DNA of 44,113 nt from Novosphingobium sp. (GCA_029247785.1 JAQWKP010000213.1:1-44113); one strand, 5' to 3'; positions 1 through 44,113 are shown, numbered from the stretch's first letter. Notes: a model not told the origin generated them from the sequence alone. Numbers and translations: made by a program.

Positions 1-133
1 GGCGCCCCGGTCACTCGCAAATCCCTCCGCCCGCCTGCACGCGGCTTCCCTATGCCGCGCCAGCCGCGCGGTTCACTTGCTTTTCCAACGGCGTTATCGT
101 CCGGGCTCGCCGCCGGATGTTTTTTGTGTGGCG
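1..133. other. Left-edge non-coding stretch with a GC hairpin
   Basis: No credible gene is visible before the stop codon of the first flavoprotein. Positions 55-71 form a hairpin with CCGCGC and GCGCGG arms around a 5-base loop. There is no clean T-run next to it on the minus strand, so it is at best a weak end-of-operon structure for the minus-strand genes. Confidence 0.35.
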
Positions 134-1357
134 CTAGCGCCTGCCGTCGTTGAGCGAATAGCCGCCGCGCGTCATCGGGGTTTCAGCGCCGTCGGTGCCT
201 GCCAGCATCTTGCCGGCGTCGAGCAGCGCTTGTTCGCTGTTAAGCACATGGGCGGATCCCGCAGTGATGTCGCGCACGCAGCGCTGGATCGGATTGCCGT
301 TGCGGATCGCCTGGGTGGTGCAGCTATCGAGCACGGCCTGGACGATGCGTTTGCCGACAGTGAAGGCCTGGCTTGTGGAAAGCTGGCCTTCGAGCTGCAT
401 TTCCGGCGTGACCGTGCCTGCCTCGGCGGCATCATAGAGCTGGGCGAAGGTCTGCCGGACATAGGCATCTGCGGCACGCAGATCGGCAACGGCGCTGGCA
501 TAGTCGCGCTGGAATGTCGCCAGATCGCTTGCCTTGCCGGCGCCGCGTGCCTTGCCGCGGGCGAAGTCACGCCATTCGTCGAGCAGTCGGCGCGATGCAC
601 CCAGCGCGAAGGAAGCATGACTGAGGCAGGGGATCGCCATGAAACCCATTCGGTACAGCGCCCCCCCGCGCTGTTGCACTGGCGCGGCGGCGTTGATGAA
701 GAAATCCTCATGCAGCAGCTGGTCTGTCACCTCGAAATCATAGCTGCCGGTGCCGCGCAGGCCGAGCACGTCCCAATTGCCGTGAAACTTGACCGTTTCA
801 CGCGGCGCCAGGCCGATCAGCATGATCGGCTGGCCATTCTCGTCCTTCACCGGCGCATCGCCTTCATGAACGATATAGCCGCCGACGATGAAACCCGCAT
901 TGGGTGTGCCCGAACCGAATGAATAGCGCCCGGAAATTCGGTAGCTATCGCCCTCGCGCACCGCCTTGCCGGTCGGCGCGGCCTGGCCGGCTGCGTGCGC
1001 GAATTTGCCGCCGGGAAAGATCGCCGCGACCGCCTTGGGTCCGAGATGCGCGCCGCCAACGGCGCCGCCGGTCATCACCGCATGGCCGTACCAGCCCGCC
1101 GAACCATCCCAATAGGATAACTCGCTGATCGCATCGATCACATCGAGCGGATGGGCCTCGCCGCCACCAAGCTCGCGCGGAGCCATGATGGCGAACAGGC
1201 CGGCCTCATCCATCGCCTTGACCACTTCGGGTGCGAGTTCGGTGACGTCCTCGTCAGCCGCGGCAGCTGCATCGATCATCGGCCCGAGCGCGCGAGTGCG
1301 CTCAAGCCAGCTACCGGCCTCGCCAGCTGCGTCTGCAATATGAGTTGAGCTTGCCAT
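134..1357 (-). CDS. Acyl-CoA dehydrogenase-fold flavin monooxygenase-like protein (copy 1)
   Basis: 407 aa with the acyl-CoA dehydrogenase fold (N-terminal helical, middle beta, C-terminal helical domain). The closest functional type is the group D flavin-dependent monooxygenases such as HsaA and DszC, which use FADH2 from a separate reductase. Visible support is the middle-domain motif NWDVLGLRGTGS near residue 200 and the N-terminal pattern ELSYWDGSAGWYGHAVMTG. The start is the ATG at 1357, preceded by AGGAGA five bases upstream; the longer track ORF has no such site, and the paralogue also begins MASS. The gene lies 31 bases downstream of the paralogue in the same operon. No flavin reductase gene is in the window. 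The substrate is not readable; a true acyl-CoA dehydrogenase is a less likely alternative. It ends near the window edge but appears complete. Confidence 0.85.
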   Translation of the reverse strand: MASSTHIADAAGEAGSWLERTRALGPMIDAAAAADEDVTELAPEVVKAMDEAGLFAIMAPRELGGGEAHPLDVIDAISELSYWDGSAGWYGHAVMTGGAVGGAHLGPKAVAAIFPGGKFAHAAGQAAPTGKAVREGDSYRISGRYSFGSGTPNAGFIVGGYIVHEGDAPVKDENGQPIMLIGLAPRETVKFHGNWDVLGLRGTGSYDFEVTDQLLHEDFFINAAAPVQQRGGALYRMGFMAIPCLSHASFALGASRRLLDEWRDFARGKARGAGKASDLATFQRDYASAVADLRAADAYVRQTFAQLYDAAEAGTVTPEMQLEGQLSTSQAFTVGKRIVQAVLDSCTTQAIRNGNPIQRCVRDITAGSAHVLNSEQALLDAGKMLAGTDGAETPMTRGGYSLNDGRR

Positions 1358-1388
1358 TATGTCTCCTGCTCCGTCCGGCCGTGCCGGC

Positions 1389-2579
1389 TCAGAAATATAT
1401 CTCTGCACCCTCAACCTCGCCGAGCACGCGCCCGACTTCGATCCACGACATCTCGCCAGTCAGCACATGGGCGTTGCCGCTGGTAATGTCGCGGAAGAAG
1501 CGCTGCAAGGCCGAGCCGTCGCGCAGTCCGGTGGTCGCCGCCGCGGCCTGAGCGGCATTGGCAATGCGCATTGCTGCACCATAAGCATGGCTGGCGCTGA
1601 GCTTGGCTTCGAGCTGCAATTCCTTGGTCACGCTTCCGGCAACAGCGGCATCGTAGAGATTGGAATAGGCCTGCTTCATATAGGCGTCAGCAGCCTTGAG
1701 ATCGGCATGAGCTTGCGCGAAGTCGCGCTGGAAGGTCTGCATGTCGTTCATCATCAGGCCGGGCGCGCGGGATTTGCCAGACGCGTATTTGCGCCATTCT
1801 TCCAGCATTCGCCGCGCTGCGCCCAGCGCATAGGCACCATGCGAAATGCAGGAAAAGGTCATGAAGCCCATGCGGTAAAGCGGCCCGCCGCGCCGCTGCT
1901 GCGGGTCGCCGATATTGAAGGTGAAATCCTGGTGGATCAGCTGTTCGGGAACTTCGAAATCGACGCTGCCGGTGCCGCGCAATCCCAGCACGTCCCAATT
2001 GCCGAGGAAATTGACCTTTGCGCGGGGTACTGCAGCCCACAGCATCACCTGCTGGTCGTTTGCGTCCAGCACCTGCTCGCCGGCTTCATGCAGCAAATAG
2101 CCGCCGACCAACCACTGTGCGCGAGGCGATCCGGTGGCGAAGGAGTAGCAGCCTGATACGCGGTAGTGGTCTCCCTCGCGCGTCGCCTTGCCGGTCGGCG
2201 CAACCTGTCCGGCGCAATGGGTGTAGCGACCCTCAGGGCAGATCGCGGCAATCGCGCTGTCTCCCAGGAACGCGCCAGCGACCCCGCCGCCAGTCATCAC
2301 TGCGTGGGCATACCAGCCGGTCGAGCCATCCCAGTATGACAATTCCGCAATCGCATCGATCTGTTCGACCGGGTGCGCCTCGCCGCCGCCTGCCTCGCGC
2401 GGGATCATGATGGAATAGAGCCCCGCCTCGTCGATCGCCTGCACAACCTCGGCAGTAATTTCCTGCGCTTCCTCGTCCGCTGCGGCGGCGGCATCGATCA
2501 TCGGACCGAGCGCGCGGGCGCGGGAAAGCCAGCTCCCGGATATCTCGGCTGGAGCTGTAGTTGCTGGCGAAGATGCCAT
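1389..2579 (-). CDS. Acyl-CoA dehydrogenase-fold flavin monooxygenase-like protein (copy 2)
   Basis: 396 aa, closely related to the downstream copy along its whole length. Both share SW.., RALGPMIDAAAAADE, GGGEAHP, ELSYWDGS.GWY and NWDVLGLRGTGS, so this is a tandem duplication. The expected role is a reduced-flavin-dependent hydroxylase or oxidase acting on a bulky substrate, as in the HsaA/DszC group. The start is the ATG at 2579 with AGGGAGA just upstream; the track start (MAGLQGE) lies before that ribosome-binding site. The gene is 24 bases downstream of P450-1 and is probably co-transcribed with it. The copies differ most in the C-terminal third, where substrate contacts are likely, so they may have different substrates or form a heteromer; this is inference. 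Confidence 0.85.
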   Translation of the reverse strand: MASSPATTAPAEISGSWLSRARALGPMIDAAAAADEEAQEITAEVVQAIDEAGLYSIMIPREAGGGEAHPVEQIDAIAELSYWDGSTGWYAHAVMTGGGVAGAFLGDSAIAAICPEGRYTHCAGQVAPTGKATREGDHYRVSGCYSFATGSPRAQWLVGGYLLHEAGEQVLDANDQQVMLWAAVPRAKVNFLGNWDVLGLRGTGSVDFEVPEQLIHQDFTFNIGDPQQRRGGPLYRMGFMTFSCISHGAYALGAARRMLEEWRKYASGKSRAPGLMMNDMQTFQRDFAQAHADLKAADAYMKQAYSNLYDAAVAGSVTKELQLEAKLSASHAYGAAMRIANAAQAAAATTGLRDGSALQRFFRDITSGNAHVLTGEMSWIEVGRVLGEVEGAEIYF

Positions 2580-2603
2580 GGTTTCTCCCTGAAGACCCGC
2601 CAC

Positions 2604-3824
2604 TCAGGCCGGTGTGAATTCGATCGGAAGGCCCTTGATGCCCCATACGCCGGGGAACGGCCGCCAGCCCTTTTCGCCTGCCTCATGCGGCTGCTTCATG
2701 TGCTGGGCGATGAGGTGGATGCCTTCCTGCAACTGGGCGCGGGCAATGAACTGACCCAGGCACATATGCTTGCCGAGCCCGAAAGCGACATGGCGGCGCG
2801 CCGGATCGATCTGCCGATCGGGATTGAAGCTGTCCGCATCGTCGAAGGCTTGCGGATCGCGGCCCGAGACGTTGAGGTTGAAGAACAGCATAGTTCCTGC
2901 TGGAATCAGCACGTCGCGATAGGTGATGTCCTCGGACGTGAAGCGGAAGGCCGAGCTGGGATTGAACATCCGCAACGTCTCCTCAACCACCTTGCGGCAA
3001 TAATCGAGATCATCGGCGCAGCGCTCATAGATGTCCGGGTGGTCGGTCATCAGGTGCATCATGTAGGTGAGCACATTCTTCGAGGTGTCATAGCCAGCGA
3101 CAAACAGGAAGATCAGCATGTCAAAGAGCTGCCGGTCGGAAATGCCGCCATCGTCGGCTGCGTCGAGGATGATGTCGAGCAGGTCGGTCGCATCGCTTTC
3201 ACTCGGATTGGCACGCCGCGTGGCGACCAGGTCCTGCGCAAAGCCATCCATATGCAGGAACGCCTTGTCGAGCTGGGGTACCAATGTCTTGTCCATGGAG
3301 AAGGCCAGGCCCATCACTTCCATCGACTGGCGCAGTCCGGGAATAACATCAAGCGGAGCGCCGACCATCTGGGCAGTCACCGCAACCGGATAATAGGATG
3401 AGAATTCCTCAAAATCGATGCGTTCGCGCGGCACCCATTCCGAAAGCAGTCGTTCCATTGTCTCGCGCATGATGGGGCGAAGATTGTTGGCATAGCGCGG
3501 CGTGAACTTGGCGGCGAAAGTGTCGCGCAGAACCCGGTGTTCGCGTTCGGGCAGGGCGATCATCTGCTCTTCGCAGAACCGGCCCCAGGGCGAACCCTTG
3601 CATTCCATAATCTCGGCGATGCCATCGAAGCTGGGCCTGAGATTATCGTCATTGCCCATCAGGTCGCGGATCGCCTGGAGGCTGAATATGGCATAGCCGG
3701 TGTCGGTCTTGGCGAGCCACGGGTGCTTTTCGCGGGCCTTGTCGAACTCGGTATAAGGGTCGGCAGCAAAGGAAGGCTCGTCCCAGTTAAGGTGGTAGAG
3801 ATCGAGCTCATCAACGCGTTGCAT
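2604..3824 (-). CDS. Cytochrome P450 (P450-1)
   Basis: 406 aa soluble bacterial P450, which would hydroxylate an organic substrate with O2 and electrons from a ferredoxin system. Visible motifs are the I-helix AGYDTSKN (oxygen-activating Asp-Thr), K-helix ETLR (ExxR), and the heme loop FGLGKHMCLG with the thiolate Cys near residue 355. The C-terminal signature WRPFPGVWGIKGLPIEF is shared with P450-2, so the two are paralogues. The start at 3824 (MQRVDELD) has GGAAAGGA upstream and is chosen over the longer track ORF. It is the first gene of a three-gene minus-strand unit with the two flavoproteins. There is no N-terminal membrane anchor. No ferredoxin or reductase is encoded nearby. I cannot assign a CYP family or substrate. 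Confidence 0.93.
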   Translation of the reverse strand: MQRVDELDLYHLNWDEPSFAADPYTEFDKAREKHPWLAKTDTGYAIFSLQAIRDLMGNDDNLRPSFDGIAEIMECKGSPWGRFCEEQMIALPEREHRVLRDTFAAKFTPRYANNLRPIMRETMERLLSEWVPRERIDFEEFSSYYPVAVTAQMVGAPLDVIPGLRQSMEVMGLAFSMDKTLVPQLDKAFLHMDGFAQDLVATRRANPSESDATDLLDIILDAADDGGISDRQLFDMLIFLFVAGYDTSKNVLTYMMHLMTDHPDIYERCADDLDYCRKVVEETLRMFNPSSAFRFTSEDITYRDVLIPAGTMLFFNLNVSGRDPQAFDDADSFNPDRQIDPARRHVAFGLGKHMCLGQFIARAQLQEGIHLIAQHMKQPHEAGEKGWRPFPGVWGIKGLPIEFTPA

Positions 3825-4059
3825 CGGTCGGATCCTTTCCTGCTTGCCTGTTCCGCCGTGCCACATTCAGCCCCGCGAGCCTTGATAGGTTCATCCTGCC
3901 TGAACGCGCTCACATGCAAAAGGGGCAATTTCCAACCATTGCGCTCCCAGTCAAATTGGGGCGCTATCGCGCTATCGAATTTTGTATCTCATCTCATTCG
4001 CCGGCCAGGCTGAGCTCCTCGCCATATCCTGACGATAGCTCCTGGGAATCGGGATCCAC
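3825..4059. promoter_or_regulatory. Probable promoter region of the P450-1/flavoprotein operon
   Basis: The longest gene-free stretch in the window (235 bases), between the stop of the amidohydrolase and the start of P450-1. It holds an exact tandem octamer, CGCTATCG twice, at 3962-3977, and a small inverted repeat GCAAT..ATTGC at 3925-3942. The local base composition is more AT-rich than the flanking genes. It is a sensible place for a promoter and operator reading leftward, but I see no confident -35/-10 pair. Confidence 0.4.
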
Positions 4060-5223
4060 TTAGGCGGCGGTTGCCGGGCTATCCTGGACGCTCTCTACAT
4101 CAGTCTCCAGCGGCAGGTCGTAGAACTCGATCGCGTTGGTCCTGCCGATACGTATCTGGTCTTCAAGCGGAACGCCTTCGAACTGATCGGCCAGAAGTTG
4201 TCCGCAATTGGGCCAGCCGCCATCGAAATGGGGATAGTCAGAGCCCCACATGATGTTGCCACGCCCGATAATCTCGCGGCAGAGAATGGCTGTGCGGTCG
4301 CGCATGAATGAACAAGCGACATGGGCGCGGAACACGTCGCTTGGCACAAGTTCCGGCGAAAGGCCCTTGGACTTTCCGGCCCAGCCCTGGTCGCGCAAAA
4401 AGCGGTCGTCCATCCGCTCCAGCATGGCGAGTGGCCAGGCAGCATCGTTCTCGACCGAGATCACCTTGAGGCCGGGGTGACGCTCGAACAGCCCTTCGAA
4501 GATCATTTCGGCGACTGAGTACATGGTCGGGGTGAAGCCGAGCGAAAAATCGGCAAAGGCGTTGCCGCAGCGTGTGTAGGTGTTGGTGCTCGCCGCGACA
4601 TGCAGGCTGATCGGCATGTTGTGTTCTTCGGCGGCGCGCCACAGCCGGGCGTAATCCGGATGGCCGTAGCCGCGTTCTTCCTCGCCGTCGATTGAGACCA
4701 TCGCAGCGCGCATGCCCAGCCTGGCGCAGCGTTCCAGCTCCGCAGTGGCGATCTCGGGATCGCCGGGCGGGATCATTGCGACGCCGTACAAGCGTTTGGG
4801 AGCTGCAGAGCAGAATTCGGCCAGCCAGTCGTTGAAGGAAATGCAGCAGGCAGTGCGGAATTCGACATAGCGCATGCCGAACATCGACAGGCCCAGAGTG
4901 GTGTAGAGGACTTCAGCCTCGATGCCCTCTTTGTCCATCTCCCTGACCCGCGCATCGGGTTCATAGGAACCGACCGGAACATCCTCCCACTTGCCATCCA
5001 TGGTGAAATAGAGATCGTCGGGGTCAGTGTATTTCTTCTTCGTTGCCATCAGGCCGATACCGCCGCGCTGCTTGCCGCTTGAGTAGATACGGTCGCCATC
5101 GGGCGTCGACTGGATTGTCGGCGCGCCCTCGCGGAATTTGGCGGGCAGGCGGGTCGTCCACAGATCGGCAGGCTCGACGATATGCGAATCGGCGGAGACG
5201 AGTTTGAAAGGCAATGGCGACAT
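4060..5223 (-). CDS. Amidohydrolase_2 family protein (ACMSD-like) 1
   Basis: 387 aa metal-dependent hydrolase of the amidohydrolase_2 (ACMSD-like) superfamily, a TIM barrel. Known members are mainly non-oxidative decarboxylases (gamma-resorcylate, 5-carboxyvanillate) and hydrolases of C-C or lactone bonds. The N-terminal metal motif reads SADSHIVEPADLW, with Asp-x-His in place of the classic HxH. A later metal-ligand candidate is in ISLHVAAS near residue 203, and the conserved Asp is in WGSDYPH near residue 330. The ATG at 5223 has AGGAG upstream. The gene lies between two paralogous P450s, 38 bases after P450-2, and is probably in its operon. It shares the SHIVEP motif and overall plan with the protein at 24432-25700 but is clearly divergent. 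Whether it decarboxylates or hydrolyses is unknown. Confidence 0.88.
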   Translation of the reverse strand: MSPLPFKLVSADSHIVEPADLWTTRLPAKFREGAPTIQSTPDGDRIYSSGKQRGGIGLMATKKKYTDPDDLYFTMDGKWEDVPVGSYEPDARVREMDKEGIEAEVLYTTLGLSMFGMRYVEFRTACCISFNDWLAEFCSAAPKRLYGVAMIPPGDPEIATAELERCARLGMRAAMVSIDGEEERGYGHPDYARLWRAAEEHNMPISLHVAASTNTYTRCGNAFADFSLGFTPTMYSVAEMIFEGLFERHPGLKVISVENDAAWPLAMLERMDDRFLRDQGWAGKSKGLSPELVPSDVFRAHVACSFMRDRTAILCREIIGRGNIMWGSDYPHFDGGWPNCGQLLADQFEGVPLEDQIRIGRTNAIEFYDLPLETDVESVQDSPATAA

Positions 5224-5261
5224 TGGGTTGCTCCTGTGGCGTTTCTCCTGCCGTGAGGTGC

Positions 5262-6524
5262 CTATTCGGCGGGTTCGAGTTCCTCGACCCGGGCTTCACC
5301 CGGCGTGAACTCGATCGGTAGGCCCTGGATGCCCCAGGTTCCTGGGAACGGCCGCCAACCCGGCTCGCCCGCCAGCTTGGGGTGGCGGATGCGCTGGGGG
5401 ATCTGGTGGATCGCCTCCTGCAATTGCGCGCGGGCGATATATTGGCCGAGGCACATATGTTTGCCGAGGGCAAAAGCGATATGGCGTCGTTCGGGTTCGA
5501 TCTTGCGGTCCGGATCGAATGTCTGACCGTCGGGATAGGTCTTCGGATCGCGCCCCGAAATGCTCAACGGGAAGAACAGCATCGTATCCTTTGGAAAATG
5601 TACGCCGCGAAATTCGAAATCTGAATCGGCATAGCGCGCTACCGTACCTGGATTGAACCAGCGCAGTGCCTCCTCGACGACCTTCTTGCAATATTCGTAA
5701 TCTTCGCCGCAGCGCTGATATATCTCCGGATATTCGAGCAGAGTGTACATCGTGTAGGTCAACACGTTCTTCGACGTGTCATAGCCAGCGAAGAAAAAGA
5801 AACTGATCAGATCGGCGAGCTGCTGGTGGCTGATATTGCCTTTGTCGCCAACCCGGATGAGCAGGTCCAGCAGGTCTTCGTTTTCCTCGCTGCGATCGGG
5901 TGGATTGGCGCGGCGCTCGGCGATGATGTCCTCGACAAATTTCTCGGTCCGCACCACGCCTTCCTGAATGCGCGGGAACAGGTCGAGCTGATAGGAGTGA
6001 GCCAAGCCAACCGCTTCGAGATCGTCGCGCAGTAGCTCTATTCCCTCCTGCGGTGCACCGACCAAAGCGAACATCACCGAGATTGGAAAGTGGGACGCAA
6101 ATTCCTCAAAATCGATCGCGCCGCGCGGAGCCCATTGATCGAGCAGATTGCCGATCGTCTCGCGCATCATCGGGCGCAGTTGGTTCGCAAAACGTGGAGT
6201 AAACTTCGCTGCGAAAGTGTCACGCAGCAGCCTGTGCTCGTCGACCGGAAGTGCGATCATCTGGTCTTTGGTGAAGCGGCCCCATGGCGTGCCCTGCTGC
6301 CCCAGCTGATCGACGACATCGGCGTAGGGCGGGCGCAGCACGTCTTCCTGCTGGAACAGCTCGCGGATTGCCGCATATTCATGGATAACGTAGCCATACT
6401 CGTCCCATTTCGCGAGCCACGGGTGCTGCTCACGTGCCTTTTCAAAAAACGACCACGGGTCTTCGCCCATAGCCGGATCGCTCATTGGCAAATGGTACAT
6501 CTCGACATCATTGACGTTCTGCAC
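5262..6524 (-). CDS. Cytochrome P450 (P450-2)
   Basis: 420 aa soluble P450, paralogue of P450-1. The I-helix reads FFFAGYDTSKN, the K-helix EALR, and the heme loop FALGKHMCLG with Cys near residue 358. The end GTWGIQGLPIEFTPG extends with an acidic tail. The start is GTG at 6524 (the track shows M), with AGAGGA about nine bases upstream; the N-terminus MQNVNDVEMYHL aligns with P450-1's MQRVDELDLYHL, which supports this start. It leads a unit with the downstream amidohydrolase. The substrate pocket region (residues 80-100 and 170-190) differs from P450-1, so the two may act at different positions of one substrate or on successive intermediates; this is inference. Electron donors are not in the window. 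Confidence 0.93.
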   Translation of the reverse strand: MQNVNDVEMYHLPMSDPAMGEDPWSFFEKAREQHPWLAKWDEYGYVIHEYAAIRELFQQEDVLRPPYADVVDQLGQQGTPWGRFTKDQMIALPVDEHRLLRDTFAAKFTPRFANQLRPMMRETIGNLLDQWAPRGAIDFEEFASHFPISVMFALVGAPQEGIELLRDDLEAVGLAHSYQLDLFPRIQEGVVRTEKFVEDIIAERRANPPDRSEENEDLLDLLIRVGDKGNISHQQLADLISFFFFAGYDTSKNVLTYTMYTLLEYPEIYQRCGEDYEYCKKVVEEALRWFNPGTVARYADSDFEFRGVHFPKDTMLFFPLSISGRDPKTYPDGQTFDPDRKIEPERRHIAFALGKHMCLGQYIARAQLQEAIHQIPQRIRHPKLAGEPGWRPFPGTWGIQGLPIEFTPGEARVEELEPAE

Positions 6525-6606
6525 AACCGTTGTCCTCTTTGTCGGGTCAGCACTATGAGCCGCAGGTTATCATACGCGTCGCCCCGTGCAAGCCGGGTGC
6601 GGGTGG

Positions 6607-7230
6607 TCAGGCGATCAGGCCCCGCGCTTGCAAGTCTTCGGCCAACCTTTCCGCGCCAGTGAAGTGATGGACCTGCCAGCCCAGCCCTTCAGCTGAGGCG
6701 ATGTTGGCGGCATTATCATCGATGAACAACATCTCTTCAGGAGCAAGCCCAAAGCGGCCGGCGGCCAGCGTGAAAATCCTTGGATCGGGTTTGATAAGCC
6801 GTTCCACACCTGAAACCACGATATCGCGAAACAGGTCGAACAGGGGCTCGGTCGGCCGGAACTGGTCCCAGAATTCCGCACCGAAGTTGGTTATTGCGAA
6901 TAACGGTATATCGCGCGCTGCAAGCTGCCTGACTAGAGCAGGCATGTCGGCGACGGGCCCCGGGATCGATTCGGCGTAGCGGGTAGCATAGGCGTCGATC
7001 AGGTCGGCATGGTTGGGAAACAGCTGCTTGCGCTCGACTAACCGCGCGCCAAGATCGATCCCGGCATCGTGCTCGAAATGCCATTCCGGCGTGACGACAT
7101 TGGCCAGAAACCAGTCCAGCTCATCGGCATCGTCAATCAGTTTTGCGAAAAGGTAGCGCAAGTCCCATTCGACCAGCACTTTACCGACATCGAAGACGAC
7201 GGCGGTTGTACGTTCCGCGGTCTGGTTCAT
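6607..7230 (-). CDS. HAD-superfamily hydrolase (YihX-like phosphatase)
   Basis: 207 aa HAD subfamily IA protein, cytoplasmic, expected to dephosphorylate small phosphorylated metabolites. All four HAD motifs are readable: FDVGKVLVEW with the nucleophile Asp near residue 14, ITNFGAEFW (motif II Thr), the Lys in LIKPDPRIF (motif III), and FIDDNAANI (motif IV acidic pair). The second motif I position is Gly rather than Asp, as in the YihX glucose-1-phosphatase group. The ATG at 7230 is used; a TTG directly before it is the track start, and neither has a strong ribosome-binding site. It lies 31 bases downstream of rpmJ on the same strand. It looks like a general metabolic gene rather than part of the P450 unit. 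Confidence 0.85.
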   Translation of the reverse strand: MNQTAERTTAVVFDVGKVLVEWDLRYLFAKLIDDADELDWFLANVVTPEWHFEHDAGIDLGARLVERKQLFPNHADLIDAYATRYAESIPGPVADMPALVRQLAARDIPLFAITNFGAEFWDQFRPTEPLFDLFRDIVVSGVERLIKPDPRIFTLAAGRFGLAPEEMLFIDDNAANIASAEGLGWQVHHFTGAERLAEDLQARGLIA

Positions 7231-7261
7231 CAATTACCAGCCCCGAACACTCGCCATCAAA

Positions 7262-7387
7262 TCAACCCTGGCGGGCCTTGAAGCGACGGTTGGTCTTGTT
7301 GATGACATAGGTGCGGCCACGGCGCCGGATAACGCGATTGTCGCGGTGGCGGCCTTTCAGCGACTTCAGGCTGTTGCGAATCTTCAT
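7262..7387 (-). CDS. rpmJ: 50S ribosomal protein L36
   Basis: 41 aa, absent from the ORF track because it is short. The translation begins [18 protein letters not shown] and ends [12 protein letters not shown], a near-perfect match to alphaproteobacterial L36. L36 is a small basic protein of the large subunit that stabilises 23S rRNA. This copy has no cysteine, so it is the zinc-free (YkgO-type, C-minus) form that is standard in Alphaproteobacteria. The start codon at 7387 has only a weak purine stretch (AGAGAAA) upstream. It stands as a housekeeping gene between the HAD hydrolase and galE. Confidence 0.97.
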
Positions 7388-7484
7388 GGCGTTTCTCTAT
7401 GGTAAGCGGGCTTTGGCGGGCATTTGCGGATTGCATAACCGCCGAAAATCGAAGCCGCGCGCCTAAGGGCCGCAGCCGCCAAAG

Positions 7485-8491
7485 TCAAGCGTCGGGGCGC
7501 ATATCCGCAAGCTTTCGTTCCCAGGCGAGTGCATGGCTGACGATCGTGTCGAGATCGGCATATTGCGGCACCCAGGGAAGAGTCTGCATGATCGCCCGGT
7601 TGTCTGAAATCAGCGAATCGGGATCGCCGGCGCGACGGCCTTCCATGGTTCGCTCGATTATGCGGTTAGTCACCCGGTCGACGGCGTCGAGCACCTCAAG
7701 CACCGAAAGCCGCGGCCATATCCGCAATTCATTGTCAACGAGCGGTCTGGTTCTGCAAGCAGCGCCTCCAGCGCCAGAACATGAGCTGCAGCAAGGTCCG
7801 AGACATGGATGTAGTCGCGCACGCCGGTGCCATCGGGCGTGTCAAAGTCGGTGCCGAACACGCTGACGGAATCGCGTTTGCCCAGAGCGGCTTCGACCGC
7901 GACCTTGATGAGATGAGTTGCGCCCGCCGTCGACTGCCCGGTGCGTGCTGCCGGATCGGCACCTGCGACATTGAAATAGCGCAATGCGCAATAATTGATC
8001 GGATGGGCATAGGCGACATCGGTCAGCATTCGCTCGGTCATCAGCTTGGACATGCCATAGGGGTTGATCGGTAGCTGGGGGCTATCCTCGGTGACCGGCG
8101 AGATCTCGGGAATGCCATAGGTCGCTGCCGTCGAGCTGAAGATGAAATGCGGCACAGAGCTTTCGACCGCCGCGCCGATCAGCGCGCGGCTCTTGGCGGT
8201 GTTGTTGTGATAATATTTCAGCGGGTCCTCAACCGATTCCGGTACAACGACCGAGCCAGCGAAATGCATGATCGCGCCCGTGCCCTGCTCGGTGAATATC
8301 CGGGCGAGAAGATCGGCATCCTCGATGTCGCCTTCATAGAGAGTCACGCCCTCGGGCACGGCGAAACGGAAACCGGTCGAAAGATTGTCAATCACCGCTA
8401 CTGGCCAACCCGAATCGACCAGGGCAAGCACTGCGTGGCTGCCGATATATCCGGCTCCGCCGGTAACCAGTACGGAAGGTTTCTTGTTCAT
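7485..8491 (-). pseudogene. galE: UDP-glucose 4-epimerase, frameshifted
   Basis: GalE interconverts UDP-glucose and UDP-galactose (short-chain dehydrogenase fold with bound NAD). The N-terminal part reads in one frame with the nucleotide motif GGAGYIGSH, catalytic YGMSK and the RYFNVAGAD segment. The last ~75 residues (SVLEVLDAV to ALAWERKL) read in another frame. The switch falls at GYGRGF|SVLEV, where the coding strand has GGCTTTCGGTG; one extra T would restore GGCTTTTCGGTG and a 335-aa protein of normal length. The break maps to the AAA at 7706-7708 on the plus strand. Both pieces otherwise keep family motifs with no other damage. It is either a recent single-base deletion or a sequencing or assembly error. 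The start is ATG at 8491. If real, the product loses its C-terminal substrate-binding segment. Confidence 0.85.
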
Positions 8492-8600
8492 CACGAAGTC
8501 CGCTATACGGTCTGTAAGAAAATCTGATTAAGCCATGAGCAATCAGCGGGGGTCCACAAGCAAACGGCCAAACCGAAAATTGGCCGGGAGGAAAGCAGTG
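8492..8600. promoter_or_regulatory. Divergent promoter region, galE / DUF4136 lipoprotein
   Basis: A 109-base spacer between divergent starts that must carry both promoters. An AT-rich patch (TAAGAAAATCTGATTAA) lies at 8515-8531. A strong ribosome-binding site GGAGGAAA precedes the rightward ATG at 8601. I see no convincing operator. Confidence 0.35.
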
Positions 8601-9200
8601 ATGAAACCATTTTTCGCAATTGTCCCCGCAATTTGCCTTGCAGCGATATCGGGCTGTGTGGCGCCAGTAGGCCCGGTCGAAGTGACGCGCTTCCACCTGC
8701 CGGATACGACGCAGCTTGGCAATACGATGATCGCGGTCGAGCCGGGGGACGGAATGGACGGCGCGAGCCTTGAATTTCGCACCTATTCCGCAGCGATCGC
8801 ACGCGAACTTGCGCGAGTCGGATATAGCGAATCTTCACCCGGCACCGCCGCTGGTGGCCAGATCGCCTTGCTCTCATTTGATCGCGCGACATACCAGCCG
8901 GGCCGCAGAAACAGCCCTGTCAGCGTTGGCGTTGGCGGTAGCACCGGTAGTTATCGATCGGGTGTCGGTCTTGGCATCGGCTTCGACCTTTCCGGTCCGC
9001 CGCCGGAACAGGTCGAAACGCGGCTCTCGGTGATGATCCGTGATCGGGAGAGTGGCAAGACCTTGTGGGAAGGCCGAGCGAGCTTTGCCGTCAAGGCGAA
9101 CTCGCCGCTGGCAGACACCCAGCTCGGCGCGGCAAAGATGGCCGAAGCCCTGTTCAGGGACTTTCCAGGAAATTCCGGCGAGACTATCCAGGTCAAATGA
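8601..9200 (+). CDS. DUF4136-type outer-envelope lipoprotein
   Basis: 199 aa. The N-terminus is a lipoprotein signal: [18 protein letters not shown], with the lipobox ISGC giving a lipidated Cys near residue 19. The mature part resembles DUF4136 proteins (a conserved [16 protein letters not shown] segment, a glycine-rich centre, and an [14 protein letters not shown] strand near the C-terminus). Proteins of this family are membrane-associated lipoproteins of unknown function. The ATG at 8601 is chosen over the track start at 8535 because GGAGGAAA precedes it and the signal peptide begins there. Its stop overlaps the start of the carboxypeptidase gene (ATGA), so the two are translationally coupled. 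Confidence 0.85.
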
Positions 9201-10336
9201 ATTCCATCGAAATTTCGTCGCAGTTCGATTCTGGAAATATCGAGGTTCTCTCCGTCAATGGTAGCGAAGCCAGCCTTGCCATTCGCAAGGACTGCGATTC
9301 GGAATTCTTTCAATGGTTCCACTTCCGCGTTGCCGGCGCGAAGGGGCGTGACCTCGTGCTCCGCCTTACCGGCCTGGGCGAAGCCGCCTATCCGCGCGGC
9401 TGGACCAACTACCGCGCCTGCGTGTCAGAGGATCGGCAGCGATGGAACCGGGCTGAGACGCACTGGGATGAGCGGCAGGACGGTGGCACTCTTACCATCC
9501 GTTACACACCGTCGAGCGATCTTTCCTGGTTTGCCTATTTCGCGCCCTTCTCGTTGGAACGGCACCATGACATGGTTGCCCGTGCCTCCGGGGGCAGCAG
9601 CGTCACCTGCCGCAGCCTGGGCACGAGCCTTGACGGGCGATCGATCGACTGCCTCGAAATGGGAGCGGGGCCGTTGCAAGTCTGGCTGATCGCCCGCCAG
9701 CATCCGGGCGAAAGCATGGCCGAATGGTGGATGGAAGGCGCGCTGGACCGGCTGATTGACCCGACCGACACGCTCGCTCGCCAGCTGCGCCGCAAATGCC
9801 GGCTGCATATCGTTCCCAACGTCAATCCCGACGGTTCTGTGCGTGGCCACCTGCGCACCAATGCCATCGGCACAAACCTTAACCGCGAATGGGCCGATCC
9901 CTCGCCGGAACGCTCGCCCGAAGTCCTGGCAATTCGCAATGCCATGGATGAAGCCGGAGTCGATTTTGCGATTGACGTGCATGGTGACGAGGCAATTCCT
10001 GCCGTGTTCATGGCGGGCTTTGCTGGCATTCCCTCGCTCAAACCCGAACAGCAGGAAGGATACGACCGGTTCTGCTCGATCCTTGAGCGACGGACGCCGG
10101 ACTTCCAGACCAAGCTTGGCTATCCGACGGCGCGGCCAGGCAAGGGCAATCTCACGATGGCGACCAACCAACTGGCCGAGCGTTTCGGCTGCGTAGCGAT
10201 GACACTGGAAATGCCATTCAAGGACCACGACACCGCCCCCTGCCGCAAACAGGGCTGGAGCCCCGAGCGATCGAAACAGCTTGGCCGTGAGTGTCTTGCG
10301 GCCTTGCTCGAATGGGTGGAGAGCGACGGGGCCTGA
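9197..10336 (+). CDS. M14-family zinc carboxypeptidase (cytosolic carboxypeptidase-like)
   Basis: 379 aa. There is an N-terminal beta domain (about residues 1-125) of the type found in cytosolic carboxypeptidases, then an M14 catalytic domain. Zinc ligands are visible as HPGE near residues 169-172 and the His of DVHGDE near 265. [11 protein letters not shown] and NLNREW are M14 substrate-binding signatures, and LEMPFKD carries the catalytic Glu. It should remove C-terminal residues from a peptide or protein; bacterial members of this subgroup have no firmly known substrate. There is no signal peptide, so it is cytoplasmic. The true start is the ATG at 9197, overlapping the lipoprotein stop; the track start at 9065 runs back through that gene. 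It ends seven bases from the convergent DUF2332 gene. Confidence 0.88.
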
Positions 10337-10343
10337 CGCCCTG

Positions 10344-11429
10344 TCAGTCCTTCCACCACATAGTACCGAAATCGGGCGTGGACGCGGCCAGCCATTCGGG
10401 TTCAGCCTTGCCGTCGCGATAGCGGGTCAGGATAATTTCGCCGGTGGCCTGCGCTTCATTGCCGGCCTCGCCCATGGCCTCGTTCCGTCCTTCCAACCAG
10501 CGATTGGCTTCGCTCGTCGTCTCGACGCTGATGCGGTGGATGACGCGGCCCATGCTTGCTTCGCGCAGCTGCCTTTCGAGCTCGTCCTTCTGCTCCTCGT
10601 TCCAGTAGAACAGGCAGGCCGAGTGATAGACGCAGACCGGATCGGGGGTTGCGGCGAGCACCCCGGGCAAAATGGTCAGCGCGTCGCCTTCATGGAAGGC
10701 GATGTCACTGGCGGCGACGAAATCCATCGCATCGTTAAGCTGGCGCTGGTCGTCCAGCAATTCGGGATAGCAGGTGGCAATCATCCAGCGCCGGTCTTCC
10801 TCTCGGTTCGGATCGATGACATTGAGGTCGAGGCCGGTGCGGCTGCCGATTAGGGGAATGCGCAGCGCAGGCCCGCCGTGCAGTTCGCCCTTGAGGTGTA
10901 TGGGCGAGGCTCGGTCGCCGATGTGCTCGCCCTCGCGCAGCTCGTAGGCATATTTGTCGAACATCAGCAGCGCACCGGCCGAGCAACCCAGTTCGACGAT
11001 GTTGAGCGGCTCACCGGCCTCATCGGCGACAATGCACATTGGCGGCAGCAGCGTGCGGCAGCGATAGGCATAGGTCATCTGCACTGGCTTGGATGCGATC
11101 AGCTGCCTGAGCTCATCGCGGTATTCGAGACAGAAGGCGCGAAAATCGGGCCATGCCTCATCTGGCGGTGCCGGTTCGGCAACCAGCGTCGCGAAAAAAC
11201 GGGCGAGCGGGTGTTTGGCGCCGCCCAGCAGCAGGAAATGGGCCGAGGTGAACAGGTGGACCGGTGAGGCCGCATCGAGCCCTTCGGCGGACAGCGCCAG
11301 CACTTCGGGGTCTTTCGCGCCTTCGCGGCACAGCGTGGCATAGAGCGGTGAGCCAAGCGTGCCATACATGTGTTCGGCAGCGCGATAGGCCGCAGCAGTG
11401 TGTTCGAGGTCTTCTGCATCGGCCGCCAT
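10344..11429 (-). CDS. DUF2332 family protein
   Basis: 361 aa, DUF2332 family, function not established. Residues near 145-165 read NIVELGCSAGALL, which looks like motif I of a Rossmann SAM-dependent methyltransferase (acidic residue, Gly-x-x-x-Gly). Downstream VCVYHSACLFYWNEEQ and the final WLAASTPDFGTMWW are typical of the family. A SAM- or nucleotide-binding role is therefore possible but inferred. The ATG at 11429 follows the Rieske stop by a single base (TGA-C-ATG), so translation is coupled to that gene; a GTG at 11447 inside the Rieske gene is the alternative start. The position implies a role tied to the oxygenase product. Confidence 0.8.
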   Translation of the reverse strand: MAADAEDLEHTAAAYRAAEHMYGTLGSPLYATLCREGAKDPEVLALSAEGLDAASPVHLFTSAHFLLLGGAKHPLARFFATLVAEPAPPDEAWPDFRAFCLEYRDELRQLIASKPVQMTYAYRCRTLLPPMCIVADEAGEPLNIVELGCSAGALLMFDKYAYELREGEHIGDRASPIHLKGELHGGPALRIPLIGSRTGLDLNVIDPNREEDRRWMIATCYPELLDDQRQLNDAMDFVAASDIAFHEGDALTILPGVLAATPDPVCVYHSACLFYWNEEQKDELERQLREASMGRVIHRISVETTSEANRWLEGRNEAMGEAGNEAQATGEIILTRYRDGKAEPEWLAASTPDFGTMWWKD

Positions 11430-11430
11430 G

Positions 11431-12807
11431 TCAGCCTTCGCCAGCACCTTCGACCCAGCGATCCATCCCGTCGTGGAAGTGATGTATCTTCGGCTCCTGC
11501 TTTGTCAGCACCATATAAGGCAGCTGGCGGCTGTTGAGCCCGCGCTGCTGGATCGCCATCTGCACGAAGTCCTGTTCGAGTGCGAGGAAGTAGGGAAAGT
11601 GATCGTCTTCGGCGATATCGGTGTATTGCGTTCGCTGTGCTTCGCGCTCCTCTGGGGGAAGCCACATCAGTGCAAATACGCGCCAGTTACAGCGGGTGGG
11701 ATCGCCGCTCGGATGCGGCTCGGCAATGATCGCGGTACCATCGCCTGAGCGCACCTGCAAAAAGACATTGGGGAACAGGAACCAATATTGGTAATCGCTC
11801 ATCTGTCCATCGGTGAGGTTGCCTACATCGAGGCCCTTTGCCTCGAGCTTTTCGCGCACGGCCTGTTGAAGCAGGCCGATCGGGGTTGCTCCTGATGGCA
11901 ATTCCAGCGTTCCATCCTCCTTGCGGTATCCGGCGACAATTTCGGCCAGACGCGGCAGCGCGTCGGCGAAGCCCGGGAAGTTGGCAACCGGCAGGTTGAG
12001 ATAGCCCTCGACCTCTGCCTCCAGTCCCAACCCAGCTTGCATCGATGCTGCGAAAGGCACGGCAGTCACCGCGTGATCGCCGACGAAGCTGCAATGTTCG
12101 GCACCGAGATTGGTCATATGGGCGAGTTCGGGATGGACGCCCTGAACGTGATAGCCTTCCTGGAATGCGTCCATCACCACTTTCCAGTTGCAGTCGATGG
12201 ATTCGCGCAGGTTCATGCCAAGAGCAACCATTTCATCGATGCGATAAGGCGTAAGCATTTCCTTGGCGTCGCCGAGGAAGCTATCGAGCGGCGGCGCGTC
12301 CGGGTCAGGATTAAGGAAAACGAAACCGGCGAAGCATTCAACCTGGACCTCGATCAGGCCGAGCTCGTTTTTGTCCCCGACGAATTCCTCCGTGGTGCCG
12401 TCAAAATCGGGCTTGGCGACGGAGAGGCATTGGCCGTCCAGGCCGTAGGACCAGTTGTGATAGGGGCAGGTAAATCGCGGGGCATTGCCGCGGCCTTCGC
12501 AAAAGGCGTTGCCGCGATGGCGGCAGGCGTTAACGAAGCCGCGCACCTTGTCGTCGCGCCCGCGCACCAGGACGAACGACTGGTCGAACAGGCGATATTC
12601 CATGAAGTCGCCCGCCTCGGGGATTTCCTCGGCGCGCCCAGCGATCTGCCAGACGCGCATCCAAAGGTTCTCGCGCTCGCGCTGGTTGTAGTCGCGAGAA
12701 TGATAGCGATCCGTCGGAATCTGCTTACGATAGCCCGAAAGGTCGAGCTCGCAGCTCAGCGGGGCATTGTCCACGCGCTCGCCCGGTTTTGCCAGTTGCG
12801 TTGCCAT
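11431..12807 (-). CDS. Rieske non-heme iron aromatic-ring oxygenase, large subunit
   Basis: 458 aa. The Rieske [2Fe-2S] domain near residues 50-160 has CRHRG and CPYHNW (CxH, 17 residues, CxxH). The catalytic domain has the mononuclear iron site EGYHVQGVHPE near residues 220-230, with the third ligand likely the Asp in LEQDF near residue 415. Such enzymes insert O2 into aromatic or alicyclic rings, or demethylate, using electrons from a reductase. No beta subunit, ferredoxin or reductase is encoded here, so it is either an alpha-only type or it borrows partners. The ATG at 12807 has GAGGAAA upstream. It is co-transcribed with the DUF2332 gene. The substrate is unknown. Confidence 0.93.
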   Translation of the reverse strand: MATQLAKPGERVDNAPLSCELDLSGYRKQIPTDRYHSRDYNQRERENLWMRVWQIAGRAEEIPEAGDFMEYRLFDQSFVLVRGRDDKVRGFVNACRHRGNAFCEGRGNAPRFTCPYHNWSYGLDGQCLSVAKPDFDGTTEEFVGDKNELGLIEVQVECFAGFVFLNPDPDAPPLDSFLGDAKEMLTPYRIDEMVALGMNLRESIDCNWKVVMDAFQEGYHVQGVHPELAHMTNLGAEHCSFVGDHAVTAVPFAASMQAGLGLEAEVEGYLNLPVANFPGFADALPRLAEIVAGYRKEDGTLELPSGATPIGLLQQAVREKLEAKGLDVGNLTDGQMSDYQYWFLFPNVFLQVRSGDGTAIIAEPHPSGDPTRCNWRVFALMWLPPEEREAQRTQYTDIAEDDHFPYFLALEQDFVQMAIQQRGLNSRQLPYMVLTKQEPKIHHFHDGMDRWVEGAGEG

Positions 12808-12880
12808 CGGCTTTCCTCATGCATCCTGTCGGTGCTTGCCGGGAAAGCTAACACGGCAAATCCGGTCGCGCTACTCGTCT

Positions 12881-13591
12881 TCAGGCACCATATTCGTCGT
12901 GACGTCTGAACCACGCCTGGGCGTAATCCAGGCCACCCTCATCCCGCCCTTTGGCAACCATGTCGAGCAGATCATAGATCCCCAGGGTGGCTTCAAGGCC
13001 GCGTGCATAGACCGAATAGGTGTGGAAGATCGTCCCGTCATTGTCTTTGACAAAGCTGCTCACGCCGGGAGCTTCTGTGCCGGGAAACGCTCCGCCTTTG
13101 CCGAAATTGTATTTGACTTGCCCGGCTTCGATTTCTGCTTCGGAAAAGCTCACGTTGAAATCGAAGTTGAAATCGCTCTCGAGCGAGGAGACCCATGGGA
13201 AGTTCCATCCCATCCGTTGGCGATAGGCTAGCAGCACGTCCAGCGGTGCGCGGGAAATCGCGGCAAGGCTGACATCGCGAGCAGCCAGATGCGGGATCGA
13301 AGGATTGATATGATCCGCCATCATCGAACAGCTCGTACAGCCAGCCTGCCAATCGGGGCCGAACATGAAGTGCTGAATGAGAAGTTGGCTATTACTGCCG
13401 AACAGATCGGCAAGCGATACTGCACCGCTTGTAGCCTCAAATCGATAGTCCTTCGACACCTTGCGCCACGGCAAGGCCTGGCGCGCTTCGGTTAGCGCAT
13501 CGCGGGCGCGGCTGTGCGCCTTTTCCATTGCGAGCAAGGCCCTGCGGGCCTCAATCCAGTCTGCGTCCGAGACGATTTCATGCTTGGCCAT
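12881..13591 (-). CDS. DUF899 thioredoxin-like protein
   Basis: 236 aa DUF899 protein, distantly thioredoxin-like. The diagnostic stretch FMFGPDWQAGCTSCSMMAD near residues 75-95 contains a CxxC pair (CTSC). SRAPLDVLLAYRQRMGW and FPWVSS are also family signatures, and the C-terminus has FHTYSVYARGLE. No enzymatic role is established; the CxxC pair suggests redox chemistry, but that is inference. There is no signal peptide. The ATG is at 13591. It sits 73 bases upstream of the Rieske gene and downstream of P450-3 on the same strand, so all three may share a transcript. Confidence 0.88.
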   Translation of the reverse strand: MAKHEIVSDADWIEARRALLAMEKAHSRARDALTEARQALPWRKVSKDYRFEATSGAVSLADLFGSNSQLLIQHFMFGPDWQAGCTSCSMMADHINPSIPHLAARDVSLAAISRAPLDVLLAYRQRMGWNFPWVSSLESDFNFDFNVSFSEAEIEAGQVKYNFGKGGAFPGTEAPGVSSFVKDNDGTIFHTYSVYARGLEATLGIYDLLDMVAKGRDEGGLDYAQAWFRRHDEYGA

Positions 13592-13656
13592 TTGGTGTGG
13601 CTCCCATTGCAGGAAGCAGCCAGCATATCAGTGAGTACAGCGTCGGTATAGGCGCG

Positions 13657-14967
13657 TTACTTTACATCCCATTGCAGGTGCAGGTTCCGGATCGAGAGCA
13701 GGCCGGGATAGACGGTGCTGCTGGTGCCCGGCTTGACCCGGAATTCCGGAATGCGCTTGAACCATTCGTCGAGCAGCAGGCGCAACTCGCGCCGGGCAAG
13801 ATGGGCGCCAAGGCAGATGTGGACGCCGCCGACGAAAGTGAAATGCCGGTTGGCCTTGCGAGTCGGATCGAAAGTGCGCGGGTCCTTGAACCGGGAGGCA
13901 TCGAAATTGCCCGCCGGGTTCAGGCAGGAAAAGCCGTCGCCAGCCTTGACCTGAACGCCGTGCCATTCGAAGTCCCTGGTCGCGCGCCGACCTGAGCTGA
14001 GGATCGGCTGGGTGCGCAGGAATTCCTCGACCGCACCGTTGATCAATGCTGGATTCTCGCGGATCATCGTCTGGATTTCGGGCTGCAGCGCCATTCGGCG
14101 ATACATCTGGCTGATCGTCGCCGCGACTGTGTCGAGCCCTCCCAGCCACAGGAACCACACCGTGCCGATCTTCTCTTCCTCGGTCAGCGGGCGGCCTTCG
14201 ATCTTGCCATGGACGATTGAGCTGGTCAGATGCTCGTCCGGGTTCTTTTCCTTCTCGGCAATGAAGCTGCGCAGGTATTCGAGCACGTTGCGCAAGGCCC
14301 CCTGCATCTTTTCCAGGCTGCCGGAATGGAGGATGTCCCATTCCCACTCGAGGAAGTCTTCGAATTTCTCGTCCGGGAAGCCCATCAGTCCCATGAAGAT
14401 GCGCACCGGAAAGACCCGGCCGAAATCCCAAGCCATGTCGACTTCGCCCTTGTCGGCGATGGCGTCGATCATCTCGGTGACGATTTTCCGGATGCGCGGT
14501 TCGAGATCACGGGTGATCCGGGCCGGGGAGAAGAACGGCACCAGGAACATGCGATATTTGCTGTGCTCCGGGGGATCGATCGCGAGCGGGATCGAGCGGA
14601 AGGTCTCGCCGATCAGCGCCTGGAATTCGGCAGTACCCTTGTTCGAGAAATGGTCGTTGTCGCTATAGACGCGGTCGATATCCTCATAATGCGGCACGAC
14701 CCAATTGCCGCTTGGCGAGGCGCCGGCAGCGCTGCCCATCCCGTTCTGCGGTGGAGGATTGAATAGCAGGCGAGGGATTTCCGGCCCGCTGAGCCAACCG
14801 AACGGCTCATAGGGATCGACCAGGTCGTTGGCATGGGAGCTGCCCATCGCAATGTTTAGATCGACAATCCGGTCTTTGGGGACATGGTCCGGCGCACCGG
14901 CAAATTCGGTTCGGATCGCGTCTAACGACTGGGGGAAAATCTTCTCGAGTGTTGCCTGGTCGGACAT
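13657..14967 (-). CDS. Cytochrome P450 (P450-3, CYP101-like)
   Basis: 436 aa soluble P450. The I-helix has WLGGLDTVAATI, the K-helix EFLR, and the heme loop FVGGVHICLGAHLAR with Cys near residue 385. The arrangement of the C-terminal half (GGLDT, then PEFRVKPG before the end) resembles the P450cam (CYP101) group, which hydroxylates terpenoids and related compounds with a 2Fe-2S ferredoxin. It differs clearly from P450-1 and -2 and is nearer P450-4. The ATG at 14967 follows GGAG; the track start is an upstream TTG that overlaps this ribosome-binding site, so I rejected it. It is divergent from the MFS transporter across a 176-base spacer with an inverted repeat. Confidence 0.93.
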   Translation of the reverse strand: MSDQATLEKIFPQSLDAIRTEFAGAPDHVPKDRIVDLNIAMGSSHANDLVDPYEPFGWLSGPEIPRLLFNPPPQNGMGSAAGASPSGNWVVPHYEDIDRVYSDNDHFSNKGTAEFQALIGETFRSIPLAIDPPEHSKYRMFLVPFFSPARITRDLEPRIRKIVTEMIDAIADKGEVDMAWDFGRVFPVRIFMGLMGFPDEKFEDFLEWEWDILHSGSLEKMQGALRNVLEYLRSFIAEKEKNPDEHLTSSIVHGKIEGRPLTEEEKIGTVWFLWLGGLDTVAATISQMYRRMALQPEIQTMIRENPALINGAVEEFLRTQPILSSGRRATRDFEWHGVQVKAGDGFSCLNPAGNFDASRFKDPRTFDPTRKANRHFTFVGGVHICLGAHLARRELRLLLDEWFKRIPEFRVKPGTSSTVYPGLLSIRNLHLQWDVK

Positions 14968-15143
14968 GTGGGTCTCCAATTGAAATCATCACATGCCGCG
15001 AAGCGTGCTGTGGGGCAAGGGAAGAAGCAGCCACGAATCTGCTTGAGAGTCGGGTGGTGAAACGCGAAGGTCTGCGTCAGGTGACGCCGGACATGTGTTC
15101 CGCTGCAAGAACGCGCGCCTTCGGAAGAGGGAGAGATTAGCAA
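14968..15143. promoter_or_regulatory. Divergent promoter region with inverted repeat, P450-3 / MFS
   Basis: A 176-base spacer. At 15074-15087 lies a perfect inverted repeat, GCGTCA-GG-TGACGC. Its position between divergent oxidative and transport genes fits an operator for a dimeric repressor or activator. No regulator gene is adjacent. The repeat is short, so chance cannot be excluded in GC-rich DNA. Confidence 0.4.
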
Positions 15144-16409
15144 ATGAGCCAAGCTCCGTCGTCGGCTGCGCCGAGTGCCGCACAGGAATGGCGGATGAAC
15201 TGGTTGCTGGTGCTATCGGCGATGGCCGGAGTATCCTTGGGAACGGTCCCATCGGCAACGCTTGGCCTGTTCATGGCACCGCTCCAGGCCGAATTCGGCT
15301 GGAGCCGGACTGAGATATCCTCCGGCCTCACGCTGTTCGCAATCGTCAGCCTGCCGCTGGTTCCGTTCGCTGGTGCGATGGTCGACAAATTCGGTGCGCG
15401 CCGGGTCGCACTCCTTGGGATTGGGCTAAGCGGGCTGGTCTTCTCCTCATTCAGTCTTCTGGGCGCAATGCTCTTTCAATGGTTCGCCATATGGTTCGCC
15501 TATACGATCGTGTCGCTGATGACGCGCACGCTGGTTTTCAGCAGCGCGATATCCCGGGCCTTTTTGACTGGGCGCGGATTTGCCATCGCCGTGTTGTTGA
15601 TCGGGACTGCGATCGCGCAATCGCTGGCACCGGTTTTATCTCACTGGTTGATCGAGAGTTACGGTTGGCGAACAGCCTATGTCTGCCTCGGGCTCGGCTG
15701 GGGAGGGTTCGCATTCGTCCTGCTGCTGGCTTTCTTCCATGAACCGGGCCGGAGACGGGACTCGGCAGGGGTGGTGCCGGATTCCTCAGCTGCTGCTGCG
15801 CCGGGCGGATTGACTGCGAAGCAAGCGTTCCGAAACCCGGCCATGCTGCGCATCGCAATTGCCGCCTTCCTGCAAGGCACAATGGCCGTCGGGGTGATGG
15901 TCCATCTTGTGCCCCTGCTGACCCTGACTGGCCTGACGCGTGCCGAAGCGGCTGGCACCGCCGCAATTCTGGGTATCTTCTCGGTCGTCGGTAAGCTGGT
16001 CACGGGCACGCTGGTCGACAGGTTTTCGGGCGGTTTCGTGCCGGCAATTACATTTTCCGGTCCGGCACTTGGCTATTTGATATTGTGGCAAGGGAGCGAC
16101 ACGCCTTGGCTGATCCCGGTTGGGGTGGCGGTCCTGGGATATTGTTCGGGCGCGTGTTTCCAGCTCACCACCTATCTGACGACACGCTATGCCGGACTCG
16201 CCAATTTCGGGGCGATCTTCGGAATTGTATCGAGCTTGCTGGCCGTGACCGCCGGGCTGGGCCCGCTGATTGCCGGCGCAATCTTCGACCTGACGGGAAG
16301 CTACGAATACCTGCTGATGGCCGGAATTCCCGCCGGCTTGCTGGCTGGGATCGCTGTGTTCGGGCTAGGGCCCTATCCCGACTTTACGACAGCCGACGAC
16401 AGCGACTGA
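15144..16409 (+). CDS. MFS transporter
   Basis: 421 aa polytopic inner-membrane protein with about 12 predicted membrane segments in two bundles of six, separated by a hydrophilic loop around residues 200-230. The MFS loop 2-3 signature is visible as GAMVDKFGARRVALLG, with a related GTLVDRFSGG in the second half. The pattern (large extracytoplasmic-facing GWSRTE segment, GIFSVVGKL) is that of the oxalate/formate and monocarboxylate-like MFS group, which move organic acids. It is probably the uptake or efflux carrier for the substrate or an acidic intermediate of the neighbouring oxygenases; this is inference. The ATG has GAGGGAGAG upstream. It ends 12 bases from the convergent SDR gene. Confidence 0.88.
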   Translation: MSQAPSSAAPSAAQEWRMNWLLVLSAMAGVSLGTVPSATLGLFMAPLQAEFGWSRTEISSGLTLFAIVSLPLVPFAGAMVDKFGARRVALLGIGLSGLVFSSFSLLGAMLFQWFAIWFAYTIVSLMTRTLVFSSAISRAFLTGRGFAIAVLLIGTAIAQSLAPVLSHWLIESYGWRTAYVCLGLGWGGFAFVLLLAFFHEPGRRRDSAGVVPDSSAAAAPGGLTAKQAFRNPAMLRIAIAAFLQGTMAVGVMVHLVPLLTLTGLTRAEAAGTAAILGIFSVVGKLVTGTLVDRFSGGFVPAITFSGPALGYLILWQGSDTPWLIPVGVAVLGYCSGACFQLTTYLTTRYAGLANFGAIFGIVSSLLAVTAGLGPLIAGAIFDLTGSYEYLLMAGIPAGLLAGIAVFGLGPYPDFTTADDSD

Positions 16410-16421
16410 CGCGAATCCAAC

Positions 16422-17243
16422 TCAGTTCACCGATTGCACCTGGCCGCCATCGATACGGTAGTTTGCGCCGTTGACGAAGGCGGAATGCGGGCTCGCGAGG
16501 AACGCGACCAGCGTGCCGACATCGCCAGGCTGGCCATAGCGCTGCGAGGTGCAGGCAAACACGCCCAGATCCATGAACCGGGCTTCGCGCGTTTCATAAT
16601 CGTCGGGCCAGCCATTGGCCTCGGCCATGCTTTCCAGGGTTGATTCGAACATGTCGGTGCGGGTGCAACCGGGGCTGACGGTGTTGACCGTCACACCGCT
16701 GCGCGACAACTCCTTGGATAGTCCGACGGTGAGGTTGTTGAGGCCAGCCTTGGCGGCGCAATAGTCGGGCACGCTGGTCGGTGGTTCGGCCCCGCCGCCG
16801 CTGGAGATATTGATGACCCGGCCCCAGCCATTCTCGCGCATGTCGGGGACGAAGGCATGGATCATGCGAACCGCCGAAATGAGATTCTGCTGCAGCGTGC
16901 CCAGCCAGTGCTCGGTTCCGACATCGAACCAGGACAGCATCTGCCCGCCATAGCTTTCGGTGCCGCCGATATTGTTGACGAGGATATCGATGCCGCCGGT
17001 TTGCTCTGCGACAGCTTCAGCCACCTGCGCCGCGCCTTCGTCATTGGCAAGGTCGCCAATAGCGAGATGGGCGGTGCCGCCCGCGTCGCGAATTATGGCA
17101 GCGGTCTCTTCGATGCGTTCGCGGTTGCGGCCATGAACGACGACGGTTGCGCCTTCGCCTGACAGCACTGTGGCAATGCCCCGGCCGATACCGGAACTGC
17201 TGCCGGTGACAAGCACGCGCTTGCCGGTGAGATCGAGGTCCAT
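16422..17243 (-). CDS. Short-chain dehydrogenase/reductase (SDR) 1
   Basis: 273 aa classical SDR. The coenzyme motif is TGSSSGIG near residue 12, followed by HGRNRER, which suggests NADP(H). The NNIGG motif takes the place of NNAG. Catalytic Ser is in INISSGGG and Tyr-Lys in YCAAK near residue 160. GCTRTDMFES follows the usual PG motif. It should oxidise or reduce an alcohol/ketone pair. The ATG at 17243 with AAGGAG just upstream is chosen over the track start, which lies in the preceding gene's tail. It lies 19 bases downstream of SDR 2, so both are in one operon. Two different SDRs side by side suggest handling of two hydroxyl groups or stereoisomers. Confidence 0.92.
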   Translation of the reverse strand: MDLDLTGKRVLVTGSSSGIGRGIATVLSGEGATVVVHGRNRERIEETAAIIRDAGGTAHLAIGDLANDEGAAQVAEAVAEQTGGIDILVNNIGGTESYGGQMLSWFDVGTEHWLGTLQQNLISAVRMIHAFVPDMRENGWGRVINISSGGGAEPPTSVPDYCAAKAGLNNLTVGLSKELSRSGVTVNTVSPGCTRTDMFESTLESMAEANGWPDDYETREARFMDLGVFACTSQRYGQPGDVGTLVAFLASPHSAFVNGANYRIDGGQVQSVN

Positions 17244-17262
17244 TTTCTGCTCCTTATTATCT

Positions 17263-18021
17263 TCAACCCAATGTGTAGCCACCATCCGCTGAAAGCGTCA
17301 CGCCGGTCACATAGCCAGCAGCAGGTGAGCACAGCCAGACGGCGGCCTCGGCCACTTCCTCGGGCTCTGCGATCCGGCGCATTGGGATGTGCTCAAGATG
17401 CGCGTCGGTATGGCCGGGGCGCTTTTCCGCCGTTTCGCGAAGCGCCGGTGTCCACATCGCTCCTGGAGCCACGGCGTTGATCCGGATGCCCTGTTCGGCG
17501 TAGTCGACCGCAGCGCAACGTGACATGCCGTAGATCGCCTGTTTGGCCCCGAGATACCATGACAGACCCGCTTGGCCGGTGTTTTCGCGACCAGAGCCGA
17601 TATTGACGATCGCACCGCCGCCGCGTTCAACCATCGCCTGGATCTCGTATTTCATGCAGAGGAATGTGCCGGAGATATTGACGTTGCAGGTATCGGCCCA
17701 CTCCTGCTCGCTGATGTCGGCCAGGGGCTTGCGGTCGATGAAGCGAACCGCGTTATTGATTGCACAATCGAGCCCACCGAAGCTGTCGATGGCACAACGC
17801 ATCATGGCCTGGACTTCGGCAGAGCTTGAAATGTCGGTCCGCACGAAGACTGCTTCGCTGCCACTGTCCCGGATGGCCTGGGCAGCCTGCTCGCCAGTCT
17901 GCTCATCGATTTCGGCAATCACGAGTTTCGCGCCTTCGCGCGCAAGAAGCTTGGTGCAGGCCAAACCGAGGCCACGACCGGCGCCGGTAACCAGCGCGAC
18001 CTTACCTTCCAAAGACGCCAT
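17263..18021 (-). CDS. Short-chain dehydrogenase/reductase (SDR) 2
   Basis: 252 aa classical SDR. The coenzyme motif TGAGRGLG is near residue 12, and an acidic residue after the second strand (VIAEIDEQ) indicates NAD(H) preference. NNAV stands in place of NNAG. Catalytic Ser lies in NIGSGRENTG and Tyr-Lys in YLGAK near residue 155. The C-terminus has the common YVTGVTLSADGGYT end. It likely oxidises a secondary alcohol made by one of the P450s. The ATG at 18021 has AGGGAG about eleven bases upstream. It is the first gene of the SDR pair, divergent from P450-4. Confidence 0.93.
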   Translation of the reverse strand: MASLEGKVALVTGAGRGLGLACTKLLAREGAKLVIAEIDEQTGEQAAQAIRDSGSEAVFVRTDISSSAEVQAMMRCAIDSFGGLDCAINNAVRFIDRKPLADISEQEWADTCNVNISGTFLCMKYEIQAMVERGGGAIVNIGSGRENTGQAGLSWYLGAKQAIYGMSRCAAVDYAEQGIRINAVAPGAMWTPALRETAEKRPGHTDAHLEHIPMRRIAEPEEVAEAAVWLCSPAAGYVTGVTLSADGGYTLG

Positions 18022-18188
18022 AGTGTTTTGAGCTCCCTGTCCCGAACGGAAACCTTGATGGCCCCGCTCGCCGTCAATGTGAAGGGTTCTTTTTGGGAGC
18101 GGCTGAGGTCCTCAGATCCCCGAAAATTTCAAACCCGCTAGACGATTTATCCAAGTGCGTTAGACTTTGCATCGGTTGGAGAGGCACT
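18022..18188. promoter_or_regulatory. Divergent promoter region with inverted repeat, SDR 2 / P450-4
   Basis: A 167-base spacer between divergent starts. It contains a perfect inverted repeat CTGAGG-T-CCTCAG at 18103-18115 and, nearby, the small palindrome GAAAATTTC. The location suits a shared operator for the SDR pair and P450-4. The ribosome-binding site GGAGAGG precedes the P450 start. Confidence 0.4.
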
Positions 18189-19406
18189 ATGCAGAAAACA
18201 ATCTACGAGCCTGTCCCGGTGCCCTCCCATGTGCCGCCCGAGCTGGTTTTCGATTTCGATTTCTTCACTCCGCCCGATGCCGCCGACGACATCCAGCTGG
18301 CATGGAAGAAGCTGCACGAGGTCGCGCCCGATATCTTCTGGACGCCGCGCAATGGCGGCCACTGGGTGGCAACGCGTGGCGAGGATATCCGAGAGGTCCA
18401 GACCAACTACCGGCGCTACAGCCAGCGGGTCATGACCATTCCTGCAGCCGCGCAGACCTTTCGCATACTGCCGGCCAATGCCGACCCGCCGGAACATGAG
18501 GACTATCGCAAGATCATCATCCCGGCCTTTTTGCCCAAGGTGGTCGATGGGCTGGAAGCTGGTATCCGTGAGAATGCGCGGGAGCTGATCGGCGAAATTG
18601 CGCCGCGAGGAGCGTGCGAGTTCATCGAGGATTTCGCCCGACAGCTGCCGATCATCACTTTCCTCAAATTCGCCGACTTGCCGCAAGGCGACCGGAAGCT
18701 GCTCGTCGATCTCGCGGATGCGATCATGCATGGCAGCGACGAGAGCAGGGCCGCCGAGGCGCAGCAGGAGATGACCGATTATGTCGCCCGGTTGATCGAG
18801 CAGCGCCGGCGCAATCCCGGCGGGGACGTCATCTCCATGGTGGTTACGGCCAATATCGGCGACCGCCCGATCAATGATGAAGAAGTTTTCGGGCTGGTGC
18901 GGCTGATCCTGTTTGGCGGGCTCGACACGCTGACTTCGCTGGTAGGCTTCATCTGGCGCTTCCTTGCGACCCATCCCGAGCATTGCCGCGACCTTGTCGA
19001 CCATCCTGAATTGCGGCGCAACGCGTTTGAGGAACTGATCCGCCGTCACGGCGTCGTCAACACCGCGCGTTTCATCACCGATGACTGCACCTACAAAGGC
19101 ATCGCCTTCAACAAGGGCGACATGATCCAGATACCCAATTCCCTGCACGGGCTGGATGAGCGGATCACACCGGATCCGTTGACAGTCGATTTTCGTCGCA
19201 CCCATGTCCAGCACGCGGCTTTCGGTGGAGGTCCGCATATCTGCCCCGGCGTCTGGCTGGCCAAGCGAGAGATCGAAGTTTCGCTCGACGTCTGGCTGGA
19301 CCTGATCCCCGAATTTAGCCTTGCGCCGGGGAGCGCCCCACTACTGCACGCCGGCGCGAGCAATAATGGGGTGCTGCGGCTCGATCTGGCCTGGGATGTG
19401 ACCTAG
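18189..19406 (+). CDS. Cytochrome P450 (P450-4, CYP101-like)
   Basis: 405 aa soluble P450, close in plan to P450cam. The I-helix reads LFGGLDTLTSL, the K-helix ELIR, and the heme loop FGGGPHICPGVWLAK with Cys near residue 352. HGLDER before the heme loop matches P450cam's SGLDER. CYP101-like enzymes hydroxylate monoterpenoids and similar alicyclic molecules. A Pro follows the heme Cys (ICPG) instead of the usual Leu. The start at 18189 (MQKTIYEP) has GGAGAGG seven bases upstream; the 32 extra residues of the track ORF are spacer sequence. Its stop codon overlaps that of the convergent sulfurylase gene inside a 12-base palindrome. Confidence 0.93.
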   Translation: MQKTIYEPVPVPSHVPPELVFDFDFFTPPDAADDIQLAWKKLHEVAPDIFWTPRNGGHWVATRGEDIREVQTNYRRYSQRVMTIPAAAQTFRILPANADPPEHEDYRKIIIPAFLPKVVDGLEAGIRENARELIGEIAPRGACEFIEDFARQLPIITFLKFADLPQGDRKLLVDLADAIMHGSDESRAAEAQQEMTDYVARLIEQRRRNPGGDVISMVVTANIGDRPINDEEVFGLVRLILFGGLDTLTSLVGFIWRFLATHPEHCRDLVDHPELRRNAFEELIRRHGVVNTARFITDDCTYKGIAFNKGDMIQIPNSLHGLDERITPDPLTVDFRRTHVQHAAFGGGPHICPGVWLAKREIEVSLDVWLDLIPEFSLAPGSAPLLHAGASNNGVLRLDLAWDVT

Positions 19407-19410
19407 GTCA
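19399..19410. other. 12-bp palindrome containing two convergent stop codons
   Basis: TGACCTAGGTCA is a perfect palindrome. The rightward P450-4 gene stops at TAG 19404-19406 and the leftward sulfurylase/kinase gene stops at TAG on the other strand, 19403-19405. Both genes end in a Thr codon. No terminator hairpin fits between them. Confidence 0.9.
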
Positions 19411-21115
19411 GATACCCAAGATTCTCCAGTTTCAGCAGCACTTGCTGGGCCGCCTCATCGATGGTGATCTCGGTCGTGTCGATTCGCATTTCGGGGTCTT
19501 CCGGTGCCTCATAGGGATCGGAAATTCCGGTGAATTCCTTGATCACTCCGGCCCGCGCCCGGGCATAGAGCCCCTTGCGGTCACGTCCCTCGCAGACTTC
19601 GAGCGGGGTAGAGACATGGATTTCAAGAAAGCCGCCCAGAGGTTCGATCATCTCGCGCACGGCCCGGCGGCTTATCGTGTAAGGCGCGATTGGCGCACAA
19701 ATCGCGATGCCGCCATTCTTGGTGATCTCGCTGGCGACATAACCGATGCGCTCGATATTGAGGTTGCGGTGCTCTTTGGAAAAGCCCAGCTCGCTCGACA
19801 GATTTTTGCGCACGATATCGCCATCGAGCAGCGTCACGCGCCTGCCGCCCGATTCCATCAGCTTGGTCATCACTGCATTGGCAATGGTCGATTTGCCTGA
19901 GCCTGAGAGGCCAGTGAAGAACAAGGTGAATCCCTGGCTGCTGAGCGGCGGATTGCGCTCACGCAGGACAGAGATGACTTCGGGAAAGGAGAACCAGTCG
20001 GGGATGTCGAGACCGAGCCGCAGGCGTCGCCTGAGTTCGGTGCCCGAAATCATCATCTGGGTCTCGTCTTTCTTGACCTCATCGACGGGCGCATATTGCG
20101 CGCGCTCCTGAACATAGACCATCATCTTGAACGGGACGAGCGCGATGTCGAGCTCCTCCTCGTAATCAACATACATCTCCTGCGCGTCGTAAGGCCCGTA
20201 GAAATCCTCGTCCTGAGAGTTTTTGCCTGGGCCGGCGTGGTCGCGCCCGATGATGAAATGGGTGCAGCCGTAATTCTTGCGGATGATGCCGTGCCACACC
20301 GCTTCGCGCGGGCCGCCCATGCGCATGGCAAGTGGCAGCAGGCTCAGCGCGCTGGTCTGTTCGGGATAGTGCTGCAACAGCTTTTCATAGCAGCGAACGC
20401 GCGTGAAATAGTCGATATCGCCAGGCTTGGTCAGGCCGACAACCGGGTGGAGCAGCAGGTTTGCTTCTGACTCGCGCGCTGCGCGGAAGGTGAGTTCCTG
20501 ATGCGCCCGGTGCAGCGGATTGCGGGTCTGGAACGCGACCACCTTGCGCCAGCTCCATTTGGCAAACAGGTCGCGCAATTCCTGCGGGGTGTGGCGATTG
20601 TGAGTGAAGTCGAAATGCACCGGCGCTTCGACGCCGCGTACTGTTCCGCCCAGATACATCGGTCCGCATTGGTTGAGCAGCCGATCTACTTCCGGATGGA
20701 GACCATCGGTGGTGCCGAGCACGTGGTGGGCCTCTTCGGTCCGGTCCGGCTGCCATTTGTCGGAAATCGTCATGGTCGCGATCAGCACGCCTTCGCGGTC
20801 GCGCAAAGCGATGATCTCACCCAGATCGACCGTCTCGGCGAATTCCTGGCTGACGTCGAGATTGACCGGCATCGGCCATAGCAGCCCGTCGGCCATGCGC
20901 AGGTTGGCGACTACATTCTCGTAGTCAGCCTGGCCCATGAAGCCTTCGAGCGGCGAGAATCCGCCATTGAGGATCAGCTCGATGTCGCACATCTGGCGCG
21001 GCGTAAGGTCCCAACTCTTGAGATCCTTGGATCCGGCCTTTTCCGCCGCGGCCTCATCCTTGCCGAGATAGAGGTTCTTCAGCTCCCCTCCATGCGGTGT
21101 CTTCAATGCTCCCAT
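19403..21115 (-). CDS. Bifunctional ATP sulfurylase / APS kinase
   Basis: 570 aa fusion that makes APS from ATP and sulfate and then phosphorylates it to PAPS. The N-terminal ~385 residues are ATP sulfurylase: QTRNPLHRAHQ (nucleotide and sulfate site) and GRDHAGPG are intact, after a PUA-like start. The C-terminal ~180 residues are APS kinase with P-loop GLSGSGKST and the lid segment KGLYARARAG. The usual SPxR-type Ser that becomes phosphorylated is replaced by Ala in PIAPYT. The order is sulfurylase-kinase, as in Aquifex and fungi, opposite to animal PAPS synthases. The true start is the ATG at 21115 with GGAGAGGAAGC upstream; the track ORF runs 76 codons too far. It is the last gene of a catabolic-looking operon; no other sulfate-assimilation gene is in the window. 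Confidence 0.95.
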   Translation of the reverse strand: MGALKTPHGGELKNLYLGKDEAAAEKAGSKDLKSWDLTPRQMCDIELILNGGFSPLEGFMGQADYENVVANLRMADGLLWPMPVNLDVSQEFAETVDLGEIIALRDREGVLIATMTISDKWQPDRTEEAHHVLGTTDGLHPEVDRLLNQCGPMYLGGTVRGVEAPVHFDFTHNRHTPQELRDLFAKWSWRKVVAFQTRNPLHRAHQELTFRAARESEANLLLHPVVGLTKPGDIDYFTRVRCYEKLLQHYPEQTSALSLLPLAMRMGGPREAVWHGIIRKNYGCTHFIIGRDHAGPGKNSQDEDFYGPYDAQEMYVDYEEELDIALVPFKMMVYVQERAQYAPVDEVKKDETQMMISGTELRRRLRLGLDIPDWFSFPEVISVLRERNPPLSSQGFTLFFTGLSGSGKSTIANAVMTKLMESGGRRVTLLDGDIVRKNLSSELGFSKEHRNLNIERIGYVASEITKNGGIAICAPIAPYTISRRAVREMIEPLGGFLEIHVSTPLEVCEGRDRKGLYARARAGVIKEFTGISDPYEAPEDPEMRIDTTEITIDEAAQQVLLKLENLGYLT

Positions 21116-21173
21116 GCTTCCTCTCCAATCAATTTTACTTTTAGTTGTCGGGATATCAGAACGGATTGTTGGA

Positions 21174-22265
21174 TTATTCAAGCCTGATTGCGGCCAGCTT
21201 GCCGATAGTATCGTGGTCCAGCATCGCCTGGCTGAACCGGGCAGCATAGGCGGTGTTGTATGCTTCGGGCTGGAAGATCGAATCGTTGATGATGAACACC
21301 AAATAGCCGTAGGCGAGGTACACCGCGTATTGTTCCATCGCATCCTCGAAGCTCGGCGGCGTTACGCCGTGGCTCCTGAGTTCATCGAGATAGTACTGGA
21401 TCAACCCGGCTTCGAGCCGGGGGCGGTCGGCAAGGTCAAGCGCGCCGCCGACGTGATAGGCGACTTCAAACATCGCCGGGGCCTTGTGGGCGATGCTGTC
21501 GTAGAAGCCGGGCGCGCCATCGGTATCGACATACAGATTGCCGAGATGGGTGTCGCCATGACAGGCGCTGAGCGGCAGGGTGCGGGTCAGCGCCCCCATC
21601 CGGTCCATCGCATCGCGCATCCAGTGGCGATCATGGAACAGCGTTGAGACGGCTGCGCCTCGCGGGCTGTCGACATAGGACTTCCACGTCTCCTCCTCGG
21701 TGAACTGGCCGAAATAGACGTCAAGATTGCCCGCCCAGTCGACCAGCCAGTCCCATTGGCCGCCCGGCTGCATTTCCGTGCTGTTCCAGGTCTTGCCGTG
21801 GAGCAGGGCGAGGTCCTTGAGTCGCCGGGCAACCTGATCGAAGCCCTGCGGACGGAGCGGAGAGCAGAACTCGACCCCGCGCGCGACGAGGTCTTCCATG
21901 ATGACGATGCCCTGCTGTGAGGACTCGTCCCACTGCGCGAAATAGGGTGCCGGCGTGCGCAGGCCGAGCGGGGGCAGCAGCGTCGCATAGGACTTGGCCT
22001 CCCGTTCGTGCATGAAGGCCATCGCCCGGCTGTGCGGTTCGAAGCCGCCTTTCAGTATCACAGTTTCCGGGATCGGCGCGTCTTCGCGATTATTCTCAAG
22101 GTCGAGCTTCAGCCGAATCTTGGTGCAGGTGGTGCGGATCATGTCGACCACCTCGAAGCCACGCACACGCACGCCCGGCGCATAGCCTGACAGGGCTGAT
22201 TCCAGCCAGTCGCGCGTGATGCCCTCGATGTCGAGAGGTAGGGAGAAGCTGTTGGCGTTAGCCAT
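21174..22265 (-). CDS. APH/EcKL-type phosphotransferase
   Basis: 363 aa protein-kinase-like fold of the aminoglycoside-phosphotransferase/ecdysteroid-kinase type. The N-lobe has VILKGGFEP (ATP-binding Lys) near residue 60. The catalytic loop is CHGDTHLGNLY near residue 235, and the metal-binding Asp is in APGFYDSIAHK shortly after. It should transfer phosphate from ATP to a hydroxyl on a small molecule. Members of this family often sit in steroid and xenobiotic gene clusters with unknown substrates. The ATG at 22265 lies inside the end of the alcohol dehydrogenase gene (8-base overlap), so translation is coupled. It precedes the sulfurylase/kinase gene by 58 bases. Confidence 0.85.
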   Translation of the reverse strand: MANANSFSLPLDIEGITRDWLESALSGYAPGVRVRGFEVVDMIRTTCTKIRLKLDLENNREDAPIPETVILKGGFEPHSRAMAFMHEREAKSYATLLPPLGLRTPAPYFAQWDESSQQGIVIMEDLVARGVEFCSPLRPQGFDQVARRLKDLALLHGKTWNSTEMQPGGQWDWLVDWAGNLDVYFGQFTEEETWKSYVDSPRGAAVSTLFHDRHWMRDAMDRMGALTRTLPLSACHGDTHLGNLYVDTDGAPGFYDSIAHKAPAMFEVAYHVGGALDLADRPRLEAGLIQYYLDELRSHGVTPPSFEDAMEQYAVYLAYGYLVFIINDSIFQPEAYNTAYAARFSQAMLDHDTIGKLAAIRLE

Positions 22266-23280
22266 GGGTACACTCCAAATGCGGGTCGACCATGACCTTG
22301 AGATGCGTATGAGGAGTGCGCATTGCGTCCAGCATTTCCGGAAGTTGGTCGAGCGCAATCGTATCGCTCACCATGTCCTCTGGTTTGAATGTGCCCGCAT
22401 CGAATGTGCGGATGGTTTCGGTAAAATCTTCGAAGGAATAACCAATCGGGAAGTGCAGCGAGATTTCCTTGAAACTGTTGAGCGCCGGGATCACCGGATC
22501 AGGCACGGTGCACATGCCCAGAGACAGGACCGTCCCGCCGATTGGGGCCTTGTCGACAGCGAGCTGGAGCATTCCGGTCTTGCCGATGCACTCGGCGACG
22601 ATATCGGGCGGCCCGCCCAGCGCTGCCTCGATCGCGCCGGGGTCTTCCTCGTCAAGTCGGATCGTTGCATCGGCGCCAATCGCGCGCACGATTGCGTCGC
22701 GCTTGTCCGAGCGGGAGACCACCACGATCCGCCCAGCGTCCAGTTGTCGGCCCCAGTAGATCATCGAAAGCGCCATATTGCCTGCGCCGAGAATGAGGAT
22801 GCGGTCGCCTTTCTCAAAGCCAGCCATGCGCAGCGCGCGGCGACCACATGCCATCGGCTCGACCAGCGCGCCCTCGGCCATGCTTACCGAATCGGGCAGC
22901 AGAAATCCGGCGGTTGCAGGGATCGCCTTGCGTTCGCCGAAGCCGCCGAACAGCGAGGTGCCTTCGCTACAGAATAACGTCCGACCAGCAAGGCACATCG
23001 CGCATTTGCCGCAAGGGCCGCTGGGAATACAGGCGAGCCGATCACCGACCTTGATGCCCGAAACATCGCGGCCCAGCTCGATCACCTCGCCAGCGAATTC
23101 ATGACCGATCGGGCGGCCCGTCGCATAGTCGAAAGCAGAACCAGAGGTCATCGAGATATCGCTGCCGCAGATGCCGCAGCGGCCGATCGAAAGGAGTAAC
23201 TCGCCAGAGCCGGGAGTTTCCTCGGGCCGCTCCTCGATGGTGACCGGCTTTCCCGCTCCGTTGAAGATCGCAACTTTCAT
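22258..23280 (-). CDS. Zinc-dependent medium-chain alcohol dehydrogenase
   Basis: 340 aa MDR enzyme. Catalytic zinc ligands are visible in CGICGSD (near residue 37) and GHEFAGEV (near 60). The structural zinc site is the four-Cys lobe CGKCAMCLAGRTLFC (near 90-105). The Rossmann motif ILGAGNMAL lies near 170, and VVSRSDKR suggests NADP preference. It oxidises an alcohol to an aldehyde or ketone, like threonine or sorbitol dehydrogenase relatives. The ATG at 23280 has GGGGAG upstream. It is the second gene of a four-gene operon and overlaps the kinase gene downstream by eight bases. Its substrate is probably a catabolic intermediate. Confidence 0.92.
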   Translation of the reverse strand: MKVAIFNGAGKPVTIEERPEETPGSGELLLSIGRCGICGSDISMTSGSAFDYATGRPIGHEFAGEVIELGRDVSGIKVGDRLACIPSGPCGKCAMCLAGRTLFCSEGTSLFGGFGERKAIPATAGFLLPDSVSMAEGALVEPMACGRRALRMAGFEKGDRILILGAGNMALSMIYWGRQLDAGRIVVVSRSDKRDAIVRAIGADATIRLDEEDPGAIEAALGGPPDIVAECIGKTGMLQLAVDKAPIGGTVLSLGMCTVPDPVIPALNSFKEISLHFPIGYSFEDFTETIRTFDAGTFKPEDMVSDTIALDQLPEMLDAMRTPHTHLKVMVDPHLECTHG

Positions 23281-23325
23281 GCATTACTCCCCGCCACCGA
23301 CATTGCCTGCCCGGCAGTCGCCGAG

Positions 23326-24249
23326 TCAATCGGATGCTTTGTCGGGCGGGTCACCTGCCGCGAAGTCGACGCCGAGCCATTTTTCCCAGAGCAGCCCGAT
23401 CGATGCATAGTCGAGCCTTTCCAGTCCTTCGCGCATCGCAAGCTCGTAAACTGAATGGGCCGCCGGAATCGCAAACAAGGGCACGCCGAGCGCATCGGCG
23501 GCATCGAGCACCAGCCGGGAATCCTTGGCGGCGTTGGCGGTTGACATGCCGCCGTCGAAGTCATGCGATTGCAGTCGACCACCGAAGCGGTGGGTGAGTG
23601 GCCGGGCCAGACCGGATTCGCGTTCCAGCAGGCGCTGCAGCACCGGCATCGGAATGTCCTGCCTGGCAGCAAGAGCTCCGGCTTCGACCAGCACGACATA
23701 GGCTGCATGGGCGACGGCATTGACGACCAGCTTGGTCGCCATCCCCTTACCACGCGCGCCGAGAAAAAAGACCTCCGCTGCCATGGCGTCCAGCACCTCT
23801 GTGAGGTCCCCTGTGACTTGCGCGTCCGCGCCAACCAGCAAGGCAGCCTTGCCTTCCGACAGTGCAGCGACACCGCCGACGATGGCTGCATCGACCACGA
23901 CTGCGCCAGCAGGTGCGAGCAATTCGTGGAGCGCTTCGACATCCTCGGGCCGGACTGTGCCGGTCTCCACCACAATCGTGCCGGGCCTGATCGTTTCCCG
24001 AATTTCCTCTGCGACCGAGAGCGATGCTTCCGGATTGGGCAGCGAGAGGATGATGATCTGGGCCTGCTCGGCCACGATTGCGGCGCTGCTTGCCACGGTG
24101 GCCTGCTCTCCCGCAGCTTTACAACGCTCCAGGTCCTGGTCGAAGATGTTCAAATCGAAACGCGGGCAGAGCGCATCAATCATCGCCTGCCCGGCATTGC
24201 CGACGCCGATCAGGCCGATGCGTGGCAGAAATGCGGGAGTGGCGGTCAT
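23326..24249 (-). CDS. 3-hydroxyisobutyrate dehydrogenase-family protein
   Basis: 307 aa beta-hydroxyacid dehydrogenase. The N-terminal Rossmann motif is GLIGVGNAGQAM. The substrate-site segment reads DAAIVGGVAALSEG in place of the canonical DAPVSGG. The catalytic Lys lies in GKGMATKLVVNAV near residue 175, with the following Asn present. It should oxidise a beta-hydroxy acid or reduce a semialdehyde with NAD(P). The altered substrate loop means it may not act on 3-hydroxyisobutyrate itself. The ATG at 24249 has GAAGGAA upstream. It leads the operon with the alcohol dehydrogenase, kinase and sulfurylase, divergent from amidohydrolase 2. Confidence 0.88.
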   Translation of the reverse strand: MTATPAFLPRIGLIGVGNAGQAMIDALCPRFDLNIFDQDLERCKAAGEQATVASSAAIVAEQAQIIILSLPNPEASLSVAEEIRETIRPGTIVVETGTVRPEDVEALHELLAPAGAVVVDAAIVGGVAALSEGKAALLVGADAQVTGDLTEVLDAMAAEVFFLGARGKGMATKLVVNAVAHAAYVVLVEAGALAARQDIPMPVLQRLLERESGLARPLTHRFGGRLQSHDFDGGMSTANAAKDSRLVLDAADALGVPLFAIPAAHSVYELAMREGLERLDYASIGLLWEKWLGVDFAAGDPPDKASD

Positions 24250-24431
24250 TTATCGGTTCCTTCAATCTTGTTGTGAGACCGTGGCTTGGGCTTCCGGCGC
24301 GAGTCAATCCGGAGATCCAGTCTTCGGGCCGATACAAAGCCGCCATTCATCGCCCCGGCGGCACCATATCTATTGAAAACCGTTCGCAATATTGCGAAAC
24401 AGGAGCATTCACTCAGATCAGGAGAAGTCTC
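24250..24431. promoter_or_regulatory. Divergent promoter region with a perfect 16-bp palindrome
   Basis: A 182-base spacer between the leftward operon and amidohydrolase 2. At 24383-24398 the sequence TTCGCAATATTGCGAA is an uninterrupted perfect palindrome. Its centre is about 41 bases upstream of the rightward ATG (24432), where a repressor would cover a promoter or transcription start. The AT-rich flank (CATATCTATTGAAAA) fits a promoter. AGGAGA is the ribosome-binding site for the rightward gene. Palindromes with GCAA/TTGC arms are common for MarR- and TetR-type regulators; which one acts here is unknown. Confidence 0.55.
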
Positions 24432-25700
24432 ATGGCCGATGCCGATGCTACAGAACTGGCGCAGTCCGCTCGCAAATACTGGTCTGCTGACGGCTACAAA
24501 AAGGGCGGTGTGATCCGTGAGGTTGATTATGCCTCGCAATCAGGCGGGCTCCATCCCTCGCTTGAGGGCATCAAGATCGTGGATACTGACACCCATATTG
24601 TCGAGCCGCCTGATCTTTTCACCAGCCGTGCGCCGGCAGGCATGAAGGACAAGATGCCCTATGTGAAACGCGACGAAGATGGCACCGACCGCTGGTATAT
24701 TGGCGATCGCAATTGCGGCTCGATGGGCGGCAATGTCATTCGCAAAGACAACAACAAGCTGCTGGGCCGGCTGGCCTTCCCGACACTTGATGAAGGCCAT
24801 GCTGGCGGCCATGAGCTCGCGCCACGCTTGCAGGCGATGGATGACATGGGCGTCTATGCGCAGGTCTGTTTCCAGAATTCCGGCGTCACCCAGGCTGGTA
24901 TGCTGATGACGCTGGGCGATGACGATCTGGCGCTGACGATCATCAAGACGTTCAACGATTTCAGCGCCGATTGGCAACGCGAATCGGGAGAGAGACTGTT
25001 TCCGATGGCGCATTTGCCGCTTTGGAATCAGGCGGAGCTGGAAAAAGAAGCGCAGCGTTGCATCGACATGGGGCTGAAGGGCTTCGTCCTGCCAGACACG
25101 CCGGAGAGCTTTGGCGTGCCCAGCTTCAACGATGATTACTGGACCCCGTTGCTCGAAATGTGCTCGGCCACAGGAACGCCGCTTAATTTTCACCTCAACG
25201 CCGCGATCGACCCGAATTCGCTAACTTGGGACGGTTTCCGGTTTGAGCAGACGCTGTCAGTGATCGCGACGATGTACTCGATCGGCAATGCTGCGACGCT
25301 GGGCAACTGGATGGTTTCAGGCCGACTGGATCGTCACCCGAATCTCAAGATTGGCCTGATCGAAAGCGGCGCAGGCTGGATTCCTTTCGCCGTCGAGGCG
25401 CTGGAGCACCAGTTCCGCGAAATGCTGCCTGTGATGCGCGATGTCCTCAAGAAACAGCCCTGGGACTATTTCCGCGATCACTTCATGTGCACCTTTTGGT
25501 TCGAAAAGATCGCGCCCAAGCTGCTGCTGGAAACGATTGGCGTCGACAATGTCATGTTCGAGACCGATTTCCCGCACCCGACTTCACTTTACCCTGGCGT
25601 GCAGAACCATATCATCGACGTGCTCGGCGGCCATGATTTCGAGGTGCAGAAGAAGGTCCTGCAGGACAATGCGGTGAGGTTCTACAACCTGCCGTTCTGA
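24432..25700 (+). CDS. Amidohydrolase_2 family protein (ACMSD-like) 2
   Basis: 422 aa TIM-barrel metal-dependent enzyme. The N-terminal metal motif is DTDTHIVEPPDLF near residue 55, again Asp-x-His rather than HxH. Other metal or catalytic positions are the His in PLNFHLNAA (near 255) and the Asp in FETDFPHPTS (near 378). Known relatives are decarboxylases or C-C/lactone hydrolases acting on carboxylated ring compounds. There is a ~50-residue N-terminal extension before the barrel. The ATG at 24432 has AGGAGA upstream; the track ORF reads 118 codons further back through the divergent gene. It is transcribed alone, ending before a repeat that separates it from the convergent agmatine-deiminase-like gene. 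Confidence 0.9.
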   Translation: MADADATELAQSARKYWSADGYKKGGVIREVDYASQSGGLHPSLEGIKIVDTDTHIVEPPDLFTSRAPAGMKDKMPYVKRDEDGTDRWYIGDRNCGSMGGNVIRKDNNKLLGRLAFPTLDEGHAGGHELAPRLQAMDDMGVYAQVCFQNSGVTQAGMLMTLGDDDLALTIIKTFNDFSADWQRESGERLFPMAHLPLWNQAELEKEAQRCIDMGLKGFVLPDTPESFGVPSFNDDYWTPLLEMCSATGTPLNFHLNAAIDPNSLTWDGFRFEQTLSVIATMYSIGNAATLGNWMVSGRLDRHPNLKIGLIESGAGWIPFAVEALEHQFREMLPVMRDVLKKQPWDYFRDHFMCTFWFEKIAPKLLLETIGVDNVMFETDFPHPTSLYPGVQNHIIDVLGGHDFEVQKKVLQDNAVRFYNLPF

Positions 25701-25727
25701 ACGCGTCATGAGCATGACCTGATCGCC

Positions 25728-25783
25728 CCTGTTCGCGCCGCGCTTGTCGCACCACTCCTGTCGACGGGCTCAGCGCGAACGGG
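25728..25783. repeat. REP-like inverted repeat between convergent genes
   Basis: Two related copies of a ~19-base element face each other. GTTCGCGC at 25731-25738 pairs with GCGCGAAC at 25773-25780, and the match continues inward at about 15 of 19 positions. The right-hand copy, read on the minus strand (GTTCGCGCTGAGCCCGTCG), belongs to a repeat type common between genes in sphingomonads. The hairpin lies between convergent stops and could act as a bidirectional terminator. Confidence 0.65.
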
Positions 25784-25816
25784 ACGAAAGGACGGTCCGC
25801 ATGTCCCTGTGCAGGT

Positions 25817-26932
25817 TCAGGCCAGCTCTTGCGGGGTCGGTTCGATGCTCAGCTTCGTCGCGGCTGTCGGCATCTGCTGCGTCGCGCAGTGAATTCCACC
25901 GCCCATTTCGCCTAGCGGATCGACGTTCAGGCTGACGATTTCGCGATCCGGATAGTGCCTTTTCAAGGCATTGACAGCGAGTTCATCGGTGATGTCATCG
26001 CCGAAGCTCGCAGCAATCACGCCGCCGTTACAAACGTAGAAGTTGGCGTATGAAGCCACAAAATCCGCGTCTCGATTACGGGGATTTCCAGGTTCGGGAA
26101 TGGCATCGACGGTCAAACCGGCCTTGGCCAGAGCGTCATGGGTCTTCCTGGCAGCGACATGGAACGGGTCGCCGGAATCGAATTTTGACGGGAGGTTGAT
26201 CAAGACCCGTCCCTTGCCGGTGAACCGCGCAAGGCTGTCGATATGATAATCGGTGATGTCCAATCCCCGCACGCCTTCGCTCCAGATCATCGATCGGGCT
26301 CCGTATGCAGCAAGCAGGCGTCTCTCGATCTCGTCGCGCGTCAGTCCGGGGTTGCGGTTCTCGTTCACCCAGCAACTCTCATGCGCCATGAGAAGTCCGC
26401 TGCCGTCCTGCTCGACACCACCCGGCTCTCCTACCAGCCCGCTCGGTATCATCTCGAGGCCGAGCTGTTCCGCAACCTGGCCGGCAATTCGGGCGTCGTG
26501 CTTGTGCAGCTGCTTGTTACCCCAGCCGTTGAACTCGATCTGGCTGATCGCGATCCGGCCAGCGCCGTCGATCACGAACAATGGACCGCTATCCCTGCAC
26601 CACAGGTCTTCGGCCGGAATGTCCCAAAGTTCAACACTTTCGGAAAGTCTGGCGCGGGCCGAACCGTGGTGCGCCTTTTCGGCCAGCATGACGACCGGTT
26701 CGAACCGGGAGATTGCATTGGCGATGCCGGCAATCGTTTGCTGGACCATATCCAGAAACGCAGGGTCGGGATGGACTATTCGGCTGACCGGCCATTGCAT
26801 GAAGGTCCGGTCATGGTGGTGTTCCTCGGGCGGAACATGATAGATTTCCGTATCGCTCACCGGCCTGTTCCAAAGATAGACGGAGGCAGCGGCCAGCGAA
26901 GCGGTTCCCGCGAGAATTGACCTGCGCTTCAA
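25817..26932 (-). CDS. Exported agmatine deiminase-family protein
   Basis: 371 aa peptidyl-arginine/agmatine deiminase fold. Typical members convert agmatine to N-carbamoylputrescine and ammonia in the cytoplasm. Visible active-site parts are LWCRDSGP near residue 110, ITDYHIDSLARF (catalytic His) near 230, and GGGIHCATQQMP (nucleophile Cys) near 350. Unlike canonical enzymes it starts with a twin-arginine-type signal, KRRSILAGTASLAAAS, so it is predicted to be exported or anchored. The start is TTG at 26932; no in-frame ATG exists before residue 45. The ribosome-binding site is poor. A possible AguB partner lies at 42491-43342, but that one is cytoplasmic. Its true substrate may be another guanidino compound or a protein arginine. 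Confidence 0.85.
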   Translation of the reverse strand: MKRRSILAGTASLAAASVYLWNRPVSDTEIYHVPPEEHHHDRTFMQWPVSRIVHPDPAFLDMVQQTIAGIANAISRFEPVVMLAEKAHHGSARARLSESVELWDIPAEDLWCRDSGPLFVIDGAGRIAISQIEFNGWGNKQLHKHDARIAGQVAEQLGLEMIPSGLVGEPGGVEQDGSGLLMAHESCWVNENRNPGLTRDEIERRLLAAYGARSMIWSEGVRGLDITDYHIDSLARFTGKGRVLINLPSKFDSGDPFHVAARKTHDALAKAGLTVDAIPEPGNPRNRDADFVASYANFYVCNGGVIAASFGDDITDELAVNALKRHYPDREIVSLNVDPLGEMGGGIHCATQQMPTAATKLSIEPTPQELA

Positions 26933-27001
26933 TTGCTGATGCCCTTGCCCGTGCCAGACTGCGATCCATACGGAATCCGCATGCCGATTGGAACCGGGCA
27001 G

Positions 27002-27667
27002 CTAGCGGCAGAAGCTTTTGCCGTTCGCCTCAAGGTGGAAATGATCCTTGTGGGCCGCGTTGTATTCCGGGCCCAGCACCGTGCCGAAGCGCTTGCAAGC
27101 GCTCTGGTGGACGATACGCAGGAAGCGCCGCTCTTCGTCGCTGAATGTATTCCAGCCCTGCAACACACTGATCCGCCGCCCGTCCGCGAGAACGAAGGCA
27201 GAGACATCGATCGCATTGGCGGTGGCATGCCCCGAGCGGCGACTGGTGCCGGCGACATTGCGGCAGGCGTAGCTGCCCATCGTCTCGATCTTGATGAGCC
27301 TGGAGCCCAAAATCTGCCTTGCTGCCCGGTCCACGCCAAAACGCGCCCAGCCTGCAAAACTGTTGGCCATAGGGCAGGTAACCGGCCCGAGATTGCCGAG
27401 ACTCAGTACGGAGGTGTCGCTGCGTAGGCTGGCGAGCTTCACGGAATTGAGAGTCGAACAACCCGAGCCGAAATACTGGTCGGGCAGCGGCGAGAAATTC
27501 GCATTGGTTGAGCCGAGTTGCGCCAGACACTGTCGTGAACTCGGTGAAGGCGAAGAATAGCTCGCTGAAGACGACGTGCGAACGCCTTGCTGGCGCGATG
27601 ATTGCGGAATATCGACACAAGCTGTCAGGGCGGCCAACAGGGGCAGTATGGCAAGAATGTGCCGCAT
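27002..27667 (-). CDS. Extensin-family lipoprotein (putative cell-wall peptidase)
   Basis: 221 aa. The signal sequence ends in the lipobox LTAC near residue 17, so it is lipidated. A Ser-rich linker (residues 25-45) follows, then an extensin-C domain related to LAS-type DD-carboxypeptidases. The zinc-site pattern is visible as GHATANAIDVSAF near residue 145 and HKDHFHLE near 208. Conserved cysteines (CSTL, VTCPM, YACRN, SACKRF, SFCR) suggest disulfides in the periplasm. The likely role is peptidoglycan trimming, by family resemblance only. The ATG is at 27667. It is divergent from serC and 69 bases upstream of the deiminase-like gene, with which it may be co-transcribed. Confidence 0.88.
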   Translation of the reverse strand: MRHILAILPLLAALTACVDIPQSSRQQGVRTSSSASYSSPSPSSRQCLAQLGSTNANFSPLPDQYFGSGCSTLNSVKLASLRSDTSVLSLGNLGPVTCPMANSFAGWARFGVDRAARQILGSRLIKIETMGSYACRNVAGTSRRSGHATANAIDVSAFVLADGRRISVLQGWNTFSDEERRFLRIVHQSACKRFGTVLGPEYNAAHKDHFHLEANGKSFCR

Positions 27668-27840
27668 CGGCAGGATTTTGCCGCGTGATGGTTAAGATTC
27701 GGTTTTACGGCGCACCAGCACGTCCTTTGAAATGGGGGTAAGTCGACCAAATTCCTTGACATGCTGCGCTGCAACATTAAGCCGGTCGACGGGCCACGCG
27801 GTCCCAACGCCGCGCGTGCTCTCTGTAAGGAGAGTCTGAA
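27668..27840. promoter_or_regulatory. Divergent region extensin / serC, with serC leader structures
   Basis: A 173-base spacer. It has a TTGACA at 27756-27761 but no good -10 at the right distance. Inverted repeats are GTCGACC (27742-27748) with GGTCGAC (27783-27789), and a 5-bp hairpin CTCTC/GAGAG at 27819-27834 that encloses the serC ribosome-binding site GGAGAG. A serC leader RNA motif is known in some Alphaproteobacteria; I could not match it by eye. Confidence 0.35.
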
Positions 27841-28968
27841 ATGACTGATATTGCAATGCCGGCGCGCAAACCTGCGCGGCCGTTTTTTTCATCCGGTCCT
27901 TGCGCCAAGCCGCCCGGATATTCCCCTGACAAACTAACCACCGAATCGCTCGGCCGGTCGCATCGCGCGAAGATCGGCAAGAGCCGTCTTGCCACATGTA
28001 TCGACCTTATGCGCGAGGTGCTGCAGCTGCCCGATACGCATCGCATCGGCATCGTTCCGGGGTCGGATACTGGCGCTTTCGAATTGGCGATGTGGACGAT
28101 GCTGGGGGCACGTGGTGTGACGACGCTGGCCTGGGAAAGTTTTGGCGAGGGCTGGGTGACCGATGCGGTCAAGCAGCTCAAGCTCGATCCCACGGTGATC
28201 CGCGCCGGTTACGGCGAGCTGCCCGATCTGGCGCAGGTCGACTGGTCGAACGATGTGTTGTTCACCTGGAACGGCACTACCTCGGGCGTGCGCGTGCCCA
28301 ATGCCGATTGGATCCCCGAGAACCGCGAGGGCCTGAGCTTTGCGGACGCGACCAGTGCGGTGTTCGCCTATGATATCGATTGGAACAAGATCGATGTTGC
28401 GACCTTCTCGTGGCAGAAGGCGCTGGGCGGCGAGGGCGGGCATGGTGTCCTGATCCTTGGCCCGCGTGCGGTTGAACGGCTCGAAAGTTATTCCCCGGCT
28501 TGGCCGCTGCCCAAGGTGTTCCGGCTTACAAAGGGCGGCAAGCTCAACGAGGGTATTTTCAAAGGCGAGACGATCAACACGCCTTCGATGCTCGCGGTAG
28601 AGGACGCGATTTGGGCGCTGGAGTGGGCGAAGTCGGTCGGTGGTCATGCCGGTATGAAAGCCCGGTCCCGGGCCAATGCTGAAGCGCTCGACGCCATCGT
28701 CCAGTCGCACAATTGGCTCGGCCATCTTGCCGCCGATCCGGCGAGCCGCTCGACCACCAGCGTGTGCCTCACCGTCGAAGGTGCCGACGGTGATTTCATC
28801 AAGGCGTTCGCCAAGCTGCTTGAGGATGAAGGTGCGGCGTATGACATCGCCGGCTATCGCGATGCCCCGCCCGGCCTCAGGATCTGGTGTGGTGCCACCG
28901 TTGATGCTGCCGATATCGAAGCGCTTGGCCCGTGGCTCCATTGGGCCTGGGAATCGCTTCGTGACTGA
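27841..28968 (+). CDS. serC: Phosphoserine aminotransferase
   Basis: 375 aa PLP-dependent class V aminotransferase. It converts 3-phosphohydroxypyruvate and glutamate to phosphoserine and 2-oxoglutarate in serine synthesis, and also serves in pyridoxal phosphate synthesis. FFSSGPCAKPPG near residue 15 and the PLP lysine in SWQKALGGEGGHG near residue 198 mark the longer, alphaproteobacterial/archaeal-type SerC. GRSHRAKIGK is the phosphate-binding region. The ATG is preceded by AAGGAGAG. It lies 50 bases upstream of serA, its pathway partner, with a palindromic repeat between them. Confidence 0.96.
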   Translation: MTDIAMPARKPARPFFSSGPCAKPPGYSPDKLTTESLGRSHRAKIGKSRLATCIDLMREVLQLPDTHRIGIVPGSDTGAFELAMWTMLGARGVTTLAWESFGEGWVTDAVKQLKLDPTVIRAGYGELPDLAQVDWSNDVLFTWNGTTSGVRVPNADWIPENREGLSFADATSAVFAYDIDWNKIDVATFSWQKALGGEGGHGVLILGPRAVERLESYSPAWPLPKVFRLTKGGKLNEGIFKGETINTPSMLAVEDAIWALEWAKSVGGHAGMKARSRANAEALDAIVQSHNWLGHLAADPASRSTTSVCLTVEGADGDFIKAFAKLLEDEGAAYDIAGYRDAPPGLRIWCGATVDAADIEALGPWLHWAWESLRD

Positions 28969-28974
28969 TTTTCT

Positions 28975-29002
28975 CGTCCTCCCCCGCCTAGGCGGAATGA
29001 CG
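28975..29002. repeat. Degenerate palindromic repeat between serC and serA
   Basis: The perfect 12-base palindrome CCGCCTAGGCGG (28984-28995) is flanked by CGTC and GACG arms. It looks like a decayed copy of the CGTCATTCCCGCC-type intergenic repeats seen in many Alphaproteobacteria. As RNA it forms a hairpin between two genes of one pathway and might tune the serC/serA ratio; that is inference. Confidence 0.55.
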
Positions 29003-29018
29003 AAAGAGGGAATATGAA

Positions 29019-30608
29019 ATGACTAAACCCAAAGTCCTCATATCTGACAAGATGGACCCCAATGCCGCCCGAATCTTCGAAGAGCGCGGCTGCGATGTTG
29101 ATGTGATCACTGGGCAAAGCCCTGAAGAACTGCTGAAGATCATCGGCGAGTATGACGGCCTCGCCATTCGCTCGTCGACCAAGGTTACCGCCGACATTCT
29201 CGAGGCAGCAACCAATCTCAAGGTCATCGGTCGCGCTGGTATTGGCGTCGACAATGTCGATGTCCCGGTCGCCTCCGCCAAGGGTGTGGTGGTGATGAAC
29301 ACGCCGTTCGGCAATTCCATCACCACCGCCGAGCACGCCATCGCGATGATCATGGCGCTCGCCCGTCAGATTCCCGACGCCAACGAATCGACCCAGGCCG
29401 GCAAGTGGGAGAAGAGCCGCTTCATGGGTGTCGAGGTCACTGGCAAGACTCTTGGCCTGATCGGTGCAGGCAATATCGGCTCAATCGTTGCCAGCCGCGC
29501 GCTGGGTCTCAAAATGAAGGTGATTGCCTTCGATCCGTTCCTTACCGATGAACGCGCGGTCGAAATCGGCGTCGAGAATGTGGATCTTGACGCTCTGCTC
29601 GCTCGCGCTGACTTCATAACTTTGCACACGCCGCTGACAGACCAGACCCGCAACATCCTTTCCCGCGAAAACCTAGGCAAGACCAAACAGGGTGTCCGGA
29701 TCGTCAATTGCGCGCGCGGCGGGTTGATCGACGAGGAGGCATTGCGCGAGGCTTTGGACAGCGGCCATGTTGCCGGTGCCGCGCTCGATGTATTTACCGA
29801 GGAACCGGCGAAGGAAAACGTGCTGTTCGGCGCGCCTAACTTCATCTGCACCCCGCATCTCGGTGCTTCAACGACCGAGGCGCAGGTCAATGTCGCGCTG
29901 CAGGTCGCCGAACAGATGAGCGATTACCTCGTCAATGGTGGTGTCACCAATGCTCTCAACCTGCCATCATTGTCGGCAGAGGAGGCCCCCAAGCTGACGC
30001 CCTACATGGCGCTTGCCGAAAGGCTCGGCAGCCTGGTTGGCCAATTGGCGCATGGCAATCTCACGCAGATCAGTATCGAGCGTGAAGGCGCAGCGGCGCA
30101 GCTCAACGGCAAGCCGATCGGCGCGGCGGTGCTGTCCGGCTTCATGAGCCAGTATTCGGACACGGTGAACATGGTCAACGCGCCGTTTCTGGCGAGGGAA
30201 CGCGGGCTGGACGTGCGCGAGATCCGCCATGATCGCGAGGGTGTCTATCACACGCTGTTGCGCGTGACCGTCGCGACCAGCCAGGGCGACCGCTCGGTCG
30301 CCGGAACACTGTTCGGTAACGAAAATCCGCGTCTGGTCGAGATTTTCGGTATCGGTATCGAGGCCGAATTGTCCGGGAATATGCTTTACGTCGTGAACGA
30401 GGACGCGCCGGGCTTTATCGGCCGGTTAGGCACGCTGCTGGGCGAGCAGGGCATCAATATCGGCACATTCCATCTCGGTCGGCGTGACGAAGCGGGTGAC
30501 GGCGATGCGGTGTTGCTGCTCTCGCTCGACAGTCCGATCCCGTCCAAGGTCATGGACATGGTCTGCGAAGTGCCGGGCGTGCGCATGGCCATGCCGCTGG
30601 CATTTTGA
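29019..30608 (+). CDS. serA: D-3-phosphoglycerate dehydrogenase
   Basis: 529 aa, the long form. It catalyses the first step of serine synthesis, oxidising 3-phosphoglycerate with NAD. The order is substrate/NAD domains (residues 1-315), an intervening domain (about 320-450), and a C-terminal ACT domain (about 455-529) that usually binds serine for feedback control. The Rossmann loop GAGNIGSIVA is near 150. The catalytic residues lie in NCARGGLIDE (Arg), FTEEP (Glu) and TPHLGAST (His). AGAGGG precedes the ATG at suitable spacing. It is followed directly by hisZ, suggesting one amino-acid biosynthesis transcript. Confidence 0.97.
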   Translation: MTKPKVLISDKMDPNAARIFEERGCDVDVITGQSPEELLKIIGEYDGLAIRSSTKVTADILEAATNLKVIGRAGIGVDNVDVPVASAKGVVVMNTPFGNSITTAEHAIAMIMALARQIPDANESTQAGKWEKSRFMGVEVTGKTLGLIGAGNIGSIVASRALGLKMKVIAFDPFLTDERAVEIGVENVDLDALLARADFITLHTPLTDQTRNILSRENLGKTKQGVRIVNCARGGLIDEEALREALDSGHVAGAALDVFTEEPAKENVLFGAPNFICTPHLGASTTEAQVNVALQVAEQMSDYLVNGGVTNALNLPSLSAEEAPKLTPYMALAERLGSLVGQLAHGNLTQISIEREGAAAQLNGKPIGAAVLSGFMSQYSDTVNMVNAPFLARERGLDVREIRHDREGVYHTLLRVTVATSQGDRSVAGTLFGNENPRLVEIFGIGIEAELSGNMLYVVNEDAPGFIGRLGTLLGEQGINIGTFHLGRRDEAGDGDAVLLLSLDSPIPSKVMDMVCEVPGVRMAMPLAF

Positions 30609-30661
30609 CAGGAGCAAGCTTGCAAAGCTTAGCCAATCCCGCGAAAGCCGAGCAGGGTAGA

Positions 30662-31789
30662 ATGATGCAAGACGCCGACCGTGATCTGTTGCCCGAGGGG
30701 CTTGTCGACCGCCTACCGCAAGGCGCGGGCGCTGCCGTGCGCGTCAAGCGCGCTGCGCTCGACGTCATGGCGGGTCATGGCTATGACCGGGTGCTGACCC
30801 CGGGAATCGAGTTTGAACGCTCGATGGCAAGCCGGATGGTGGGGGTCCAGCCGCGCCGCATGTTCCGCTTTGTCGACCCGGCGAGTTCGCGCACCCTTGC
30901 ACTGCGTTCGGACATTACCGTGCAAGTCGGTCGCATCTCAGCGACTTCGCTGGCTGATGCGCCAAGGCCGCTTCGACTGTGCTATTCCGGTCAGGTTCTA
31001 ACGATCAAGCCGGACGGGCTCGACCCAGCCCGAGAGCGGCTGCAATTGGGGGCCGAAATGATCGGCAGCGATTCCGTCGCTGCCGCAGCCGAGATCGTCG
31101 CGGTCGCGATCGAAGCGTTGCAGGCGGCAGGCGCGCAAGGCGTGTCCGTTGATTTCACCTTGCCGGACCTGGTCGATACGCTCGCCGAGAAGTCTTTGCC
31201 GTTGCCTGTCGAAAGCATTGAGGCGGTTCGCCGCGAGCTCGATGCCAAGGATGCGGGCGGTCTCGTCGCGGCCGGTGGGGAAGCTTATCTGCCGCTGCTC
31301 TATGCGATCGGCCCGTTCGATCGGGCGATCGAACAGCTGGCCGAGACCGATGCTGGTGGCGCGCTCGCCAGCCGCATCGAGGGGCTACGCGAGATTGCCG
31401 CACGGATTGCCGGCAAGGCCCGGATCACACTCGATCCGTCCGAGCGGCATGGCTTCGAGTATCAGAGCTGGTTCGGATTCACGATTTACGCACAGGGTGT
31501 ATCGGGAGCGCTCGGCCGTGGTGGCACTTATCGCATCCTCGGCCGGGACGAGGCTGCGACTGGTTTCTCGCTCTATCCCGATCCGCTGATCGATGCGTTG
31601 GCGAATGTTGAAGAGGTGCGCGAAACGCTGTTCCTCCCGCTCGGCCATGACGAAGAAGTCGCCGCGAGGCTGCGTGCTATCGGCTGGCGCACAATTGCGG
31701 CATTGTCCGGCGACGACGATGCGGCAGGGCTCGGCTGCACTCACCGGCTGGAGGGTGACGAGGCAGTCGCACTTCAGGGCCGCAAATAG
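30662..31789 (+). CDS. hisZ: ATP phosphoribosyltransferase regulatory subunit
   Basis: 375 aa HisRS-like protein that lacks tRNA charging activity and partners with the short HisG to form the active first enzyme of histidine synthesis. Motif-2-like MFRFVDP and ALRSDITVQVGR, and the late GRGGTYRILGRDE, place it in HisZ. Its partner hisG is not in the window. The start is ATG at 30662 or 30665 (ATGATG) with AGGG upstream; the track start is a TTG overlapping the serA stop. Its 3' end overlaps the convergent SnoaL-like gene by 16 bases. Confidence 0.92.
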   Translation: MMQDADRDLLPEGLVDRLPQGAGAAVRVKRAALDVMAGHGYDRVLTPGIEFERSMASRMVGVQPRRMFRFVDPASSRTLALRSDITVQVGRISATSLADAPRPLRLCYSGQVLTIKPDGLDPARERLQLGAEMIGSDSVAAAAEIVAVAIEALQAAGAQGVSVDFTLPDLVDTLAEKSLPLPVESIEAVRRELDAKDAGGLVAAGGEAYLPLLYAIGPFDRAIEQLAETDAGGALASRIEGLREIAARIAGKARITLDPSERHGFEYQSWFGFTIYAQGVSGALGRGGTYRILGRDEAATGFSLYPDPLIDALANVEEVRETLFLPLGHDEEVAARLRAIGWRTIAALSGDDDAAGLGCTHRLEGDEAVALQGRK

Positions 31790-32223
31790 ACGATCATGCG
31801 GCTGAACCGGCCGTCCGGCGCCAGCGTGAAATGGTCGATCGTGGTCAGAACGTAGCGCTGCTCGCCGTCGACATCCATCGGGATCGAAAGCTCCATGAAG
31901 CAGTCATTGCCCTCACCGTAAATCGAGACGGCCTTGGCAATTGGCGTGACCTTGGCGATGGTGTTTTCGTAGAAATCGACGATCTTTGCGCGTCCGACTA
32001 CCGGCGCGCGCCTGAGCGGCGGATAGATCACCGCATCGTCGGTAAACAGGTCCGGCAGCTTGTGGAATTCGCGGGCCTGGACGTGTTCGACATAGGTTTG
32101 CGCCAGGCGGTAGGCCGGTGATGCCTTGGCATCGACTGGTGTGTCGATGAACACGTCGCGCTTGTCGGCATGGGCCGGATCGAGCCTTCCCCCCGGTACG
32201 TTCAGTTCGACATGGTCTGACAT
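31774..32223 (-). CDS. SnoaL/NTF2-like protein 1
   Basis: 149 aa alpha+beta-barrel protein of the NTF2/SnoaL type. Residues 40-149 carry the fold: AYRLAQTYVEHVQAREFHKL, then FTDDAVIYPP, then VGRAKIVDFYENTI, and a beta-sheet end with YVLTTIDHFTLAPDGRFS. Family members include ketosteroid isomerase, polyketide cyclases and limonene epoxide hydrolase, as well as many with unknown substrates. There is a ~30-residue N-terminal tail. It precedes nothing downstream except the end of hisZ, which it overlaps. It is 30 bases downstream of amidohydrolase 3 and is probably in its operon. Confidence 0.8.
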   Translation of the reverse strand: MSDHVELNVPGGRLDPAHADKRDVFIDTPVDAKASPAYRLAQTYVEHVQAREFHKLPDLFTDDAVIYPPLRRAPVVGRAKIVDFYENTIAKVTPIAKAVSIYGEGNDCFMELSIPMDVDGEQRYVLTTIDHFTLAPDGRFSRMIVYLRP

Positions 32224-32253
32224 CAGCTTCTCCTCTCTGCACTGTTCATCGTG

Positions 32254-33288
32254 TTACAAATCCGCCGGTAGGCGATAGGCGCGGGCCGCGGTTCCGGCGA
32301 ACAGATGGAGCTGTTCATCGGCGCTGTACTGCGCTGCCATCCGCTTGCAGCCATTCCAGAATACGCCGTAGCTGCAGGACGGCTTTTCCTGCGGGAAGTT
32401 GCTTTCGAACATACAGCGTGCCGGGCCGAAGCAGGCGATGCAGGTTTCGATCCAGCGCTGCCAGGCCCCGGCCAAACCCTGCGAAGAAGGCGGTTCGGGA
32501 TGCTGGTGGAATGTCAGGTCGCTGATCCACTTCGCCAGGCCGCCAAGCTTGCAAAAGACGTTTTCGCGCCGGGCGAGGTCAACCATCGCCTTTGCCCAAT
32601 TTGCGAAGCTCGCTTCAGGGTCGCGGGCATAGCCACCTTGCATCACCGGGGTACCGCAATGGTCGAGCACGATTGTCGCATCAGGAAATGCATCGGCGAG
32701 AGCGGCCAATTCCGGAATTTGCGGCCCATAAATCCAGCTGTCGAAACTGAGCTCGCGTCGCGCCAGTTCCGCAAATCCCTCGCGGAACTTCGGATCGGCC
32801 AGTCGATTGGGGGCGGCGTGAAGGAATTCCGGAGTGAGCGAAGCGTCGGCATCCCACGGGGTGATCTGGCGAATGCCCTTGAACCGCCCTTTGCCTGCCT
32901 CGACATGGGCGTCGAGTGTCTCGCAAACTGCGGTGCCCAGGAATAAATCCGCAAAGCCGACGATGCCCAGGCTGACCTGCGGCGCCCCTTCGGGCAGGGC
33001 CTTAGCCCCGGCGACGAGCGCACGCGTTTCTCCCACCGGGCGCAGCAGTTCGGGATCGTCGGGCGAGCAGCCGCGTCCGCGCCCGCCGGTCTCGGCATGG
33101 ATGCTGGCGACGATATTGTGGCCACTGGCCTGGATGTCGGCGAGGAATTCCTCTTCGTAATAGCGGTAGCCCGGGAAGGCGAGGCAATGGTGGTGCGCGT
33201 CGACGATCGGCAGCTCTGGCGCCAGCGGCTCCTCCGTGCGCCGCGCAAGCCATTCGTCTCTGACTGGAACGATGGAGGGATGGTTCAT
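32254..33288 (-). CDS. COG3618-type amidohydrolase (predicted TIM-barrel lactonase)
   Basis: 344 aa. The metal motif is VDAHHHCLAF near residue 30 (HxH present, unlike the other two amidohydrolases). The metal/catalytic His is in VLDHCGTP near residue 210, and the late acidic position appears as FESNFPQEK, where Asn replaces the usual Asp. KGIRQITPWD is a mid-barrel signature. COG3618 proteins include lactonases such as sugar- and muconolactone hydrolases. The ATG at 33288 (MNHPSIV) is divergent from SnoaL-like 2. It probably forms a unit with SnoaL-like 1. Confidence 0.88.
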   Translation of the reverse strand: MNHPSIVPVRDEWLARRTEEPLAPELPIVDAHHHCLAFPGYRYYEEEFLADIQASGHNIVASIHAETGGRGRGCSPDDPELLRPVGETRALVAGAKALPEGAPQVSLGIVGFADLFLGTAVCETLDAHVEAGKGRFKGIRQITPWDADASLTPEFLHAAPNRLADPKFREGFAELARRELSFDSWIYGPQIPELAALADAFPDATIVLDHCGTPVMQGGYARDPEASFANWAKAMVDLARRENVFCKLGGLAKWISDLTFHQHPEPPSSQGLAGAWQRWIETCIACFGPARCMFESNFPQEKPSCSYGVFWNGCKRMAAQYSADEQLHLFAGTAARAYRLPADL

Positions 33289-33398
33289 GCTGGCGAATAT
33301 GCATCAGCGCTGCAAGATGGCAAACAGCGATCACACGCTTGCGCGGCAGGCCCGACTTGTTCCACTCTGTGCCGTGACAATCTTGCGGGAGACGATCG

Positions 33399-33911
33399 AT
33401 GAGCAAATTCCTCGAGGCCGAAGCCGGCATCCGCCAGCTTCATTCGCATTACACCGATGCCGTCTGGCGCCAGGATTTCGCGGCCTTCGCCGATTGCTTT
33501 TCCGAAAATGGCGAGTGGCGGATTTCCGGAATGACCTTGCGCGGCCGAGCCGAGATTGCCGAGACGATCGAAAAGATCATGAAGAATGCCAGCCACATCC
33601 TCATCACCTTCCGCACGCCGATCATCGAGCTGACATCGCAAGGCGCCTCGGCGCGGACCTACATCACCGAGCAATGCAGCTGGAAGCATCTGCCGCCCAA
33701 CATCTCGATTGGCCGCTATTATGAAGACTTCATCGAGGAAGGTGGCCGCTGGCGGTTCGACTGGCGATTGTTCGAGCTGCATTATTCCGGCCCCGAAGAC
33801 ATGTCTGGCGCATGGCATGAACATCCCGATTATGGCCCGCCGCCGGCGATGCCGCCGCGCGACAGAACTCCGGCTGACCACGCCAGCAAGAAATGGGGGC
33901 TGACCGAATAG
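33399..33911 (+). CDS. SnoaL/NTF2-like protein 2
   Basis: 170 aa NTF2/SnoaL-type protein. The N-terminal helix pattern IRQLHSHYTDAVWRQDFAAF, then FSENGEWRISG, then LRGRAEIAETIEKI is characteristic of the SnoaL_4 subgroup, which also contains small subunits of ring-hydroxylating enzymes and scytalone dehydratase-like proteins. A strand with WRFDWRLFELHY closes the barrel, followed by a Pro-rich tail (residues 145-170). The function is unknown; isomerase, dehydratase or hydrolase roles are all possible. It ends four bases from the convergent beta-propeller gene. Confidence 0.82.
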   Translation: MSKFLEAEAGIRQLHSHYTDAVWRQDFAAFADCFSENGEWRISGMTLRGRAEIAETIEKIMKNASHILITFRTPIIELTSQGASARTYITEQCSWKHLPPNISIGRYYEDFIEEGGRWRFDWRLFELHYSGPEDMSGAWHEHPDYGPPPAMPPRDRTPADHASKKWGLTE

Positions 33912-33915
33912 CCCC

Positions 33916-34956
33916 TCACGGATTCCCGCAGATCGCCACGGTTGTCGGGCCGATCCCGGTCTCGATATTCTCGATAATCTGCATGGTCGTGCCGTCGAAC
34001 ACCGAAACCTGGCGGCCATAGGGCCGCACGAAAATGCCTTTCAACCCATCGGGAGCAAGGCGGATGAAGCCTGGCAGCAGGCCGACGAATGAGCCCTCGT
34101 TGAGCACGCCTGCGGTGATGTTGTAGGACTGCAACATGCCGCCATAAACCGTGGTTATCAGGATGTTGTAGCCATCGGGCGTGAAGCTCATCCCATTGGG
34201 TCCGGGCGCGGTCTTGATTGTCTTGGTGACCTCGTTTGACGCCGTGTCGATTTCCAGGATCGTGCTGCCCATCGTGTTTCCGACGAAGGCGCGCTTGCCA
34301 TTGGGTGAAACCAGCACGTTGAACGGATAAGGTTCGGGCGAGGCGATGGTGGCGATGATTTTGCCCGCGTCGAGGTCCACCACCGAGATCGTCTTGCCGA
34401 TCAGATTGGCGACATAGGCGCGGCTGCCGTCAGGCGTAATATCGAACCGCTCCGACTGCGCTTCGACCGGGATTTTCCAGATCATCTTGCCACTCGTCAG
34501 CTCCATCTTGCCAAGTGCGCCCGGTTCGGTGTGTGTGTCACCGATATAGGAGATGATCAGATGCTTGCCGTCGGGCAGGAAGCGCAGACCCGAAGGATGC
34601 GCGCCGCCAGCTGGAATTGTGTCGACGATCCTCGATGTCTTGGAATCGACGATCGACAGGGTGCCGTCATCGACATTAGAGAAATAGAGCTTCTTCCAGT
34701 CATGGCTGAATGTCGGGTTGACCGGGGCGTTGCCGGTCTTGTGGTTTTCCACCAGCGAGTGAGTTTCGAGATCGATGACCGACAGCGTCTTCGAATAGGA
34801 ATTGGTGACATAGGCAAGGTGCCCACAAATCGCGACGGGATCGCCCTTGATTTCTGAACGTGACATCACGCCCTCGGTGCTTTCGGCTGACACCGCTGTC
34901 GTCGTGGCAAGAGCAAGCAGCGCGGCGATGGCCGCCAATCCGGTAAATCGCTTCAT
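33916..34956 (-). CDS. Secreted YVTN-type beta-propeller protein
   Basis: 346 aa. A Sec signal peptide, KRFTGLAAIAALLALATTTAVSA, ends near residue 24. The remainder consists of repeated ~40-residue blades with YVTN-like units (AYVTNSYSKTLSVIDL, AYVANLIGKTISVVDL, AFVGNTMGSTILEID). Seven or so blades would make a closed propeller in the periplasm. YncE-like proteins bind diverse ligands or nucleic acids, and some accompany quinoprotein systems; no enzyme residues are visible. The start ATG overlaps the stop of the alpha/beta hydrolase gene (ATGA), so the two are co-expressed. Confidence 0.88.
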   Translation of the reverse strand: MKRFTGLAAIAALLALATTTAVSAESTEGVMSRSEIKGDPVAICGHLAYVTNSYSKTLSVIDLETHSLVENHKTGNAPVNPTFSHDWKKLYFSNVDDGTLSIVDSKTSRIVDTIPAGGAHPSGLRFLPDGKHLIISYIGDTHTEPGALGKMELTSGKMIWKIPVEAQSERFDITPDGSRAYVANLIGKTISVVDLDAGKIIATIASPEPYPFNVLVSPNGKRAFVGNTMGSTILEIDTASNEVTKTIKTAPGPNGMSFTPDGYNILITTVYGGMLQSYNITAGVLNEGSFVGLLPGFIRLAPDGLKGIFVRPYGRQVSVFDGTTMQIIENIETGIGPTTVAICGNP

Positions 34957-35888
34957 TGTGGTTCCCCTCGATCAGTAAACAATTCATCCAGCCAGGTTGA
35001 GACGGCCTCGGTCGTGCCGTGGCCCGGCTTGCCGAGCAACTGGTTGAGTTCGTGATGTGCGGTTGCCCCCTGCGCTTCGACGCGGGTAACGCGCGCTGAC
35101 GAGCCCGATGCGCGCAGGGCATCGGCGAGGGCGTTGGCCTGGACGATCCCCGAATCGGGGCGTTCGGGCATGTGCAGCAGCAGGAAAGCGGGCGCGTTGG
35201 GCGCAGTTGCGTGGCAATTGGGCGAGAGGCGCCGCTGGCGTCCAGGTTCCTCGCCGAAAGCGTCGATGAAGGCGCCGCTCCAGTCGGGCATCACATTGGC
35301 GATCTGCATCGCCACGTCGTAGCAGGCACCGTCAATGCCGATGACCCCGGTAATGTTGGCGAAGGACAGGCCGGCGGCGCGAAGCCAGCTTTCATCGGTG
35401 CCGAGCAGGGTTACGAGATGAGCTCCGGCGCTGTGGCCGGCAAGGAGGACGCTTTGGGTGTCGATGCCAAGATCGCGCGCTTTACCGAGCACGGCGGCGA
35501 GCGCGTTGGCGGTGTCCTCGGCCTGCTGTTCGACTGTCGCATCGGGGACGAGCCGGTAATTGGCCGAGGCCAGTGCAAAGCCTCTTTGAGGAAACCAGAT
35601 CTGCTTCCAGTAGCCCGTATCGAGCGATTTATCGCCAGTGCGCCAGGCACCGCCGTGGACGAAGAACAGCAATGGAGCCGCGCCTGCCTCGTCTTTGGCG
35701 CGCCAGAAATCGACCACATGGCGCTCGTGCTCGCCGTATGCGAAGGAATGCTCCGCGGGCAGTTGTTCCGGCACTTCAATGCCGTAGTTTTCAACCATCA
35801 CGCCGTACTCTGCCTCCACTGCGTCGTGTCGACAGGTGTATTGCCCGGACTTGTCGGGAGCAAGCGGCATTGACCGTGATTGGCGCAT
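34953..35888 (-). CDS. Alpha/beta hydrolase (esterase/lipase family)
   Basis: 311 aa, hormone-sensitive-lipase/carboxylesterase-like. The oxyanion segment is FVHGGAW near residue 75, the nucleophile elbow GHSAGAH near residue 148, and the catalytic His probably in ATAHHELNQ near residue 285. It would hydrolyse an ester or lactone. No signal peptide is evident, so it is cytoplasmic, although its operon partner is exported. The start is uncertain: ATGs at 35888 and 35870 lack a clear ribosome-binding site. The N-terminal EAEYG segment fits the family, so a start further in (35798) is less likely. Confidence 0.85.
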   Translation of the reverse strand: MRQSRSMPLAPDKSGQYTCRHDAVEAEYGVMVENYGIEVPEQLPAEHSFAYGEHERHVVDFWRAKDEAGAAPLLFFVHGGAWRTGDKSLDTGYWKQIWFPQRGFALASANYRLVPDATVEQQAEDTANALAAVLGKARDLGIDTQSVLLAGHSAGAHLVTLLGTDESWLRAAGLSFANITGVIGIDGACYDVAMQIANVMPDWSGAFIDAFGEEPGRQRRLSPNCHATAPNAPAFLLLHMPERPDSGIVQANALADALRASGSSARVTRVEAQGATAHHELNQLLGKPGHGTTEAVSTWLDELFTDRGEPQ

Positions 35889-35955
35889 CTGGGCTGGCGC
35901 GGTGCAGCGGGCTCGCTAGAACAGTACGAAAGACCACTCAGCGGAAGGGGCGGGG

Positions 35956-37653
35956 ATGAATGGTGAGTATGATGTCGTTGTCATTGGCTCGGGCGCGGGC
36001 GGATTGCTGGCGGCATTGCGCGCTGCCGAGAATGGGTTGTCGGTCGTCGTGCTCGAAAAGGCAGCGCTCTATGGCGGGACCACGGCAACTTCGGGCGGTG
36101 CGATCTGGGTGCCCTGCCACGGATTGGGCGACCACGAAGATAGCCGCGAGCAAGCCGAATCCTATCTCAATCATGTCACCGGCGGCGAGGCCCATGGCGA
36201 GCGACTCACCGCCTATCTCGATCACGCCCCGGAGATGGTCGGGTGGATGCAGAGCCTGGGTATCGGCTGGGACATGCTTGAAGGCTATCCCGACTATTTC
36301 ACCGAAGCGCCGGGCACTGTGCCGGGCCGCGCGCTCGCTCCCGCCGAGGTCGACGGCAAATTGCTGGGCGAAGACTATCTGAACATGCGCCTGCCTTTCG
36401 GCGCGTTCATGCTCTTGGGACGCTATTCGATGGGGCTCGATCAGGCATTCTCCCTGTCCGCGCGATTGCCGGGCTGGCAGCGCGTCGCTGCCGGCATTTT
36501 CGCGAAATACTGGCTCGACCCGCTGTGGCGGTTGAGGACGAAGCGCGATCGCCGCGCGACGATGGGCAATGCCGCGATCGCTGCTTTGCGTCTGGCGCTC
36601 AAGCAGCGCGGTGTGCCGGTGATGCTGGAGACGCCCTTGCGGCGTATCGAGGCGCAGGACGGGCGCGTGACGGGTGTTGAAGTGGAGCGCGAAGGTGCGC
36701 TTGCACGGATTGGCGTCGGTAAAGGACTGGTCCTCGCAGCCGGGGGCTTCGAGCAATCGCAACATTTGCGCGACGAGAACCTGCCGGTCTCAACCAGCGC
36801 CGAATGGAGCCTTACGCCCCGATCCGGCAATACTGGCGATGCGCTGATCGCGGCGGACGCGTTGGGCGCGGACCGCGAATTCATGGCAAATTGCTGGTGG
36901 GCACCGAGCACCATGCTGCCCTCCTTCGACGATCCCGAGGACATTCAGCCGCAGCAGATGTTCTTCGATCACCGCCATCCCCATAGTCTGGTCGTCAATG
37001 GGCTGGGCGAGCGCTTCCTCAATGAAAGCTGCTCCTATGACGAATTTGGCAAGGCAATGATCGCTGACCAGCAGCGCACGGGCGCAAACCTGCCGTGCTG
37101 GTTGATCTTCGACGCTACCTATCGCGACAAATATGGCTGCGGTTCGATCATGCCCGGCTCGATCATGCCCGACAGGCGCATTCCCGCCCACTTCTGGGAC
37201 CGCTGGTTTTATCGTGCGCCCAGCCTTGCTGAGCTGGCCGATAAGATCGGCTTGCCTGTCGACGCGTTGGAAGCCTCGGTCGCGCAGATGAATAAGGCGG
37301 TCGCAGCCGATCGGGACGAGGCCTTCGGGCGCGGGGCGAGCGCTTATGACCGTTTCTTCGGCGATCAGTCGGTTGCGCCCAATCCATCGATGGGGCCGGT
37401 CGCTGCCCCGCCATTCTACGCAATCCGTATCGAATTGGGGGACCTTGGCACCAAGGGCGGGCTCAAGGTCGATGGCGATGCACGGGTGATCTCCACCAGT
37501 GGCGAGGCGATTGAGGGGCTCTATGCAGTCGGCAATTGCGCGGCCTCGCCATTTGCCAATTGCTACCCCGGTTCGGGCGGGACGATCGGACCGGCGATGG
37601 TTTTCGGCTATGTCGCTGCAGACCACATTGCCGGGACTTCCGGGTCAGCCTGA
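35956..37653 (+). CDS. FAD-dependent 3-ketosteroid dehydrogenase-like protein (KstD-like)
   Basis: 565 aa FAD_binding_2 flavoprotein. The dinucleotide motif GSGAGGLLAALRAAENG is at residue 11. The C-terminal FAD contact is NCYPGSGGTIGPAM near residue 535. That motif supplies the Tyr and the Gly four residues later that KstD uses for keto binding and enolisation; other candidate catalytic Tyr residues are in PDYFTEAPG (near 113) and CSYDEF. KstD introduces a 1,2 double bond into 3-ketosteroids; relatives act on other cyclic ketones, and fumarate-reductase-like relatives also exist. The ATG at 35956 has GGAAGGGG upstream. It is transcribed toward purA and divergent from the hydrolase/propeller pair. 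Confidence 0.85.
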   Translation: MNGEYDVVVIGSGAGGLLAALRAAENGLSVVVLEKAALYGGTTATSGGAIWVPCHGLGDHEDSREQAESYLNHVTGGEAHGERLTAYLDHAPEMVGWMQSLGIGWDMLEGYPDYFTEAPGTVPGRALAPAEVDGKLLGEDYLNMRLPFGAFMLLGRYSMGLDQAFSLSARLPGWQRVAAGIFAKYWLDPLWRLRTKRDRRATMGNAAIAALRLALKQRGVPVMLETPLRRIEAQDGRVTGVEVEREGALARIGVGKGLVLAAGGFEQSQHLRDENLPVSTSAEWSLTPRSGNTGDALIAADALGADREFMANCWWAPSTMLPSFDDPEDIQPQQMFFDHRHPHSLVVNGLGERFLNESCSYDEFGKAMIADQQRTGANLPCWLIFDATYRDKYGCGSIMPGSIMPDRRIPAHFWDRWFYRAPSLAELADKIGLPVDALEASVAQMNKAVAADRDEAFGRGASAYDRFFGDQSVAPNPSMGPVAAPPFYAIRIELGDLGTKGGLKVDGDARVISTSGEAIEGLYAVGNCAASPFANCYPGSGGTIGPAMVFGYVAADHIAGTSGSA

Positions 37654-37671
37654 CAAGCAGACGTGGGATTA

Positions 37672-37706
37672 GACTGGACCCCGCCCTTGCCCTTGTCGGA
37701 CCAGTC
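37672..37706 (+). promoter_or_regulatory. Hairpin in the purA upstream spacer
   Basis: Arms GACTGGACC and GGACCAGTC pair at eight of nine positions around a 17-base loop, in the 95-base spacer between the KstD-like gene and purA. There is no T-run, so it is not an obvious terminator. It could be a leader or operator element for purA. Confidence 0.3.
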
Positions 37707-37748
37707 CACTAGGGCGCGCGGGTTTGTCCTCGCGGAAAGGTTCGTAAC

Positions 37749-39035
37749 TTGGCCAACGTCACCGTAATTGGTGCCCAATGGGGCGATGAAGGCAAGGGCA
37801 AGATTGTCGATTGGCTGGCAAGCCGCGCCGATGCCGTGGTGCGCTTCCAGGGCGGGCACAATGCCGGCCATACGCTGGTCGTCGGCAATCAGACCTACAA
37901 GCTCTCGCTGCTGCCATCGGGGATCGTGCGCGGCACGCTGTCGATCATCGGCAATGGCGTGGTGCTCGATCCGTGGCACTTTCGCGACGAGGTGGCCAAG
38001 CTGACCGGGCAGGGCGTTGCGATCACGCCTGATAACCTGCAGATCGCCGATAATTGCTCATTGATCCTGCCGTTCCATCGCGATCTCGACGGGCTGCGCG
38101 AAGATGTCAGCGAATTCAAGATCGGCACCACTCGGCGCGGCATCGGCCCGGCCTATGAAGATAAGGTCGGCAGGCGTGCGATCCGGGTGTGCGACCTGGC
38201 TCATCTTGACGATCTCGACCCGCAGATTGATCGGCTTTGCGCGCATCACGATGCCTTACGCGCAGGCTTCGACCAGCCGCCGATCGATCGCAAGCGGCTG
38301 AAGGATGATCTGACCGAAATCGCTCCACATATCCTGCCTTTCGCCAAGCCGGTCTGGCACACGCTCAACCAGGTCAAGAGCGATCGCAAGCGCTTCCTGT
38401 TCGAAGGCGCGCAGGGCATGTTGCTCGATGTCGATCACGGCACCTATCCCTTCGTCACCTCGTCGAACACGGTCGGCGGTGCGGCGTCTGCGGGCTCCGG
38501 CTTGGGGCCAGCGGCGACGGGCTATGTGCTGGGTATCGTCAAGGCTTACACCACGCGGGTCGGTGCCGGGCCGTTCCCGACCGAGCTGGAAGACGAAATC
38601 GGCCAAAAGCTGGGCGAGCGCGGCCATGAGTTCGGAACTGTTACAGGGCGCAAACGGCGCTGCGGCTGGTTCGATGCGGTGCTGGTTCGCAAGGCGGCGG
38701 CGGTATCGGGCATATCGGGTATCGCGCTTACCAAGCTCGATGTGCTCGACGGTTTCGAACAGCTGCGCATCTGCGTCGGCTATCGTCTTGGCGACAAGAC
38801 AATCGATTATTTCCCCAGCCACGCCGCCGAACAGGCCGCGGTCGAACCGATTTACGAGGACTTCGACGGCTGGAGCGAATCGACCGAAGGCGCACGCCGT
38901 TGGGCCGATCTGCCAGCCCAGGCGATCAAGTATATCCAGCGGGTTCAGGAGCTGATCGAATGCCCGGTGGCATTGGTCTCGACGAGCCCTGAGCGTGAGG
39001 ATACAATCCTGGTAACGGATCCCTTTTCGGACTGA
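37749..39035 (+). CDS. purA: Adenylosuccinate synthetase
   Basis: 428 aa. It joins IMP and aspartate with GTP to make adenylosuccinate in AMP synthesis. The P-loop GDEGKGK is near residue 12, [10 protein letters not shown] near 36, [14 protein letters not shown] near 128, the IMP-binding [15 protein letters not shown] near 222, and [10 protein letters not shown] near 300. The start is TTG at 37749 with GGAAAGG about nine bases upstream; the protein begins at the conserved [11 protein letters not shown]. It is followed after three bases by the L,D-transpeptidase gene. Confidence 0.97.
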
Positions 39036-39038
39036 GCC

Positions 39039-39539
39039 ATGAAGATACTCCGCCTTGCTCCTCTCGCCCTGTGCCTGGCAGTGGGAGCGGCGAGCGCGGA
39101 AGAGGTGGTTTCAGGCCTCCCGCCGATCGATCGCATCCTTGTCGACAAGTCGGACCGCAGCATGGAATTGTTTTCCGAAGGGCAACCCGTCCACCGCATC
39201 GATGGTATTCAGCTGGGCGACGCTCCGGAAGGTCACAAGCAATTCGAAGGCGACGAACGCACGCCTGAGGGACGCTATGTTATCGACTGGGGCAATGAGG
39301 CGAGTTCCTATCACCTCTCGCTCCACATCTCCTATCCCAACGCCGCGGACGAAGCCTTTGCCGCCTCGCAAGGCCGCAGCGCGGGCGGAATGATCATGAT
39401 CCACGGCCAGCCCAACGGTCTTGCCGTCGGCCGCATCCCGGGCGATTGGACCGATGGATGCATTGCGGTATCGAACGATGAAATCGAGCTACTGTGGGGA
39501 TCGGTGCCGAACGGGACCGAGATCGAAATACTGCCTTGA
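39039..39539 (+). CDS. L,D-transpeptidase family protein (YkuD domain)
   Basis: 166 aa with a Sec signal (KILRLAPLALCLAVGAASAEE) ending near residue 20. The YkuD domain fills residues 30-166. The active-site region reads MIHGQPN and DGCIAVSNDE, giving the His and nucleophile Cys of the HGxxx..GC pattern; the usual SHGC is replaced by TDGC. It would form or trim 3-3 cross-links or attach proteins to peptidoglycan. The start codon follows the purA stop by three bases, suggesting translational coupling. It ends 14 bases from the convergent SDHAF4 gene. Confidence 0.88.
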   Translation: MKILRLAPLALCLAVGAASAEEVVSGLPPIDRILVDKSDRSMELFSEGQPVHRIDGIQLGDAPEGHKQFEGDERTPEGRYVIDWGNEASSYHLSLHISYPNAADEAFAASQGRSAGGMIMIHGQPNGLAVGRIPGDWTDGCIAVSNDEIELLWGSVPNGTEIEILP

Positions 39540-39553
39540 ACGGCGCTATTCGC

Positions 39554-39721
39554 TCAGAAATCGACCGCTACGCCCTTGCGAACCCAATCGCCATAGCGGG
39601 TCGGTGAAAGGCCGTTCGGATCGGTATCGTCCTTGACCTCGTCCGGCTGGGGAGCGGGTTCATCACTCCAATGCGCGGGCTTCTTGAATGGGCCGGGCCG
39701 CTGTGTTGCTCGCTTGGTCAT
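39554..39721 (-). CDS. SDHAF4-like DUF1674 protein (succinate dehydrogenase assembly factor)
   Basis: 55 aa, hidden in the track inside a much longer false ORF. The C-terminal signature DPNGLSPTRYGDWVRKGVAVDF is the DUF1674/SDHAF4 domain (canonical: PTRYGDWE.KG...DF, here with Val for Glu). The family chaperones flavinylated SdhA during complex II assembly. The N-terminus is basic and Pro-rich (RATQRPGPFKKP). The ATG is at 39721. It is divergent from rsmB with a 54-base spacer. The sdh genes are not in the window. Confidence 0.88.
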   Translation of the reverse strand: MTKRATQRPGPFKKPAHWSDEPAPQPDEVKDDTDPNGLSPTRYGDWVRKGVAVDF

Positions 39722-39775
39722 GCCATCATTGTGGGGCTGCTGGCGCGGCAATGCAATCTGCCTTAGGGGGCGGGA

Positions 39776-41014
39776 ATGTCCATTCCCGGTCTTGCTTCTC
39801 GCCGCGCTGCGCTCACCTTGCTCGATGCGGTGCTGCGACGGGGCAAGACTTTGGACAAGGCGGCACCGCAGGCGCAGGGCCCACTCGAAAGCGAAGCGGA
39901 CGGCGCGCTGGCCCGGGCCATTGCGTCCGAAGTGCTGCGCTGGAAAGTCGATCTTGATCTCCTGATCGACAGCGCCACGAAAAAACGCCTGTCCGATGAA
40001 GCCAAGCCGCGCACGGTGCTCGCAATGATGCTGGCGCAATGGCTGCGCCTCGATACTCCGCTCCATGCCGTGATCGCGACTGGCTTGCCACTGCTCGCCG
40101 GTGGGCCGCGTCGGCTTGCCCATGGTGTGTTCTCGACACTGGTGAAGCGCGAGGTAGGCCTGCCTGCCGCGCCCAGCCTGCCGGATACTGTCCGTCTGCG
40201 TTGGGGCGAGCGAGCCGAAGCCATTGCCGCCGCGCTTACCGAGCCGCCGCCGCTCGACCTCACCCTGCGCGATCCTGGCGAGACCGACGCATGGGCCGAG
40301 CGACTGGGCGGCATTTCGTTGATGCCAGGTCATGTCCGGCTATCTCGCGGTGCCGCGGTGACAAGTCTCGCCGGATTTGATGACGGCGCCTGGTGGGTCC
40401 AGGATTTTGCGGCGAGTCTGCCGGCGAAATTGCTCGGGCCGGGTGAGGGCAGGAGCGTGCTCGACCTGTGCGCGGCCCCTGGCGGCAAGACCTTGCAACT
40501 TGCCGCTGCAGGTTGGCAGGTGACTGCGATCGATGCCAGCGCCAAGCGGCTTGCCCGGCTGCGAGAGAATCTTTCGCGCACCGGACTTGTCGCGGATATC
40601 GTCACCGCCGACGCGCGCGATTGGCAGCCAGAGGCGCCCTTCGACGCGGTTCTGCTCGACGCGCCGTGCACCGCAACCGGGACCTGCCGCCGTCATCCCG
40701 ACGTGCTTCATCGCATCGGGCCGAGGCAAATCGCCGAGATGACCAAGTTGCAGGCGCGGCTCCTTGAACGCGCTGCTGGCTGGGTCAAGCCCGCTGGGCA
40801 GCTCGTCTATGCGGTGTGTTCACTCGAGCCGGAGGAGGGTGAAAACCAGATGGCCGGGCTGGCCCTTGAAACGGCACCAATCACGACCGGGGAACTTCCT
40901 CAGGAATTGCTGCCGACGTCGCAAGGTTGGCTGAAAACCGAACCTGGAATGCTAGCCGGCGCCGGCGGCATGGACGGGTTTTTTATCGCAAGATACATTA
41001 GGAATGAAACCTAA
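39776..41014 (+). CDS. rsmB: RsmB-type 16S rRNA (cytosine-C5) methyltransferase
   Basis: 412 aa. An N-terminal NusB-like RNA-binding domain (residues 1-140) is followed by a methyltransferase domain. The SAM motif I is LDLCAAPGGKT near residue 230. The two cysteines of the m5C mechanism are in DAPCTATGTC (near 298) and AVCSLEPEEGE (near 344). It methylates a cytosine of 16S rRNA (C967 in E. coli) before subunit assembly. The ATG has AGGGGG upstream. It ends 27 bases from the convergent msrA gene; that spacer carries two similar AAACCTAA stretches. Confidence 0.93.
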   Translation: MSIPGLASRRAALTLLDAVLRRGKTLDKAAPQAQGPLESEADGALARAIASEVLRWKVDLDLLIDSATKKRLSDEAKPRTVLAMMLAQWLRLDTPLHAVIATGLPLLAGGPRRLAHGVFSTLVKREVGLPAAPSLPDTVRLRWGERAEAIAAALTEPPPLDLTLRDPGETDAWAERLGGISLMPGHVRLSRGAAVTSLAGFDDGAWWVQDFAASLPAKLLGPGEGRSVLDLCAAPGGKTLQLAAAGWQVTAIDASAKRLARLRENLSRTGLVADIVTADARDWQPEAPFDAVLLDAPCTATGTCRRHPDVLHRIGPRQIAEMTKLQARLLERAAGWVKPAGQLVYAVCSLEPEEGENQMAGLALETAPITTGELPQELLPTSQGWLKTEPGMLAGAGGMDGFFIARYIRNET

Positions 41015-41041
41015 GTATTTGATCTGAATAAAACCTAAAGT

Positions 41042-41575
41042 TCACTTTACCTTTGCGGCAAAGCTTTTTCGTAACTTCATTAGCTTGGGCGGGATCAGCG
41101 CGAGGCAATAGGGATTGCGCTGGCCTTCGCCTTCCCAATATTCCTGGTGGTAGTCCTCAGCTGGATACCATTGCGCCGGCCCTTCGATGGTGGTGACGAC
41201 GTTCCCGCCGTGCTCCTCATTGGCGCGCGCGATTGCAGCGTCGGCCTCTGCACGCTGCTCGTCATCGAGCGGAAATATGGCCGAGCGATATTGGGTGCCG
41301 ACGTCGTTGCCCTGGCGGTTGAGCTGGGTCGGGTCATGCGTGCCCATGAACATGTCGAGCATTTCGGCATAGGATACGACCGAGGGATCATAGACTACCC
41401 GGATCGCCTCGGCATGGCCTGTGGCACCGGTGCATATATCGCGATAAGTCGGGTTCTCGGTCTGGCCGCCGATATAGCCGCTGACCACTTCGCTCACGCC
41501 GATGACATCGCGGAACACTGCTTCGGTGCACCAGAAGCATCCGCCCGCCACGATTGCCGTTGCTTTGTCATCCAT
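41042..41575 (-). CDS. msrA: Peptide methionine-(S)-sulfoxide reductase A
   Basis: 177 aa. It reduces the S-epimer of methionine sulfoxide in proteins, using thioredoxin. The catalytic motif GCFWCTE is at residue 12, with the family signatures GYIGGQTENPTY and the late EDYHQEYW. There is no signal peptide, so it is cytoplasmic. The ATG is at 41575. No msrB fusion is present. It is a housekeeping stress-repair gene, divergent from the methyltransferase-like gene. Confidence 0.97.
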   Translation of the reverse strand: MDDKATAIVAGGCFWCTEAVFRDVIGVSEVVSGYIGGQTENPTYRDICTGATGHAEAIRVVYDPSVVSYAEMLDMFMGTHDPTQLNRQGNDVGTQYRSAIFPLDDEQRAEADAAIARANEEHGGNVVTTIEGPAQWYPAEDYHQEYWEGEGQRNPYCLALIPPKLMKLRKSFAAKVK

Positions 41576-41646
41576 AAATCCGATACTCCCTTGGTGAACA
41601 GATAGGGCAGGCGCGCGCGCTTGTCATTGCCTGCATGGGAGAAGTG

Positions 41647-42477
41647 ATGATGCGCAAATATGTACCCCTGATTGCCGCCGCGATTGCATTGGCGAGCCCG
41701 GCGCAGGCCGGTCACCATGAGAGCAAGGGCGGCGAGGCAACCGCCGGTGTCGAATCGGTATTGGCTCATGCCCGACGCGATGGCGACCGAGCTCGCGATC
41801 AATTCCGTAATCCTGCCAAGACGCTTGCCTTCTTCAAGGTCAAGCGGGGCATGACCGTGATCGACTATATGCCTTCGTCCGGCTGGTACACGCGCGTGCT
41901 GGTTCCCTATCTCGGCAAGGACGGGCGCTATATCGGCCTCAACCCGGCGCTGCCTGCCGGCACGTCAGAACGCCTCGCCAACTATATGGGCGGACTGCGC
42001 GAAAAGTTTCCGCCCAAGGCAGCCGAGTGGAACCTTGAGGGTGCCAGCATCGAGGCCTTTAACACCGACCAGTTGGGCGAAGACCGCAATGGCACTGTCG
42101 ACCGCGTTCTGATCTTCCGCGAGATGCACAATCTTCATCGCAACGGCTTTCTGCACAACGAACTCAACCGGCTTCATGCATTGCTCAAGTCCGGCGGCAA
42201 GCTTGGCATTGTCCAGCACCGCGCCAAGCCTTGGGCGCCCGCCGGCTATACCGATGGCAGCAAGGGCTATTTGCGCCAGCAAGATGTGATCGGCCTGGTC
42301 GAAGCGCATGGATTTGATCTTGTCGCCACCAGCGAGATCAACGCCAATCCCCGCGACAGCGCCGACTATGACGGCGGCGTGTGGGAGATTCTTCCCAGGC
42401 TGCGCACCAAGCGCGAGGAGCTCAGATCCGTTGGCGAAAGCGACCGGATGACGCTTCTTTTCCGCAAGCGGCGCTGA
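41647..42477 (+). CDS. Exported methyltransferase-like protein (COG4798 type)
   Basis: 276 aa. A signal peptide, RKYVPLIAAAIALASPAQAG, ends near residue 22. The mature part has a class I methyltransferase plan: motif I is VIDYMPSSGWYTRVL near residue 75 (the Gly-rich loop is degenerate), followed by VDRVLIFREMHNL and GGKLGIVQH. Proteins of this type are annotated as predicted methyltransferases with export signals, and their substrate and SAM source are unknown. The start is the ATG at 41647 (or 41650) with GGGAGAAG upstream; the track start at 41635 contains that ribosome-binding site. The aguB-like gene follows after 13 bases. Confidence 0.82.
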   Translation: MMRKYVPLIAAAIALASPAQAGHHESKGGEATAGVESVLAHARRDGDRARDQFRNPAKTLAFFKVKRGMTVIDYMPSSGWYTRVLVPYLGKDGRYIGLNPALPAGTSERLANYMGGLREKFPPKAAEWNLEGASIEAFNTDQLGEDRNGTVDRVLIFREMHNLHRNGFLHNELNRLHALLKSGGKLGIVQHRAKPWAPAGYTDGSKGYLRQQDVIGLVEAHGFDLVATSEINANPRDSADYDGGVWEILPRLRTKREELRSVGESDRMTLLFRKRR

Positions 42478-42490
42478 TACGGCGCGGTCC

Positions 42491-43342
42491 ATGACCGCTG
42501 TTACCGTCGCCGCGCTGCAATTGGCGCTCAATTCGCCCGACGAGGCGGAGAATATCGCTGCCGTCTCTGCGCTGGTCGAGCAGGCGGCGGGCCACGGCGC
42601 GGACATCATCCTGCCGCCCGAGCTGTTTTCCGGGCCCTATTTCTGCAAGGTCGAAGACGAGGCCCTGTTCGGTTTGGCCCGTCCTCTTGCCGAGCACCCC
42701 TCGGTGATCGCCATGCAGGCCCTTGCAGCCGGCTTGAGAGTGGCGATTCCGACCAGCTTCTTCGAACGCGACGGCCAGCATTATTACAATACGCTTGCGA
42801 TGATTGACGAGAGCGGCGAGATTCTCGGCACCTATCGCAAGAGTCACATCCCGGACGGGCCGGGCTATGAGGAGAAATTCTATTTCCGCCCGGGCAATGA
42901 CGGTTTCAAGGTCTGGGATATAGCCGGAACCCGCATCGGCGTCGGCATCTGCTGGGACCAGTGGTATCCCGAATGCGCGCGGGTGATGGCGCTGATGGGT
43001 GCCGAAATGTTGCTATACCCCACTGCGATCGGCTCCGAGCCCCAGGATGCCGATCTCGATACCAGCCGGATGTGGCGCAGGGCGATGATCGGCCATGCGG
43101 TGTCGAATTGCATGCCGGTGATCGCCGCCAACCGCGTCGGCGATGAGGACGGCCAGCGCTTCTACGGCAACAGCTTCATCGCCGACGAATGGGGCGATTG
43201 TGTCGCCAGCTTCGAAGACGAGGAAAGCGGCGCCTTGCTTGCCACGCTCGATCTTGCCCGCGCCACCAAACACCGCGCCGGCATGGGATTCTTTCGCGAT
43301 CGCCGTCCTGAGCTCTATTCGCGCATCAGCCAGGACATCTGA
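42491..43342 (+). CDS. aguB: N-carbamoylputrescine amidase-like nitrilase-family protein
   Basis: 283 aa carbon-nitrogen hydrolase. The Glu-Lys-Cys triad is visible: PPELFSGPYF (Glu near 43), YRKSHIPDGPGY (Lys near 116), and GICWDQWYPE (Cys near 153). IPDGPGYxEKFYF is characteristic of N-carbamoylputrescine amidase, which releases putrescine, CO2 and ammonia. Together with an agmatine deiminase it forms the agmatine route to putrescine. The only deiminase-like gene in the window (25817-26932) carries an export signal, so the true partner may be elsewhere. It is followed by folK after three bases. Confidence 0.93.
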   Translation: MTAVTVAALQLALNSPDEAENIAAVSALVEQAAGHGADIILPPELFSGPYFCKVEDEALFGLARPLAEHPSVIAMQALAAGLRVAIPTSFFERDGQHYYNTLAMIDESGEILGTYRKSHIPDGPGYEEKFYFRPGNDGFKVWDIAGTRIGVGICWDQWYPECARVMALMGAEMLLYPTAIGSEPQDADLDTSRMWRRAMIGHAVSNCMPVIAANRVGDEDGQRFYGNSFIADEWGDCVASFEDEESGALLATLDLARATKHRAGMGFFRDRRPELYSRISQDI

Positions 43343-43345
43343 AGC

Positions 43346-43843
43346 TTGGGCAGTAATCGCTATCTGATCGCGCTGGGATCGAACGTCCGCCATCACCGCC
43401 ATGGCAGACCGGATCACGTGCTGCGGCGCGCAGTTGACAAGCTGGAGAGCGAAGGGCTTTCGATCGAGTTTGTCTCCGGAATATACGTCAGCGCCCCGCT
43501 CGGCCCTTCGCGCAGGTGCTACGCCAATAATGCGGCAGTGCTTGGCACCCATCTTGAGCCCGAGGAGCTCCTTGATCTGCTGCATGATATCGAGTGTCAG
43601 TTTGGCAAACGACGCGGCGGGCAGCGCTGGAGCGCCCGGGTGCTCGACCTCGATATCGTGTTGTGGGATCGCGGCATATATGCGGCCAATGGCCTGATCG
43701 TGCCGCATCCGCAATTCCGCTTGCGCGACTTCGTGCTGCGCCCTTCGCTAGAGGTTGCGGCTGACTGGCGAGACCCGCTCACCGGGTTAACGATCCGCCA
43801 GCTCCACGCCCGCTTGACCCGCCCGCGCGCGGCCCCTAGGTGA
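43346..43843 (+). CDS. folK: 2-amino-4-hydroxy-6-hydroxymethyldihydropteridine diphosphokinase
   Basis: 165 aa HPPK-type protein. It transfers diphosphate from ATP to the pterin precursor in folate synthesis. YLIALGSN at the N-terminus, RWSARVLDLDIVLWD near residue 95 and VPHPQFRLRDFVLRPSLEVA near residue 120 are the standard motifs. The loop after GSN reads VRHHRHGRP, which departs from the usual LGD, so the nucleotide loop is unusual. The start is TTG at 43346, three bases after the aguB stop. It is the last protein gene before tRNA-Lys. Confidence 0.9.
   Translation: MGSNRYLIALGSNVRHHRHGRPDHVLRRAVDKLESEGLSIEFVSGIYVSAPLGPSRRCYANNAAVLGTHLEPEELLDLLHDIECQFGKRRGGQRWSARVLDLDIVLWDRGIYAANGLIVPHPQFRLRDFVLRPSLEVAADWRDPLTGLTIRQLHARLTRPRAAPR
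43814..43842 (+). promoter_or_regulatory. Possible tRNA-Lys promoter inside the end of folK
   Basis: TTGACC at 43814-43819 with a 17-base spacer and TAGGTG at 43837-43842 would start transcription a few bases before the tRNA. The -10 match is poor. Co-transcription with folK is the alternative. Confidence 0.2.
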
Positions 43844-43866
43844 GCCTCCGCGAACGTACGAGGTTC

Positions 43867-43942
43867 GGGCCCTTAGCTCAGTCGGTAGAGCAACTGACTT
43901 TTAATCAGTAGGTCGCTGGTTCGAACCCAGCAGGGCTCACCA
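43867..43942 (+). tRNA. tRNA-Lys (anticodon UUU)
   Basis: 76 bases with a full cloverleaf. The acceptor stem GGGCCCT pairs with AGGGCTC (one G-T), and the D arm is GCTC/GAGC. The anticodon stem ACTGA/TCAGT encloses the loop CTTTTAA with anticodon TTT. The T arm GCTGG-TTCGAAC-CCAGC is perfect. The terminal CCA is encoded. Confidence 0.98.
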
Positions 43943-43966
43943 TAAATTTCAAATAGTTAGTTAGAT

Positions 43967-43996
43967 ACAACCACCCCTTGTAGGGGCGGGTTTGTT
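43967..43996 (+). terminator. Likely terminator after tRNA-Lys
   Basis: The stem CCCCT-TGT-AGGGG is extended by AACC/GGTT with a small internal mismatch, followed by TTTGTT. It lies 25-50 bases past the tRNA 3' end. Confidence 0.45.
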
Positions 43997-44113
43997 AAAA
44001 GGTTTCACTGAGGTTTCATCATAGTTACGGCTAGGCCCAGTTGGGGAGACCCATTCGCCTGCCCCCTTGATCACGCCTTCACCTCAGCCAACGAATCAAG
44101 CGGCTCCTGCTCC
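43997..44113. other. Right-edge spacer with a possible truncated leftward gene
   Basis: Between the terminator and position 44070 I see no gene; two GGTTTCA units repeat at 44001-44018. On the minus strand an open frame enters from the right edge and stops at TGA 44071-44073, its last residues reading EQEPLDSLAEVKA. Only 13 codons are visible, so whether it is a gene, and which, cannot be judged. Confidence 0.25.

Follow-up and report, generated by a model that had tools for sequence, protein, structure and literature searches.

The window analysed here is a 44,113-nucleotide stretch of DNA from a Novosphingobium sp. draft genome (3.99 Mb in 385 contigs; completeness 100, contamination 3.55%). 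Near its start, between positions 134 and 6524, it carries five genes that are all encoded on the minus strand, as the original prediction had placed them. According to Pfam and NCBIfam profiles, the open reading frames at 134-1414 and 1389-2603 encode monooxygenases of the acyl-CoA dehydrogenase fold, those at 2604-3866 and 5262-6524 encode cytochromes P450, and that at 4060-5223 encodes a member of PF04909. Ribosome-binding-site context suggests that the first three proteins likely start further downstream, so that the block reads FMO1 (134-1357, with an ATG and ribosome-binding site at 1357), FMO2 (1389-2579), P450a (2604-3824), the PF04909 protein, hereafter ARO1 (4060-5223), and P450b (5262-6524). 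The genes are spaced as in an operon, apart from the roughly 0.2 kb that separates ARO1 from P450a, and a promoter and terminator scan gave nothing above shuffled sequences.

To characterize the two flavoproteins, we compared them with solved structures and family profiles. FMO1 and FMO2 are 58% identical and share the HsaA/C2 fold, in agreement with the paired flavoproteins of the original prediction. FMO1 corresponds to the oxygenase component in a two-component flavin monooxygenase of the HsaA/C2 type, and FMO2 is a diverged paralogue of the same fold. Both align over their full length with HsaA-fold monooxygenases (Rv3094c, 87 bits; HsaA, 82; XiaF, 50; C2, 48), well above the best acyl-CoA dehydrogenase (26 bits), and share with them the flavin-region motif GLRGTGS and a C-terminal R-D-H segment. 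However, at 126 and 122 bits, respectively, FMO1 and FMO2 fall far below the cut-off of 450 for the NCBIfam HsaA equivalog NF045629, and they make up a subfamily of their own, with members in seven species, the window's among them. They also differ from HsaA, Rv3094c, XiaF and C2 in forming a tandem pair without a local reductase. FMO1 has orthologues in six congeners (64 to 75% identity); no FMO2 orthologue above 64% identity was found, and FMO2 sits on a long branch of uncertain placement. The genome encodes one other HsaA-like protein, on contig C342, which scores higher than either against the equivalog (149 bits). The remaining PF08028 proteins run against NCBIfam are acyl-CoA dehydrogenases, including a candidate for a true HsaA near the flavin reductase gene on contig C124, which was consequently rejected. 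A peptide-pattern scan of a collection of genome contigs for the flavoprotein pair returned only two loci, owing to the weakness of the patterns.

The two P450s are 54% identical to each other and are thus related, as predicted. Both retain the haem-binding motif FxxGxHxCxG (FALGKHMCLG or FGLGKHMCLG), the I-helix motif (A/G)GxDT (AGYDT) and the ExxR motif (EALR or ETLR). They share a full P450 domain and all of these motifs with class I bacterial P450s in the PDB, CYP163-like and others, but have no close relative among the characterized ones (the top PDB match reaches 171 bits) and no ferredoxin alongside. In the tree, P450a and P450b fall into separate, older clades. Orthologues of P450b (69 to 81% identity) are present in five congeners.

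The PF04909 protein had been described as an ACMSD-like amidohydrolase, presumably a decarboxylase or hydrolase. Its family membership stands, and PF04909 does hold ACMSD- and LigW-type enzymes, but the likeness to ACMSD does not hold up: among solved structures, the closest to ARO1 are PtmU3 (PDB 6omp; 171 bits) and DitZ (PDB 8uyr; 148 bits), with scores more than double those of 5-carboxyvanillate decarboxylase (65 bits) and ACMSD (64 bits). PtmU3 and AibH2 are members of the amidohydrolase-related dinuclear oxygenases, or AROs (PMC10811679). In LynB7, a PtmU3-like protein, the metal ligands are D11, H13, H197, E252, D320 and H323, with D325 replacing E313 of PtmU3 (PMC10127204). Compared with the six-ligand reference set drawn from these two papers (D, H, H, E, D, H, i.e., three histidines and three carboxylates), ARO1 is complete, with D12, H14, H208, E258, D329 and H332, in addition to D334. 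The same six ligands are retained by the orthologues of ARO1, by PtmU3 and DitZ and by a second protein of the window, ARO2, which has the same top solved matches, and the aspartate at the seventh position of ARO1 is also found in DitZ and LynB7/BarH. In the mononuclear enzymes, the position of Glu258 is occupied by histidine in both LigW and ACMSD, while that of His332 is tyrosine in LigW and has nothing aligned in ACMSD, a pattern that ARO1 does not follow. Given that PtmU3 and DitZ are its closest relatives and that all six dinuclear ligands are present, the ACMSD reading is unlikely, and it appears very improbable that ARO1 is a mononuclear-metal decarboxylase or hydrolase acting downstream of the oxygenases, activities that its metal-ligand pattern does not support. 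ARO1 is instead predicted from its sequence to be an ARO-type C-H oxygenase with a dinuclear (Fe2 or Mn/Fe) site, which would make all five genes probable oxygenase genes.

The similarity of ARO1 to PtmU3 and DitZ is nonetheless in the class of about 30% identity, and PtmU3 is a dinuclear-iron monooxygenase from an antibiotic biosynthesis pathway, whereas ARO1 sits among catabolic-type oxygenases. AibH2 and SfbO reportedly have a small Rieske protein encoded nearby, which is not known to be required for PtmU3. No small Rieske protein is encoded near ARO1: the sole PF00355 match in the window belongs to an oxygenase-sized alpha subunit (11431-12807), and the two small Rieske frames of the genome lie on other contigs. 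A literature search found no paper describing DitZ, and the AlphaFold model of ARO1, built from a two-sequence input, was too poor for use (mean pLDDT of 41.8).

Oxygenase genes extend well past position 6524. A HAD-family hydrolase gene, identified by profile match and synteny, forms the conserved right flank of the five genes (6607-7233, minus strand). It is followed by genes for the Rieske non-haem oxygenase alpha subunit mentioned above (11431-12807, minus strand; profile matches), P450c (13657-14979, minus strand), a fourth P450, P450d (18093-19406, plus strand; profile match), and ARO2, the second predicted dinuclear oxygenase with a full ligand set (24432-25700, plus strand). A third PF04909 protein (32254-33288) does not carry the six ARO ligands, and a relative of 3-ketosteroid dehydrogenases is encoded at 35956-37653. 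The five genes are best explained as belonging to a more extensive island of catabolic oxygenases that spans about 134-25700.

To examine the conservation of this arrangement, about 120 related genomes, including that of the window, were searched at a threshold of E <= 1e-60. With the own genome counted, P450b-like matches occurred in 13 genomes, ARO1-like ones in 4 and FMO2-like ones in 7. The original prediction had staked its five-gene module on co-occurrence in relatives, and the complete set was found in none of the related genomes. What does recur is P450a with one flavoprotein, the two genes being adjacent in three congeners (G054, G044 and G064), and in two of these P450c and ARO2 accompany them. 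In G044 and G064, the gene order is M14, lipoprotein, HAD, short cassette, P450a, FMO, P450c, ARO2, extensin, serC and serA; the P450c homologues directly beyond P450a-FMO are 74 to 76% identical to that of the window, and the adjoining ARO2 homologues are 84 to 85% identical. In the window, these genes occupy the same region, but they extend over about 25 kb and are separated by other genes. The order in G054 is HAD, P450b, another P450, P450a and FMO, while in G026 and G060 P450b also adjoins the HAD gene and P450a is absent there. P450b, located beside the HAD gene in at least these three congeners, is an older, separate neighbour of it. ARO1 is present at this site only in the genome of the window and in no relative examined; its orthologues in G054 and G069 are located elsewhere. 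In G054, another ARO gene and one for a CoA-transferase III lie beside the orthologue, and one of the two copies in G069 lies on a 27-kb contig that also carries several P450s and an FMO orthologue, with a P450 following the latter 33 bp away. Searches of a plasmid collection gave no match at the DNA level with 134-6524 and only matches under 60% identity at the protein level, the ARO matches being annotated as "amidohydrolase family protein."

Since the five-gene set is absent from relatives, it is not a conserved module, and P450a-FMO-P450c-ARO2 is a better candidate. The best explanation for the observed distribution is that these four genes form a conserved core to which P450b, FMO2 and ARO1 were added as neighbours in this lineage. 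Alternatively, the interval from the HAD and M14 genes to extensin-serC-serA could be a hotspot that has collected unrelated oxygenase genes, so that the five genes would serve different substrates. The site is indeed filled differently from species to species, G026 and G064 having a transglutaminase/ATP-grasp cassette there and G054 a third P450, and the uniqueness of the five-gene set and the separate, older clades of P450a and P450b agree with such a collection, as does the chance-level proximity of AROs and P450s: of the 40 ARO places in the genome, 9 have a P450 within 5 kb, compared to a chance expectation of 7.3, itself an upper bound. Genome-wide co-clustering of AROs and P450s is thus unsupported, and neighbours of this kind are ordinary in this genome rather than the unusual combination originally claimed. 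With these numbers, proximity alone is not evidence of joint function, but cross-species synteny is, and the P450a-FMO adjacency kept in three congeners, the P450c-ARO2 pair next to it in two, and the P450 next to the FMO gene of G069 all speak against a mere collection. We consider the hotspot an explanation to be kept in mind, with roughly one chance in four of being correct.

The original prediction had also pointed out that no ferredoxin, ferredoxin reductase or flavin reductase is encoded in the 44 kb. This holds for the 2Fe-2S ferredoxin (PF00111), Reductase_C (PF14759) and flavin reductase (PF01613) families, none of which has a match in the window; Fe3S4/Fe4S4 ferredoxins and flavodoxins fall outside these searches and the counts that follow, which may be slightly off because of the fragmentation of the draft into 385 contigs and its 3.55% contamination. 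The genome as a whole contains 74 P450 matches merging to 65 places, 39 Rieske domains, most of them in frames of oxygenase size, and 53 PF04909 matches, including at least 38 proteins with all six ARO ligands. In a sample of 81 genomes, it ranked highest for both first-look P450 candidates (86, the next genome having 50) and PF04909 candidates (61, the next having 55), these being candidates and not confirmed genes. A literature search found no paper on a P450/ARO-rich sphingomonad. Just a few of the ten Fer2 matches in the genome of the window correspond to small stand-alone ferredoxins, of which those on contigs C304 and C250 directly adjoin P450s. A single Reductase_C-type ferredoxin reductase is encoded outside the window (contig C216), as is a single flavin reductase (contig C124) that is closest to HsaB yet below the HsaB cut-off. 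Because the whole genome combines many oxygenases with few redox partners, missing partners are expected at any one locus, and with none encoded locally and a small set elsewhere, the five enzymes are presumably supplied in trans.

These observations are best accommodated by a catabolic island that acts on a polycyclic or isoprenoid compound in CoA-activated form. We slightly favour, at somewhat better than even odds, an island whose five terminal oxygenases have their partners in trans and act on a polycyclic isoprenoid or similar substrate. FMO1 and FMO2, whose fold and family are clear, would be oxygenase components using reduced flavin made in trans, possibly supplied by the HsaB-like reductase of contig C124. 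P450a and P450b would be class I enzymes, served in trans by the ferredoxins of contigs C304 and C250 and the reductase of contig C216. ARO1 and ARO2 may hydroxylate CoA-linked intermediates, for which PtmU3 and the CoA-transferase gene beside the ARO1 orthologue of G054 offer precedents; ARO1 in particular probably acts on a CoA-linked substrate, as PtmU3 does. Together, these enzymes could hydroxylate a polycyclic isoprenoid, or an alicyclic-aromatic compound of similar nature, step by step as it is broken down, which is the weakest step of the proposal. Diterpenoid catabolic clusters of the dit type likewise gather mixed oxygenases around a polycyclic isoprenoid, and the protein named DitZ, a near relative of ARO1, provides a lead. 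Hence, from the originally predicted pathway for a polycyclic or terpenoid substrate, a catabolic cluster remains plausible and the terpenoid theme fits, since PtmU3 and DitZ are the nearest solved relatives of ARO1, but the dedicated five-gene set does not survive.

The substrate could also be a steroid degraded by the 9,10-seco pathway, in which case the FMOs would take the role of HsaA and the P450s would attack the side chain. The 3-ketosteroid dehydrogenase-family gene in the window, the HsaB-like nature of the sole flavin reductase and the naming of a related MAG after the bile-salt degrader Chol11 are in line with this possibility, yet both FMOs score far below the HsaA cut-off and lower than the HsaA-like protein encoded elsewhere, and no ring-cleaving dioxygenase is found near the five genes. 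A steroid pathway of this kind thus seems unlikely, although the 3-ketosteroid dehydrogenase relative would allow for a steroid-like substrate. Returning to the catabolic island, we tentatively raise a further idea, to which we give considerably less credit than to the island itself: P450a-FMO-P450c-ARO2, with FMO2, ARO1 and P450b, might constitute a pathway not described before, along which a single CoA-linked polycyclic substrate is attacked successively by haem, flavin and dinuclear-metal oxygenases, in a cell whose P450s (about 65) and AROs (at least 38) draw on a very small shared set of partners.

All parts of the locus come from described families. Within what could be searched, two things appear to be new: the recurrent P450-FMO-P450-ARO arrangement, and how far AROs and P450s have expanded in comparison with redox partners. 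AROs have been known as oxygenases only recently, through PtmU3, AibH2 and SfbO. With 38 or more AROs in this genome, one of them keeping its synteny with P450s and a flavin monooxygenase in other species, there is now a concrete place to seek their catabolic substrates and electron donors, and because oxygenases strongly outnumber redox partners here, the number of P450s that one ferredoxin system can serve becomes directly testable.

The window belongs to a 4.0-Mb draft genome that, by whole-genome count, carries at least 38 amidohydrolase-related dinuclear oxygenases (AROs) with intact metal ligands, about 65 P450 places (merged P450 matches), and 39 Rieske domains. A Rieske oxygenase alpha subunit is encoded in the window itself (11431-12807), next to a DUF2332 protein (10344-11447), and this pair is likewise without local redox partners.

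In related species, the site formed by the HAD-family hydrolase gene (6607-7233 in the window) and its P450 neighborhood adjoins a cassette encoding transglutaminase, Alpha-E, circularly permuted ATP-grasp, and proteasome-like proteins (loci L039, 10849-15043, and L032, 1014-3637); the corresponding site of the window lacks this cassette. A frameshift near 7697-7709 breaks the galE gene (7497-8494) in two, and frames -1 and -3 jointly cover the 334-residue protein of the congeneric genome G054; this is either a pseudogene or an assembly error.

The product of 35956-37653 is a relative of 3-ketosteroid delta-1-dehydrogenase (PDB 7p18 match, 488 bits) that scores below the NCBIfam equivalog cut-offs. 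Adjoining it is a row of genes (31774-35888) encoding a SnoaL-like protein, a PF04909 hydrolase without the ARO ligand set, a beta-propeller protein, and an esterase, which possibly represents a further small catabolic cluster.
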